DNA of 64,000 nt from Volutella citrinella (taxonomy: Eukaryota; Ascomycota; Sordariomycetes; Hypocreales; Nectriaceae): positions 434,001 to 498,000 of the forward strand of contig JAWZSP010000011.1 in assembly GCA_034401135.1 (NCBI GenBank), in the 5' to 3' direction. Every line of letters starts with the position of its first letter. Position 1 is the first letter of the stretch. The notes beneath the pieces were generated by a model. The model searched no databases and had not been told where the DNA came from. It saw only the letters and a list, made by a program, of their open reading frames with translations. Made by a program: the position numbers and the translations under genes. This document shows positions 1 through 64,000 of this stretch, in pieces.

Positions 1-1
1 A

Positions 2-220
2 ATAGTCATAGTAGGTCTTGGCCTGGGGTCGGCAGCTGCGCTGCACAGCTGTGCCGCGGCAGCCCAAATGACCGGCCATAGTGATTTGGAAAATCTGGCC
101 ATACTGAAGAAGGAACCCGAAAAAACACCCGAGTTGAAAGAAGAGATAGCTAATACAGCAGAGAAACTGGAGCTGAAGCAGCATTTGAGATGTGTGACGA
201 CAATGTTTATAACATTATGA
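2..220 (+). CDS. 3' end of an unrecognised gene (truncated by window edge)
   Basis: An open frame enters at the window start and ends at TGA 218-220, giving about 72 residues. It opens with a Gly/Ala-rich hydrophobic stretch (IVIVGLGLGSAAALHSCAAA), followed by a charged Glu/Lys-rich helix-like segment (EKTPELKEEIANTAEKLELK). The composition looks coding and could be a membrane anchor plus coiled segment at a C terminus. No family is recognised. The start lies outside the window, so an in-window chance ORF cannot be excluded. Confidence 0.3.
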   Translation: MVIVGLGLGSAAALHSCAAAAQMTGHSDLENLAILKKEPEKTPELKEEIANTAEKLELKQHLRCVTTMFITL

Positions 221-1384
221 AGTTTTCTCGTCCTCAGCTAGCACTCTGACGGGCCGAACAGAGGCGATGTCTATTTTGGTACCTACATAGTGCATCTCCT
301 TGCCGTGGAATCATATGTCCACCATGCCGAGCTCCATGTTTCGGCTTATTCTTAGTCGCTGAGGGCTTCTAGCCGACTCGCTTACCTGCTCACCAGGAGT
401 CATTTGTGAATGCTGCAGGGGTGCGTCTTTCAGCTTACCTGCTCTCGTCATTTTGATTCAGCCCCGGCCGTATGAGGGCCTGTGAGAGAGATACCACCCC
501 CACCTCTTGGGACGGAGCCGACCGTCCTGTCAGCCGCCTCGACTAAAAAGCATGAGATTCGCATCACGCCACAACGCCTTGGCCCCAGAAGACAACCTTT
601 TTCTTCGTATAGTCTTCAGCACGGGCCACACTCGGAGTGCATTTCTAACTATCGCCCTCCTTTCATCTCGACGCGGCCTTCTGATAACCAATCAAATGAC
701 GCTACCCTGCAGTGGACCCCGATATCACGATGCTCAACAGCATAGGCACCAACCCGTCTCACGTCATATGTGGAACTTTGGGTTGCCGATAGCTGCCCCT
801 TTGATTGCCGAGAGCACCTAAATCGAGGTCCCCGCTCCAGCCCTAATGTGACTTTCAGACCAGCAAGAAAGGGTCATCCCTGTTCAGTTCTGCGGCTGAA
901 CGGCAAGAAGTACTGCGCCTACCACGGGAAAATCTCGAAAAATAGGACGGCACGTGCATGCGCACCCAAAACGGCAAATGGTATGACAAATAATACATGG
1001 CCCCCGCGGCTTCATGCTGCTTGGGCTTAATGCCGAGATGTCCATACCCAACTACTAGGACCTACCCATTCCAAGGTATTCCAAAGTACCACTCTAAAAT
1101 TAGGACCCCAAGCTTGTGATTGGTGTGCCCCTGGTGGAATAGCAGATTATGTCGCGACAAAGGACCGTGGGGCCGGCTGACGAGTCGGGCTGGTTTGTTG
1201 CTTGACTGTGGCTGCTTCCTTCTGCTCGACTTGTCATGTCTGCTTCAGTCGCTCCTATCGCTCTGGATAATAAGACGACACAGCTGCGAGGCGATCTTCA
1301 TTACTTCACATACTGATCTCCAATCCCTTTTACAATCACTCTTTCATCACATTTTATTCGTACCACACTACCAATCCTCTTAAC
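221..1384. other. Intergenic region, no supported gene
   Basis: Several overlapping ORFs of 60-105 codons occur here, but none has a recognisable motif or signal and they compete with each other on the same strand. The last 70 bases before the ATG at 1385 are pyrimidine-rich and lack ATG, like a fungal 5' leader for the secreted protease. Confidence 0.4.
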
Positions 1385-2641
1385 ATGAGATTGCAAACGG
1401 TGTGGCTGTTGTCGGCGGCTCTGCTGAGCAAGACTGCCTATGGTGTAGGATATTACATTGATCAAAATTCATGTACACCTGCGCAGCGAGTTGCCGTCCA
1501 AAAGGTCCTTGATGGGGCCTTCAAGATGGCACAGGCCGGTCGCGACAATGTGATAGAGGCAGACAAGAATCCGAATGGTCCCCAACAGCAGCTCATCAAC
1601 AACCTCTTTGGTCCTCCTACTCCCTTCGACCCGAAGGTGATGATCGAATGTAAGTATATTTTCCACTACTCGTAGCTCGAGCTGGGGCGCCAGATCGCAT
1701 GATGATGTTAACTTGTACTGCAGCTCGTCTCAAAAGCATTGTGGAATTTGAAGAATTTAACGCGAATGGCGACCTTAACCCTGGCGTCAAGAGTAAGAAC
1801 GTGGTATGTGCGCGACAGTCGTGCTTCTGCATGGGGCTCATTGACGTTACTGACATGGATACTGAACAGAAAATCTACTGCGATGAGAGGAGACTCAAAG
1901 CTCGCAAGAGCAATCCGTTGAAATCATATGATAATGGTAAGCGTGGGACGCATTTTCCCGCATTTGAAATGGAAAAGAAACCGAGAGTGCTCACAATTTG
2001 ATTTAGATGTTCAAGAAGTTACAGATACTGGAGGTTGTATCATCAACGTAGCCTGGACTGCTCCAACTCATGGTAGCTTCGAACAGCTCCAGATCTGCCC
2101 TAAATTGATGAAAAAGATCATGGACGACGATCTGACCACTGCTGGTCTCCCGGTATCTTTCTGGACCAAGATGATGTCTAATTTCGTCACATTTGTTGCT
2201 AAGACTTTCTACGCGCCAATTGATCGAGTGCAGCTGTCAGACAAAGTCTTGTTGCATGAGGTAACCTGTCTGTTCCGGTCAACCCTTTGTTTATGACTAA
2301 CATGGACCTAGTTCACCCATCTGAAGGCCGGCGGAGATACTGACGATGTCGGAGGATTCTTTAATGCATATGGCTGGAAGAATTGTCGAAAGATGGCAGC
2401 GACCACAGGCAAAGACAATGCTGGTAAGTTTCATTTTTGGCGTGACATTTCCACTTCAGTCGCTAACCGACAATTTGTAGACTCTTGGGCGCTGTACGGA
2501 TCCGTATCACTGCTTATCCAGAAGGGCGAGACAGTGGCGGCAGACTCTGGAAATATCATAAAGATCCAGAATGCAGCCAAGCGGGCCATTGTCGCACTCA
2601 AGAGAATGGCAGGACGGCGCTGGACGACATTCGTGGGCTAG
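1385..2641 (+). CDS. Secreted M35-like (deuterolysin-type) zinc metalloprotease
   Basis: Six exons are inferred: 1385-1649, 1724-1803, 1870-1936, 2007-2260, 2312-2423 and 2481-2641. All introns are GT-AG and 51-74 bp, giving 312 residues. Residues 1-20 form a signal peptide (MRLQTVWLLSAALLSKTAYG). The zinc motif HEFTH (about residues 221-225) appears only after splicing, because an intron falls between HE and FTH. Downstream are GGDTDD, AYGWKNC and NADSWALY, which resemble the Asp-ligand region and C-terminal NADSYALY-like block of M35 asp-zincins. The predicted role is extracellular, single-zinc peptide hydrolysis. The mature part is Cys-poor compared with classical deuterolysin, so it may be a divergent M35-like lineage. 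The start is supported by the signal peptide and the pyrimidine-rich leader. Confidence 0.82.
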
Positions 2642-2734
2642 GTAGTCTCACGGCTTTGAGAATGAATTCTTAGAACATTTGTAGACTATTCAACGATGCG
2701 GAAGAATTTATTTACTGCCTTGGATACAATAGAC

Positions 2735-3677
2735 TCATAAACCGCTCCTTAAAATCCTACAAGGCAATTCATCCAGCTCCCCGTCGGCAGCTGCACTGGG
2801 AAATGGTAGGACAAGCTCAAAAGTACCCGCCGGCAACTTGACTTGTCGCAATGGTTGTAAAATTTCGATTTCATTGTCTGTCCAGGGCGGTAACTCCCAC
2901 TCTCTCGCATCAGGTATCCGGACCTCAACCTTCAAGACTGTGAGATCCTTCATCTGAGCTAGCGTTGACCACAACTTCGTCCACATCCAGTCATCTCGCC
3001 GTGGGCCCTGGTCACCATATGGAGGCAGCCGAGGTGGTGTACCAAGCGACCACTGCAAATGGATGCACCTGATCGCACTGAAACGCTGTGGCAGAATCAG
3101 GTCCGGGAGGTAAGCTATGGGTTCTGGAAACACGGCGTCGAAAATGTTGGTGCTGTAGAGGTATTCTATGGCCTCGGCGTATCTGCGTGTCATTAGCCAT
3201 CCACCTTCAACAAGCAGGCGGCGATCTTTCGTACACTTGATGACACGTAAGCAAAAGGGACAAAAGTTGTCGCTTCGGGGTCTGGGCTGTGTTGGGTGAG
3301 GCGAATGCCTCCCAGCAAGTTTTGAAACACAAATCCGGACTGACGCTCGAACAAGCTACGTGTCGGAGGCGCCTATCCCGGATGGCTATGTGCAGCTTAC
3401 TGCCACCCAAGGACATCTGCCAGATGACCTGGCGCAGTTCTAAAGGCAGCTTGTCAAGAAGTATACTCTGCGATTGATTGAATGCAGCCTCGCCTGCCGG
3501 AAGCCGGAGGGTCAGAGCGTGCCGTCGGGATTTGGGAAGCTTCCGTGGCTCTGGTACCGAGCTCCGGTAGCCTTGTCGCAAGGCTTGCCTTCGGTTGTGT
3601 ATTTGATCTCCCAGTAGGAAGACGGGGTAAAAGGCGACCTTGACAATGCCGGCAGCGATATCGTTCGGTGTGGGCAT
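2735..3677 (-). CDS. DUF7730 / F-box-like fungal protein
   Basis: Two exons (3235-3677 and 2735-3182) flank a 52-bp GT-AG intron at 3183-3234, giving 296 residues. The join restores the continuous frame ...LLTCHQVYAEAIEYLYSTN. The N-terminal half carries LLDKLPLELRQVIWQ, an F-box-like helix typical of the large Pezizomycotina family of DUF7730 proteins. The LTCxQVYxEAxxYLYSTNxF block is the second family hallmark. The remainder is a Trp/Leu-rich region of unknown fold. These proteins are common, lineage-expanded and of unknown function; an adaptor role in ubiquitin ligation has been proposed only from the F-box-like motif. The gene is tail-to-tail with the protease. A MITE sits about 240 bp upstream of its start. 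Confidence 0.72.
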
Positions 3678-3913
3678 GGTCGGGTCCAGGAGGGCGACGA
3701 TGAATCGCCTAATAGACCGGCTTGGACGGTGCCCACGGAGAGAGTTGCAACGCCGGAGCTCGCTTCAATTCGGTGTGCCGCTGATTTTCTATCAGCTGTT
3801 CTGGTCTTAGCATGAACGTTGATGCTTCCAGGTCTGCCGCACCACATCTTGATGATGGAAGATTTGTTAGAGTATGAACGTGATGACAGCAAAGCATTTG
3901 GGTTCGCTGACTT

Positions 3914-4178
3914 GGGGGCAGCTAATCGCACGGGCACCCGTGCGGTTAGACACCCTTATTCGCACGGGTACCCTCCACTATGCCCTAACAAGTCCTAGAG
4001 CTACAGGCGGCAACTGCCCTGACAAGCCCCCAGGCGGCAGCGGTCTTAACGAGCCCAGTGGTCACAGGCGGCAACTCCCCTGACGAGCCCTGTAGCCATA
4101 AGGGCGATGCCCCCTATAGCTAGGAAAGCTTACTTAATACGGCTACTCGCACGGGTGCCCGTGCGATTAGCTGCCCCC
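3914..4178. mobile_element. 265-bp MITE with 31-bp terminal inverted repeats
   Basis: Positions 3914-3944 and 4148-4178 are perfect inverted repeats beginning GGGGGCAGCTAATCGCACGG. They are flanked by a direct repeat CGCTGACTT at 3905-3913 and 4179-4187. The symmetric TIRs with a 9-bp target duplication suggest a Mutator-like non-autonomous element. If the extra terminal C is counted as element, the duplication becomes 8 bp and hAT would fit. Each TIR contains its own hairpin: CGCACGGG, a CA or TG loop, then CCCGTGCG. There is no coding capacity. Confidence 0.8.
4004..4090. repeat. Three degenerate 26-bp units inside the MITE
   Basis: Units at 4004-4029, 4031-4056 and 4065-4090 each start CAGGCGGCA and end GAGCCC or AAGCCC. 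Copies 1 and 3 differ at two positions; the middle copy is more diverged. Internal short repeats like these are common in MITE cores. Confidence 0.6.
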
Positions 4179-4187
4179 CGCTGACTT

Positions 4188-4715
4188 AGCTTACTTCCTT
4201 AATAATCCAGCGCCTCACGGGCCGCCAAACACCCTCTGCGTAGTATTTAGTATAGCCACCCAACCATCCAGCCAGTCAGTTCAGGCGACGGCCAAGGGCA
4301 CTAGCCCCACTGCGGTGGGACTGGTGTCCCTGCTGCAACACGGCTTCTACAGATGTTGTAAGCCGGGCAGACAGTCAACTCCATCGCACTACACAATGAG
4401 AGGCGAGCCAGCAAGGAAGGTGTAATAGATGGAGAGAGGGTTGGCAAAGTCGCGACACAGGTGCACCCGTGCGCCGTCTAGCTGACAGGGAGCCGTTCAA
4501 GACCCGGGTACCCCAGTGCGTGGGCATGCCGCTTCGCTCCGGGCGATTGATCGTTGTTGAATCCAATTGCAGCAGCTCGTAGGAGCGAATCACTCTCATC
4601 ATGAGAATTCAGTCAATCGCTTCACTTAATTTGTGTCTAACAGGATGGATTCTATAGTACTGGTACCAAATCATCGCGCTGGGGCAAGCCGCGAGGCTGT
4701 GAGTAGATCGTAACA
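4188..4715. other. Intergenic region between MITE and small ORF
   Basis: No coding frame can be supported. A sequence GGTGCACCCGTGCG near 4457-4470 echoes the MITE hairpin and could be a short relic of a related element. Confidence 0.3.
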
Positions 4716-5055
4716 TCAGCCAAGTGCGGGGACGGGCCCACCAATGAGCAGAGGATACAGAGTAGCGTGTTGGCCGTCTAGCGTGAACCAAGTCTGATGC
4801 CTTGCTTCAGCTTGAAGCGTGATTGTCGGGACTCCCCCCCCTTCTTCCAAAACGAACGCTGACTGCTTATTCTCCTCGTACTTACGACTGAGCATGGCGA
4901 GCAGCATCGCCTCAAGCGGTGTCTCGACACCCTTATCGGTCTCGAAGCCCCCACTCCTAGAGATTACAACCCATGTTCCACATAGCGCTATCGTGACTGG
5001 CTGCAGCCGGTAATTAGCCAAATTAGCCGTCCGTTACCTTCTCCTTGTCGCCCAT
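4716..5055 (-). CDS. Small hypothetical protein (about 100 residues), uncertain
   Basis: A start in good context (GCCATGGGC, 5055) gives MGDKEK. A possible 37-bp GT-AG intron (5001-5037) then joins to a long open frame containing GTWVVISRSGGFETDKGVET and later TWFTLDGQHATLYPLL. The composition looks protein-like, but I recognise no family. The intron is short for this genome, and an alternative downstream splice would give a slightly different C terminus. A pure G run on the coding strand near 4847 could hide an indel. This could equally be a gene fragment. Confidence 0.3.
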
Positions 5056-5187
5056 GGCGCTTCGCTCGCTTCTATATTACTATGTCACCCCTCTACGAGG
5101 GAATATAATTGTGATACTACGAATTGTGAAATTTTGACAGATGAGGCGACTGGTGGTTTGAATTGCCCTATCAAGCTAGGCACAGCC

Positions 5188-5343
5188 CTATTGCTGCTTG
5201 TTGCGTGCCTTCTTCTGCAGCTTCTCCGCCACTTCCACCAGCTTCTTCAGCCAATCACCGTTCTTCTCCCTGATCCTGGGAAGGATATCCTTCTTCAGGA
5301 GAAGGCCGTGGAAGCGCGGTCTGACGAACAATCGAGGGTGGAC
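5188..5343 (-). pseudogene. Orphan C-terminal tail of an unknown protein
   Basis: The minus frame reads RPRFHGLLLKKDILPRIREK followed by NGDWLKKLVEVAEKLQKKAR and a stop at 5188-5190. It is Lys/Leu-rich, helical and protein-like. An in-frame TGA lies at the 5' edge near 5343, and no start or upstream exon can be joined. It reads as the 3' end of a degraded gene lying downstream of the NACHT-ankyrin-HET gene. Confidence 0.25.
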
Positions 5344-5454
5344 TCACTCGCCCAAGGCTTGCTCTCCGGTCGTGCCACGCTGTCCCCGCGTTGCCCACCC
5401 GTTGAAGTCCAGGTGTCTGCATTATCCCTCTGATATATAAACTATTATCCCCAT

Positions 5455-8400
5455 TTACACAAGCCTCAATTTCCTCCGCTCCAACATCCCGCTCTCAAGT
5501 CTCCAGTCCCAGTTGTCTATAGTTAGTAGACCGACGCGCTCCCAATGCGTAATTGTGTCGGTCGCCGACGACTGCATCTCTTCTATAATAAGCACGTAAG
5601 CCGTCGTCCCTTGGGTTCTTGACGACCGACACAGCACAATGCCTAGCCACGGCTTCTCAAGAAGCCTTCGTCGTAAGCTCTGAACGTACCCGACCGCGTT
5701 ATCTACTGACAAGGGAGGGCTATCCTTTCGAGTAAGCGCGAAATCACCCCGCCACACGTCGTCCCCAATACACACAGTGCCTTCCCAACGTTCTCGTCGC
5801 TCGTGGAACCGGGCCATGATGATGTTCGCCGTGATATCAAGCATATGGTGCTGAGAAAAGATGGAGCTAGACCGGCTTTTCCTTGCCGCTGCACTCCTAA
5901 GTCGGCTGTAGGCGTGACTCCAGGGCAAAGGAGTAATGCCGTCCGCGAGCACGATAGACACTTCCACGTCAGGTGCATAAACAGAGTCCAACTCACCAGC
6001 CCGTCCTAACGGAAAGTCTACTGCAACATGCCACCCCGCCCACGACCAGCTAGGGAACCCGAGGCGTCGATAGCCTGGAGACTGATGGGTCCAGCAGAGA
6101 CTCTTGATGAAGCCGGCAGGGGTGTCTTCAGCGTCGCGACTACGAAGGACGGGCACGCCGCAGACGTGATAAACCGGGTCGCTCTCGAGGGTGGCATGTG
6201 CCTGAAGGATGCCCAGCATCGCGTTCAGCGCATCCGACTGATACGTCAGTTTCCGTCCCGTGTATTCGGCCAGCTTATCGAGCAGATCGGTGCCGTCACT
6301 CTTGTACGATTCCCACGTCTCTAGCGGCTTGTGAGTCCACGAGAGTGGCATCAGACGCCTGAACAGATGGCACATCTGCCGCTCGATGCTGGGGGGAAGA
6401 CGGATGGCCTCACGGGCGACGAGGTCGTGGCATTCAAACGACATCTCGCTCTCCGAGAAGAAGAGGCGGCGGCGAGAGAGCAGCCCCTCCTGGTAGGTCC
6501 ACCCTCGCGTCATCCAAGCCGAAGACCGGACTTGATGGACAGGATCTGGGGGGATCACAGTGATGGCGTGGCCCTTGAGCCGCACGGAGGGCTGTGTCAC
6601 TCGGTGGCATCGGCTGCTTACGCCGGGGAGGCCCGAGGACGATGCCTGACTAACTGTAGCCACCAACGTCAGGTCGGCATTTGCGTACACCAAGTCCATG
6701 CTCCGCAACTGTTCTTCCTTCACCTTGCCGTCCCCTCCCTGGAGGATGCAGTACCTATCCACCCATAGGAACCCATATCCAAGCCCCAGCGCCACACGGA
6801 TGGCATCTTCGACGACGGCCTCGACATTCTCTCCTATATCAAGGCCACCCTGTGGGAGCTGGCTGTCGCCATGTTTCAATTTGCTCTTCCCCTCCGAGCC
6901 CGCAGCTCCCCATACGTAGCTCAGAGCCACATACAGGGGAACTTGGTCACTCTGCTCCACTACCCTCCTCGTCGCACAATCAATGAGCCGAAAATGCGGC
7001 ACGCGGGCCAGGGTTGGAGGGTTACACGACTGCGCATGCTCCTCACGACAACACGCAATCCAGCCCTTGGCAGCGGCAAGGTCGACTCCGCCTCCCGCTC
7101 GAGCAATAGTGATGGAATGTGTCCCGTGTCCACAGCTAGACCCGAGCCGGCCGATACAGCCCGACTTGAGAGTGGAGTCAACGCGGAGATTTTCCCGGCA
7201 GTGTCCGTCTGGTATTGAACGAAGAACAACACCGAGCAGCATAGTATCGATCCAGTGCTCTGTGAAGTATCTCCATAAGCCCGAGTTGCCGTCACAAAGC
7301 CACGTTCCTGTGCTGGAGAAGGCGACAAGTGCAAACTCGGAGTCATCTTCTTCGTTCCGAGGACTGACAGCTGCGATCAGTCGACACATGGGACATTCCC
7401 TTGCCTTCCACGTTTCGTCTATTCTTCCCAGTTCCGCAATAATACGCCCTCCACGGGTTTCAGTTCGGATAGAAAACGCCACCTCTAGGTCGATGGCGTT
7501 GCACTTTGCACATAGGTCTGCATCGTTGCCCTCTGCCAGATGGAGATGTTCTTGTTGCGTACCCAGTGGCAGGAGCACCTTTCTGCCCAATCGACCTTCC
7601 ATTTCATGGTATTCTATTTCTTTGTCCATGTCATGCCTGAATGCGGACGGAGGCGAGTTGGCAGAGCTGCTAGACGAACGTGACCGTTTCAGGTCAGCAT
7701 GTAAATCAACCGATTCCTTTTCAGGTGGCTCGTTGCCTTCGTCCAAGGCGCCTCTTTTGCGCAATAGCGATATGACGTTTGCATCAACCATCCCTCTCGC
7801 GAATTCCATGGGCGTACGTCCGTCCCGGCTTCGTTGGTGTACGTCGAGATCCTCGCGCTCAAGTAAAACTTGCACGAGCTCGTTACTAGCGTGACCTTGG
7901 ATAGCCCGAATGAGCGGCGTCAGCCCCTCTGCGTCTCTGGCGTTGGGGTCTACCGCCTGAATCTGGAGAAGCCGCCGCATGACCTCCTTCCGCCTATCAA
8001 TTCCGCCAACCTTCATCGCCTCTAGGATTCCCACCGAAGCAGCCCACGAGAGAGGGCTTCGCCCAGCGTTATCCCTTGAGTCTGGATCGACGCTATCGGA
8101 AGCGAGTAGGAGGTCGGCTAACTCCAATTCGGCGCATTCGCATACCACTGATAGTGGCGTCCTCCCCTGGAGATCTGCGGCGTCTGGCTCGATGCGTTCT
8201 GCCCGGAGCAATGCCCTAATGGTATCGACGACTGAACTGTCCGCTCCTCCGACGCCTCTGTAAAACGTGCAATGTTTTTTGAGGATCATATGCAGTGGTG
8301 TCAAGCCTTCTATATCCCGAGGGTTCGGGTCCGCTCCCTCGACCGCCAAAAGCCTCTCAACGGTGGCCGTGTGACACCCCAAGGCGGCCATAGCCAACGG

Positions 8401-11400
8401 GGTCCGGCCTTTAGCATCCCTCTTGTGTGCCTCTATCCCAGGCTGGGAAAGTAACAAGTCAACCACGCCCACGTGCCCGCCCTTTGCGGCCAGTGACAGG
8501 AGCGTACTTCCTGAATGCCTATGATACGCAATAAGGGCATTGACGTCGAAATGTCCCGTGTTGAGGAAAACCTGCACCACATCGGCATGGCCCTTTCTAG
8601 CAGCCACGGCCAGTGGCGGGCTCTGGTCTCCAGAGTTCAAGTTTATCCTGGGGTGCTCTAGTATTGCTCTGACCAGTCGTAAGTCTCCCGTCTTGACCGC
8701 ATAGTAGAGCGGGGTGTTTCCTTGCTCATCTCTAGAGTTGGGGTCGACTCGAGCGTCAGCAAGCAGCCGATTCACCACGCCATGGCAGTTTCTCATCACG
8801 TCAGGGGAACCCATACGCCGCGTGCCCATCGCCCGAGAGAGCGGTGTTCTCCGCTCATCGTCTCGGCAGTCTGGGTCGACTGTTTCATTCATGAGCAGGG
8901 CTTCCACCACGTCTTCGTGAGCACCCCCCGCTGCCAATGACAGGGGAGTGCGTCCATTGGCATCTTTCTGGTCTGCCTTTACCCTTTCGTCCGCCACCAG
9001 CATGTCTACAATGTCTCGAAATCCGATTTTTGCCGCCAGGGAGAGTGCCGTGACACCGCCGTGGCTTGCGTCCGGCCGAATGGCCTCAGTGTCAAGCAAT
9101 GACCTGACTACGGTGCCGTGTCCTCTCACCGCTGCTGCCATGAGCGGCGTGAGTCCTCGAATGCCCCTCTCTCTGTGAGTAACCCTACGTTTATCTTGTC
9201 TGCTGCGTGGATAGATCGTATTAGGATCAACGCCGGGCATCCCAAGCAAACTCTCAACGAGCTTCGTACTCCCGACGCTGGCTGCGGAAACCAGCAGCTT
9301 ATCACCACAAAAACCGTAGTTGGAAGTTTGGCCGGTGCCACACTTTTCGAGCAGCGTGAGAGCGATGCCTTCATACCCGTTTCGTACGGCCAGTTCAAGA
9401 ACTGTAGTGTGATGACGTTCTATATGATCGAAATAACCGGCGTGACCGTCAATCCCATCCGCTCGCGCCAGCATCTCCAAAATTTCATCGAACCCATTTC
9501 TCAGCGCATGCCATAGAGGTGGATATTCTGCCGTCTTGTGCTTGTAATGGTACCTTGGTGTCGGGTTCAAGTCGGATAGCTGCCCGCACTCGAGAAGCAC
9601 TCTCACCACAGCCACATGGCCGTATTGCACCGCGTACCACAACGGGGAGGCCCTGTTCAGGTCTTTCCAGTTGGGGTTCGCACCACGCTCCAGTAGTAGC
9701 AACACCACAGACGCGTGGCCGTTGTCCGCTGCATGGGATATGGGGGTCCGACCTTCGCAGTCTCTCGTGTCGACGTCTAAAAGCGAGTCCGCCAGAAGCA
9801 CTTCGAGGATGTCATTGTTGCCCGCCTGTGCGGCGTATGAGAGCGCTGTACGACCATCCTCATCTCTGGCGTTGATAATAGCAGACCCATTATCTTGTGC
9901 GAGCAGCTCTGCAACGAGTTTGGTCGCGCCAGCGCACGCTGCAACGTGAATTGGCTCAGTCCTCCTGGGGTAATCTTGGGTGACATCTTGGGTGACATCT
10001 TGGCCGACATCTTCGTATTTCAGTGTCAATTTCTTGAGAAACACCATCTGGGCTGCAGTGTGTCCGGCCTGCAGGGCTCCGTCCCACCTTGTCCGGTCGC
10101 TAAGGAAGTCTCTAATCACTGTGTCGGACAGCAGCGGCGAGCTGATTCTTTGGATGTGTTTTCCCCAGTGACGCGCAGAGTAGTCGTACAACGGGCTCAA
10201 CTGCAGCCGCTCCACGAGGTCCTCATCTGTCTTGCACGCACCGCCGTCGGATCTGCTCAAGAGATAGGCGACGCACCTTCTTCCCACATCGGCCTCGGCA
10301 CTTGATAGTCGTCGGCGGAGATAGTCTCGGGTCGTTCGGTTATACAACCGGATACAGGAAGTGCCGTTGATGCAGTCCATGCGTGCGAGGCCGCCACATG
10401 AGGAGACGACGACAGATGCAAAGCCGTCCGGACTGTCCTCAAAGCTGAGTCCAGCACTTCCGCCTATGGATATCGCCAGCGCCTCTTGTAGTTCGGGTAC
10501 AGACAAGGGTCGCCTAGCATGTGTAAGCCATGGGAGACAGCGCTCCGCCACTTGTACGTAGTGAGGAGCCTGCGAGGCGAACTTATCCATGATGCTACTG
10601 TAGACATCGTCATAACCGTCAGGGCCAGTCAGCGCCGGGGTTGTGAGACCAAGTGTCTCATATGATGATGGCATCGATACGAGGAACTCGAGGTAAAGTT
10701 TAGCCAACAAAAACCTAGAGGGTAATATCAGCCGCCTTGTTCAAGGTTCCTTCGCCAAATCGGAAGCGCATACCGCCCGTCTGCCGCCATTACACATTTG
10801 GAAATGACTTGCTTCCGCCTCCCCAAGTCCTTTGGTAGCCTATCGGACATGTACAGTTCCAGGTCCTGCTCTTGAGCATGTATTTCAAGAGCCGCGGTGT
10901 TTTCGAACTGCCCCTGAATCACCGGAGCCGGAGCCCACCCTCTTCGCCATGTCGCCAGGACGTTCAAGGCGACATGTTCCCTCTGGAGCTCGGCAAGGAG
11001 AGCGAGTAATGCCGTACGGAAGGTGTCAGAGCATTCTTCAAGCGCGTCAAGGATAAGAAAAACAGTCGAATGATTTGCGTGACCCGTGATCTGCTTTTTT
11101 AGATAGCGGGAAATGCTCACTTCGGCGGGCCTAGAAAGGACCGGCTCACTCCAGTTCTTCCGCAACGGTGGATTCTTCGGCCTGCTGCAAGACAATTGTC
11201 TCGAAGAGAGCTGCTCCGAGATGCAGAATGCTATATTCTCGTATCTTTGCTCTTCGTGGCGGAGCGAGTCGAAGAAGATATAGGCAATGTTGGTGGCTGT
11301 CTGCTGACTCTGCTCCTCGATTGAGACGCCATCTAGCTCATTTTCGCGCAGTCGATGCGTCAAGTCTCGGACAAGGGAGGAGGCTGCAACAGACTTGCCG

Positions 11401-11747
11401 GCCCCAGGATCACCGAAACAGAAGAGCGTCTGTGGACTAGATTCGAGCCATTTCATGTACTCTGCCGATTCCAACAACCAGCTGAGTGTGCCAGGGTGCC
11501 GTTTGTTGGCATAGTCGGCCAGCTGATAGCTGTAGTCAGTTTCTGGCAACTGAGGGCTGTAGTCGGTTTCTGCAAGCCGAGGGCTGTAAGGAGTTTCCGT
11601 CGACTGATGGATGAAATCCAGCCTAGCCGGCCACTCTGGATCAGAGTCTGAATCCATCGAGACAGCTTGGAGCAGTAAATGTGATGGATGTTTGATTGCG
11701 AATTGAGGCATTTCGAGCTCGCTCTTTGGCGAGAATAATTTAGGCAC
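5455..11747 (-). CDS. NACHT-ankyrin-HET composite NLR-like protein
   Basis: Exon 1 (10774-11747) and exon 2 (5455-10714) are joined across a 59-bp GT-AG intron (10715-10773), giving about 2,077 residues without a stop. Domain order: a short N-terminal region with a threefold Tyr-Ser-x-Gln-Leu-like repeat; a NACHT NTPase with P-loop GDPGAGKS (about 112-119) and Walker-B-like VFLILDALEE; a winged-helix segment (LPWLTHARRPLSVPELQEAL); about 20 ankyrin repeats (about 570-1300); and a HET module. The HET module begins with a Cys pair region (CAKC...CPMC) and contains VALSYVWG, FLWVDRYCILQ and a WTYQEGLLSRRRLFF block. HET domains mediate heterokaryon incompatibility and regulated cell death, and are usually N-terminal in fungal NLRs. 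Here a whole HET protein sits at the C terminus, suggesting fusion of neighbouring genes. The expected role is a cytosolic sensor and executor. Another annotator might split it, but no stop separates the parts. Confidence 0.85.
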
Positions 11748-12375
11748 CAGGGTGGCGCAGCCAAGATGCCTAAATTATGTCAGCAAGTACCGAGGGGAGG
11801 CTTCTCATACACGCACAGCCAGCTGTGCAGATAAGGACTTGGCATTAAATGCCTAGCCGGCTGTGTGTATATAGGAGGGCCTCTACTACGGCTGTCAATA
11901 GTAGCTAACGACGTTACTTCTTTCTCTACGTTAACTAATAAAGGTTAAAATATTTACCTTAATTAGTTAAAACTCTACAATGAAAATGCAATAGTCAGTT
12001 GACTAAAAAAAATTTTTTGAGTAGTTTCTATACTTCACTTTGTTCTTTACCATGACGTGACTCGGACCCTAGAATAATTTAAACCCAACAGCAAAATAAG
12101 ACCACTTCATCCTGGGTGTGCTCTTCGTTCTCTGTCCTCCGCTAACCAGTGATGAACTTCTGCGCAGTTTCCCCAGCAGCCTGTCCTGTCCCACCTTGTT
12201 CAGAAGCTTGGAGACACTCTCTGGAACACTTTGGCCAGAGTAGCCGCCAGAGACCCCAAGAGCGATAGTCTCGACCTCTTCACAGACACGGCGATCTGCT
12301 GGCAACCCTGCAGGCTGTTGGCGACATAATTCTCTCTCGCCCTTCGCGCAACTTCGACCTGCCGGCGCAGCGTAA
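11748..12375. promoter_or_regulatory. Upstream region of the NLR-like gene
   Basis: This gap includes an AT-rich part near 11930-12020. It holds a short perfect hairpin GGCATTAAATGCC (11841-11853) and an imperfect inverted repeat of an ACACAGCC-type sequence at 11807-11823 and 11856-11870. I see no convincing coding frame: a 111-codon minus ORF (12069-12404) and an overlapping plus frame are both open and neither is recognisable. Confidence 0.3.
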
Positions 12376-12666
12376 CTTAAGGCATTCATTGGATCGTCTG
12401 GCATTTATCGATACTTAGAGGAACCTGGAGATGGCATCGGTCACGATGGCATGTTAGTTGGAGGGATTTTGGACAATCCCTCCATCAGAGAGTTGAACCT
12501 GTTGGCATCATCCGCGAGCTGCACGCTGCCACAGGACAAGGTGTACGGGCTGCTGGGACTGTTCTCGCTGTCTGCATCAGGAGCCATGACGATAGACTAC
12601 AGCCGGGAAGCTGGGGAGGTGATGGCTGAGTTTTGCTCTGCAGTTCCAAAATGGTCATCCAGCTAG
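12376..12666 (+). pseudogene. Fragment of a HET-domain protein
   Basis: The frame opens after TAA 12373-12375 and ends at TAG 12664-12666. It contains CTLPQDKVYGLLGLFSLS followed by MTIDYSREAGEVMAEFC. This matches the ATDPRDKVYALLGL...DYSKSxxEVY block found downstream of the HET core in fungal HET proteins. The HET core and the C terminus are missing, so it is a remnant. Confidence 0.6.
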
Positions 12667-12947
12667 TCGTGTGGTTGATGGTAATTAACCCATCTCACTT
12701 CAATCACTTCAAGTCTTGAGGCCAATTCGCATGGCCAGCAAGACTTTCGTCATTCTTTACCCGTTTACTCCAGACTATCCTGCTAATCCCAACTGGTGTC
12801 AACCAGCTTTAAGAACTTTCTAATAAAACATATAAATGAATGACTCCGTGATAGCATGGTCCTCAAGTAGGTCAATCATTTGTGACGGAGAACCATGACG
12901 CGGAGCAGATACACGGATGATCGTTACATGCACTCGCTTTTCCTGTC

Positions 12948-13627
12948 CTAAGTAGGTCGGAAATCTTCCTCCTTGATACCCTTCCCTTGTAGTAACTCTC
13001 TATGCATCACACCGGCCACGAAAGCACTGCCAACAACCTTGAACATGCAGCATAGACTCTTGATGTAGATCGTAGGACAAAGGGGAAGCGTGACCCGTAC
13101 AGAATCACCACGAAATTACCCTTCTGGGCGCAATACGGGCCGATGCCAAACCGGCGGTCTGCCAGCTTGAGGAAAGTTCTGTTATAAATAATGTCTGCCC
13201 TGGGCATGAACATTTTCATGGCGGCCGTGAACCGTTCTACAATCTCTTCCATGGAGTTCCCTTCCGGATACGACTCGGCCAATGTATTTCCAAGCTGATT
13301 ATCGGTTTGGGTTGCTTCCGTCTTGGTTGGCTGCAAATCTGCTGAAAAAGCCTTGAAAAAATGTGTCGCCGAGATAATATCGTCTTCCACTATCTCATAG
13401 AGCTGGTCGGCGAAATCTTCCAATCCATCTTTCTTCATGAGTCCTGCAAAGTCACCAAGCGCCCCGGTTGCACTCATACGATCGCTCATTGGTGTTGTGG
13501 TGTTGGCTACCTCTCCTATAACGATGCCTCGAACGGTCGCGATACTCATATTTGCAGCAAAGGTGACTTCTGTCCTTCGAGATCCGAGCGTAGTGGGCGC
13601 TGTGTAGTTCCGGTGCCCAGGTAGGCC
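12948..13627 (-). pseudogene. C-terminal half of a HET-domain protein, frameshifted
   Basis: The minus frame carries NMSIATVRGIVIGEV (the strand after the HET linker) and then RRFGIGPYCAQKGNFVVILY and GSRFPFVLR. This is the G-x-GP...GD-x-V-x-x-L-x-G block near the C terminus of HET proteins. After PFVLR the family continuation KVVGSAFVAGVMHRELL...KEEDFRPT is found only in another frame, ending at TAG 12948-12950. A frameshift therefore lies near 13070-13085. The HET core is absent upstream, where the sequence becomes AT-rich. It lies opposite in strand to the fragment at 12376-12666, so the two are either different genes or the products of an inversion. Confidence 0.6.
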
Positions 13628-13859
13628 CTGAACTGCACCAGCGGCGTCTGTTAGATACTATGCACTTAATAAAGCCGTCCCGGTCGATAAAGAACCTAAT
13701 AAAGTCTATAAGAACCCCGGCAGCAGACTTTATACAGTCAGGCTTTACTAGTCGTTTAAATATATCAACTATGCCCATGTCAGAACCTGACACTAATACA
13801 CCGTGACAAAAACATCCGCGGCTACGCCGCGCGGAATGGAATAACCCTCAGGGGCCAAG

Positions 13860-14990
13860 TAACTACGAGCTAATAAAAATCAGGTTTATATAGGTCACAT
13901 AGTGAACCTAATAAACCGGTCACAGAGGATCACTAGTAAACTATAGTAATTTTATAAAAGTAAACTAGTATAATTAAAGTATAACAACCAGGCTGGTTCT
14001 AACTATATAAATAGTTATAATTATACTAGGGTTTATATTAATAATTATATTAAAGTATAATATTAAGTATTAATTAATATATAAAATAAATATATTATTA
14101 TATTTAGTAATAAATAAATAGATTATATTAATTAAATTATATTAATAGTTAAAAAAGCTAGTTCTTTTTATTATATTATAATAAATATATATATATATTA
14201 GATTACTATTTTTACTTAGAGTAACTATTTATAAAGCACTTATTTATTAAAGCGCTGCGCTCTTAGAGCACTGTCGCTCCTTTTCTTATTACTCTTTTTA
14301 TTAATTAGTTAAGAATATAGGTTTAAGTATAAGTTTTTTTAGCTTATATAGCTATACTATATATCAAAGCACTGTGTATTAATATTAAGTTTTAATATAA
14401 AGTTATTATAATATAATAAAAAGGACTAGTTTTTTTAATTATTATTATAACTTAATTATTATAATCTACTTACTTATTATTAAATATAAGAATATATTTA
14501 TTTTATATACTAATTAATATTTAATATTAAACTTTAATATAATTATTAATATAAACTTTAGTATAATTACTATTATTTATATAATTAAAACTAGCTTAAT
14601 TATTATAAAATTTCTAAAAGTATTTTTAATTTTATTAATTAATTAGAAACTTTATATTTATTACTTACTAATATATTATACTTATAATAAGGTTAGTAAT
14701 CTTTATATATATAGCTTTATTATTAATTATTTAACTTTTAAGTCGATCTAGAATATTTATAACTTTATTACTATATAAAAAGGAATACTAATCCAGGCCA
14801 AGATATTAAACACTTATTAGTAGACTAAGTATATTTATAAAACTTAGTCTGCTTATTCTTATAGATCGGCTTAGTTAATATAAATAGTATCTACTAATAG
14901 CTCAGTCTTACTCTTAAATAGTATAGTATACCTTCAAGGTTAGTTATGACTTTTTAGTAGTAGTCCTTAAGAATTATTTTAGCAGGACTC
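13860..14990. repeat. AT-rich (RIP-like) island
   Basis: This is about 1.1 kb of TA-dominated sequence with abrupt edges against GC-balanced DNA. No protein relic could be decoded. It contains the long inverted repeat listed separately and a small hairpin with arms AGACTAAGT (14822-14830) and ACTTAGTCT (14842-14850). It borders the broken HET fragment at 12948-13627. Confidence 0.7.
13993..14594. repeat. Long inverted repeat (about 190-bp arms, about 215-bp spacer)
   Basis: The reverse complement of 14401-14594 aligns with 13993-14185 over essentially its whole length with scattered differences. An example shared core is TTTATATTAATAATTATATT. The architecture is that of a terminal-inverted-repeat or foldback transposon relic, or of a head-to-head duplication that RIP then mutated. 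The spacer (14186-14400) keeps a GC-richer patch AAGCGCTGCGCTCTTAGAGC. Confidence 0.65.
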
Positions 14991-15609
14991 TTCCCGTCTC
15001 TATATTCTTATAAAGGAGCCTTGAATAGAGGCGGGTTGGATAGGGACGCGAGACTGAGTTTACACCGAATTGCTGTTAGCCAGGCGCTAGGCTCTAGCAT
15101 CAGCAGGCGAAATTCCCCGCTCGCAGGTTGGAAGGGCTGATAGGGGAACGCGCGCGATTAGATAGCTCTATTATGTGTCTCGAGGCGCCCAGGCTCTGAT
15201 TGTGGTCTTGGTGATGCCATTTTCTAACTGCGCGCTGGCCGGTAGACTCTTGTAATAGGTGTGCTAGAAATTCGGTTCTATTGAAAAGTCCATGTCTCCC
15301 CGGGCTGGAAGATGGGCTAATATTAGGCAGCCGGATCTAACCCAAGGAGCTCACACAAAACCCACACACATGAGGCTCTAAGCTGCGACGGACAAATGAC
15401 TGGAAGCTACGGCTACCTTTACAGCCAGTTATCTCTCTCTCTCACACAAGCGTCTGTGATAAAGAAATTGCATTAATTTATCGCACTATGAATCCCCGTC
15501 AAGCGGCCTATGATTGAGGACGTGAGAGCCCAGCGCTGTTATGCGGCATCAGCCCTGGCTACCCTGCAGCACCACCCAGCATCATGGATTGGCCGGCGTC
15601 ATTCTGCAC
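14991..15609. other. Intergenic region downstream of the MFS gene
   Basis: GC-balanced sequence without a supported gene. A short frame on the plus strand near 15541-15798 is the antisense shadow of the transporter C terminus. Confidence 0.4.
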
Positions 15610-17234
15610 CTACACAGACTCCTTCCTATCAATAATCGACACTCTAGCAACGCTAGGATCCTCCGAGACATCGCCTCCAACGTCAACTCTGGTTGTTTTG
15701 AACTTCCGGACGGGCACTCCAGCACCAAAGAGCGCGTCGATCTCCTCGAGACTTTTGCCCTTGCACTCGGGAACACAGAAAAAGGCGAATATGAATGAGA
15801 CACCCGCGAGACTTCCAAAGATAAAGCCGACTCGTGGCCCTAACCCAGCATAGGGCTTGTTCAGCAGGTAAGGCAGGGCAAACGTCATGACAGTCTGCGT
15901 CGAGATAGCCAAGAAGGACCCAGTGGCATACGTCAGGTCGCGCACTTCGGCAGAGGGTAGTTCGGACGTGATAGTATGCGAGAGCTGGCCCCAGGCTGCG
16001 CAATAACCGCAGGTGAATAAGATCCTCATGGCAATCACGCCATTGATGACAGAGAAGGACCTCGGCATCATCCCTAGACCTCCCATGATGAGCAAGCCAG
16101 CAGTCTGGACAAACGATCCACTTAGAAGAATGGGTCGTCTTCCAACCCAGTCGACAAGGAAGAGCGTCACGATAGAAACTATGAGAACCGCCACAGACGC
16201 AACCGAAGACAGCGCAAATGGATTGATTGTGCCAAGCGATTTGAAGAAGATGGTTCCATAGACGTTCGCAAAAGCATTGCCGGTGCCGTGCAGGAAGAAG
16301 TTTGTGGCGAGAACGATGCCAGTTCGCTTGATGTGCTTGGAGCTCCAGATACGGAGCCAAGGCACTTTGACGTCCTTGCGCCCAGCAGACGCTATGGCCG
16401 CAGTCGCTTGGATCTCCTGGAATTCTTTTAGGATCTCCTCCTCCGTGAATTTGCCTTGCCGAAGGATACGCAATGTTTCCAGTGCTTCTTCGTGTCTTTC
16501 CTGCGCGACAAGCCAGCGAGGTGATTCCGGCATGAAGAAGGTCGCGGCCAGCACAATCGAGGGGACAATGTAGAAGAGCCCCAGAGGCAATAGATACGAG
16601 GCGTTGCTGTTGATGTTGCTGGTACCGTAACAGATGAATGACATGACGAGACCGCCGACGGCCAGAGCGGTGTTGTAGGTAGCGACAACGGCTCCTCGGG
16701 CAGGTTGTGGAGTGATTTCGGCCTGATACAGAGGTATGGTTGCCAGTTCCATGCCGATGTAGAGCTGGTTCAATGCGCGCCCCGCCATCATCTGGTGGCG
16801 ATTGCGAGACGTTACGATAACAGTCGAGAAGACAATGGTCCAAGAACACAAGAATCGAACTGTGAAGCGCCGGCCGAATCGAGCGGTTAGGGTGTTGCCC
16901 AGGATCACGCCTGGATTTCACATCAGCATGAAGTTCTGAGAATGTGTTGCACTTGTGATTCCAAGATGAACAACTTACCTGCAGCGAAGCCAATAACGGC
17001 ACATCCATTGAAAAGTGAAAGCCACTGCGTCTCGAGGATGTATTTTCCCTTGGGCCCCGTAGGTGTCCCAAACATTCGGATGAAGTGGTCCATGGCCTGA
17101 ATGTCGCTGAATGCACTGGTTTCGAACCCAAAATTGAATTGCGACAAAGCCAGCATTGACACGGTAAACCAGAGCTTTTGGTTAAAAAGGTCCGTAAAAG
17201 GGACGCGGGACTCATTGAAGATAGCCATCTTCAC
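15610..17234 (-). CDS. MFS sugar transporter (sugar porter family)
   Basis: Exon 1 (16979-17234) and exon 2 (15610-16910) flank a 68-bp intron (16911-16978), giving 518 residues; the junction codon GGC restores ...GFAAG-VILGN. Sugar-porter signatures are present: GRRFTVRF after TM2, GRALNQLYIGMELATIPLYQAE (a PESP/GR-type block), PESPRWLVAQERHEEAL after TM6, and PECKGKSLEEIDALFGAG after TM12. Twelve hydrophobic segments fit the usual length of 500-540. The expected role is a proton-coupled plasma-membrane symporter; the substrate cannot be told from sequence. It is transcribed divergently from the Zn2Cys6 regulator, which suggests local control of uptake. A 510-codon ORF in another frame is a shadow. 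Confidence 0.87.
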
Positions 17235-17670
17235 GACTGGTGGCGAGCGTCAAGTTCCGGGTCTTTGTCACTAACAATCTGAGCATGGGAGTGAACACCC
17301 ATCTTGACTTGATATGCCAGTCGTCTCCCAACTCTTTTAAACTGTTGTCATTGTTGAGGTGGAGTTGCGACAGGCTGACCAGATTCTGATTGTAGAGTGC
17401 AAGCAACCGTTGCACAATACCAAGGGTCGCTGTCGCCATCGGGAACCCCAGCTTCTAGATCGCTAAAAGCCTGCACCGGGGCCCATTACGCCAAAGATGA
17501 TTGGTGTTCAGGATGATGACACAATATGGCCCTACATCTAGAATAGGGCTAGTCCAAGGCCATCCCCATAAAAGAACCACGCCCTCCGCTCTTCCCCGTC
17601 CTCGTCCGTCAGCTCCTTTTCCTTGTGGCATGCCATTGTTATTCAAAGAGCGGTTCATGCAGCAGCCGAA
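17235..17670. promoter_or_regulatory. Divergent promoter, MFS transporter / Zn2Cys6 regulator
   Basis: 436 bp separate the two divergent starts, so one region probably serves both genes. It includes CCAAT/ATTGG-like matches. No clear CGG-spaced inverted motif for the Zn cluster factor could be assigned by eye. Short ORFs here lack support. Confidence 0.45.
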
Positions 17671-19849
17671 ATGTCGACGAATCCCGTCCCCCGATCCCCG
17701 CAGAGCCACGATTCGTACCAAATCTCACCAGGAAGCCTGCAACCACCAACAACTCGGGGACCGGACCCCGCAGCCGAGAGTGGAAATGAAGGCGGAGCTC
17801 TTTCGAGCAAGAGGCGTCGCCCAAACACATCCGACTTCACTCCGAGGAAGCGAGCCTTCACTGCCTGTCACTTCTGTCGCCTGAGAAAGGCAAAGTGCGA
17901 CAATGTCCGCCCATCATGCGGCTTCTGCATCCGCCACAAGGCCAGGTGTGTGTATGAAGACACTCCTGAGGCTTATGTGTCGGGTATCGAGGACCGGATG
18001 AGTGCACAGGATGCAGAGAGAGGAGAAATATTGAGTCACCTGAAAGACATCAAACACATCCTGGCGCACATGCAGAGAGGTACAACTCAGGATGCGGATG
18101 TGTCGTTCGTAGCTACACCAGCTATAGAGCAGCCACCGGATGTAGCTGGACTAGGGCCCTGGACGAGATTCCCGACGTCCCAACCAGATGGGAACACTTC
18201 ATCCAGTCCATTCGTGTCTGTTGCCAAATCCGGAAACCAATTGCTGCCATTCGCGGCATACAGATGCGAGGCCCTGCTTCGCTGGCCTGCTTTGAGCAGT
18301 GTGGTACCATTGGACGCATTAAACATTGACTCGTTTCCACTGCATTGCTCTGGAGGAGATCTGATGGAAGATGAACGTACCAGTAGACGAGGCATCCGGG
18401 AAGACGAAGTCGTGGAGCTCTGTAGTCGGTATGTAGCCGAGAAGCACCCTCGAAACCCGATCCTCGACGAGACAGCTATCATGCGCCATGCCAACCATGT
18501 CGCTGAATATGGTTTCAAGTACGACTCCAAAACTTGCATTGTGGTATGTCATGCTTTTGAGCTATCGTGTCGCGTCTAAATCATGACAATAGCTGCTTGC
18601 GTGCGCTCTCGGGGCACACACAACATCATGGACCAAACCAACCCAACACACCAGCCAGTCAAAGCAGGAAGGGAGCCAAGAGTCAATGGAGGACCTAGCC
18701 ATCGCAGAAGCATACTACACTGCTGCACAGAAGAGAATGGGTCTATTGCGCGGGTCACTCCAGGATATCCAGTGCCATTTTCTGTCTCACCTCTACGAAA
18801 AGTTTATGATGCGACCACTCGAGGCATGGTTTCATCTTCAGCAGGCCGCGATACGATTGGAGGCTCTCTTGTTAAAACGTGGAGAGCGTCCATGGGCAGC
18901 TTTTCAGACTCAGGTTCCCAACGACTATCATCTGGAGCAGCGCCTCTTCTGGTCATGCTTCCGGTCTGAGAGGTGGGTGTCTTACGTATCATCAAAAACT
19001 CTTGTTTAGTCGCTAATTGTCCAGTGAGCTCGTGTTTGAGTTAGGCCTGCGACCGAGCGGGTTAGACTACTTCTCATACCCCGAGGCCTTTCCACAGCTG
19101 CCTAGAGAGCTATCCAATGCCCAGCTCGATCGACGAGAGGTCCATGAACAAAGCTGGTCATACTACCTCGCCGAAATATCCGCACGACGACTCATGGACA
19201 GGGTACTGGATCTGTGGTATCGGGACGGCGAGGCTGCCTGGCTCAAGGACCCGAACCGTCTCCTGGACCGGTATTATGAATGCGAACGGCAAATAAGCTC
19301 ATGGTATGAACTGTCCCATATGGACTTCCATTGGGATTTCCCAATGTTGCACAGATAGCTGATGTACAAGGCAGGCAGCAACATCTTCCAGCGTCTGTTC
19401 AGTTCACCCAAGCCGAGATCCACAGCCATTCATTCTCTTCAAGCCTCCGAGCTCGGTCCTGGCAGTGGAGGGAGCAAATTTTGCGGCCCTTTCTTTTCTA
19501 CACGCTCCATTTCGATGAGGTAACTGAAATCCCTGAAGGGGCACAGAAGCTGGCTGCGGAAGAGGTGGATATGTGTGTCAGAATTTTGCATCACTTACCG
19601 TTCCATCGCTTCGGCGGATCATGGTTCGTGGCGCGAAACTCCTTTACGTGTGCTTGTATAATACTCTCTTCAGCCCTGAGACAAGATCGCGTGGATCCAC
19701 CCGATGATTGGTATGAGCTGGTGTCTAAAGCGGTGCGTTTTCTGAAGCAATGGGGGGATGGAGCAGCAGATCTGGCGTGGATGGGCCAAGTGCTTGAACA
19801 CATGAACCTCCAAGCTTGGCGGCAAGTAGGATGCGGATTGGAGGTCTGA
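17671..19849 (+). CDS. Zn2Cys6 fungal-specific transcription factor
   Basis: Four exons (17671-18543, 18593-18972, 19025-19303, 19375-19849) with introns of 49, 52 and 71 bp give 668 residues. The Zn2Cys6 cluster occupies residues 66-93: CHFCRLRKAKC, then six residues to CGFCIRHKARC. It is preceded by a basic KRRRP segment and followed by a coiled linker (MSAQDAERGEILSHLKDIKH). The C-terminal two-thirds shows the fungal-specific regulatory domain pattern, including LLACALGAHT, AEAYYTAAQKRMGLL and WREQILRPFLFYTLHF. It is a nuclear DNA-binding regulator, probably of the adjacent transporter and sulfatase. ATG 17671 (MSTNPVP) is preferred over an in-frame ATG at 17623 because the upstream residues look like leader sequence. 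Confidence 0.87.
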
Positions 19850-20410
19850 AAGGTTCTGGACCTTGCGTGGTCTGTCCTGTGGTTGACCAAAAGACAACAT
19901 TGTTGATCCTATCTTCGGCTTTGCTGTTGCTTGCTGCTCACTCTGGTGCCCTGCGTAACGTACAAATGGGACAAAGATACAGGGATTCCCCACCTGCGAA
20001 CAGGGATGGCCTCTGCCGTCCTTGCACTGGGCCATCCTGATAGGCATCCGCTAATGCCCGTCGTTCCCCGCCTCGCTCCGTCATCTCGCCTAATGCCACG
20101 ACCACTCCATTTACACCCATGCTTCCCCGTCTATCTCCGCCCAGCAACCCATCTCCGCTCTTCCCCGCGATGGCCTTCCGCCTTTGTCTGCTACGGCGCT
20201 GACACGCCGGGTAGTACGGAGCGAAAGTACTCTTAACAGTCAAGACTTGAGATTTCGCCGCGGAAATTTACCTCGTAATGATGAATTGCGTGCTTTATAT
20301 TGACTGTTGCGACACTTGGGGACACGTTGGATCAACCTGGTCCTCTAATTGATCTACCCATATACGTTGAGCTGCATCACACTTTTGGAAGGTGGAACGA
20401 CTTCATTTCC
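19850..20410. promoter_or_regulatory. Intergenic region upstream of the sulfatase
   Basis: About 560 bp between the regulator stop and the chosen sulfatase start, with a C-rich, pyrimidine-biased stretch at 20040-20200. It contains in-frame ATG 20300, which would add 37 unconserved-looking residues to the sulfatase. Confidence 0.35.
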
Positions 20411-22269
20411 ATGGACGCATCACGAACAACTGCCATGGAATCAACTAAAACAGATAAACGACCGAATTTCCTCATCATCATTGCCGATGATTTGGGATTT
20501 AGTGACACGAGCCCGTATGGCTCAGAAATCGAAACACCCAATTTGGCCGCGCTGGCCAGAGAAGGCCTGACCCTGACGAATTTTCATACTGCAGCTGCTT
20601 GCTCCCCGACGCGATCCATGCTGTTCTCGGGGACAGATAGTCACATCGCCGGCCTCGGTTGTATGTGGGAACACATGCAAAAGCACAAGGACTTTTTCAA
20701 GGACAAGGAGGGCTACGAAGGCTACCTCAACCATCGAGTGGCTGCACTACCAGAGATCCTATCCGATAATGACTATTTTACGATGCTCTCCGGAAAGTGG
20801 CATCTAGGTCTGACCAAAGAATACGCACCATGTTCCCGCGGGTTCAAGCGGAACTTCACTTTCCTACCTGGGTCTGGTAATCATTTCGGATACGAGCCCC
20901 AGCTCGACGACGACGAGATCTTCTTTCCTGCTTTATGCACCGATGGCCATTGGATGGAAGGAGACGAGTTTCTTGACCACAGAACAGATTTGCCCGAAGA
21001 TTTCTTTTCGACCACGTCTTTTACAGACAAGTTGCTCGAGTATTTCCAGTCCCGGTCAAAGGACGAGAAAGGCCAACCCTTCTTCGCCTGCCTGCCCTTC
21101 ACTGCACCTCATTGGCCATTGCAAGCCAGCCGGGAAAAGATTGCAAAATACGGTACGTCAACGGACCTTGCATCATACGGCTGGTATCACAATCAGCTGT
21201 ATGGCCATTTATGTCGATCCCGAACGAACAGCTGATAATGGTAGCTGGAAAATACGATGACGGTCCAGATGCTCTGTCGCAGCGCCGGCTAGAGAGATTG
21301 AAAAGCCTCGGAATCGTCGGGCCAGAAGCAGTCATACCCCCTCCTAGCATGAAGGCGAAAATGCCAGAATGGAACGACTTGAGTGAGGAAGAGCAAAGGA
21401 AGTCTGCCCGAACCATGGAGATTTTTGCAGCCATGGTGGATGAGATCGATGAGAACATCGGTCGCGTTATTGACTTCTTGAGGTCAACAGGAGAACTAGA
21501 CAACACCTTTATCTTGTTCATGTCCGATAACGGAGCCGAGGGTGCTGCTATGGAAGCATTACCAGTAAGATGATCAAGAGGTATCATGGCGACATTTCTC
21601 TAACAGCTCTAGATTATGGGCACCTCGACAACGATGGCGAGCATCATCGAGAAATACTACGACAACTCGTTGGAGAATCTGGGCAACAAGGATTCTTTTA
21701 TCTGGTATGGGCCCCGCTGGGCGTCAGCTGGGACAGCTCCAAACCGCGGGCTCAAAAGCTGGTCGCTCGAAGGCGGCATTCACTGCCCCTGCATCATCCG
21801 GTATCCACCACTGCAGCCGGATGCAGGTGCTATTAGCCATTCCTTTGCGACGGTGATGGACATCTTGCCGACGGTACTTGACCTTGCCGGGGTGCAGCAT
21901 CCCGGCTCGCAGTATCGTGGGCGAGAAGTCGCCTTACCGAGAGGGAAATCCTGGAAAGCCCACCTCGCTTCCCCGACTGCCGACGTCAGCATCCACGGGG
22001 AAGACACCCACGTCCACGGCTGGGAGCTCTTCGGGCAGCGAGCGATCCGCCAAGGCAACTGGAAAGCTGTGTGGTCGACCTGGACGCAGGACAAGGAGGG
22101 GTGGGAGCTGTATAACCTTGCCACTGACCCGAGTGAGATGGACGACTTGGCGGACAAGGAGCCAGAAAAGCTCCATCAGCTGGTCGACTTCTGGGAGCAA
22201 TATGTGTCTGAGACGGGCGTCATTCCGACGCCGATGTGGGCAAAGCAGCCAAAGCCGTCACAGACGTAG
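20411..22269 (+). CDS. Arylsulfatase-type sulfatase
   Basis: Exons 20411-21152, 21245-21564 and 21613-22269, with introns of 92 and 48 bp, give 572 residues. The sulfatase core RPNFLIIIADDLGFSDTSPY supplies the metal-binding Asp pair. ACSPTR (Cys about residue 64) is the C-x-P-x-R site where Cys becomes formylglycine. SGKWHLG, TAPHWP, FMSDNGAEG and the C-terminal GNWKAVW and YNLATDPSEMDDLA blocks are all present. It hydrolyses sulfate esters. No signal peptide is visible, so an intracellular role in sulfate scavenging is likely. ATG 20411 has a good context (TTCCATGG); ATG 20435 also works, and ATG 20300 would give 609 residues. Its position beside a regulator and a transporter suggests a sulfate-ester or sulfated-sugar utilisation cluster. 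Confidence 0.88.
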
Positions 22270-22789
22270 AGCCGGCAGCAAGTCATGTTGAGAAGCCAAG
22301 AATGGAGTTTCCTACAATCTGTATTAAAAGCTAGTACCGAAGTCACCCATTGCCTTCCTGAGGTATATCTCGCTTGTTCACAGTCATCCTTTTCTTACGG
22401 CTGGCGGTTAGCTTGCTATGCGTATGTTGGTCGGACTGCGCCTCACATGCCCATCCCTGTGTGCCACTGTCAATGTCTTCCGGTCGAGCGCGAGCTGCAC
22501 TATGGAGACAGGCCGGTTCCCAAGGCTCTTGTGTTACATCACCATCTTGGAAATTCTCACAGCTATTCTTATATAAGTTCGAGACGTGGGGTGGGGTCAG
22601 GCAAGGTGATGGCACCCCACGACGTATGATGGGTCGCAAAATCTGGCTGGCCCATTATTTCGCAGCCCCCCTGCTGCAGTCTGGCCCAACCAGAAGCCGT
22701 AGCGCGCGTGAAAAGCAGAGGGGGCTCTAAGGTTCGGAGAGGTTCCACAACCCGCTCAAGGCTGGCGACGCTCAAGGGTCTGGTATTAG

Positions 22790-22993
22790 GATTATGTCCG
22801 AGTTCAGATTTGGCCTATTCTTGGTTTACGCGAACAAATTGGGGAAGCACTGGGACGGGACATCGTTGGAACTTTCGATCCGAACCACCTGGAAACATGG
22901 TTGCAGGATCTCGGGCAGTCAGAGACAGGCAAACGGTTACCAGAATATATTGTTTATGATGAGACACGTGAAGCAAAGAAGCCCCGAATCTAG
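22790..22993 (+). pseudogene. Orphan protein-like C-terminal fragment, family unknown
   Basis: The frame is open from TAG 22787-22789 to TAG 22991-22993. It reads VRVQIWPILGLREQIGEALG, continues through FDPNHLETWLQDLGQ, and ends LPEYIVYDETREAKKPRI. It has strongly protein-like composition and a plausible C terminus, but no ATG or upstream exon. I do not recognise the family. It may be the last exon of a decayed gene downstream of the sulfatase. Confidence 0.35.
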
Positions 22994-24950
22994 TCCTTTG
23001 CAATAGAGGGGAATGGGACCTAAAGCGCTATTTTATAGCATTTTAAAGTTATTAGTCATGATTATATGAGAAGCTAAATGACTTGACAAGGGGTGTTATA
23101 GCAGTTCTAAAATCAGGGACCAGAGTTAGAAATAGTCACAGCTCTCTTTGCGCTGCGAACACTCTACCAAGCCCTCTTTAGTATACCGAATGCTGGTAGT
23201 CATGACTAAGGACTACAGCCGCTAAGTCGTACTAATTTCTTCTCAAGTACTATATTCAAACGTCTATTAGAATAAATCCTTGTCTAACTGTATTATGCTC
23301 CACCGGCCATATTTCCATTACTTAGAGTTATAACAGCATACATTTCTTTTGTATATATAGCCGTTTGGCTAAGTGCTCCATCAAAAGCCCCACTCATAAG
23401 TCTTTCAAGGGCAGTAGCTTATTATACCACCCACACCGCCTCGGGCTCAATCGATCGCTCCGAGATCGGGAGTGAAGCTGCAGTTATCAGCAAGGAGAAT
23501 AGAGCAAAAGGCACAGCAAACATGTTTTCATAGTATCCACGCAGTCCTTCCAGGATCAGCAATAAGACTGCATTATAAGGCCGCCAGAATGGCCAGAATA
23601 GTTAGGATGCTTTCCAACAGAGGCAAGCCGCATCTAAAAAGGGCGGAGATTACCAGACAAGTCGTTTTCATCCAGGTGTACTAACACTGCATACGACATG
23701 CTTGATTAGAGTAAACTGGTAGAAAGTAGCCACCGGGGGGAATTGGCCGGTGGATCTATTGTTGGGAGGTAAGGCGTCTCATTTTGGTCTCAACATTCAT
23801 CCTGCGCTCCCATGAAATATTGCCAGCCCATCCACCCCCCAATTTTACCACCCCATAGTACTGTACAGTACTAGAAGCTGAGTATTAGTTTCAGCGACAC
23901 ATATTTGGTCTTTTGACAGGAGTTTAGTACAGTCAATATCAGCGGAGGAAATTGTACATGCTCCTCGACCTCGATCATATCCGGCCAGCAGCTAAACGAC
24001 TAACGCGCATCCGAAATTGTCCTCGATCGCTTCTTTTGCGCTCCTTGAAGCGTAATTTCAGCTTGATGTGATATGAATAACACCCCGTATGCATCATTCC
24101 ATGATCCAAAGGCCAATGCCTGCCATCTTTCCCACCCCATCCAGCCTTGTCCCTCTCTACGCTCATTGAACTCTGCTGTCGTGGTGCTTTTGGCGGCGTA
24201 TAATGCCAGCAGTGCCATGGCACACATCAGTCCCTCCCAAACGCAACTTGGGGCTCTGGAGGTAGTACTGAGTGTGTTACTACAGGAGGCAGTCGAGAAG
24301 GAAGAAGAGCAGAAACAAATCGTTAGCTTCATCTAGTTAGTGGCGACTGACACGCAGACCCCCGTGTTGGGGAGTACGTCAAGTAGTCGAATAAATAGAG
24401 GCAAAGCGGCACCAATAGAGGCCAACGAATGCACTTCAATCCACGTCACTGAGTGGGCACGACAGAGCAGCGTGATCAGGGAGGCCTGGCTTAAATTACA
24501 GGACTTGCATGAGAGTCGAGATCCGACCCGCCGTTTTGGGAATTAGTGGGAGAACCTGATATATGCGGGGTTGTATATGTATACATGAGATCGAGACGGC
24601 CAGAGTAACCCTAACGATTGTCGCGATACCCTGCATCAACTACTTGGAGCTTCACCGAGCGATAGATCGCCTACTGTGTCCTTACTAACTTACAGTAGCG
24701 CGCAGATCCTTGCGCTAGTGCCTTGCTGTGCTATGCCATGCTTGGTCGCATCTATTGTGCATGTCCTCCGTCCTAGCCACACCCGCCGCCCTCCGGTGCA
24801 CAGTCTACACAATGTCATGACACCCTCAATTAGTCTTATCAAGGTCAAAGACATACATGATTGACCAGTGCTGCACGCACACAGTCACACTACATACCAA
24901 GCCTCTGCTCCTCAAGCGCACAGCTGTCATACTAAACGGCTATTATTACT
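22994..24950. other. Gene-poor stretch
   Basis: About 2 kb with only short, unsupported ORFs. An open minus frame of 110 codons (24000-24332) overlaps an open plus frame of 87 codons and neither has a recognisable motif. It contains an 18-bp perfect palindrome TAGTACTGTACAGTACTA (23856-23873) and a hairpin CCACCGG...CCGGTGG (23730-23753). Confidence 0.4.
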
Positions 24951-25355
24951 AGACGAACTCTATTATAGCTCTAAGTACTTCAATTCTCTTAACTTCTTTT
25001 CTATAAACTTATAAACCTCTTTCTTACTATAAGTAGTATTAACTTAGGATATATTAGAAAATAAGGTAAAGTAAGTTATATTATATACTTTAATAACTAA
25101 GGATTTAGTAAGAGTATCTAAAACTAATAAATTTATTAAGTTAAATATCTTTATTATATACCTCAGCCTAGATCCCTCCAGGCTATATACTATATAACAA
25201 ATCCATGGCATACTTAGCTAGATTCGATATATAGAAGGACAGAATAGACAACGAACTTCATATATATATTATCTATCTCTTATTATTATGCTTACTTCCA
25301 GATACGACTTATAATCTATTGAATCCAGCAAGACTGAGACTGGATCTGGCATTCC
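24951..25355. repeat. AT-rich flank of the degraded retroelement
   Basis: TA-rich sequence resembling the RIP-mutated island that follows. No coding relic could be decoded here. It may include the missing 5' part of the left LTR or an older insertion. Confidence 0.4.
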
Positions 25356-25578
25356 TTTATAAGGGAAAACCCATAATGCACATAACCTAGACCAGCCCGT
25401 GGGCCACAGAGGCCGCGAAGACTGCGCGCAGGCACGCCAGCCACTAAGCGAAAAACCATACACTAAGATTACTTAGAACCTATAAGTAAAAGTCAATATA
25501 GCAGCCTACCCCTAACTGTATACTTATTCCTAGCTTCAGCCTATAGCTATATCTTTATAATTCTTTTACTTCTTAAGA
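25356..25578 (+). repeat. Left LTR-like copy of the degraded chromovirus
   Basis: It matches 32179-32289 plus 44435 to about 44550 with mainly C/T and G/A differences. The shared GC-richer core is ACCTAGACCAGCCCGT and onwards. It lacks the first about 14 bases and the last about 35 bases of the right copy, so this LTR is truncated or rearranged. An ORF on its minus strand (25269-25463) is a shadow. Confidence 0.65.
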
Positions 25579-25999
25579 AGCTAGCACAGAGTATATCTTA
25601 ACTAGGGGAGTCTATCCCTATATATAATATAATATCTTTAACTACTCTAAGAGTGTATACCCCTTTCCTATCTAACTAATTACTATTACTTAATAATAGG
25701 AGGTTAATACTATTAATCAAGACCTTAGAATAAAGGTAGTGCTTTTGTATAGGCATAGAGTATAAGAGCCTTATAATAGACCCTATAGTAGCTATCTTAT
25801 AGCAGGTAGCAGACTAAAACAAGCTTATCTACTAGCTACTTGCTAAGTATTCTCCTAACCTTAGCTATAAGTATAAATACCTACTTACTTATAGCTATAA
25901 AGTGCTGTAAGAAGACAACCCTAATACTGCTATTAATAACTAGATTAAAGCAGTTAAAACTAGTAATAACTTTAAAAAGCGTATTATTATAGTATAGAG

Positions 26000-28900
26000 G
26001 ATTAATTAGGCTTTTACTAAGGCCTTTTATAAGATTTAGTAGTATTAGTAAATATATATTAGTAGGTTACTAAATAACCCTACTTAAGAGGACTTTATTA
26101 ACTTTATATAATAAAAGTATATCAACCCTTATATATATAAGCAATAGCTCTATAATAAGTTAGAAGGCTTTTAATAGAAAGAAGTTAAGAGACTTTCTGA
26201 ATTCTTTTAATTATAGAGCGCAATCTATACTTTATTAAGTACTAAAGGAATTAATATTAATACTATCTTAGCTTACTATTTTTACTATTACTTATAGAAG
26301 AACCTATAAGATAAGATAGACTGCTAGATAGTTAACCTTTATAAGGTTTATAATATTATTAATAAAGCTAAGAGGATATAGATATATCTTAACTATACCC
26401 ATACTAACTAGCTAGCAAACTACTATAAAAAAAATATAAATAAAATAAATCATATACTTATATACTTAAACTACTACCCTATAGATAATACTAATTATAA
26501 TACTAAAGGGAAAAGATAGTAGTTAAACTAATCTATACCTTAGTACTTAAGAAAAAGGAGTATAGAGAGCTCTATATAGAGTATTTATTATAAATATAGG
26601 CAGCCTAACTATAAGAAGGCCGACTGCTTTATATATAAATACTAAGATAGTACTATCTTAACCTTAGAGGCCCCTGCTAAACTGCTACCTAGGGCCTAAG
26701 TATAAGAAGTTTATTAGAAAATAGATATTAATAAGTTATTAGAAAATAAGTAGGTATTAGTAAAGAAGTAATAGTATTAGTACTTAAACTTACTATTATA
26801 CTTATTAGTAAGATTATTATAAGCTAAGCTATTATACTTTATAGCTATATAGAAAACTAAGTAGCTATAGATATAAATATAATAATATAGGTAGACTTTA
26901 TTAATAACTGCTTTATAATAAAGCTAGGTCTCTGACCGCTTTCTAATTATATAGTGCCTGAACTCTAAAATTAGTAGAGTATTATAAGATAAATAAAAAG
27001 CAAAGCCTATTAGCTAACCTTCTTCCTTATTAATAGCAGAGGCTAGCTAAGGAAAGTATATAGGACCTTTATTAAGATAGATAGGCTTAAGAAAGTAAGC
27101 AACTTATTAATATTAAATAACTTAATAAAGAAGAAAGGTATTTCTATAACTATAGCAACTTATTACTAGTTCTATAAACCTATCTCTATTATAGACCCTA
27201 AGTTAATTATATATAAGATTCTTAAAAAAGAATGTAAGGTATATATTCTCTATACTTATAGCACTATCTCTAGTAAAGACAGGGCAATTAAGTTCTTAGA
27301 TAGAAATAAGCGACTTAAGGATATAAGACTCCTAGCAGAGCTCTTAAGCTTTATAAGAGCTTTTAATAAAGACCTGGTGAAAGAGCTGCCTATCTTATAA
27401 GGTATAGAGTATATAATTAATATTATAAAGGGCAAGACCCCACTCTTTAAGCTATTATACCTACTAAATAAAAAGCAAGGTTAAGTACTTTATAAATATA
27501 TTACTAAGCACTTAGCCTCTAGTTATATTAAATACTCTAAGAGCTCTATAAGAGCCCTAATCTTATTTATACCTAAGAAAGATAGCACGCTCTGCTTATA
27601 TATAAATTACTATAGTCTTAATATAGTTATAATTAAGAATTACTACTCTCTCTTACTAATTAAAGACCTTCTAGACTATTTTTTAAAAGTAAAGTAGATT
27701 TCTACTATTAATATCTAAGATATATACTATTATATCTATATTAAAAAAAGCAACTATTAGAAAATAGCTTTCTGTATATAGTATAAATACTTTAAATATA
27801 TAATTATATTTTTTAGCTTAACTAATATACTAGCTACTTTCTAAGTATATATTTACTAAATACTTACTAAGTTATTAAATACTTACTATATTATATACCT
27901 TAATAATATTATTATCTACTTAGAAATTTAAGAAAAATATACCTAATACTTTTAAAAGGTTCTTTAAAAGCTATAAGCTATATAGCTCTATATAAAGCTA
28001 TTAAAGTATATATTTTATTAGTAAGAAGTAGACTTCCTTAGTTATTATATTACTTAAGAAAGGGTAGGTATAGAGCTAGAGTATATATAAGCTATTACTA
28101 AGTAGTAATTATTAGAATCTATCTAAGACCTTTAAGTCTTCTTAAGATTCTATAACTTTTACTAGAAATTTATCTTCTATTATTTAAAAATAGCCTTACT
28201 TTTAATAGACCTTCTAAAAAAAAGCTATAAGGGTAGGTAAATTAGGGAGTTTTAGTAAATAGAATGTACTATAGCTATATTTAGTAAGCTAAAAACTGCC
28301 TTTAGTTCTATAATTATTCTTTATTACTAAGATCCTATACTCCCTAGCTAAGTAGAGATAGATGCCTTTAACTAAGTAATTATAAGTATCCTAGCTTAAT
28401 AATATAATAACTAATAGTATCTAGTTATATACTTTTTATATAAATTATTAGAGATAGAAAATTAATAGGGCGCAGAGTAATAAGAGCTTTTTATAGTCCT
28501 TAAATTAATTAAGTATTAGAGTTACTACTTTTAGGGACTTTCTAAATATTTTATACTTCTTATTAATTATAAGGCGCTTTAGTAAATCTTTAAGGCTCTT
28601 ATAAAAGATTTTTAAAAAAGACTTATAAGATAGGTATATTAACTTTTAGAGTTTAATTTTAAAATATAGTACTACCTAAGAGTAAACAACTTTATAGATA
28701 GGCTATTTTATAAGCCTGACTATATAAAAAGTCAGCTTGTATATAGTAATATATTGCTAAGTTTAGTTTATAAGCTTAACTTAGTAAAAGACCTCTCTTT
28801 AGATATATAGTAAATAATTGTAAACTAAAAAAGAAAGTCTAAAGTATCTTAAGTATTTATCTAAGTAGTTAAGTCTAGCTTAATTAAACTAGCTATAGCC

Positions 28901-30600
28901 TAGATAACTGCAGCTCCTACTTTATAATAATACAGCCTATTCTATAAGCTATCTTTATATATAATATAAGTAATAGTATTTAAAGTGCAGACTAGAGTAT
29001 AGATAGGACTAGCTTAAAAAAGTCCTATTATAAAACCTGCTTCCTAGAGCAATACTTACTAAGAGTATATAAAGGACTTAAAGCAAGCTAGGGTTATTAT
29101 TCTAGACTAATATATCCTATGCCCTATTATAAAGGAACTTATAGAGAGCAAAATAGTATTTTTAGTATAGTTATTATATAAATTAAAAGTATTAATTAAA
29201 AAGCTATAGACTACTAACTTAGAATACTTAGTATATATAAATATAGTATATATTAATACTAGAAAGAAGAATTATATAGTAGACTGTATAAGTATATTAT
29301 TCTTTAAAAAGAGACTTATTATTTTAAAAGAGCTATCCTTATAGAGTAAGATCCTTTAGCACTACTATAATAACCCCTAGTCAGGGTATATAAGAGTAGT
29401 AAAGACTATAAAGCTGATCTTAAGAAAGTTCTATTAAGTTAACTTTATAGAAGATATAAGAGAGTATATTAAGACCTATAAGTATTACTAAAGTGTCTAT
29501 ATACTAAGGCATTACCTATATAAGAAGCTTTAACTATTACTACTATTATTATACTTATTCTAGGAAATCAGTATAGACTTTATTACAGGCTTGCTATAAA
29601 GTGCATAGCCTAAAGGCAAGCTAGCTAATATAATCCTTATAATTATCTATTAAATAACTAAGTATACTCTATTTATTCTAACTACTAAGCAACTTAATAT
29701 AGTATAGTTAGTAGGTATTTTATATAAGTATATTAAATATAAGTATAAGATGCTAGAAGGAATTATTAATAATAAAGATAAGCTCTTTATAAGCTAATTC
29801 TAAGCAGACTTAATTAAAGAGTAAGTAACTAGATAGCGCTTATTAATAATATACTACCTCTAGATAGATAGGTAGATAGAGCGGCTTAACTAGATACTAG
29901 AAAAGTATCTATAAATCTATACTAAGAGCTCTTTATAAAACTAGGCAGCTTACTTTTAAAAAGCAGAGTTTATATATAATAATAGTTATTATAGTATAAT
30001 TAGTATATCCTTAATAAAAGCATTAATAAAATACTATCTCTATATTATTAAATATATCTCTAAGTCTATAAAGACTAAGGTCTAAGGTATATAAAAGTAT
30101 ATTAAGAAGATTACAAACCTCTGCTAAAAAGCTGCTGAATTATAGAAGACAGTTATAGAGTTATAAGTAAAATATTATAACAGGCTGTATAAGAAGTAAA
30201 TCTTTAAAAAAAGCTAGATAGTCAGCCTCTTTATATAGAACTTCTATTTTAAATATAAGAAACTCGCACCTTATTTTATTAAAATAAAGGTTATTAAGTA
30301 TATTAGTAAGCAAGCTTATTAAATTAAATTACTTACTAAATACTAATATATATATAATATAGTATTAGTTATATTACTAGAACCTTAAACTAAAAAGGCA
30401 GTAAGAGAATAATTACTAATTAACTACTTTAACTTTAAAAAAAAGAAAGAAGAGTAGGAAGTTAAGGAGGTTATTATATATAAGACTAATAGAATATAGA
30501 CATTCTACTAAGTTAAGTAGTCAGGCTGGCTAATAGAATATAATACTTAAGAATTAGAGGAGCACCTTATAAATATAAAAAAGAAAGTCTAGGCCTATTA
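26000..30600 (+). pseudogene. Gag-pol relic of the degraded chromovirus
   Basis: These relics can be read directly in the plus strand. Zinc knuckle near 26588-26632: YYKYRQPNYKKADC, where Cys, Gly and His of a CX2CX4HX4C motif became Tyr, Arg, Asn and Tyr. RT near 27545-27930: PKKDSTL, then KIAF...YKYFKYIIIFFSLTN and YLNNIIIY, where YLDD became YLNN. Integrase near 29555-29600: ISIDFITGL preceded by TAG in place of Trp. A chromodomain near 30500-30600 resembles VKxSGWxIEYNTxELEEHL with stops at Trp/Gln positions. It is riddled with stops and is not functional. The chromodomain assigns it to the chromovirus clade of Ty3/gypsy. Confidence 0.78.
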
Positions 30601-32164
30601 TAAGTAGAAGAAGTATTATTATAAAAAGTAGGATAATAAAAATAAGCTAAGTACTTAATAAGTACTTATATATATTTATATTAAAAAATAAATTCCTTAA
30701 TATATACTAGCAGAGCCTTAGTTAAAATAAAAAATAAAAATAAAAGTAAAGGCTTAAAAAGTAAGTAACTGCTAAGAGTATAGCAGACCCTTGCTAATAG
30801 CAGCTTAGATTTAAATAAGTAAAAGCCTTATAAGGTAACTAAGAATAAAAAATAAAATTAAGAACTACTAGCTAAGTAAATAGTAATAGTTCTACTTAGC
30901 CTCGCCCTTTTTATTATTATTTCTATTATTCTTTAGACTATCTTAGTCTTAGTCTTAGGTATCCTAAAACTCTTAGTTAATATACTAATAGTTTGATAAA
31001 GGTATACTTTAATTTAGGTAATAAAGTAAGCAGAAGTATATATACTAGATAAGATATTTTAGTATAGTATAAGTAGTATATTAAGGTAATAATATATAGT
31101 ACTATACTAGGAGATTAGTTAGCTATTTATTATTATTAGCTCTCTCTTTTTCTACCCTAGTTCTTAAGATATTAATAAGTATATTAAGCTTAAACTTAAG
31201 CTTAGTAGTAGTAGTGTTATTCTAAATATATACTAGTTATATAGCCTCTGCTTAAAGTATAGTATTATCAGGCTAGATCTAGCTAGCTTAGAAAATCATA
31301 AAGTTAGAATATATTAGCCTAGGAGAATACTTAGTAAAGAGTAGCTAAAGGCTTGATATACTTATTATAAGACTATAATAATTATAAGCTTATAAATTAA
31401 GCTTAATTCTTAGAAAGACTACTATATAATAGTAGCCTTATCTTTAAGCTTCTCTTAGTAAGTATTTACTAGATTAGTAATATATTCCTAGAGGCGCTTT
31501 TATATATTAGTATAGGAGTTTATTATATTTAGTAAAGCAACTTAATACCTTAAGGTTAGGAAATCAGTATAGTCTTTAGTAAGAGTATAGTAATAGTTTA
31601 CCTTTTTTATAAGGTTCTAATACTATTAGGCTAGGCCTTAAAATTCTATTAGAATTTAAGAAATATTAAGTATACTTTAAAAAGAGATTATTAACTTACT
31701 ACTTAGCACTTAGATCAGTTTACTTTATAGAAAATATATCTCTACTTATAACTACCTTAGCAGTACTTAATCTAGATATTATAAAAGGTAGTAATTAGAT
31801 AGTTAAAGTATAGCAGCTTCTTAGTATATATATTAAAGAACTTTTTATTAGTAGAAAATTAAAAATTAAACAAAATATTCTAAATATAAAAAAGAACTGC
31901 TATCCTATCACTAAGTATTTAAAAAGAATTAATACTTTAGGAAAAAATAAAAAGCCCTGTAAAAAAAGAAAAATTAAAGATTATATAGCCCTAGTAGAAG
32001 ACTAGGTAAACAGTCAGTAAGGGCTTAGTAAGATAAAGAAGAACCCTATAAAAAAAAGTAAATAAGAAGTTATTAATATTCGCCCTAAAAGTAGGGCACC
32101 AAAGTACGCAGGCACTTGCTAAACGCTTAGACTACTAATACTAAAAGCAGAGTCAGGGCGCCCC

Positions 32165-32289
32165 TGTTTATAGTAAGGTAATTATAAGGGAAAACCTATA
32201 ATATATATAACCTAGACCAGCCCGTAGGCCATAGAGGCCGCAAAGGCTGCGCGCAGGTATGCTAGCCACTAGGCAAAAAACCACGCACT
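32165..32289 (+). repeat. Right LTR of the degraded chromovirus, 5' portion
   Basis: It starts TGTTTATAGTAAGG directly after GGGCGCCCC and continues into the sequence shared with 25356-25470. It is cut at 32289 by the 12.1-kb insertion. Its continuation is at 44435. Confidence 0.65.
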
Positions 32290-32624
32290 TTGTTGGTGAG
32301 AATGACAGGCCCAAACAAACACCAATAATTGTCAGTGTCCCCTGCAGAAACCTGCCGTAGGGTAACTGAACTTGGGCGAAAAGCGAAATTTTGCGTGACC
32401 TCCAGCAAGAGAACCTCGCAAGATAAACAAAATCTGAATTGACCAGCGATCTGATCAGACAGAAATGAAGGAGTCCCTGAACAGAAAAAGATTGAAAGAG
32501 GGGGAAAATTCTTGTTGATCTCAAGTACTGAGCGAACCTGCCCCTTTTAAGCTACTGACCCAAACGCCCAATTGACCAATCCAGCCCAACCACCAAAATG
32601 CCAATGTGATCCAGCTGCCACACA
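32290..32624 (-). repeat. 3' LTR of the intact retrotransposon
   Basis: 335 bp, apparently identical to 44095-44429. On the minus strand it begins TGTGTGGCAGC immediately after the polypurine tract. A TTAAAAG TATA-like box and CCAAT/ATTGG sequences lie in its U3 side. Confidence 0.9.
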
Positions 32625-32634
32625 CTCCTCCCCC
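32625..32634 (-). other. Polypurine tract
   Basis: The minus strand reads GGGGGAGGAG directly abutting the TGTGTGG start of the 3' LTR. This is the expected plus-strand primer of an LTR element and confirms the minus-strand orientation. Confidence 0.75.
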
Positions 32635-32703
32635 ATGGTCTGCATCATGTCCTCATGATCAGGCAGACCATGCCCCAAGCAAAGATATCCGAGCCAAGAC
32701 TAA

Positions 32704-35205
32704 CTACTGTCCACCAACATCCTCCATTTCCACATCCTCGTCTCCAGCGTCCTCCATGTCCTCGTCCTCGCCCGATCCCTGTTCCGCCACAACTTCCCGC
32801 AACACCGGATTCGCCTTGATCAGGTTGCGGCTGCGATACCGCTCCGCCCGGCTGGGCTTGGGCTTTGCCTCTTGGGTCGCCCACGGTCGCGTCGCTTCGT
32901 GGAAGATGAAGTCCCACTGACCAGGGTGAATCAGATTAGGCGGGACAAACGGCGCCCATGTGTATGTCGTAGTGCCAGGAACTGGGAACCCGTAGATGAT
33001 TCGATCCTCGACTGGGCACAGCGGTACCACTCCGTTCACAGCGCGCACCATCTCCTCAGCGGCCTGTCCAAGGGGCTGATCCTTCAGAGCCTCCTTGGTT
33101 GCCAGGGCGTCCTCTATGGTGCACGGCAACTTGAGTGCTCCGGCGATCTCGGGTGTGGAGGCGACGAGCTTCTTCAGAGGCACTTGGCCAGTCTCGGGGT
33201 CAATTCGCTGCCCATCTTCGTCCACCTCGACACGAGGTTCCCGTTTGACTCGGAAGCCTGGGCTCGACGCTCGTGATCCGGGTTGCGATGGCTCTGGTGT
33301 TGCCGTCAGTCTCTTCGGGGCTGGCGGTTGCGGCTGCCTGAAGAAGCTGTGGAAGGTGCTGTGCTTCATAACACCAGGCGGCGGAGGCTGATCCCACAGA
33401 TCCGACCCGGCTCGTGAGGGTGTTGAGCTACGCGACCTTCCTTCAGACCGATCGCGATCCTCCCCAACACCTGAGCGTGGTGTAGCTTGGCGCGTTCTGG
33501 TGCCAAACGTAGACACAGGCGGGGCCGGGGGCATGCCAGCAGCGGGCTCTCGACCAGCCGAGTCTGATCGCGACGGGGTTCGTCGATGGAAAGGGTTGGC
33601 CGGAAAGTAATGAGCGCTGGCTCGGTACCCGGGTGTAGGGCTGTCGGGCACATTCTCGACTGAGGGTTGAAGAGTCGCGATTGGCGGCTGGCTGTCGCCA
33701 AGAGGAGCTGGGGACTTCGCGGGAGGCGTTCCGATCAGATCAATAGAGCCCTGTCCGTCAGTGTTGAACTCCGATCGGGGCCTTTGCGGCACAGGGCCCT
33801 TCCAAGCAACGCCTCGGCTCTTCCACATGGCGAGTACCTCATCAGAAATCTTGGTGCGGACTCGAGCTTGCTGGTCAGCCGGCGGAGCGGAAGACCGCAG
33901 GAGATTGGCACTGCTTGGATTCGGTCTGATCAGGTGGAGCGACGTCGGAGAGAAGGCATAGCGAAGCTTGTCAACCTTGAAGCAGAGGTGGCCGCCAAAG
34001 CTGGTAAAGAAGCGTTCGTCTCCATGGATCTCAGAAACGTCGATGAACTTGGTGACATGGCGCATGTAAGGGATCGAGTAAGGAATCTGCTCCTTGGTGA
34101 TCTTCGGGAGTGTAAAGCCAAGATCCATAAGGGCCGCAGAGGTGAGCAGGGCGTAAACGATGTCGAGGCTCTCGTCGCGGTCGCCGGCAGCGTGATCGAC
34201 AGTAGCCAGGACCCAGTCTCGAAGTCGGAATCGGAATGCAGGCTCGTGCTTCGGGCGGGTGCGATCAATCGTCAAGATAGCCTTCTTTGTGTGTTTGTCG
34301 AAATCCTCCGGGCCATAGCCTCGCAGGCCGCGTAGTGTCTGGAAGAGGCAAAAGACACTAAGGAATCCACACTCAAAGCCGTTGGGCTGATCGGATAGAG
34401 GTGGGACAATCAGCTTGAAGTCGAAGGGCATTCCGAGAGAGGCAAGGGTCTCGCGCCAGACGTAGGCGAATTGGGCGGCATGAGGGCGGATCTGCTTTCT
34501 CATGGTGTCGAAGAAGTAAACGTGACCGACTACCCGATCGTACAGGAATGAACCCCAATGGGAACTGGCGAAGTTGACTAGACCAATGAAGAAAGGCTTG
34601 TCTCCCATGAGGTGGCGGACGCGGTCGGGGGCACCTAGGCCAGTGAAGGGGGTCTGCAAGGCTCGATTGGTACCGTGGGGGAGAAGCAAGTTGGAACCAG
34701 TTTCACCGATCTTGGGGTTTGGGAAAGGCACGTTCCCCTCGATTCCAAGCACACCATCGCCGAAGGCCACTAGGTCTTCCATGCCGTACGAAACCATGCG
34801 AACGAAGGCCATCAGCTCAGTGTCCGATGCCCAGCCTTTGTCATTCATTTTGCCGATCGCGCTCCAGAGGCTACGGCAGTGCTCTGCCCAAACGTTGTCG
34901 GCGTGTTTGATCTCCTTAAAGTGGTCTCGCATAGGCACTTTGTCGAAGAGGGGGATGGCTAGTTTTGGGTCTGCGATCTCGAGGGTATTGTCAACAGGGT
35001 CCCAAGTCTCGCGAGGTTTGAAGAAGGCAGGTTGTCGGCGGTAGAGGTCAGTGAGGTTGCCAAACCGTTCCTCGACAGAGGTTCTTCCTGCCGGATCTTC
35101 TCCTTGAACCGAACCGAAGAGGAGCAGGGGATCGGTGCTTGCGCTGTAGCACCCTTGGGAGTTCTCCCACGCTGGGTTGACTTTCATGCCTCGGGTTCGC
35201 GACAT
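32704..35205 (-). CDS. Ulp1/C48-like cysteine protease carried by the retrotransposon
   Basis: A single uninterrupted 833-codon frame. The N-terminal half contains the C48 catalytic pattern in order: SSHWGSFLYD (His about 216), YFFDTM (Asp about 233) and SDQPNGFECGFLSVF (Gln about 273, Cys about 279). This matches the HW...D...Q-x-NG-x-xCG arrangement of SUMO/Ulp1 proteases. The C-terminal half is Pro/Ser/Arg-rich and probably disordered, ending in an acidic tail (GEDEDMEDAGDEDVEMEDVG). It lies downstream of integrase, on the same strand as gag-pol, and ends about 70 bp before the polypurine tract. It could process the long polyprotein or remove SUMO from silencing factors; both are inference. 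Ulp1-like genes are known cargo of some DNA transposons but are unusual in LTR elements. Confidence 0.75.
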   Translation of the reverse strand: MSRTRGMKVNPAWENSQGCYSASTDPLLLFGSVQGEDPAGRTSVEERFGNLTDLYRRQPAFFKPRETWDPVDNTLEIADPKLAIPLFDKVPMRDHFKEIKHADNVWAEHCRSLWSAIGKMNDKGWASDTELMAFVRMVSYGMEDLVAFGDGVLGIEGNVPFPNPKIGETGSNLLLPHGTNRALQTPFTGLGAPDRVRHLMGDKPFFIGLVNFASSHWGSFLYDRVVGHVYFFDTMRKQIRPHAAQFAYVWRETLASLGMPFDFKLIVPPLSDQPNGFECGFLSVFCLFQTLRGLRGYGPEDFDKHTKKAILTIDRTRPKHEPAFRFRLRDWVLATVDHAAGDRDESLDIVYALLTSAALMDLGFTLPKITKEQIPYSIPYMRHVTKFIDVSEIHGDERFFTSFGGHLCFKVDKLRYAFSPTSLHLIRPNPSSANLLRSSAPPADQQARVRTKISDEVLAMWKSRGVAWKGPVPQRPRSEFNTDGQGSIDLIGTPPAKSPAPLGDSQPPIATLQPSVENVPDSPTPGYRASAHYFPANPFHRRTPSRSDSAGREPAAGMPPAPPVSTFGTRTRQATPRSGVGEDRDRSEGRSRSSTPSRAGSDLWDQPPPPGVMKHSTFHSFFRQPQPPAPKRLTATPEPSQPGSRASSPGFRVKREPRVEVDEDGQRIDPETGQVPLKKLVASTPEIAGALKLPCTIEDALATKEALKDQPLGQAAEEMVRAVNGVVPLCPVEDRIIYGFPVPGTTTYTWAPFVPPNLIHPGQWDFIFHEATRPWATQEAKPKPSRAERYRSRNLIKANPVLREVVAEQGSGEDEDMEDAGDEDVEMEDVGGQ

Positions 35206-35537
35206 TTCGTCAGGCTTGGTGTAGCGGGTTCAAGGGCTCGATGATGGGTCTGATCAGGCAGAATGATGATGAAAATGAGGGAGAAAGAGAGGCAGTCTGT
35301 GTGCGTTGAGGAGTTGAAATGTTTGTTGCTGGAGAGGTGGTTTGCTTCTTCGCGCCGGGAAGAGAGCCGTCCTTTGAGCAGACTTATTGCCGTGATTCAC
35401 TGCCACTAGCCGCGCACCTGCCAGATCCGGCTCTTTGTCATTCATGCCTTTACCCTCTCTGCCCTTTCTCTGCTCTTCTCTTCTCTTTTTCCCTTCATCA
35501 TCAACTTCATCTTTGTTGTCGCGACGGCTTTGTCACG
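35206..35537. promoter_or_regulatory. Internal divergent promoter region of the retrotransposon
   Basis: 332 bp lie between the Ulp1-like start (minus) and the antisense gene start (plus). The last 90 bases before ATG 35538 are pyrimidine-rich (CTCTTCTCTTTTTCCC type), as in fungal core promoters. The divergent layout implies that cargo genes have their own promoters instead of relying on the LTR. Confidence 0.5.
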
Positions 35538-36568
35538 ATGTCTTCGAACCGCAGCTCAGAGGCGCCCGAGGCTCCCCCTCGCCCGCGTATTGTTGTTGAT
35601 CCTTATGCCCTTGAAGAATTGCGTACCAAAGAGCGCAAAGATTTGCCGAACATCATCAAAGCTGTGAAGCCAGGGCTGCACGCTAAAGATTTCCGACCGA
35701 CTCATCGCCTTAACACTCGAGGCAATCGAACAGAGTTCATGACCGCCAAGGATACCGGCTTCAACAGCGCCAGCAATGTAATGCCCTTGTCTGATCATCC
35801 TGACCTTGTTGTGGCTAACCATTTTTCCTTTGGCAGACTTTCAGTTTCTTCGACGTGTGGATCTGCTCCCGCCTTGGCCTCGATCGCGCTGGTCAACCGA
35901 TGTTTTGTCGTCTCGCTTTCCGAGGAGCTGACGACGAGGAGGTTCTCGAAAGCGCCTCTGGGTTCTGGCAGACCTCTATTGGCGACTCGTCCGACCTCCG
36001 TCATGCCGTTCGATACACCGCGAAGACTCTCCCGAATCCCGTCTACATCCCCGCCGAGTACGCCCATCCGAAGGGGTACTTCTTCGCTCAACTGAATGCC
36101 CGCCCAAATCACGTCAAGGCGCTCTTCATCGCGTGTTTCGGTCAGATCAACCCGCTGACTTGTCGCCACTGTGCCTCGACTTTCATGACGACTGTCACAT
36201 CCTTCGGCGACCACATACTCTGGCCATTTCACGCTTGCATGTCGATTGCCGACTTCCACGGGGGTTCTTGCGCTAATTGCGTCTGGCGCGAGTGCCCTGA
36301 TTGCAGCTGGTCCTTTATGCCTGGCTACCTCCCCACTCGCCGAGACGAAGGCCCTCTGCTTTATCCTCTGCGTGGTCGGGACACAATTCGTGAGGATGGT
36401 CATAACCGCTACTATGAGGTCGATCCCATGAACCCTTCGAGTTGCCCTGAGATCACTTGTAATCTTCCCGCACTTGAGCCGATCCCTGAGGAGGATATGC
36501 AAGCGCGGCTTGAAACCGCTAGGGAGCGTTCTTGGGATGATTATATGACTGGGTTCCGCCATCTGTAA
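35538..36568 (+). CDS. Antisense, spliced Cys-rich (DUF3716-like) protein in the retrotransposon
   Basis: Exon 1 (35538-35777) and exon 2 (35837-36568) with a 59-bp GT-AG intron (35778-35836; CTAAC branch, GCAG acceptor) give 323 residues. The C-terminal half has TCRHCASTF, a histidine/cysteine HACMS, then GGSCANCVWRECPDCSW. This resembles the GACANC-x-C zinc-binding pattern of the fungal DUF3716 domain. The N-terminal part carries PDP-type basic residues and FFDVWICSRLG. The function is unknown. It is transcribed opposite to the retroelement genome, and its intron would be in antisense orientation in genomic RNA. The start ATG follows a pyrimidine-rich leader; in-frame codons upstream to 35319 look like promoter sequence. 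Confidence 0.7.
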
Positions 36569-37196
36569 GGGCTCTAGCAGTGGGACTGTTGCTTTTGGGT
36601 TGCTGGACATGGGATTTTCTTTGGGTTGGAGCTGGTTTGCTGTGTCCGATCGGGCCCATCCGCTTTTGTTCTTTGCGTCTGTCTTCATTCTGGGTCTTCA
36701 GGTTGCTTAAGTAGTGAGCGTCTTCGCTCTAAGAATGGAAAATTTTCTTCCCGGCACTCTGTGGTCTCCAGGCGTCGTTTCCTTTGTGCCCGTTCTGATC
36801 GTTCCAATATGTGTCTTCGCTGTGCGTCACATCTTGTCTAACTGATCGTCTTGGACTGTCGAGTTCCGCGCCTGAGCGTGTCTCACAGCGTCCTGGCTGG
36901 GGTCGGCTCGTGTCTTGGACAGTCTTGGGGCGTGTCCGGCGCTGTCGAGCCGCTTGTCTTAACGTGTCGCCGACAGTGTCCTCTGGTCGATCTGGCTTGT
37001 CTCGTCTCGTCCCAGCGGTTGTGGCCAGTTGTCGTCGTGTGTCAAAATTTTTCTGGGTAGGTCACCCAAGTCTTTTGGTGTGTGTTTTGGTCGCGTCTTG
37101 CCATCACACCCATCCTCCCCGGTCAGCCACCACAGCTCCCGCACGCGTGAGCTGGCCTGTTCCTGTCTGATCGGGCAGAATCCTCCCCATCTCCGC
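36569..37196. other. Convergent intergenic region inside the retrotransposon
   Basis: About 630 bp between the stop of the antisense gene and the stop of gag-pol. It is T-rich on the plus strand. Small ORFs are present on the plus strand but overlap each other and lack motifs. It probably holds the two 3' ends. Confidence 0.4.
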
Positions 37197-40100
37197 TTAG
37201 AGTTTGGAGTATTGGTCTCGCGCCGCTTTTGGCATCGTCGGCAGTTGGACCTCTACCCTATAACCAGGGCCTTTTCTTGGAGGAGGCATCCTTTCTTCCT
37301 CATCCACAACCCCAGACTCGTCACTAAATGACGAGTCGCTTGCATCCGACTCATCATCACTGGATTCTAGAAGGCTTCCTTCCTCTTCCGAGAGGCTGTC
37401 GCTTTCTTTGTCCTGGTTTGTTTCGAGATTTGCAAGTTCTTCCTCGAGATTAAACCACCAGCCACTCTCATCTTGGATAAACTTCTTCAAATGTTCTCCA
37501 TGGGTCGTGGTGGCCAGTTTGATCCCGTCAAGTGTTTCCAGCTGGTAGCTTGGCGATCCCTGGCTGTGCCTGTGTATTCTGAAGGGGCCCTGCCAGCGCG
37601 GTCGCATTTTGGCCTCTGTCGACATGTCCTGGGATCTTGGCACATCGTACTTCAGCACTAGGTCTCCTTCCACCAACGGTTCTTTCCTGAGTGAGTGCAA
37701 ATTGGTCTTGTCGGTCCGATCAGCCAGTTTCCTCCTAAATGCTGTTGCTTTTCGGATGGCTTCATTAACATCCTCCTCTTTCCTCTGGAGGACCTTGATC
37801 CTTCGCAGCAGCAAATCTTCAGAGCTCCTGACCTCATCCCAATTCACAGTCCTCCAGGTAGGGATCTTGACTTCGATCGGTAGTCTAGGTTCCCATCCAT
37901 GAAGCAGGTAGAAGGCTGATCGTCCGTGGGATGCTCTGATCGCGGATCTGTCGGCTAAGAGGACTTCCTCCAGCTGGTCAACCCAGCACCCACCCAGCTT
38001 CTTGAGCGCATTTGTCAGGATGGAGTGCCCTCCTTCCACAATGCCATTAGCCTTCGGGTTATAGGCTGACGTCCAGATCACCCTGATCCCATAGTCCTCA
38101 AGTACTCGCTTGAAGTCCTTCTTCGTTTCCTTCCCATTGTCGACAACTGCCTCTTGAGGCATGCCATACCTAAATATGACACGCTTGACGAAGGCCTTGA
38201 ACGTTTTCACTGTGACTTTGCTCACGGCTTCGGCCTCAATCCACCCCATCAGATCACATCGTCCCTCGTAAAGGAACTTCTTTCCTTTTCGTGGAGGCAT
38301 GTACTGGGCGTCGAAGTGGATCTTCTCCATTGGCCTCCCTGGCGTCGAAAAGCCGGCCTTTTCCCTTGGTCGCCTGGGATCATGCTCTTGGCATGTCGCA
38401 CAGGCTGTCACTAATGAATATGCGTCTGATCGCATCGACTTCCAGTAGTACCTCCCTGCTGCTGAGTTGAAGGTCGCCTCTCGTCCTTTGTGCCCATTTT
38501 CAGTATGGCAACATCGCAGGATCTCCCTCTGAGTCCCCCCGTCGTCAACCACTAGGACTGGGTCCGCATAAAGCCCGCCTGGCCTCTTCCATAAGTAACG
38601 CTTCTTTACCATGAACTTCGGGGCATTCCGCCTTATCTTGCGGTAGGCTTCAGGTGAAATTCCGGCGGGTCTTTCCAGCGTTTGAAGGTACCTCCCCATC
38701 ACCTGGCATTCAGCTCCATAGCTCTGGTCCAGCTCCTTACTGTCGTCATCCAGGGTGATCGTATTAAGGTGAAGGTCGATAAACTGGTCCATGTCTCCTT
38801 CGACGTCCTGATCCATCTGGTCAGATGGACCGGGCTCCTTTCGGGACAGCCCGTCAGCCGCGCCATTCTTCTTTCCTGGGACATGCTTTGCAGTGAAGTC
38901 GAAAAGCATGATATAGCTTAGCCATCGGTTGATCAGGGCCCCGGGGACATCGTCTGCTCGCCCGTTCAACTGGTGAACCAGGACCTGGGAATCCGTTTCC
39001 AGGGTAAAAGGGACTCCATAGAGGTAGCCTCTCAGTCTCCGAAAGGCATGCAGAACTCCTTTGCATTCGCGCTTTGTCGCATCGTACCCTTGTTCTGCAG
39101 TCGTCCATACTCCTGATTCGTATCGAGCTGGCTTGCGCTTACCGTCCACAACTTGTAGGATCAGGGCTCCCCATCCACGAAGGCTGGCATCTACCATGAG
39201 TATAATTTCACCGGCTCCTTCGCTGTAATCCAGCGTGATCAGGATGGGGGCAGTGACCAATCTCTCTTTGAGGACCTTCATAGCATCTTCCTGCTCAGGG
39301 CCCCAAACCCATTCGGCATCCTTCTTCAAGAGCTTAGTGAGAGGTATCGCGATCCAGGCGTAGCCCATCACCCAGATCCGGAAGAACCCTGTGACTCCTA
39401 GGAATCCTCGTACTTGTGTAATGTCTTCGCAGGCTTTCCACTCCAGGATCTTGATGATCTTTTCCTCAGAGGGTTTCCGCCCGTTGTTGCCACACAGGTA
39501 TCCCACCAGAATTGCTGTTTCCTGACAGAACTGGGATTTTGCTGCTGAGATCGTGCAGCCAGAGAGCTCCACATTAAGAAGGGCCTTGTCCAGGTTGACC
39601 AGATGCTCCATGACGTATCGCCTTACGCCAGGAAGGCTCTCCTCCCCGCCGTAGTCAGTCGCTGGACCTCTAACTGCAATGTCGTCAAGGTAGGCCCGGC
39701 ATACGTCAGGGATCAGATCAAACAGAATCCTGGTCATAATCCTTGAGAACTGAGCTACCGAGTTGGTGGCTCCCTGTGGGAGTCGACACACCCGCAGTAG
39801 CCCCAGAGGTGTCATGAACGACGTCATATCCCGGCTCTTCTCATCCAAGGGGACCTGATCATAACCGGAAAAGAAATCCAGGACGCTGGTGATCTTGCAT
39901 TGCGCAAAGTCGGCTGAGAATTCATCGGTATTAGGCGGACTCATGGCGTCTTTGATCGTAAACGCATTGTACTTCGTCGCCGAATTGATCAGTCGCAGGC
40001 CGCCGTCTTTCTTCTGAACCAGGAACCAAGGGTTGCGGTACGACCCATGACTTTCCTCCAGGACCCCTCGTTCCAGTCGGGCCCTCAAGAGGTCGATCAC

Positions 40101-43100
40101 TTTATTAGCCATGCCCTTCGGGATCGGTATAGTACCAGCCTGGAACGCCCGGTGAGGGATCACTTTGATCGTCTGTGGCGGCGCGACCAGAGGGTCCAGC
40201 AATCCGCTCTCTGTAAAGTCCCAGGCTAGGGCCGCCTCACGGTTGTACAGCACCTCTGTTAGAACTTCCCGTTCTTGCCGGGTAAGGGTGCCGTCGACTT
40301 GATCAAGCAGATTCTTGAGTCTCTCTGCTGTCAGCCGGGTGCCCTTCTCGATTTTGGAGAACTTTGGTGTTAGCCCTGGGTACTTGGGTGGACCCTGGAA
40401 GTTCTTCTGGGCCTCAGCCAACTTCTTCTCCTTCCACTGCGGGTCTCCTTCGGGGGTTGAGCCATCAGGTGGCACGTCCTCCAGAGGTCTGATCTTATCG
40501 GCTTTGCGCTTGTACATCGTGTTGGCTTTGATGTCTTCGCCCGGTTGCTCTGCGCAGGTCCTCTTCTGGTCGCTGAACATCTGCGTCTGCTCGTCCATAG
40601 CAGCTTGCACCATCGTTCGATAACAGCCCCAGATCTCCTTCTTGATCAGTTTGACAATCTCGCAGGCCGTATCCTGTCCGATCTTTCTCAAAGTGCTGCG
40701 ATCATCGTCTCCTTCGAGGGTGACTTTCTCCTCCCCGCTCGGATCCAGAGTGCAGGCGTTCGTCTTTGGGTTCTGCTGGCAGTCCTCTCTCCCAAAACGC
40801 GGCTGGTCGTATCGTATGTTGCCGGCTGCTGCCGTCACGACTCTGATCTCTCCGAGTTGGCATCGGATGAGTAGGTTCCCATCGCGAGACGTGTGATCGA
40901 ACGAGACCTTACATGTTCGGATGAAGGGCATTCCTAGCAAAAGGGGCACACTGACCCCGTCCGGGACGACGTACATCCTCTGCTCCACCCACACATTCCC
41001 TAAGTAGAGTTTTGTTAGACACTCACCTACCATCTTGACCTTTTCCCCGTTATAGGCCGTGGTTGTGGCCTTAGCGTACCCGACCTTCAGACCGGAAGCC
41101 TTGGCCACTGATTCAGAGATCAGGTTCCCTTCTGCCCCGGTGTCCACCAGCCCTTCGATAGCTGGTCCGTCTGCTCGATCAAGCCGAACTCTGATTCGTG
41201 GTAACTCTTGGCAGTGGGAGATCAATCTCGCGCTTACTGCGCTTTCCAGGTTGATTGAGACTTGATGGGTTCGCAGCTCCTCACGCCACTCCGACTTGTC
41301 CGTCATCGACTGGCCGAGCAGATCTGCGATCTGGTTGTCCGGAGCGATCTTGACGTTGTTGACCTTGCATTTCTCCTTCATGGCTTCAAAGTAGGCGTCT
41401 GAGAAGTTTTGCGGTTGGGCTTCCTCCATTACAGCATAAGCCGCCATGCGGGTTTGATCGCGGCCAGCCCCTATGCTAGATACTGGCTCGATGTACTGGG
41501 TGTTCGTTACTTCGTCAACGACCTCCCCAATGTCTCGGTGAAATCCCTCTGCAAATTGAGGGTCGAGCTTCATGATGTCCTTTAAGGAGACGTTCATCTT
41601 CCGATTAGCGGCTTCAGCGCGCAGTCTCTGCCTGATCCGATCTTTGCTGTCATCAGGGGTGGTCCTAGGATTCGTGTTCCTGTCGTCGCTGGGTTGGCGG
41701 CCGGACTGCGAGCGCTTCATCGAGGCGTCCTCTTGGGGATCATCCCGTTGGTCTTGAGGATGTTGATGGGAACCGATCGCCTTCCCATCGTTACTCCTCA
41801 GGCGCTTATTGGCCGCATTGTTGACTCGAATGCCCTTCTCCGCCACATCAGGGCCCGGGCCGTCTTCATCCACTGTGAGGAAATTGGTCCTTGTCTGGCT
41901 AGAAAACGTCCCTTGGGCTAACCGATCGTTCCGATCAGGGTGAAGCTGAATCCGGGGGTTGAGTCGGGAGCCCTCATTCTTCTTCATGAATCTCTCGAAG
42001 AGGTCCTTCTCCTCGGGTGTCTCAACATACCCCCCAGGCGGCTTCCAGAAATGTGTAAGGGTCTCCCCGAGACTCCATGCCTCGGTACCCGGGAAACGGT
42101 TCGACCACAGGACCATTCCTCGTCTGATCCCGCCCGCGCTGTGGCGGAAGATTCCGACCAGGAATGGGGGCACAAAGTACTCACCAAGCCAGACAGCCCC
42201 CGCGCTTGGTTCATAATGGGTAATATGCTCCTTCTTACTGTCCTTTCGCAGCTTCAGGCAATCTCTCAGAGCATGATCCTCATCGCCGCAGTAATAACAC
42301 CGATACTGCTTGAACTCGCCTGCTACCATTGTCGCGATGTCTTGGTCGTTCCTCTCGATGATCCTCTCAATTGTCTGGCAGTCGTGGATTTCCTCAACAG
42401 CGGCCGTGTTCGTCTGGATATTCCGGATCCGCGCACCTTGTTGCAAGACGCGTCTTTTCTCGCGGGTCCCCTCTTGGTCCTTAAGGACTGCGACCTGGAT
42501 GCTCAGCTCCTCGATCTGACGGGTCAGATCGGCTAGCGCTGACTCGGCGCCGCTCGCTTCCTCATTCCTGTGCTGGAAACTGACCCTTTTGTCCTTCGGG
42601 AGCGAGTGCCGGGCTCTGTCTGGCTGGTCGGCGGGGTCGCCTACCTTGCTTCGCGACGCGCCACCCCCTTCAGAGTCACTGTTCCACTCTGATCGGCCCG
42701 ATCTCTCAGTGATCCCTTCAACCTGGAGGATCGTGTTGATGCTGTCCGACACCGTTTTGTAGGGCTTCTCTAGGATGGTGTCTGGGGTGCAGCTGAGTTG
42801 CCTGCACAGTTCCTTCTTCCATTGGTCAGGGAGCCCTTTATATAAGGTGTAAGCGAAGGTCGTGTTGGTTGCCCAATCATTTGGGTAAACCGCCTTGATC
42901 AGGTAGGCGTGCTTGTCCATCCACCTTCTCATGCCTTGGACATCCCCCAGTTTGATGTCGGGGTTTGCCATGTTCATGAGTTGGTGAATCGGTGCTCCAT
43001 CCAGCTCATCATCATAGCTCTTGAACCGTTTGATCAGCATGCTCTTGGCTTCTTCCCAAGAGCAGCCTTCCACAGTTCTCCTTACTTGCTTCATCAAGGA

Positions 43101-43799
43101 TCTTCCGGTGACCCTTAAATCCACGTCCTCCTTCATCTGGCTCTCAGAGAATCCTTGAGCCCTCATGTGATCCTCGTAACGTTTAAGGAAGAAGGTGATC
43201 CCATCCCCATCAAAGTAATATTGATCAGGGAAGGGACGGTACTCGCTGCTCGCTGGGTGATCCATCTTGGAGCTAAACAGCGGAGTGGTTACTGCTTCTT
43301 CGTAGTCTGGAGGGGTCGCAGATGTGAACGGTTTTCCCGTGCAAGATGCCTTGCTAAGAGGTTGAACAGTCTGATCAATTCCGTGGGATTCCCCGAGGGT
43401 TGAAAGAATATCTGGTGACTGAATAGGCTCAGTATGAGAAGTTGTATGAGAAGTCCCTTCTGCTGGAAGGTCCGCAGCAGGCATGTGCTTGGTTGCTTCG
43501 TGCTTTCTCTTGCGTGTCATGGTGATGATTCCATCCCATGGGATCTGTTCGAATATAAGTGCGTAAGCCAGTAGCAGCAGAACTGTCGTCAAGCTGACTC
43601 TTGCAGCCACGCAGATTACCACTAATCTGGTTATCGCGGTGAGTTTTCCAATCGGTATGGAGACCGTGATCGGGAATTCGACCTTCGGCTCAAAACATAG
43701 CGTGTCCATTCCATAATTGGCCTGATCGGGCCGAATCTCGGGGCAGGATTTGTTATGTCTTTGCCCTGGCCAGGCGACTGGCGATGCTTTGTCTCGCAT
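37197..43799 (-). CDS. Gag-Pol polyprotein (Gag, protease, RT, RNase H, integrase)
   Basis: One uninterrupted ORF of 2,200 codons. A better start may be ATG 43520 (ACCATGA, MTRKRKHE), since the first 93 residues look like leader. Gag has a retrotransposon Gag fold (FDGDGITFFLKRYEDHM...) and a CX2CX4HX4C knuckle CYYCGDEDHALRDC near 42260-42300. Protease: VDTGAEGNLIS near 41140, then LLLGMPFI. RT: VQKKDGGLRLI, FSGYDQVPLD, LPQGATNS and AYLDDIA near 39690. RNase H: MVDASLRGWG and LETDSQ, ending AADGLSRK. Integrase: H-H-C-C (CHTENGH...CATCQEH), then IHFDAQY, VVDNGKE and NGIVEGGH as the D,D,E triad. Domain order RT-RH-IN places it in Ty3/gypsy. There is no frameshift between gag and pol and no obvious chromodomain. 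All catalytic residues checked are intact. Confidence 0.92.
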   Translation of the reverse strand: MRDKASPVAWPGQRHNKSCPEIRPDQANYGMDTLCFEPKVEFPITVSIPIGKLTAITRLVVICVAARVSLTTVLLLLAYALIFEQIPWDGIITMTRKRKHEATKHMPAADLPAEGTSHTTSHTEPIQSPDILSTLGESHGIDQTVQPLSKASCTGKPFTSATPPDYEEAVTTPLFSSKMDHPASSEYRPFPDQYYFDGDGITFFLKRYEDHMRAQGFSESQMKEDVDLRVTGRSLMKQVRRTVEGCSWEEAKSMLIKRFKSYDDELDGAPIHQLMNMANPDIKLGDVQGMRRWMDKHAYLIKAVYPNDWATNTTFAYTLYKGLPDQWKKELCRQLSCTPDTILEKPYKTVSDSINTILQVEGITERSGRSEWNSDSEGGGASRSKVGDPADQPDRARHSLPKDKRVSFQHRNEEASGAESALADLTRQIEELSIQVAVLKDQEGTREKRRVLQQGARIRNIQTNTAAVEEIHDCQTIERIIERNDQDIATMVAGEFKQYRCYYCGDEDHALRDCLKLRKDSKKEHITHYEPSAGAVWLGEYFVPPFLVGIFRHSAGGIRRGMVLWSNRFPGTEAWSLGETLTHFWKPPGGYVETPEEKDLFERFMKKNEGSRLNPRIQLHPDRNDRLAQGTFSSQTRTNFLTVDEDGPGPDVAEKGIRVNNAANKRLRSNDGKAIGSHQHPQDQRDDPQEDASMKRSQSGRQPSDDRNTNPRTTPDDSKDRIRQRLRAEAANRKMNVSLKDIMKLDPQFAEGFHRDIGEVVDEVTNTQYIEPVSSIGAGRDQTRMAAYAVMEEAQPQNFSDAYFEAMKEKCKVNNVKIAPDNQIADLLGQSMTDKSEWREELRTHQVSINLESAVSARLISHCQELPRIRVRLDRADGPAIEGLVDTGAEGNLISESVAKASGLKVGYAKATTTAYNGEKVKMVGECLTKLYLGNVWVEQRMYVVPDGVSVPLLLGMPFIRTCKVSFDHTSRDGNLLIRCQLGEIRVVTAAAGNIRYDQPRFGREDCQQNPKTNACTLDPSGEEKVTLEGDDDRSTLRKIGQDTACEIVKLIKKEIWGCYRTMVQAAMDEQTQMFSDQKRTCAEQPGEDIKANTMYKRKADKIRPLEDVPPDGSTPEGDPQWKEKKLAEAQKNFQGPPKYPGLTPKFSKIEKGTRLTAERLKNLLDQVDGTLTRQEREVLTEVLYNREAALAWDFTESGLLDPLVAPPQTIKVIPHRAFQAGTIPIPKGMANKVIDLLRARLERGVLEESHGSYRNPWFLVQKKDGGLRLINSATKYNAFTIKDAMSPPNTDEFSADFAQCKITSVLDFFSGYDQVPLDEKSRDMTSFMTPLGLLRVCRLPQGATNSVAQFSRIMTRILFDLIPDVCRAYLDDIAVRGPATDYGGEESLPGVRRYVMEHLVNLDKALLNVELSGCTISAAKSQFCQETAILVGYLCGNNGRKPSEEKIIKILEWKACEDITQVRGFLGVTGFFRIWVMGYAWIAIPLTKLLKKDAEWVWGPEQEDAMKVLKERLVTAPILITLDYSEGAGEIILMVDASLRGWGALILQVVDGKRKPARYESGVWTTAEQGYDATKRECKGVLHAFRRLRGYLYGVPFTLETDSQVLVHQLNGRADDVPGALINRWLSYIMLFDFTAKHVPGKKNGAADGLSRKEPGPSDQMDQDVEGDMDQFIDLHLNTITLDDDSKELDQSYGAECQVMGRYLQTLERPAGISPEAYRKIRRNAPKFMVKKRYLWKRPGGLYADPVLVVDDGGTQREILRCCHTENGHKGREATFNSAAGRYYWKSMRSDAYSLVTACATCQEHDPRRPREKAGFSTPGRPMEKIHFDAQYMPPRKGKKFLYEGRCDLMGWIEAEAVSKVTVKTFKAFVKRVIFRYGMPQEAVVDNGKETKKDFKRVLEDYGIRVIWTSAYNPKANGIVEGGHSILTNALKKLGGCWVDQLEEVLLADRSAIRASHGRSAFYLLHGWEPRLPIEVKIPTWRTVNWDEVRSSEDLLLRRIKVLQRKEEDVNEAIRKATAFRRKLADRTDKTNLHSLRKEPLVEGDLVLKYDVPRSQDMSTEAKMRPRWQGPFRIHRHSQGSPSYQLETLDGIKLATTTHGEHLKKFIQDESGWWFNLEEELANLETNQDKESDSLSEEEGSLLESSDDESDASDSSFSDESGVVDEEERMPPPRKGPGYRVEVQLPTMPKAARDQYSKL

Positions 43800-44094
43800 C
43801 TCGGGTCGTCTTCCGCTCCCTTCTCAGGTCCGCCGATTGAAGTGTCCACCCAATTGGAATGATGATTCGGCTTCGATCATGAAGAATCCTCCATCCGATC
43901 TTTGCTCGTAGTTGAATCGTTTTTCGGGGTTCGCGCGACCGCCCACTCTTGGAGCAGTCGCCTCGCTTTCCGACTTCGAATCAGGGATTGCAGGTTCTGG
44001 TGCAGCGTAGAAGTGCTCCTCTGGTCGAGCCGTCTGATCATTCAGATCTCTGGCCTCTGACAAAGGAATACCCCCCCCACCGTGACCTCCAAAT
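43800..44094 (-). other. 5' leader of the retrotransposon
   Basis: About 295 bp between the 5' LTR and the first gag ATG, containing the primer-binding site and probably the packaging region. A 129-codon minus ORF (43824-44213) runs through it into the LTR and has no motif. Confidence 0.5.
44074..44091 (-). other. Putative tRNA primer-binding site
   Basis: Three bases after the 5' LTR the minus strand reads TGGAGGTCACGGTGGGGG. It starts with TGG, as expected for pairing to a tRNA 3' CCA end. Which tRNA primes was not determined. Confidence 0.55.
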
Positions 44095-44429
44095 TTGTTG
44101 GTGAGAATGACAGGCCCAAACAAACACCAATAATTGTCAGTGTCCCCTGCAGAAACCTGCCGTAGGGTAACTGAACTTGGGCGAAAAGCGAAATTTTGCG
44201 TGACCTCCAGCAAGAGAACCTCGCAAGATAAACAAAATCTGAATTGACCAGCGATCTGATCAGACAGAAATGAAGGAGTCCCTGAACAGAAAAAGATTGA
44301 AAGAGGGGGAAAATTCTTGTTGATCTCAAGTACTGAGCGAACCTGCCCCTTTTAAGCTACTGACCCAAACGCCCAATTGACCAATCCAGCCCAACCACCA
44401 AAATGCCAATGTGATCCAGCTGCCACACA
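44095..44429 (-). repeat. 5' LTR of the intact retrotransposon
   Basis: 335 bp. The minus-strand U3 contains GATTGGTCAATTGG (CCAAT-type boxes) and GCTTAAAAGGGG near 44346-44357 as a TATA-like promoter element that would drive genomic RNA. The right boundary is followed by the target duplication GCACT. Confidence 0.9.
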
Positions 44430-44434
44430 GCACT

Positions 44435-44582
44435 AAGATTACTTAGAACCTATAAGTAAAAGTTAATATAGCGGCCTACCCCTAACTATATGCTCGTTCC
44501 TAGCTTCGGCCTGTAGCCATATCTTTATATCCTTCTACCTCTCCAGATTCCGGTTACCTAACTATTAGATATAGCAGCCTAG
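44435..44582 (+). repeat. Right LTR of the degraded chromovirus, 3' portion
   Basis: It resumes with AAGATTACTTAGAACC exactly where the left copy continues after its CACT (25470s). It ends near GGTCCATAACA, a typical CA terminus. Joined with 32165-32289 it gives an LTR of about 273 bp. Confidence 0.65.
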
Positions 44583-45935
44583 CGGTCCATAACAAGTATA
44601 TTATATTTTACCCTCCTTTTACTTTTTTCCCTCTTAACCCTGACTCTAGAATATTATCTTCCCCCTCTCTCTTAGCACTTTTATTAGCTATAGCTATAAA
44701 ATAGTAGTTTAGTATTAGTAGTTTAGCCCCCCTGTTCACGTCCTAGACCCACTCCCGCATCCGCTCTAGAATGCCTATTGGCCCGTACTGTAACCCTTGA
44801 CTGGTAGTTTGGCCCAAACTACCACCGGCATCTCAGTTAGGGCCGCCTGGCACCACGCGGCCTCACAAAGCTACCGGCAGCTAGTGGTTTGCCGGTATGC
44901 CGGCGCCGTATCAGAGCCGCACTACAGAACATGCTTTTATCAAGGAGTGGCCAATGGAAATGTCGGGCGGCTGTTAGCTTGCATTCCAGCAGGAGTTTCC
45001 TGAAACGCACAAGGGGGCAGTGAGTCAAATATAGGATATATTGCGATCCAAGAAGGTAGAAAAAGGTTACACTGCTCAGAAGATAGGTTCCCAACGGCCA
45101 CCTGCTGAGGATGAGATCATTCTGATATAGCCCAGAAGGAGTTTCCCAATCAACGAACGGACTCGGCAATTAGGATCAACCCGAGCACTTTGCAGAAGAA
45201 AACAACAAGGCATTATGTGTGGTGACCGGCAGTAAATCACGAATGGTCTGAGGCAACGTAGAACAATTACACAATTGCGGTTTAACAAGTCCTCAGCTTG
45301 GGTCTTCGGGGTTGATCGTTCTAGAACGCGGAGTCAGCGCATAGCGACATGGGGAAGCGGGCACCCTGGTGACCTTGACGGGGATGCGATTCGGGGTTTT
45401 ACCTCAGGGAAACCCCTTTTACATAAGAATTATTACTCTATCGAAATTAGTTTTGCCAATTTCATCACGGACTAGACTGCTACTCCCTCGACTTCCCCAT
45501 TATAGACAACTTGGCGTCTCCACCTCCATGATCCCGGGTCCTTGGTTGTTCATCCTGGTCATTCCCCATGGGGCGTTCCCCATGGTCACTTAGAGCAACC
45601 CCAATCACTCCGTCGCATCCGAAAGGCCTGGAGGTTGTTTAACTGGAACAGGAAGGTAGGCGCGAAAGGCTTTCGTCAGGGCCGGTTCGTGGCCGGCCGG
45701 CCCGGGACACCGGCATGTGGGCCTGCCGGTCTCTCGGCGGGACATTACTATGTACTTGCCTCAGGTCCAGACACTTTGCATGATATGGGCGGCCCATTGT
45801 CAAATGAGTTGGGTGCGCTTGGGTCGGTTCTCTGGGTGCTGGCTTTAAAAGTGGCTGGCATCCCAGAGCATTTGGTCATTACGGGATCCATCATAACCTC
45901 CTATTGTAAGTTCATTGAGTTTTAACACCGCGACC
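44583..45935. other. Intergenic region upstream of the amino-acid transporter
   Basis: Mixed sequence. The first about 150 bp are AT-rich and may belong to the retroelement island. A perfect hairpin TGGTAGTTTG-GCC-CAAACTACCA lies at 44802-44824. No coding frame is supported. The final part supplies the promoter and leader of the gene at 45936. Confidence 0.4.
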
Positions 45936-47599
45936 ATGGATCCGATCAACACAGCCAATTCAGCCAGCAAGAAACAGCTTCATGATACAGATCTGGACCC
46001 GAAGCTGGAACTGGGACAAACCAACACCATCGCCACTGACGCTGTGTTCGGAGATATCACTGAAGATGGCCCAAACTACCGTAATGTATGCGATTGCGGG
46101 GAGTTGTGCTGGTTGTACTCGACCCTACATGTGCTGACTTGTTCTGTTTGGTTTCTAGGTCGGCTGGATTGCCACGGTTGCTCTGATGATGAAGGCCTCC
46201 ATCGGCCTCGGCGTTCTCTCCATCCCGGCCTCCTTCGATGCACTTGGCCTTGTCCCCGGAATCATTGTTATACTGGGCGTCGCCAGCATTACGACATGGT
46301 CTGGTTATGTGGTCGGAGTCTTTAAAAAGCGCCACCCCGCCGTCTACGGCATTGCTGACGTTGGGGAAATCATATTCGGAAAGGTTGGCCGCGAAATCTT
46401 TGGCATCGGCTTCCTGCTTTGTATGTGATTGTGACCCGCCGTTTTCTGTATAAGCCAGGCACGCACTAACCATAGCAGATTGGACCTTCGTCGCCGGCTC
46501 AGGCATGTTGAGTATATCTATCGCACTCAACGCCGTCTCAGCCCACGGCACCTGCACAGCTGTATTTGTTGCTGCTGCCGCTGCTGCTGTGTTTGGACTC
46601 GGAAGTATCCGGACACTGGGCAAGATCAGCCCCCTGGCCTGGGCTGGTCTTGCATCAATCCTCATTGCTAGTATTCTATGCTCCCTGATTCATCTTTTCT
46701 AACGCGCGTTTCATTTAACATTCTCCTAGTCTTTACTGTTACAATTGCCGTCGGTGTACAAGACCGTCCCAGTGCAGCGCCTACCGAGGGGCACTGGAAA
46801 TCAGATTGGAAGGCTATTGGCAACCCGACATTTGCCGAGGCGCTCAGTGCCATTTCATCAATCGTCTTTGCATATGCCAACACAACGCTGCTCTTCCCCA
46901 TTGTGTCCGAGATGAGGAACCCGAACCTATATACTCGTAGCCTGCTGTGCTGCCAAGCTGGAGTCACCTCGACCTTTCTTATCATTGGATGTGTTGTTTA
47001 TATCTATTGTGGTTCTTATGTCAGTTCCCCTGCGTTGGGCTCAGCGGGGCCAACACTCAAGAAGGTTTGCTATGGCATTGCACTTCCAGGTCTGACTATT
47101 TCAACTGTGCTGTTTATTCATGTAAGAATTCTTTGCTCACCTCATGTTCTACGCTAACGCAATACCATTCCAATAGTGCTCTGCCAAGTATGCTTTTGTT
47201 CGCATCCTTCGAGGCTCTAAGCACCTTTCATCCAACAGTCTTATTCACTGGGGAACGTGGCTTGGCTGTACGTTTAGCGCTGTCGTTATTGCCTATCTGA
47301 TTGCCAGTGGCATTCCTGTTTTTGGCGGACTAGTCTCGTTAATTGGCGCTCTTCTTGGCACCTTGATGTCATTTCAACCTATGGGCTGTATGTGGATCTT
47401 TGATAACTGGACAAACGGCCGCCAGAATCCTACAGCTAAATGGTATATTACGCTTTGTTGGAGTGTTTTTGTTATTATTGCTGGTACCTTCCTTATGGTT
47501 GGTGGCACATACGGAGCTCTCATCGGTATTATAGACTCGTATAAGAAGGATGGGGGCTCTTCTGCCTGGTCTTGCGCGGACAACTCTGGCACAGTATAA
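45936..47599 (+). CDS. Amino-acid transporter, AAAP family
   Basis: Five exons (45936-46085, 46159-46420, 46479-46670, 46730-47121, 47177-47599) with introns of 55-73 bp give 472 residues. Each junction restores a continuous frame. The N-terminal cytosolic part (about 50 residues) leads into MMKASIGLGVLSIPASFDAL, the hallmark first transmembrane helix of AAAP permeases. Later family blocks include IPVFGGLVSLIGALLGTLMS and FQPMGCMWIFDNW near the C terminus. About 11 hydrophobic spans are visible. It resembles fungal neutral/aromatic amino-acid permeases of the Mtr type, with proton-coupled import at the plasma membrane expected. ATG context is CGACCATGG. It lies about 1.4 kb from the retrotransposon insertion and appears intact. 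Confidence 0.87.
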
Positions 47600-47767
47600 C
47601 CTGCTATTATCTAGTCTCTGGACAACTTTATCCCCGTTCGGTTTTATAATCAGTTAGAGTATTTGACCTTATGAGGCAGAAATAATAGCAAGGCGAAATA
47701 AACCCAGAGGCTTAACGGGTTAATAACAATCACGTTATTATTTAATAATTTCAGATTTTAGTGCTAA

Positions 47768-48331
47768 CATGCGTCAGCCCAGCTCGCCAATCGCTCAGCA
47801 TGGCTCAGCGACGAGGACATGTCCCAACTCATTTGCGCCTTTGTCAACAGCAACGGCAAGAAAGAGCAGGCCTTTCAAATCCTTAACCCTCTCTGGATTG
47901 AACCTGACGGCCCAGCCAAGTTCCCAGAGTCGCTACCAAGAAACATGAACAAGGCCAACCGCGCTGCCCGACCGCGCTGCCCTCGTCCCGCTGCACAATC
48001 ACAATCCAGGCCACTGGACCCCTTTGCGTGTTAATCTCAGTGACTATCGAGTCCAAATTGATCACCTGGACCCTCAATTTACGCAGGGTCGGTTCGACGC
48101 ACTCATGGAGCGACTTTGCCCGTGGCTCCACCAAGGCATCGGCCGACTACGCAAACGTGTGCCGTGGGAAGGATGACTTGGTGGCTGCGGCCAAGAAGCG
48201 CGCGGGTTGATGCCACTGCTCGAGCCAAGGAGGCTGGGCAGAAGCTTGAGGAATGGGTCGAGTACGAGAAGGCGGTCGAGGACAGGAAGCGGCTGCGCGA
48301 GGAGATTGGCCGCTTGCAGCTAGGACGTTAA
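47768..48331 (+). pseudogene. Ulp1/C48-like protease pseudogene
   Basis: The first frame reads WLSDEDMSQLICAFVNSNGK and then ILNPLWIE, like the start of a fungal Ulp1 domain. After about 47970 the sense continues in another frame: AALVPLHNHNPGHWTPLRVN...YRVQIDHLDPQ, where GHW is the catalytic-His region. The break coincides with a 13-bp near-perfect tandem duplication (47958-47970 and 47971-47983, ACCGCGCTGCCC). Removing one copy would put both parts in one frame. Further frame changes precede a coiled tail (AKEAGQKLEEWVEYEKAVED) that ends at TAA 48329-48331. No Cys-box is visible. It is not obviously a copy of the protease in the retrotransposon. Confidence 0.6.
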
Positions 48332-48548
48332 TGTCACCACCCGTTTAGGCTTCTTGTGTCTATGGCTTGCTTTGTGTTTGTTTCTGTGTCTTGCGATTGT
48401 TGGTGATATGGTCCGTAGGGGATGTCGAGGACTTATTACGCCGACACGTAGATGACAGACAAGGCCACTCAACCTAGGGCTGGAATTCGGAGAAACCGTC
48501 ATTTTCATCTTGACCTCTTTGACAACTGCTAATTGAGGTCGAAAGCAG

Positions 48549-48716
48549 GGTCTCTGGATCTGGGTCTTTTTCTTTTGGGTCGAGACGAAGGGCAAGACGC
48601 TCGAGGAGATTGACGTCCTCTTTGATGGAGTCAAGCACTCTGATGCGCCTGATATTTCTGTGCTGGACGGCAGGAATGACGAGAAGGTGGTGAAGGAGGG
48701 AATCGAGCGTGTTTGA
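48549..48716 (+). pseudogene. C-terminal fragment of an MFS sugar transporter
   Basis: The frame reads GLWIWVFFFWVETKGKTLEE, then IDVLFDGVKHSDAP, and stops at TGA 48714-48716. WVFFFxxETKGxTLEEID is the diagnostic end of sugar-porter proteins after TM12. Nothing upstream matches a transporter, so only the last about 55 codons survive. It is distinct from the transporter at 15610-17234 (KGKSLEEIDALFGAG). Minus-strand ORFs of 150-167 codons across this segment are shadows. Confidence 0.55.
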
Positions 48717-50483
48717 TTCCGAATCGCATCTTTGGACTGGCATTTGAGTGTTGAGAAGGGCAGAAGTCCCAAGGCCAGATGCAGATTCGGTCCACGAGAC
48801 ATCAGGAGCTCTCCCAATAGCACCTTTGCAATTTTTAGCGAGGATTGTCTTCCTAGTTGTAGTCAATCTGATTTGAATGCCAACAATACTACAACTGTAC
48901 GAAGCACCAAGTGTGGTTTCGCTCACTGTACATGGCCATTTCGTCGTGACAACTGGTCGGTAGCATTGAGTAGAGAGCTTCCACGATCAGCAGCCCTGTT
49001 GTTTCCTTCTAGTATTGTAGCCTTTTCCCTGGACCATCTCTCAACCATTAGTGATTGTCCGCAAGAAATGAAAGATTTCCGCGGCGACGCGGTCAAAAGT
49101 ACAGGGTAGCCTAGGGTCTCCTATCTAGCATCTAGGCGTTGTGAAGCTCGAGTCAGTTGTGCACATTTTCTAACCCAGCTGACGTCGAACGGCCCACGGC
49201 ACAAATTGGAGGTGACCAACCAGCAGCCAATGTGATGGCTCAAGGTCGTCATCTCCCCCGCTAGCCGGGGTGTAGGTGGCAGTGCTTAGCATATTCACGA
49301 TGGATCGAACTAAGAAAAAAAGATCGGGCCGTGAATTTCATCAGGATTGACAGATGGGGTAGACCTCAGCGCAGATCTTCCACCCCCAAAGGCTGAGACA
49401 CACGTGAATGGATGGCGGGGAAATTGACAAAGATCCACGCAAATCCTACGACCCTTTGCAAAGCCGGAGGAGCGCCGGACTGCGAAATTGACAAAGATCT
49501 ACGCAAATCCTACGATCCTTTGCAAAGCCGGAGGAGTGCCGGACTGCCACTCCCACTCATGGCAACGTAGCAACGCGGGGACCTCGCGACTTTACATGCC
49601 GAAGTGCTAAGTGTCTTTTGCACTAGAGGTAGGTGTTCCTCGTGGCAAGCCGGTTTCGTAGGCCCATTTCGCGATGGTTGTGCGACGTCCAATCGACCAC
49701 ACCGTCACGGGGAATAGTTTCCACAATGACATAGGTGCGTCTATCCTCTATTCTTCCACCCGATGCCTCTCTTCAACTAACACCAGCTATATCTTCTTAA
49801 ATCGTAGCCTGCAGCAAGTGGAGATTCAGTGGTCAGTTAACGGATCAAACAGCAAAACAGGATCTTACAATCGAGGGTTGGAGCGAACCGGATTCTCTTG
49901 GCTGGTGGCACAGCAGAAGCTCGAGCGCGAACGGCTGAAACTCTTGAGCCCAGGTAGAGCCTCAAAACTTGATCTCTCGCGTTGCCCTGGGTGGGTTGTG
50001 ATACTATAATAAGGACGGGTACCCCGAGTTGGACATCCGCTTGGTGGGTATGGAGTCCCCCACAACAGCTCGAGTCATACCCGCCCCCAGATGTCAACGT
50101 CATCTTCCTTCTCACAGACGCTAAATCTCCGCTCAATAAATCCGTTCAGATCTTGGCAGAGTCAAAAGGTCATGCCCCAGGTCCACTCTCACTATTTTTT
50201 CGATGATGCCTAGCAGGAACGGCTTTTGTGGATCGCAGGCCATTACCCGCAAATCCTATCCGAGAGTCTTGAGTCTAGAGGTCAAGCTCGTCGTCCGATG
50301 ACCATCGTGAGACTTAAGTAGTATAAGTAGTAGCCATTAGTACGTCTTTAGCGGAATATCAGAATACGTGAACTCCTCCGCAACAATTTTCCATCTTTTC
50401 ACGCTGTGAAAGGGCTTTACGTGCACGCCAACTGGAGTGTTCCTCTGCTCAACCAATCAACCTTTTATAGAGATCAAAACATC
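48717..50483. other. Gene-poor stretch with a tandem duplication
   Basis: Several ORFs of 60-125 codons occur on both strands without motifs. A frame near 50060-50205 (YPPPDVNVIFLLTDAKSPLN...) is mildly protein-like but unrecognised. The last 100 bases before 50484 form the leader of the secreted-protein gene. Confidence 0.35.
49420..49547. repeat. Two tandem 64-bp units
   Basis: Units 49420-49483 and 49484-49547 start GAAATTGACAAAGAT and differ at three positions, all C/T. This is a recent local duplication or relic of a small satellite. No coding role is evident. Confidence 0.8.
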
Positions 50484-52189
50484 ATGCGCTGGAAGCATAC
50501 ATGTTTTGGCCTCGTTGTAGCTTGCGCCCAGCTGGCCAATTCGTATGCCGTGCCACTTGCAAGCCGCCAGCATTCCAACCAAAAAAACGGCCCTTCAAAA
50601 GAGGAGATATGCAAGATGCCTTTTAGTGGCGGCGACCCCCAGGTCGCCGCAAACACCTGGGAGAAGAGCGGTGCCAAGCAGTTCTTCAGCAAACTCGCGG
50701 GGGCTGGTGTCACTGGTTGGGCGGACAGGTTTTTCAAGCAGACGATCGCAGGCGGTCATCAGGGTGAGCCAACATTCCAGTTTCACACTGCCATGATTGA
50801 TTATTCAATTCATTTGACTCGGATTGAACAGGTGGATCTACATACCATTGCGAGTCGCTCAACTCGGGATCTTGCGATGGGCCCGAAAGCCAGGCTTGCA
50901 CAAGCTACAATCCTCCCGAAGCCTTTTACGTCCACCTGGCCATGTCAAACATGCATAATTTCTTCCAAAAAGCAACGGCCGAGTTAACCAGTGACACCAT
51001 TACGGCCATTACTGCCGATATCAAAAAGATCATCGAACTATACGGAACTCCTCCCCCGGATGACGTCAACTTCCTGACCATGATCATCGGTATTCTGTGT
51101 GGGCTTGCTGGTCTCGATACCACCGTGGGCCAAATACTTCCAGAGAAAACCAAGAGCGCGGCCTTTGGTAAATCAGGAGGCGTCCTGACCATCTTGATTG
51201 GTGTCTTCAATATGATTGCCTCCGACTATGATCCTGGCACCATGAGCAAGGATGATTTGAACTGGGAGCTTGAGAAGAACTACGGTACTATGTTCACAGG
51301 CATAATGGGCTCCCTCAACAGCACAGTTGCGAGTATTTTTGAAGGTACTCCAACGGACGAGATGCTTGCCGGGAAGTCTCCTACAGACTGGCTTATTGGA
51401 CTCATGGGTGACGGCTCGTTCCTGGACTGGGATATCGTCAACCTGGCCATGAATGTATGGAGAACTAATACCAGCAAGAAAATGGTTAGTTTAAAGCACT
51501 GGATGATACATGGGTTCCAACTGACAATATCTTCTAGCGTGAGGTAATCCTCATCAAGGCAATGAAAACAGAAGCCAAGAAGCCGTATCGTGTTATGGTT
51601 CACAAGGTACGTGTCTGAAGTTCATGGTTAGAACGATGAAGCTTTGGGTCCCGGTCAATCATGAAATCGTGTTCAAACAGTCAAACTAACCTCTGTTTTG
51701 AATCCAGCAAGATACCAAGGTGATGGTTGAACAAGATCAAAGCCAGTGCAATAATCTCGTTGGCTGCCCCCCACACTCGACAGTCAACATCAACGAACAG
51801 CTGTGTACAGCCAATGCAGCTTGCATCTGGCACTCAATGGTGGGTCCATTCCGGATTTGCCTCTGAGCATGGCACTAACTATTAGCCAGAACTGCATTTG
51901 CTTTGCCGACCAAGATGAGAGTCACAGCATCGTTGGCACCCACATGAAGATCATGAGCGACGACGATGTAGGAACACTGAAGCAATTCATTGCCGATTTT
52001 CCAGGTGCACTGGTAAACAACTTCGATTGCGGCGGTGATGGCGAGTCCCAGCCTCCCAAGTCTCTGGACTGGGAAAACACGCCTCAGTATTTTCCTTGTT
52101 TTTGGAACTTCAAGATCGTGCAAGTCGACGGCACTTCGCAACCCGGCTGGACCGGAAAACTCGCGCCAGCTGGCTATTCAATGTCATAA
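50484..52189 (+). CDS. Secreted Cys-containing protein of unknown function
   Basis: Five exons (50484-50763, 50832-51484, 51538-51606, 51708-51839, 51890-52189) with GT-AG introns of 50-101 bp give 477 residues. A signal peptide is clear (MRWKHTCFGLVVACAQLANS, cleavage near YA-VP). Landmarks are GGSTYHCESLNSGSCDGPES followed by QACTSYNPPEAFYVH, a hydrophobic helical middle (MIIGILCGLAGLDTTVG, GVLTILIGVFNMIA), and a Cys-rich C-terminal part (NNLVGCPPHSTVN, NCICFADQDE, NNFDCGGD). The layout resembles the fungal secreted DUF7872-type proteins, but I cannot confirm the family. It could be a secreted effector or wall-associated protein. ATG 50406 lies in frame upstream but would destroy the signal peptide. 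Confidence 0.68.
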
Positions 52190-52964
52190 ACTATCGTTCT
52201 TCTGTAACATATGAGGGCATCTGGACATGTTCGAAGAACTGGAAGGACAGTGTACATGCTATGATTCAATATTGTAAATAAGGCAAGCCTTCTTACTTAT
52301 TGGTTTCACAAAGTCTGCATGAATAACAACACGAAGTCTATGATTCCTTCAATCGGGTGATTATTTATTTAAACGTTTGAACTTGAAAAACTCCGACCAC
52401 CGAAAGAGCAATATAACCGGCAATTGGTATAGGATCCACGTCAGCGTTGGTGCAAAGGTCGATGGAACGTTGGGTTATAGGAAAGGGCTGGTGTGTGTCG
52501 TTCCGCGCACTCCGGCTTCGTTTGCATCGTATTTGGCGCCCTCCTTGTCCGGGGTGTGGACAAGATGCCTCCTGAATAGTGGAGCTGCTGAGATAACCAG
52601 TACATACGGCTTGTGATCACCGTGGCTTCATATGTGCCATCTGCTTGTATTGACAAACTGCAAAGTGCTACTAGAGATTGAAAAGCAGGCAACAACACGT
52701 GTGGTGATGCGGGCTGTGACATTGGGCCGGGTCATCCTGGACTAGTGACATAGACTTGCTTTATTTCCATGATCCTCCTAGTCGCAGCTGAAAATGGGGC
52801 AATAGTCGGTCTTGGCAATCGAGGAGTTGATCCCTTCATTCCGCGACACAGCTCGAAGCGCGACGCTACCGTCTTCCACAAGCACGGCTTAGAGTCAAGT
52901 TGTCTGAGCAAGGTGCAATTCTTCAACTGATACCATGTCTCAGGCAGTGAAAATACCTAGAAAC
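52190..52964. other. Intergenic region, nothing recognised
   Basis: Contains the 3' ends of the flanking convergent genes. Short ORFs on both strands are unsupported. Confidence 0.4.
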
Positions 52965-54995
52965 TCAAACCTGCAGAGGAATACTCGACCAGTCGTCGCG
53001 CCAATCTATGCTCCCCTCCTTCCTAGGCCAGATGCTGTGAAAAATCTCCAGGACCTTGTGGTAGCTTGGCTCTAGTTTTGCTCCACTCCGCGCCCTATAA
53101 TCGGCATCTCTCTTCTCCCATCCCCTGTCGCGTGCGACGCAGTCTTCCCTCTCTTGTCGACGCAGCTCCGTGATGCTGATGGGCTCGCCGTCGTCGTCCA
53201 GCAAACTTGGCTCGATTAGCCATTGTCGGCGCATATCCCTAACGATGTCCCAATGCGGAGCGGGCACTGTGTCTTGGCCAAAATTATCGCCACCAACGGG
53301 GCGCATCGCGAGAGACGTCAATCGCGTCCCCCTCTTCTCCTTGTCAATGATGCCCCAGATTGATTCCGCCAAGGCCTTGTCCACCGCACAATTCATATAC
53401 GCCCTCCGGAAATGCCCCACTCTCGCAGCTCCGAATTCTCCTCTTTGAAGCCACTTCTTGAGGGGACCGAGTTCGAAATCCCCCTCCTCAAAGTCCTCGT
53501 CAAGCAAAGGGCCGTAACCAACGTCATGATGCGGTCGCCAGTCAACACAATCCAGTGTGAGGGTGAGAGACCTTAGCATTTCCATCTTGCCAAAGCTTCT
53601 ATAAACCTCAACCTCTTCCTGACTGGATCTCTTGCGTCTTACTGGCATGCTCAGTTCCTCTAAAACTGGACAATAGGCTTGGACCTGGAGCACATGGTCT
53701 TTGGTAAATAGCATGGGCATCTGTTGTCGTTCGGGCCATCGCGGATAGCATGCCCAATTCTCACTCACAGATAGTCGCAACAGCTTCAACGTCGGCCCGT
53801 GTCGGACAAGAATGGCGTCCAAGATTTCAGGCTCCAGAGAGCCGGATACTGAAAGTTCTTCGAGAGGTGGCAGTGCACTGGCGAAAAGGCGGCCGCCTGG
53901 TATTTATAGTCTGGCTTTTCCTGCTCCATATTGTTGCGATCTAGCGCAATCCTCAGGGTCTTTAATCGACCAAAGGAGTGATGCTGAGTGAGCCACTCCA
54001 GCTCCTCACCATCCATAGTACACCCCGAACGAATGGATAGGTGGTGTAGGGAGTCAAAATCGACGCATTCCGCCCAGCGCTTGATGGTATGGGTTCTTGT
54101 GAGCCCGTGAAGGGTCAGCGAGGTCAGCGGGCTGTGGGTTTTACCAGGGACGTAGCCTGGAAGGCCATGCCATGCAACCTTGGACCTCCAGTACCCGGGA
54201 ATACTGGTTGGTCCCGGCCATACGCGCTGCATATGCACTTCCTTCAGATTGGGAACGAGACCCGAGGCAAGCTCCATGATGGCATCTTGGTTGAAATCGT
54301 CGTCTGCCTCTGCATCTCGGTAACACCACACCGCCTTCACGCTATATAGGCACAGGGAAGTCGCTAAAGCCATCTCGTAAGGATAGGGAGGATCCCACAG
54401 TAGTGTTCTCATGCGGAACGTGTGATGGTAGAGCTTGCATTGTGGCTTGTGCTTGTGGAGGGTTTCCAGTAGACTGGATGGGAATTGGCTGTGGCACTCG
54501 TACAACAGTTCCTCGAGATATGGCATGGACTTTACCAGGCTGGCAACCGGCGCCCATGCCTTGTCTTCTTCGGAGTCCGCCTTGATAACAGGTTCATCGT
54601 AAATAACGTAGTAGGGGCGATCACTAACGCATCCTATTGTTTCGTCAGCGTCATTCATTTCAGACCACAGGAGCCACCGACTCGCCCAGCTTTGGAGTCT
54701 TGCCCTTTAAAGTAAGGGAGCCCTTTAGGGCAAGACGATGCACGAAGTCGCCACATCCGATGGGTGCGAGGGCCTCCGTCAAGGCGCCCACGTCACGCTG
54801 GAGTGCCTCAGGACTGGAGACTTGGAGGCGAACACGGCGAAAGATCAGAAACTTTGTTGCGTTGCGACACGCTCTGCTTGTCCAGCTGAGCGCGTCTAGA
54901 CTCGGTCAATGCGCATCATGAACATATTGCGCTATCTGTTGAAGCGTTTCCAGCGGCAGGCTACAGAAGCCCGGCTGGGGTGAAGTTGCACCCAT
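52965..54995 (-). pseudogene. F-box/LRR-type protein, disrupted by a nonsense codon and a frameshift
   Basis: The minus frame from ATG 54995 reads FCSLPLETLQQIAQYVHDAH, a classic F-box start. It then hits TGA (54906-54908) and continues in frame as PSLDALSWTSRACRNATKFL and VSSPEALQRDVGALTEAL. One transition (CGA to TGA) would explain the stop. A second break lies near 53880: the frame with KYQAAAF must move by one base at a run of four T's (coding strand) to reach FASALPPLEELSVSG and LDAILVRHGPTLKLLRLS. A possible 62-bp intron near 54630 links the F-box exon to YYVIYDEPVIKADSEEDKAW. The Leu-rich segments fit the F-box/LRR substrate adaptors of SCF ubiquitin ligases. The two halves (53786-54658 and 52965-53822) remain open, so decay is recent or partly an assembly error. 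Confidence 0.65.
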
Positions 54996-55794
54996 GTTGT
55001 GCGCAGGCCTTCTGGATTTAAAGGATGTTCCCAGAGTTTCAATTGAAGAAAAGCAACTAGAAGGGACTCATTAGGCTAGAAATACACAATTGGCCCTTCA
55101 TCTTGCAGTGCGACAAGACCAATCCGGCGGTCCGCCACGTCACGGTTGGTTCAAAGGAACTTTGGTTACCACACCCAATAAGCAGCAAGCCACAGCTACG
55201 GCACTTTAGAACGGAACAACGATGGGCCGCTGGAAACGAACCGTTTAATTAACTGAGCAGGGGCAGTATGAGTCAACTTTTCAAGCATGAGTCAAGCGAT
55301 CTCACTGTTGTTAGCACATGAACTGAAGCTGAGTCACGAAGAAACATGCAAGTTTCTCCACAATCATCACTCAAAAGCACGATAACCAAGATTAAGAGAG
55401 TCATCAATACAAGCTATCAGAAGGCAAGTGGTCCCATTAACCAATTGAGACGTGAAACCCTCGACTCCAACACTCGCGCAGCAACCTCAGCTCTCAAGCA
55501 ACCATTACCCATAAACCTCTCGTATTGATCACCCCAAAACTCATCCCCAATGCATCGTCCTAAGTAGGAACGAGGGCACAGCGGAAAGTATCCGTATCGC
55601 CACTCTCGAGATGCTGGAATGTACTACCCAGCATGCCGTTGCCCCTATTATTAAAGAGAACCTGTTTAATAAGCAGGGTATCAACGATGCGGTAGAGAAG
55701 CTGCGGAACGACTAGATACGATATCGAGCGGTTGTGGAGAGGGGAGTATTGAATAAGTAGACGGCAGATCAATATCTATTAGTTTACTTACAAC
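54996..55794. other. Intergenic region, with a possible extra exon of the next gene
   Basis: The minus frame 55562-55772 (ICRLLIQYSPLHNRSISYLV...LYRIVDTLLIKQVLFNNRG) is protein-like. A weak GT-AG pair could join it to the end of the gene at 55795, replacing its last residues. Otherwise no gene is supported. Confidence 0.3.
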
Positions 55795-56787
55795 CTAGTC
55801 AAAGCAAGCCCTTGCTGTAAACACACCCCTGACTCTGTACCACTGAAGATCGTTTGTGACGATCGGATACAGCGCTAGTGACTCCCCATTGAGGAGATAC
55901 CGCCCCGAGTCCGAGACATCCAAGCAAGTAAACATATCTTTGTTAGTGCTTGAACCCTGAAGCATGATGCAGTCATAGTACCCATAGGTCTTTGCAGTCA
56001 ATGCAACTAATGCTGGACCTGACATACTGTCGACTCTGACGAAAATGTAGCCTCCATTGATGACTGTGCTAGTGTGCAGGGGCACATCGATGGAAAAGCC
56101 GTCCTCGGCCTTTCTAGAGAAGAGGGTGTTGAATGGACCGCGCGTCTTTAGAAACATTCTCGTCTCTAGTCGCAGCAAGATTGCTATAAGCACCTGCGGA
56201 TCCATTCCCGTGACGGATTGCACTTCGGTAATAGATCGGCAGACGATACGGCCTCGTAGAAAATCCCTCCAAGGCCAGTCCTGAACTCGCTTAGATTTGA
56301 AGTAGATCATGATGAAACCTGCGGCGGCCCATGCCAGGGCTGTGAGATTTGAGGGGTCAACGCCAGTTGCCGAGTCTTTAATAGCAATAAGGGCCACTCC
56401 TCCAGCAATGAGGAGTGCGCAGACGCCAAGAGCGATCATCGTGTACCAGGTGTGCCGAATGATGATGGCTTTCTCATCAATAGTCCACCTTTCAGCCTTC
56501 TCAAGCTCCTCCTTGAGCTCTGTATTTGGTTTCCCTTGCCGTGCAAGTCTGGCCATGTCTGTATCGTAGACTGTCTGGGAGATGAGGGATGACTCGGGGT
56601 TATTGTTCCTTTCATAAGCCGAAGTGTGAATTCTGGCCCCTGTGAGAAAGCTCCTCTGTTTATAGTATCGAATAGGATTCGTCGGATCCGAAATCAAGAC
56701 TACGAGTTGCGTGAACATGGAGAGGCTGGTGGGAAATACGCCGCAGTACATGAGATACGGCACAAGCGCTTTAGTAACATCGAACAT
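55795..56787 (-). CDS. Two-span membrane protein of unknown function
   Basis: A 330-codon uninterrupted frame. The N terminus (MFDVTKALVPYLMYCGVFPT, FTQLVVLISDPTNPIRYYKQ) is followed by a charged linker. Two transmembrane segments follow near residues 115-135 (TMIALGVCALLIAGGVALIA) and 145-160 (LTALAWAAAGFIMIYF). A soluble C-terminal domain (DFLRGRIVCRSITEVQSVTG, then ILLRLETRMFLKTRGPFNTLF) resembles lineage-specific fungal proteins that I cannot name. The end is uncertain because a downstream exon at 55562-55772 is possible. It borders the AT-rich island, which starts about 75 bp upstream of its ATG. Confidence 0.6.
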   Translation of the reverse strand: MFDVTKALVPYLMYCGVFPTSLSMFTQLVVLISDPTNPIRYYKQRSFLTGARIHTSAYERNNNPESSLISQTVYDTDMARLARQGKPNTELKEELEKAERWTIDEKAIIIRHTWYTMIALGVCALLIAGGVALIAIKDSATGVDPSNLTALAWAAAGFIMIYFKSKRVQDWPWRDFLRGRIVCRSITEVQSVTGMDPQVLIAILLRLETRMFLKTRGPFNTLFSRKAEDGFSIDVPLHTSTVINGGYIFVRVDSMSGPALVALTAKTYGYYDCIMLQGSSTNKDMFTCLDVSDSGRYLLNGESLALYPIVTNDLQWYRVRGVFTARACFD

Positions 56788-56862
56788 ACGAACTCTTTAA
56801 ATCGTGGGATTGTTCTTATTATATTCAGTGAATAGATTTTAAGAGTCCTTTTTTAAGGGCAG

Positions 56863-56945
56863 TGTCATAGACCGCTAGGCTGCTATATCTAACAGTCAGG
56901 TAACTGAAGTCTGGATTAGTAGAGGAGATACTAGATTCAGTCTTA
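56863..56945. repeat. LTR-terminal fragment at the edge of the AT-rich island
   Basis: TGTCATAGACCGCTAGGCTG and the following bases match the reverse complement of 44535-44582 (the end of the degraded chromovirus LTR), with mostly C/T and G/A differences. It is inverted relative to that copy. Confidence 0.55.
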
Positions 56946-57797
56946 GCTTAGCTGGAATTAATAAGCTTATTAAATAATACTATTAATTATAATAAATATA
57001 AAAAAATCAAACTAATATTTATTTAATAATATATAATAGTTAAATACTTAAAAAAGAATACTAAGATTTAAACTTTAATATAAAAAATTAATATAAGTAA
57101 TACTAATCTTAGATTATTTAAGAAAAATACTAAATAAGTTATAATATTTAAACTTAATTTAAAATTAAAAAAGGTTAATTAAAATTATAATTTTAATAAT
57201 AATATAATAAAAGAACTATATATAAAAATAATAATAAAAAAAATAAAAGATTAATTTAATATTAATAATAAATAAAGGATTTATAAATATAAAGAAAAGT
57301 ATTTAATAATTAATACTTTATTATTTATATAATATTATACTTTTATTATACTTAAATATAAAACTATATTATAAAAAAAGATATTTAATAAATTAAAATT
57401 AAATACTTAGAATACTTTATAATCTTATAAATTTAGTATTTTAATTATTATTATAATATATATTTTATTAATAAATAAGAAATATAAAACTATTTTTTTA
57501 AAACTTTTTTTAAAAAAAAAATAAAAAAGTTATAATTAATAAGCTTATTAATATCTTATATTAATATTAAAAATATTTATAAATATTTATTAAAAAACTA
57601 AAAATAAGATTATTAAAACTTAAGTAATAAAATTATAAAATTATATTTAAAAATAAAAAAATAATAAAATTCTTTTTTATTTATAAACTTAATTAAATTA
57701 AGTTAAAAATATTTAAAAAGTATTTAAAAAAAATATTTAAAAAAATTATATTTAAGTTTTAAACTTAAAAACTAAATACTTTATTATATTTATATTT

Positions 57798-60375
57798 AAA
57801 AAAAATAATAAATTAAGACTTATAATTAATTAATATTAACTTAATAAAAGTATTTTTAAAAATAAAACTCTATTATTATTAATTATAAAAATAAAAACCT
57901 ATTTATAAAAAAGAGATCTTTATTATATTTAATTTTAAAAAAGCTTATAACCTTATTAAATTTAAAAAAAAATATAAATAAAAAACTATTTTTAAAATTA
58001 AATTTAAATTATTTAAATACTTAGTTATATTATTTAAATTTATAAATATATTAATAACTTTTTAAAAAATAATTAATTATATATTATAAAAATACTTTAA
58101 TATTTTTATTATTTATTATTTAAATAATATCTTTATCTTTTTAAATAATAAAAAGAAATATAAAAAATATATTTATAAAATATTATAAAAGTTATAAAGT
58201 ATTAAATTATTAATAAAATTAAAAAAAAAGTAAGTTTTATATATAAAAAGTAGAATTTTTAAAATATATTATCTTTTATAATAAAATTAAAATAGATTTA
58301 AAAAAGATAATAATAATTAAAAACTAGCTTAATTTAATAAAAAACTTTAAAATTAAAAATATTTAATTTTTTTTAAAATTTACTAATTATTATTAAAAGT
58401 TTATTTAAGACTTTAATAAAATAATAATATTTTTAACTAACTTTATAAAAAGAAAATAACTTTTTATTTAAAAAAATAAAATAATAAAAAGTTTTTAAAA
58501 AATTATAAAATATTATATTAATAAAATTAGTATTTATTATATTTAATTTAAAAAAGCTTATTAAAATATAAATTAATATTTTAAATAAAAAATTAAAAAT
58601 TATAATAAATTAAAAAAATACTAATAAAAAATTATATTTAATTATCTTTTACTTTTATAAACTTATTTTTATAAAAATAAACTATTTAATTTATAATAAT
58701 AAGTTCTTAATTATTATTAATAATTTTAAGAAATTTATATAATATTTTATAAAAAATAAGTTTTAAGTTAAAATATATATTAATTATAAAAATATTTAAT
58801 ATTTTATAATAATTTAAAAATTAAATAATAAATAATTATATTATATAAAATATATAACTAAGTTTAATTATATTATTATTTATTATAAAAACTTAAAAAA
58901 TATAAAAGTTAATATTATTAATTAAAAACTAAACTTTATAAAAAAAATATTAAAAATATAAAAATAATTATTATATTTTATTTTTAAAAAATATATAATT
59001 TAATATATTATAAAAAAAATAATATAACTTTATTAAATAAAATTTATATTAAAAAAAGAAAAAAAAATATAGTAAATATATATATTTAAAAAAATATAAA
59101 ATATAATTATTAAAAAGTTTATAAATACTTTTTATATAAATACTTTAATATTAAAAAAATAATTAAATAACTATAATAAAGTTATATTTTTTTAAAAATA
59201 AAGTAAGAAGTTAAAAATATTTTTAAATAATATAATTTATATAAAAAAATAAAGTTATAAAAGTATATATTTTATAAAAAGCTATAATTATTATTAATTA
59301 ATAAATAATTATAATACTTAATTATAATAGACTTTATTATTAAATTATTATTATTATTTAATTTTATTATTAATATATATTTTAATAATATATATATAAT
59401 AATAAATTAATTTATTAAATTTATATATTATATTTTTTATAAAAAAAATACTAACTTAAAATAATTAGTATTTATATTTAATAAAAATATTATTATAATA
59501 TATAAACTATTTATAAAAATTATTTTAAATAAAGAATTAATATTTATATTTAAGTTTAATTAAAGTCTTATAAATATAATAAGACTTAATTATAAACTTA
59601 TTATAGTTTTTAAAATATAAATATATAAATAAATAAAATAACTTAATTAAGAAATAAAATAATATTTTAAATATTATATTAATTATATATAAAATAACTA
59701 AGTAAAATTATTATTAATAATATAATTATTATATAATTTATTATATTATAATAATATTAAGATAATATTAGTTATAATATTTTATAAATATAATTTAAAT
59801 ATATATAAAAAAGTATAAAATAAATTATAAAATATTAAAATAATAATTAAATTTAATTAACTTAAAATAATATATTAAAAAATAAAAACTAAACTTAAAT
59901 ATATTTATAATTAAATAATAAAATACTATAATAAAAAAAGATTAAATAAGCTAACTTTTATTTAAAAAAATATAGTCTATTTATTTATAAAAAACTTTAT
60001 AATAAAATAATAAAATAAAATATTAAATTATAAATTTATTAAATTTTTTAAAATTAAAAAATAAATATTAAAAGATAATTATAAACTTAACTTATTAAAA
60101 ACTATTTATATATATTTATTCTTTTATATTTTATTATTAAAAATAATTAAAAATATAATATAAATTTAAATAATAATTAATATTAAAAAACTAATATTAA
60201 TAATTAAAATACTTTTAAATATAAAATAAATAATAAAAAGAATTATTAATTATAAATAAATAGATAGAATTATAAAGTATTAAATTAAATAAAAAAACTA
60301 ATTAAAATTAAAAAATATATAAAAACTATTATAAAACCTTATATATTATTTAAAAAAGCTATAAAAATATTTTTA
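57798..60375 (+). pseudogene. Pol relic of a second RIP-degraded chromovirus
   Basis: Plus-strand relics appear in the expected order. RT near 57798-58075: KKNNKLRLIIN, then LNKSIFKNKT. YLNNIFIFLNN, the mutated YLDD box, lies near 58105-58140. RNase H at 58692-58925: YNNKFLIIINNFKKF, INYKNI and KFNYIIIYYKN, matching a YDKELLAIVxxFKKW...TDHKNLxYF...EFDYTIxYRKG pattern with D to N and W to stop changes. The integrase C-terminal block lies near 60023-60140: LNYKFIKFFKIKK, then NYKLNLLKT, where Pro and His have become Leu and Tyr. A chromodomain-like end is near 60250-60375. The first chromovirus differs in sequence at the corresponding motifs, so this is a separate element. Confidence 0.72.
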
Positions 60376-62430
60376 ATTATATAAAAAATAAGCTTAATAA
60401 TAAACTAATTAATAAGATTTATTATATTAAAAAACTATATTATTAAAATAAGTAATAACTTTTTAATTAAGTTATTTAACTCTTTTAATAATTATATATT
60501 TTAAAAAAATAATTTATTTTATTTATAATTAAAGTATACTTTTATTTATAAATATAAGCTAAATAAGTTAATTAAAGCTTTAACTTATTTTTAACTTTTT
60601 TATATCTTTTAACTAACTTTTTATAATTATATATATTTTTAGATTTTATAAAAAAAAACTTAATATTAAAAGTAAAAATAAAAAAATCTAACTAAGAGTA
60701 TATTTATATAAAGATACTATTTTAGTATTATTATAAATAACTTTTATTTTAATATATTAAGAATAATAATATAATTAATTACTTTTAATTAAATAAATTA
60801 AGTTATAATAATAATAATAAAAGTAAAATATAATAAATTAATTAAAAACCTTAATATAAATAAATAAAGTTATTAATTTAAAAGTTTTTAAATATTTAAA
60901 ATATAATTTAAAAATACAATTTAATATATTATTAATAAAAAAGAAATATTTATAAATTTAAATTATATTAATATAAGTAATAAATTAATATAAGTTTTAA
61001 AAAATAGTTTTAAAAATAAAATTATATTAAAAAAAGATATTATATTAAAACTTAATATTAATATATTATATAAATAAATAAGGGGCTTTATATATAAAAT
61101 AGAATTATATAAAACTAAATATAAATAAAGACTTATTATTAAAAAAAAAAGACTAGTAAAAACTAAATTAAAAAATAAAAATTAATAATTTTAAATTAAT
61201 AAACTTTATATAATAGTTTAAGAACTAAAATAATAAATATCTTAATTTAAATAAAAATATAAATATATATAATAAATATTATTAATATATAATTTTTTAA
61301 AAAAATATATATTTAAATAAGTAGTTTTTTAATTATTAATATAACTTAATTATTTTAATTATTATTATATAATAACTTTTAACTATTATTAAATATAATA
61401 ATAACTTATATTAGTTATTATTTAATAATATTATTTTATATATTTTATTAATATAAAACCTTAATATTTTTAATATAAGTTTATATAATTAAGACTATTT
61501 TAATTATTATATTAAAAACTAAGAAAGTTAAACTTATATATTAAAAAAAAGTAATAATAACTAATTTATTTATTTATATTATTATTTTTATACTTAATAA
61601 TAAATATATAATATTATTTAAAAGCTTATTTATTATAAATATAGATTTTATAAAAAGTTTAATTATATTATTTTTATTTTTTTTTAATTTAATATTTAAA
61701 TAAATTAAAAGCTAGTAGTAATAAAAACAATATTAACTTAGTATTTAATTTTAATATTAAATATAACTTAAGTTAATATATACTTAAATAATAAAAATAT
61801 ATAATTATTAAATAACTTATAATTATAAACTTAGATTATATAACTAGCTTATATAATAAAGTTCTTAATAAAAACTTTATTTTTATTAATTTTTAATAAA
61901 CTTAATTAAAAATATTAATATAATATTTATTAATTATATTTATTAAAATTATATTAATATATTTTTAAATATTTTTAATATAACTTTTATAACTAGCTTA
62001 AGTATATAATATTTATTTAAAAATAATATAAAGTTATTATACTTAATAATACTTTTTAATAATAATAAATAAGCTTTTTTTAATTATAAAAAGTAAGAAT
62101 AACTATAATTTTATTTTATATATATTTAAGTTTATTTTAATATTAGTTAATTTTATTAATAAGCTTTTTTAAAAAGCTATTTAATAGTTTTAAAAACTAT
62201 TAATTAATTTTTTAAATACTTTTAACTTTTTAATAATAACAGTCTTTATATAATTAATAACTTAGACTATTTATATAAATATATAAATCTCTTAGCTTAA
62301 GTTATAAAAAGCTATTATATTTATTTAAAAAAAGACTGCTATTATAATTTTAAAATTATAAGTAATAAAAAAAGTATTACTTTATATAATAATAATATAA
62401 ATAGTTATTAAAATATTTATATAAATATAT

Positions 62431-62510
62431 TAATAATATAAATTATAATAAATTGTATTTAATAATTTATTAATAATATAAATTATAATAAAGTATATTT
62501 AATAATTTAT
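62431..62510. repeat. Two tandem 40-bp AT units
   Basis: TTAATAATATAAATTATAAT recurs at 62431 and 62471, each followed by AAA and a TATTTAATAATTTA end, differing at about two positions. It is a small tandem duplication inside the AT-rich island. Confidence 0.6.
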
Positions 62511-64000
62511 TTATAAAAGTAATAATAATACTAAAATTAAAATAAAAGTAATTATAATATATAATAAAACTTAAAAAGAATATAATAAATATTAATTCTA
62601 GTTATTTATATTATAATAATTATATTTATAATAAGCTATTTTAATAATATATTATTATTAAATTTAAGTTAATAAAATAAATATAAATATTAATAATTAA
62701 ATAAAGTATTTAATTTTTAAATAAAGTATATAATAAGCTTAAAAATAAATTAAAATAAGAAAATAATACTTAATTTAAAACTAATATTAAACTTTATATT
62801 ATTAACTATTTAATATTTAGTTTAATATAGCTAACTTTTAGCTTTTAATAAAATAAATCTTTATTATTAAATTATATTTAAACTAGTTTTATTAATATCT
62901 TTTATTAAAAATCAAAATAATAAAAAATATTAAATTAATAGCTATTTAAATAATAATTAAAACTTATAAAATCTTAGTAATACTAGCTTAATAAGCTTAT
63001 TAATTAATAAAATATTTATAAATATAAATAATTAAATTTTTAAAAACTATATTTATTAAAAATATCTTATTACTTATTTTTTAAAATAAATTAAAAATAT
63101 AGTTTATAATTAAAATATAAATAAATATAATATTAAATAGTTTAAAATTATATAAAAATAATATTAAATAAATAAATTAGTTTACTTAAGTAATAAATCT
63201 AAAGCTAATAATATTAATAAGATTAAAAAATCTATAATATTAAGTAATAATTAATATTTTAATTTATAAATACTTTTATTTTAATAATTATACTATCTTA
63301 TAATATTATTATTAATATAAATATAAATATTAATAATTAAAAAGCTTAAATTAAAAGTCTAATTAAAAAATAGTTAATTCTATTTATATTAAATAAATAA
63401 AGCAGTTTTATAAGGACTTAAATAAATAGAATAAAAATTATAATAATAATATTAAGATAGTATTTTATTATAATTACTATTTATAAAACAGTTATATTTA
63501 TATATATAAAAAAGGGGCTAAAAACTAAAAATAAAAAGCTATTATTTAAGTATTTACTAAATATAATAACTAAGCTTTACTAAAAGCTTTTTTTTTACTA
63601 TTAATTTTTTTATAAATAATAGCTTTCTTAATTTATTTTATAATTAATTCTAGGTTCTTTTTAATATTCTTACTTTTAATAATAATATATAAAATATTAA
63701 ATATATATATATAATTAAATTAAGTTTTAAATATAAAAAGAAATTAAAATAATAGTTAAATATTATTAAAAAAAGTTAAAAAATAAAAAAGTATTTTTAA
63801 CTAAGTAATATAATAATAAAGCTATAAATAACTAAGTTAAAACTAAATATATTATTAATAAAAAAGTTAATAATAAAAAAGTAAATATTATATTTATAAA
63901 TAAAATAAAAATCACTAATTATAATAAAGATAAGATATTTATAAATATTATTAAAAAGTCTTTAAATTACTTTTATTATTAAGAGCTAGTTAAAATTAAA

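What the first reader, a model, noticed from the sequence alone, without database searches (positions are those of the whole stretch)
32290..44429. Recent Ty3/gypsy-type retrotransposon that carries a two-gene cargo block
Seen: matching 335-bp LTRs, 5-bp target duplication GCACT, primer-binding site, polypurine tract and a complete Gag-Pol ORF. Between integrase and the 3' LTR lie about 4.5 kb holding a sense Ulp1-like protease gene and an antisense spliced gene. Known: Ty3 elements usually have only gag-pol; a few plant and fungal elements carry one extra ORF. Inference: this may be an undescribed family of cargo-bearing LTR elements in ascomycetes whose cargo helps processing, silencing escape or spread.
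Basis: partly seen in the sequence, partly recalled or inferred. Interest (0 to 1): 0.88.

Follow-up and report, generated by a model that had tools for sequence, protein, structure and literature searches.

The report
Fungal retrotransposon with SUMO-protease-like passenger gene
A young, multi-copy jumping element in a filamentous fungus carries, besides its own copying machinery, a back-to-back pair of extra genes (a SUMO-protease-like enzyme and a small zinc-finger-like protein) that several older, mutated copies carry too, so the pair looks like a lasting part of the element rather than an accident.

Summary
The element lies on the minus strand: identical 336-bp LTRs, a 4-bp (not 5-bp) target duplication GCAC, a primer site matching 18 nt of the genome's tRNA-Arg(ACG), one 2200-aa Gag-Pol ORF, then a divergent gene pair: an 833-aa Ulp1/C48-like protease (sense) and a DUF3716-like gene (antisense, one predicted intron), with 332 bp between their starts. 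The genome has seven full-length copies, varying at only two sites; all carry both cargo genes. Of six RIP-mutated gag-pol loci found (a lower bound), five keep the protease and four both genes, in the same order. So this is an element family, not one copy with a capture. A RIP-filtered comparison with one older copy gives nonsynonymous/synonymous 0.41 in the protease gene (p = 0.0006).

Antisense genes in fungal Ty3 elements are known (Boty brtn), and Ulp1 domains are known in DNA transposons. My paper searches found no fungal LTR element described with a Ulp1 gene or this divergent pair. Best mechanism (inferred): the protease strips SUMO from host factors that repress LTR transcription or integration; the antisense gene is an element-coded nuclear regulator. 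New variant of a known kind. Function, expression and other species were not testable.

The parts
32289..32624 (-). 3' LTR (336 bp, in element sense TGTGTGG...CCAACAAA)
   Evidence: identical to the other LTR over 336 bp; terminal T shared by all 7 full-length copies
32285..32288 (.). target-site duplication GCAC, left copy
   Evidence: matches 44430-44433
44430..44433 (.). target-site duplication GCAC, right copy
32625..32634 (-). polypurine tract GGGGGAGGAG directly before the 3' LTR (element sense)
   Evidence: sequence
32704..35205 (-). Ulp1/C48-like cysteine protease gene, 833 aa, one uninterrupted frame; catalytic-type residues H216, D233, Q273, C279; long C-terminal half with acidic tail
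   Evidence: 100% identical in 7 copies
35206..35537 (.). 332-bp intergenic region between the two divergent cargo genes, pyrimidine-rich before both starts: proposed bidirectional promoter (inferred)
   Evidence: best 50-nt windows 94% pyrimidine (plus gene) and 78% (minus gene)
35538..36568 (+). antisense DUF3716-like gene, 323 aa after removal of one predicted intron; exon 1 35538-35777, exon 2 35837-36568
   Evidence: PF12511 E=4.4e-4, 20.6 bits, cut-off 22; exon 2 100% identical in 7 copies
35778..35836 (+). predicted 59-nt intron (GTAATG...CTAAC...CAG) in the antisense gene
   Evidence: sequence and frames; found by eye, donor not in the consensus list; no RNA evidence
37197..43799 (-). 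Gag-Pol single ORF, 2200 aa: CCHC at aa 501, DTG aa 886, YLDD aa 1370, RNase H, H2C2, rve, GPF aa 2071; no chromodomain found
44074..44091 (-). primer-binding site, 18 nt complementary to the 3' end of tRNA-Arg(ACG) with CCA added
44094..44429 (-). 5' LTR (336 bp)

Best explanation
This is a currently or very recently mobile Ty3/Gypsy-type LTR retrotransposon family of a filamentous fungus that carries, as a lasting part of its genome, a divergently oriented accessory gene pair between integrase and the 3' LTR. Shown: the anatomy, seven near-identical copies, and the same order in several RIP-mutated relatives. Inferred: both accessory genes are transcribed from the shared 332-bp region, so neither depends on the LTR transcript. 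The intron survives because it is antisense to the genomic RNA, from which it cannot be spliced. The Ulp1-like protein is most likely a SUMO (or SUMO-like) deconjugase acting on host nuclear factors, lowering SUMO-dependent repression of LTR transcription or easing integration. The DUF3716-like protein is most likely a nuclear zinc-binding regulator working with it. Likelihoods: anatomy and lasting family about 0.95; host-directed deSUMOylation about 0.35.
For: Seven full-length copies (C11 window, C9, C7, C3, C2 twice, C1) vary only at 36933 (T/C) and by one C in the run at 44078. All seven encode the 2200-aa Gag-Pol, the 833-aa protease and exon 2 of the antisense gene at 100% identity. Of 6 relic gag-pol loci scored, 5 have the protease and 4 both cargo genes, in the same order; at 6 of 6 relic loci with the antisense gene it lies beside a protease match on the opposite strand. 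Protease: the best hit among 177,635 PDB sequences is yeast Ulp1 (1euv, E=0.0041 for the 160-aa domain), with H, D, Q and C aligned (alignment). Selection: against the C11 190-kb relic, changes that RIP cannot make are 41 nonsynonymous and 28 synonymous over the 1995 aligned bp of the protease gene, ratio per opportunity 0.41, Fisher p=0.0006; transversions are 4/711 in the catalytic part against 41/1284 in the tail, p=5e-5. Mechanistic precedent: in yeast, loss of Ulp1 tethering at the nuclear pore raises Ty1 transcription and retrotransposition, and the authors favour decreased SUMOylation of unknown factors as the cause (PMC8585004 abstract and passages).
Against: No RNA, protein or enzyme data. 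The C48 assignment is weak by score: PF02902 12.4 bits against a cut-off of 20.7; an unrelated chain, 6ub8, follows Ulp1 at E=0.045; the AlphaFold model without an alignment was useless (pLDDT 33); genome searches with PF02902 and PF12511 rang at 4 host places each and not at the element. PF12511 is just below its cut-off on the element's protein (20.6 against 22). The gag-pol search scored only 21 of 49 candidates, so relic loci without cargo may have been missed; 4 of 9 relic protease loci have no scored Gag-Pol match, and 1 of 6 relic gag-pol loci has no cargo match. The selection test rests on one diverged relic (2,001 bp, without the first 168 codons); in its catalytic part alone the changes are 5 nonsynonymous and 6 synonymous, and transversions alone give no signal there (ratio 0.69, p=0.56); the changes in the tail are clustered. 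The C3 relic differs almost only by RIP and says nothing about selection. The antisense exon has too few non-RIP changes (2, both nonsynonymous) for a test. In the yeast paper a ulp1 mutant also raises Ty1, so the direction of an extra Ulp1's effect cannot be read straight off it.
Confidence: 0.45

Rival explanations
1. The protease is an accessory maturation enzyme that cuts the element's own Gag or Gag-Pol, as adenovirus-type proteases do in other mobile elements (that comparison is recalled), and the antisense gene is structural.
For: C48-type catalytic residues; the gene is in sense orientation with gag-pol and recurs with it.
Against: Gag-Pol already encodes an aspartic protease (PF13650 E=4e-9), and Ty3 elements manage with that alone (recalled). 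No cleavage site can be pointed to.
Confidence: 0.15
2. The antisense transcription matters more than the proteins: the antisense RNA dampens or tunes the element through double-stranded RNA, and the coding capacity is a relic.
For: Antisense orientation; dsRNA regulation is proposed for antisense ORFs of LTR elements in the review PMC7264820 (passages).
Against: Exon 2 aligns without an indel over 751 bp in the old C11 relic. The protease gene shows a non-RIP N/S ratio of 0.41. There is no transcript data either way.
Confidence: 0.12
3. Passive hitchhiking: an ancestral element trapped a two-gene host segment (or a DNA transposon with a Ulp1 gene), and the segment is merely carried along by a recent burst.
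For: Ulp1 genes are known in several kinds of DNA transposon (PMC2836005, PMC3212892); the pair has its own apparent promoter region; the selection signal is modest and from one comparison.
Against: The pair is present in old RIP-mutated relatives with the order kept. Changes that RIP cannot make are depleted at nonsynonymous sites and in the catalytic part. No intact host homologue of either protein turned up: the 22 and 14 matches are intact element copies or stop-bearing relics.
Confidence: 0.2
4. A single chimeric locus or an assembly artefact.
For: None found.
Against: Seven copies on six contigs with different flanks; six of seven have matching 4-bp duplications.
Confidence: 0.01

Closest known systems
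Boty / Boty-like Ty3/Gypsy elements of Botrytis cinerea with the antisense gene brtn (Zhao et al. 2011; paper not held, seen only as cited in passages of PMC8365987, PMC7264820, PMC4227169; BRTN named in a passage of PMC5987419)
   Same: Fungal Ty3/Gypsy element with an extra antisense gene between pol and the 3' LTR.
   Different: PMC4227169 reports a chromodomain in the Gag-Pol and a 5-bp target duplication at a Boty solo LTR; none of the passages seen mentions a Ulp1-like gene. Here there is no detectable chromodomain, a 4-bp duplication, a second (sense) protease gene and a DUF3716-like antisense product. Homology to BRTN could not be tested. PMC8365987 mentions further additional ORFs in other B. 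cinerea elements whose kind I did not see.
Plant Ty3/Gypsy and other LTR elements with antisense ORFs (Grande, RIRE2, Retand, PvRetro13; review PMC7264820, passages seen)
   Same: Additional ORF antisense between pol and the 3' LTR, in most copies; for Grande, a promoter upstream of the antisense gene.
   Different: Those passages describe antisense ORFs of mostly unknown kind (an SMC domain in PvRetro13) and no paired sense protease gene.
Ulp1-carrying DNA transposons: Ginger1 and Mutator-type elements (PMC2836005, passages seen), oomycete CryptonF and CryptonS elements (PMC3212892, passages seen)
   Same: A mobile element carrying a Ulp1/C48-type protease.
   Different: Those are DNA transposons (in Ginger1 the domain is fused to the transposase). 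Here it is a separate gene in an LTR retrotransposon.
Bdelloid rotifer LTR elements with captured ORFs (PMC5408684, two passages seen)
   Same: LTR elements with a third ORF, some of enzymatic kind (DEDDy, GDSL).
   Different: The word Ulp1 does not occur in that paper's main text; different host kingdom.

Membership tests
Ty3/Gypsy (Metaviridae) LTR retrotransposon | Pol order protease - RT - RNase H - integrase | tested here: met
   PR 877-959, RT 1262-1431, RH 1499-1630, H2C2 1757-1808, rve 1822-1915 (rve 0.6 bits below its cut-off)
Ty3/Gypsy (Metaviridae) LTR retrotransposon | LTRs, tRNA primer site, polypurine tract, short target duplication | tested here: met
Chromovirus branch of Ty3/Gypsy | chromodomain at the end of integrase | tested here: not met
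   Searches (E up to 1, whole protein; E up to 10, C-terminal 301 aa): no Chromo match, only SH3_Tf2-1 below cut-off
Boty-like elements with brtn | extra antisense gene between pol and 3' LTR | tested here: met
Boty-like elements with brtn | chromodomain and 5-bp target duplication (as stated in PMC4227169) | tested here: not met
Boty-like elements with brtn | antisense product homologous to BRTN | not testable with these tools
   BRTN sequence not held; protein database off
Ulp1 / C48 cysteine protease | catalytic His, Asp, Gln, Cys in order | tested here: met
   H216, D233, Q273, C279 align with yeast Ulp1 (1euv); that these are the catalytic residues of Ulp1 is recalled
Ulp1 / C48 cysteine protease | score above the Pfam PF02902 cut-off | tested here: not met
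   12.4 bits, cut-off 20.7
Ulp1 / C48 cysteine protease | deSUMOylating activity | not testable with these tools
   needs the enzyme
DUF3716 (PF12511) | score above the Pfam cut-off | tested here: inconclusive
   E=4.4e-4, 20.6 bits, cut-off 22, profile positions 1-56 of 59; the six-frame genome search did not list the element

The most novel reading that the evidence does not exclude
A fungal LTR retrotransposon encodes its own SUMO-pathway countermeasure: a divergently transcribed Ulp1-like protease and DUF3716-like nuclear protein that together relieve SUMO-dependent repression of the element, kept under selection since before the RIP-killed generations of the family.
Probability: 0.3. Interest if true: 0.78.

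Novelty: new variant of a known kind. Interest (0 to 1): 0.56.

Why it matters
Accessory genes of LTR elements have mostly unknown functions. Here one of them resembles an enzyme of a pathway (SUMO) already shown in yeast to control Ty transcription (PMC8585004), so the idea that an LTR element manipulates that pathway becomes directly testable. The same genome also holds young intact copies and RIP-killed relatives, a good natural experiment on accessory-gene retention and on how a family escapes RIP.

Tried and rejected
AlphaFold on the N-terminal 392 aa of the protease (from the second Met region): no usable model; no fold search was run on it. Pfam on the whole protease (E up to 1) and on its N-terminal 348 aa (E up to 10) listed no C48; only the 160-aa domain did, weakly. 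PHROGs: one chance-level match, E=0.24. Rfam and ARAGORN on the window: nothing. tRNA primer: the patterns with a perfect GGTCACG 5' arm found nothing because the acceptor stem is GGTCGCG; the T-arm pattern then found six exact sites, of which two were fetched and are tRNA-Arg(ACG). Self-priming: no exact stretch of 6 nt or more in the LTR complements the first 30 nt of the leader. C3 relic for selection: rejected because it differs by RIP-type changes almost only. Its gag-pol alignment held 18 transversions and 6 anti-RIP transitions; 23 of these 24 lie at the alignment edge, 41699-41782, and I dropped them, leaving one, 40402. Paper searches: DUF3716 in no paper; no fungal LTR element with Ulp1 in the listings (20 of 35 listed; 20 of 331; 5 of 5; 15 of 45; 0; 12 of 12); passages of ten papers were read, none as a whole. 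Zhao 2011 is not held.
Full report
What is there. The element occupies 32289-44429 and runs on the minus strand. Its LTRs are identical over 336 bp. Of the six copies with a duplication (GCAC, TTAG, GTAT, ATAT, GTAT, CTAC), three have a fifth base that does not match. The seventh copy (C2 at 4.55 Mb) has TTAG on one side and ATAC on the other, so it has no duplication, probably through recombination. Gag-Pol is one 2200-aa frame with protease, RT, RNase H and integrase in Ty3 order and a CCHC motif. No chromodomain was found. The primer-binding site 44074-44091 is an 18-nt complement of the CCA-ended 3' end of tRNA-Arg(ACG); six exact T-arm sites exist in the genome, and the two I fetched are tRNA-Arg(ACG) genes by ARAGORN, and tRNAs by Rfam.

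The cargo. Downstream of Gag-Pol lie two divergent genes. The antisense gene (35538-36568, plus strand) has a predicted 59-nt intron with a CTAAC branch point. I found it by eye; its donor GTAATG is not of the consensus used in my scan, and without RNA the alternative of a shorter, unspliced ORF in the second frame stays open. The spliced product matches DUF3716 (E=4.4e-4, 20.6 bits, slightly below the cut-off of 22). The sense gene (35205-32704) encodes 833 aa. Its residues 176-335 find yeast Ulp1 first among the PDB sequences (E=0.0041), followed by an unrelated chain at 0.045; in the whole-protein alignment H, D, Q and C line up. PF02902 scores 12.4 bits, below its cut-off of 20.7. The starts are separated by 332 bp that are pyrimidine-rich upstream of both genes, which I read as a shared promoter (inference). 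An intron in a retroelement gene is expected to persist only if it is antisense to the genomic RNA; the sense cargo gene is one open frame. Both facts fit repeated passage through RNA (inference).

Copies. A search of the 45.1-Mb genome with the LTR gives 31 matches. Fourteen belong to seven full-length copies on six contigs, three are identical LTRs without a partner at element distance (read as solo LTRs), and one more differs by one base; all four have 4-bp duplications (TTAC, ATAG, ATAG, ACAC). The other 13 are more diverged or RIP-mutated. The full-length copies vary only by T/C at 36933 (C in C9, C7, C1) and by one C in the run at 44078 (missing in C7 and C1). All seven encode the three proteins at 100% identity (for the antisense gene exon 2 was searched, exon 1 is covered by the DNA comparison). 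The burst is therefore very recent.

Older relatives. The protease query finds 15 further matches at nine loci, all with stops; Gag-Pol finds 13 relic matches at six loci plus three matches (26-30% identity) that I take for other Ty3-type elements; the antisense exon finds seven relic matches at six loci. The Gag-Pol search scored 21 of 49 candidates, so its counts are lower bounds. Five of the six relic Gag-Pol loci (C3 at 0.52-0.54 Mb, C11 at 0.19-0.20 Mb, C9 at 2.39-2.41 Mb, C9 at 1.75-1.76 Mb, C4 at 1.94 Mb) have the protease; all but C9 at 1.75 Mb also have the antisense gene. The sixth (C7 at 3.59 Mb) is a fragment of about 320 codons of gag without a cargo match. Four relic protease loci (C7 4.24 Mb, C3 1.49 Mb, C5 1.36 Mb, C11 0.206 Mb) have no scored Gag-Pol match. 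At all six loci with the antisense gene it lies beside a protease match on the opposite strand. The three other Ty3-type elements have no protease match nearby. Neither PF02902 nor PF12511 rings at the element in six-frame genome searches, but each finds four host places elsewhere.

RIP and selection. The C3 relic differs from the window element in 4408 aligned bp of cargo and LTR by 1162 RIP-type changes and only 2 others, with no indel; CpA and CpG cytosines are hit at 0.85 and 0.77, CpC and CpT at 0.13 and 0.15. It is essentially the same element, killed by RIP, and carries no selection signal. The C11 relic is older: over 1995 bp of the protease gene it has 45 transversions, 24 anti-RIP transitions and one 6-base indel. 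Among these changes, which RIP of that copy cannot make, 41 are nonsynonymous and 28 synonymous, 0.41 per opportunity, p=0.0006. Transversions are 4/711 in the catalytic part and 41/1284 in the tail, p=5e-5. Within the catalytic part alone the numbers are small (5 nonsynonymous, 6 synonymous), and the tail's changes cluster near 33000-33300 and 33400-33700, so recombination between lineages could play a part. Changes after RIP should be neutral and dilute the signal, so I read it as constraint before RIP. This is one comparison only. The antisense exon 2 shows 2 transversions in 732 bp, both nonsynonymous, too few to test.

Mechanism. In yeast the Nup84 complex restrains Ty1 transcription by tethering Ulp1; the authors conclude that decreased SUMOylation of yet unknown factors activates Ty1, though a ulp1 mutant also raises Ty1 RNA (PMC8585004, abstract and passages). 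Since Pol has its own aspartic protease, a separate Ulp1-like enzyme is more likely aimed at the host. I propose that it removes SUMO from repressors or repair factors near the element, with the DUF3716-like protein as a nuclear partner. The SUMO link of LTR elements has that precedent; everything specific to this element is inferred. For Ulp1 and OTU domains of DNA transposons a role in transposition has been suggested (PMC2836005, passages); oomycete Cryptons carry C48 peptidases too (PMC3212892, passages).

Known or new. An antisense extra gene in a fungal Ty3 element is known from Boty (brtn), seen here as cited or named in four papers. This element shares the position and strand of that gene but fails two features given for Boty in PMC4227169 (chromodomain, 5-bp duplication), and homology to BRTN was not testable. 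PMC8365987 mentions further additional ORFs in other B. cinerea elements whose kind I did not see. Paper searches listed no paper that I could recognise as describing a fungal LTR element with a Ulp1 gene; several listings were cut, and most subscription papers are not in that library, so this is weak evidence of absence. I rate it a new variant of a known kind.

Noticed in passing
G000:C10:588711-589044 (L022) and C10:759867-760200 (L021): Two diverged solo LTRs in opposite orientation have swapped 4-bp flanks (CTGT/CTAT and CTAT/CTGT), the mark of a 171-kb inversion by recombination between two LTRs.
   Followed up: partly
window 44094-44429 and 32289-32624, offset 220 in the LTR in element sense: An 11-nt direct repeat of the primer-binding site (TGGAGGTCACG) lies inside the LTR, a second partial match to the tRNA-Arg 3' end.
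   Followed up: no
window 25001-32000 and 57001-64000: AT-rich blocks (GC 0.23-0.32 and 0.05-0.09), probably RIP-mutated repeats; the second is unusually poor in GC.
   Followed up: no
loci L001-L030: All 11 recent insertions (7 full-length, 4 solo) have at least one 1-kb flank below 0.33 GC (19 of 22 flanks), against 0 of the 5 older solo LTRs L019-L023 and 4 of the 7 other diverged LTRs L024-L030; in the window 28% of 103 500-bp bins outside the element are that AT-rich. Suggests insertion into, or survival in, AT-rich DNA although no chromodomain is detectable.
   Followed up: partly
G000:C2:4547605-4559744: Full-length copy without matching target duplication and with very different flank composition (GC 0.10 and 0.49): probably a recombinant between two copies.
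   Followed up: no
G000:C3:519455-539902: RIP-mutated copy split by about 8 kb of inserted sequence inside gag-pol (coordinates).
   Followed up: no
G000:C7:1407863-1410285: Four sites identical to the tRNA-Arg(ACG) T arm within 2.4 kb: probably a small tRNA-Arg gene cluster.
   Followed up: no
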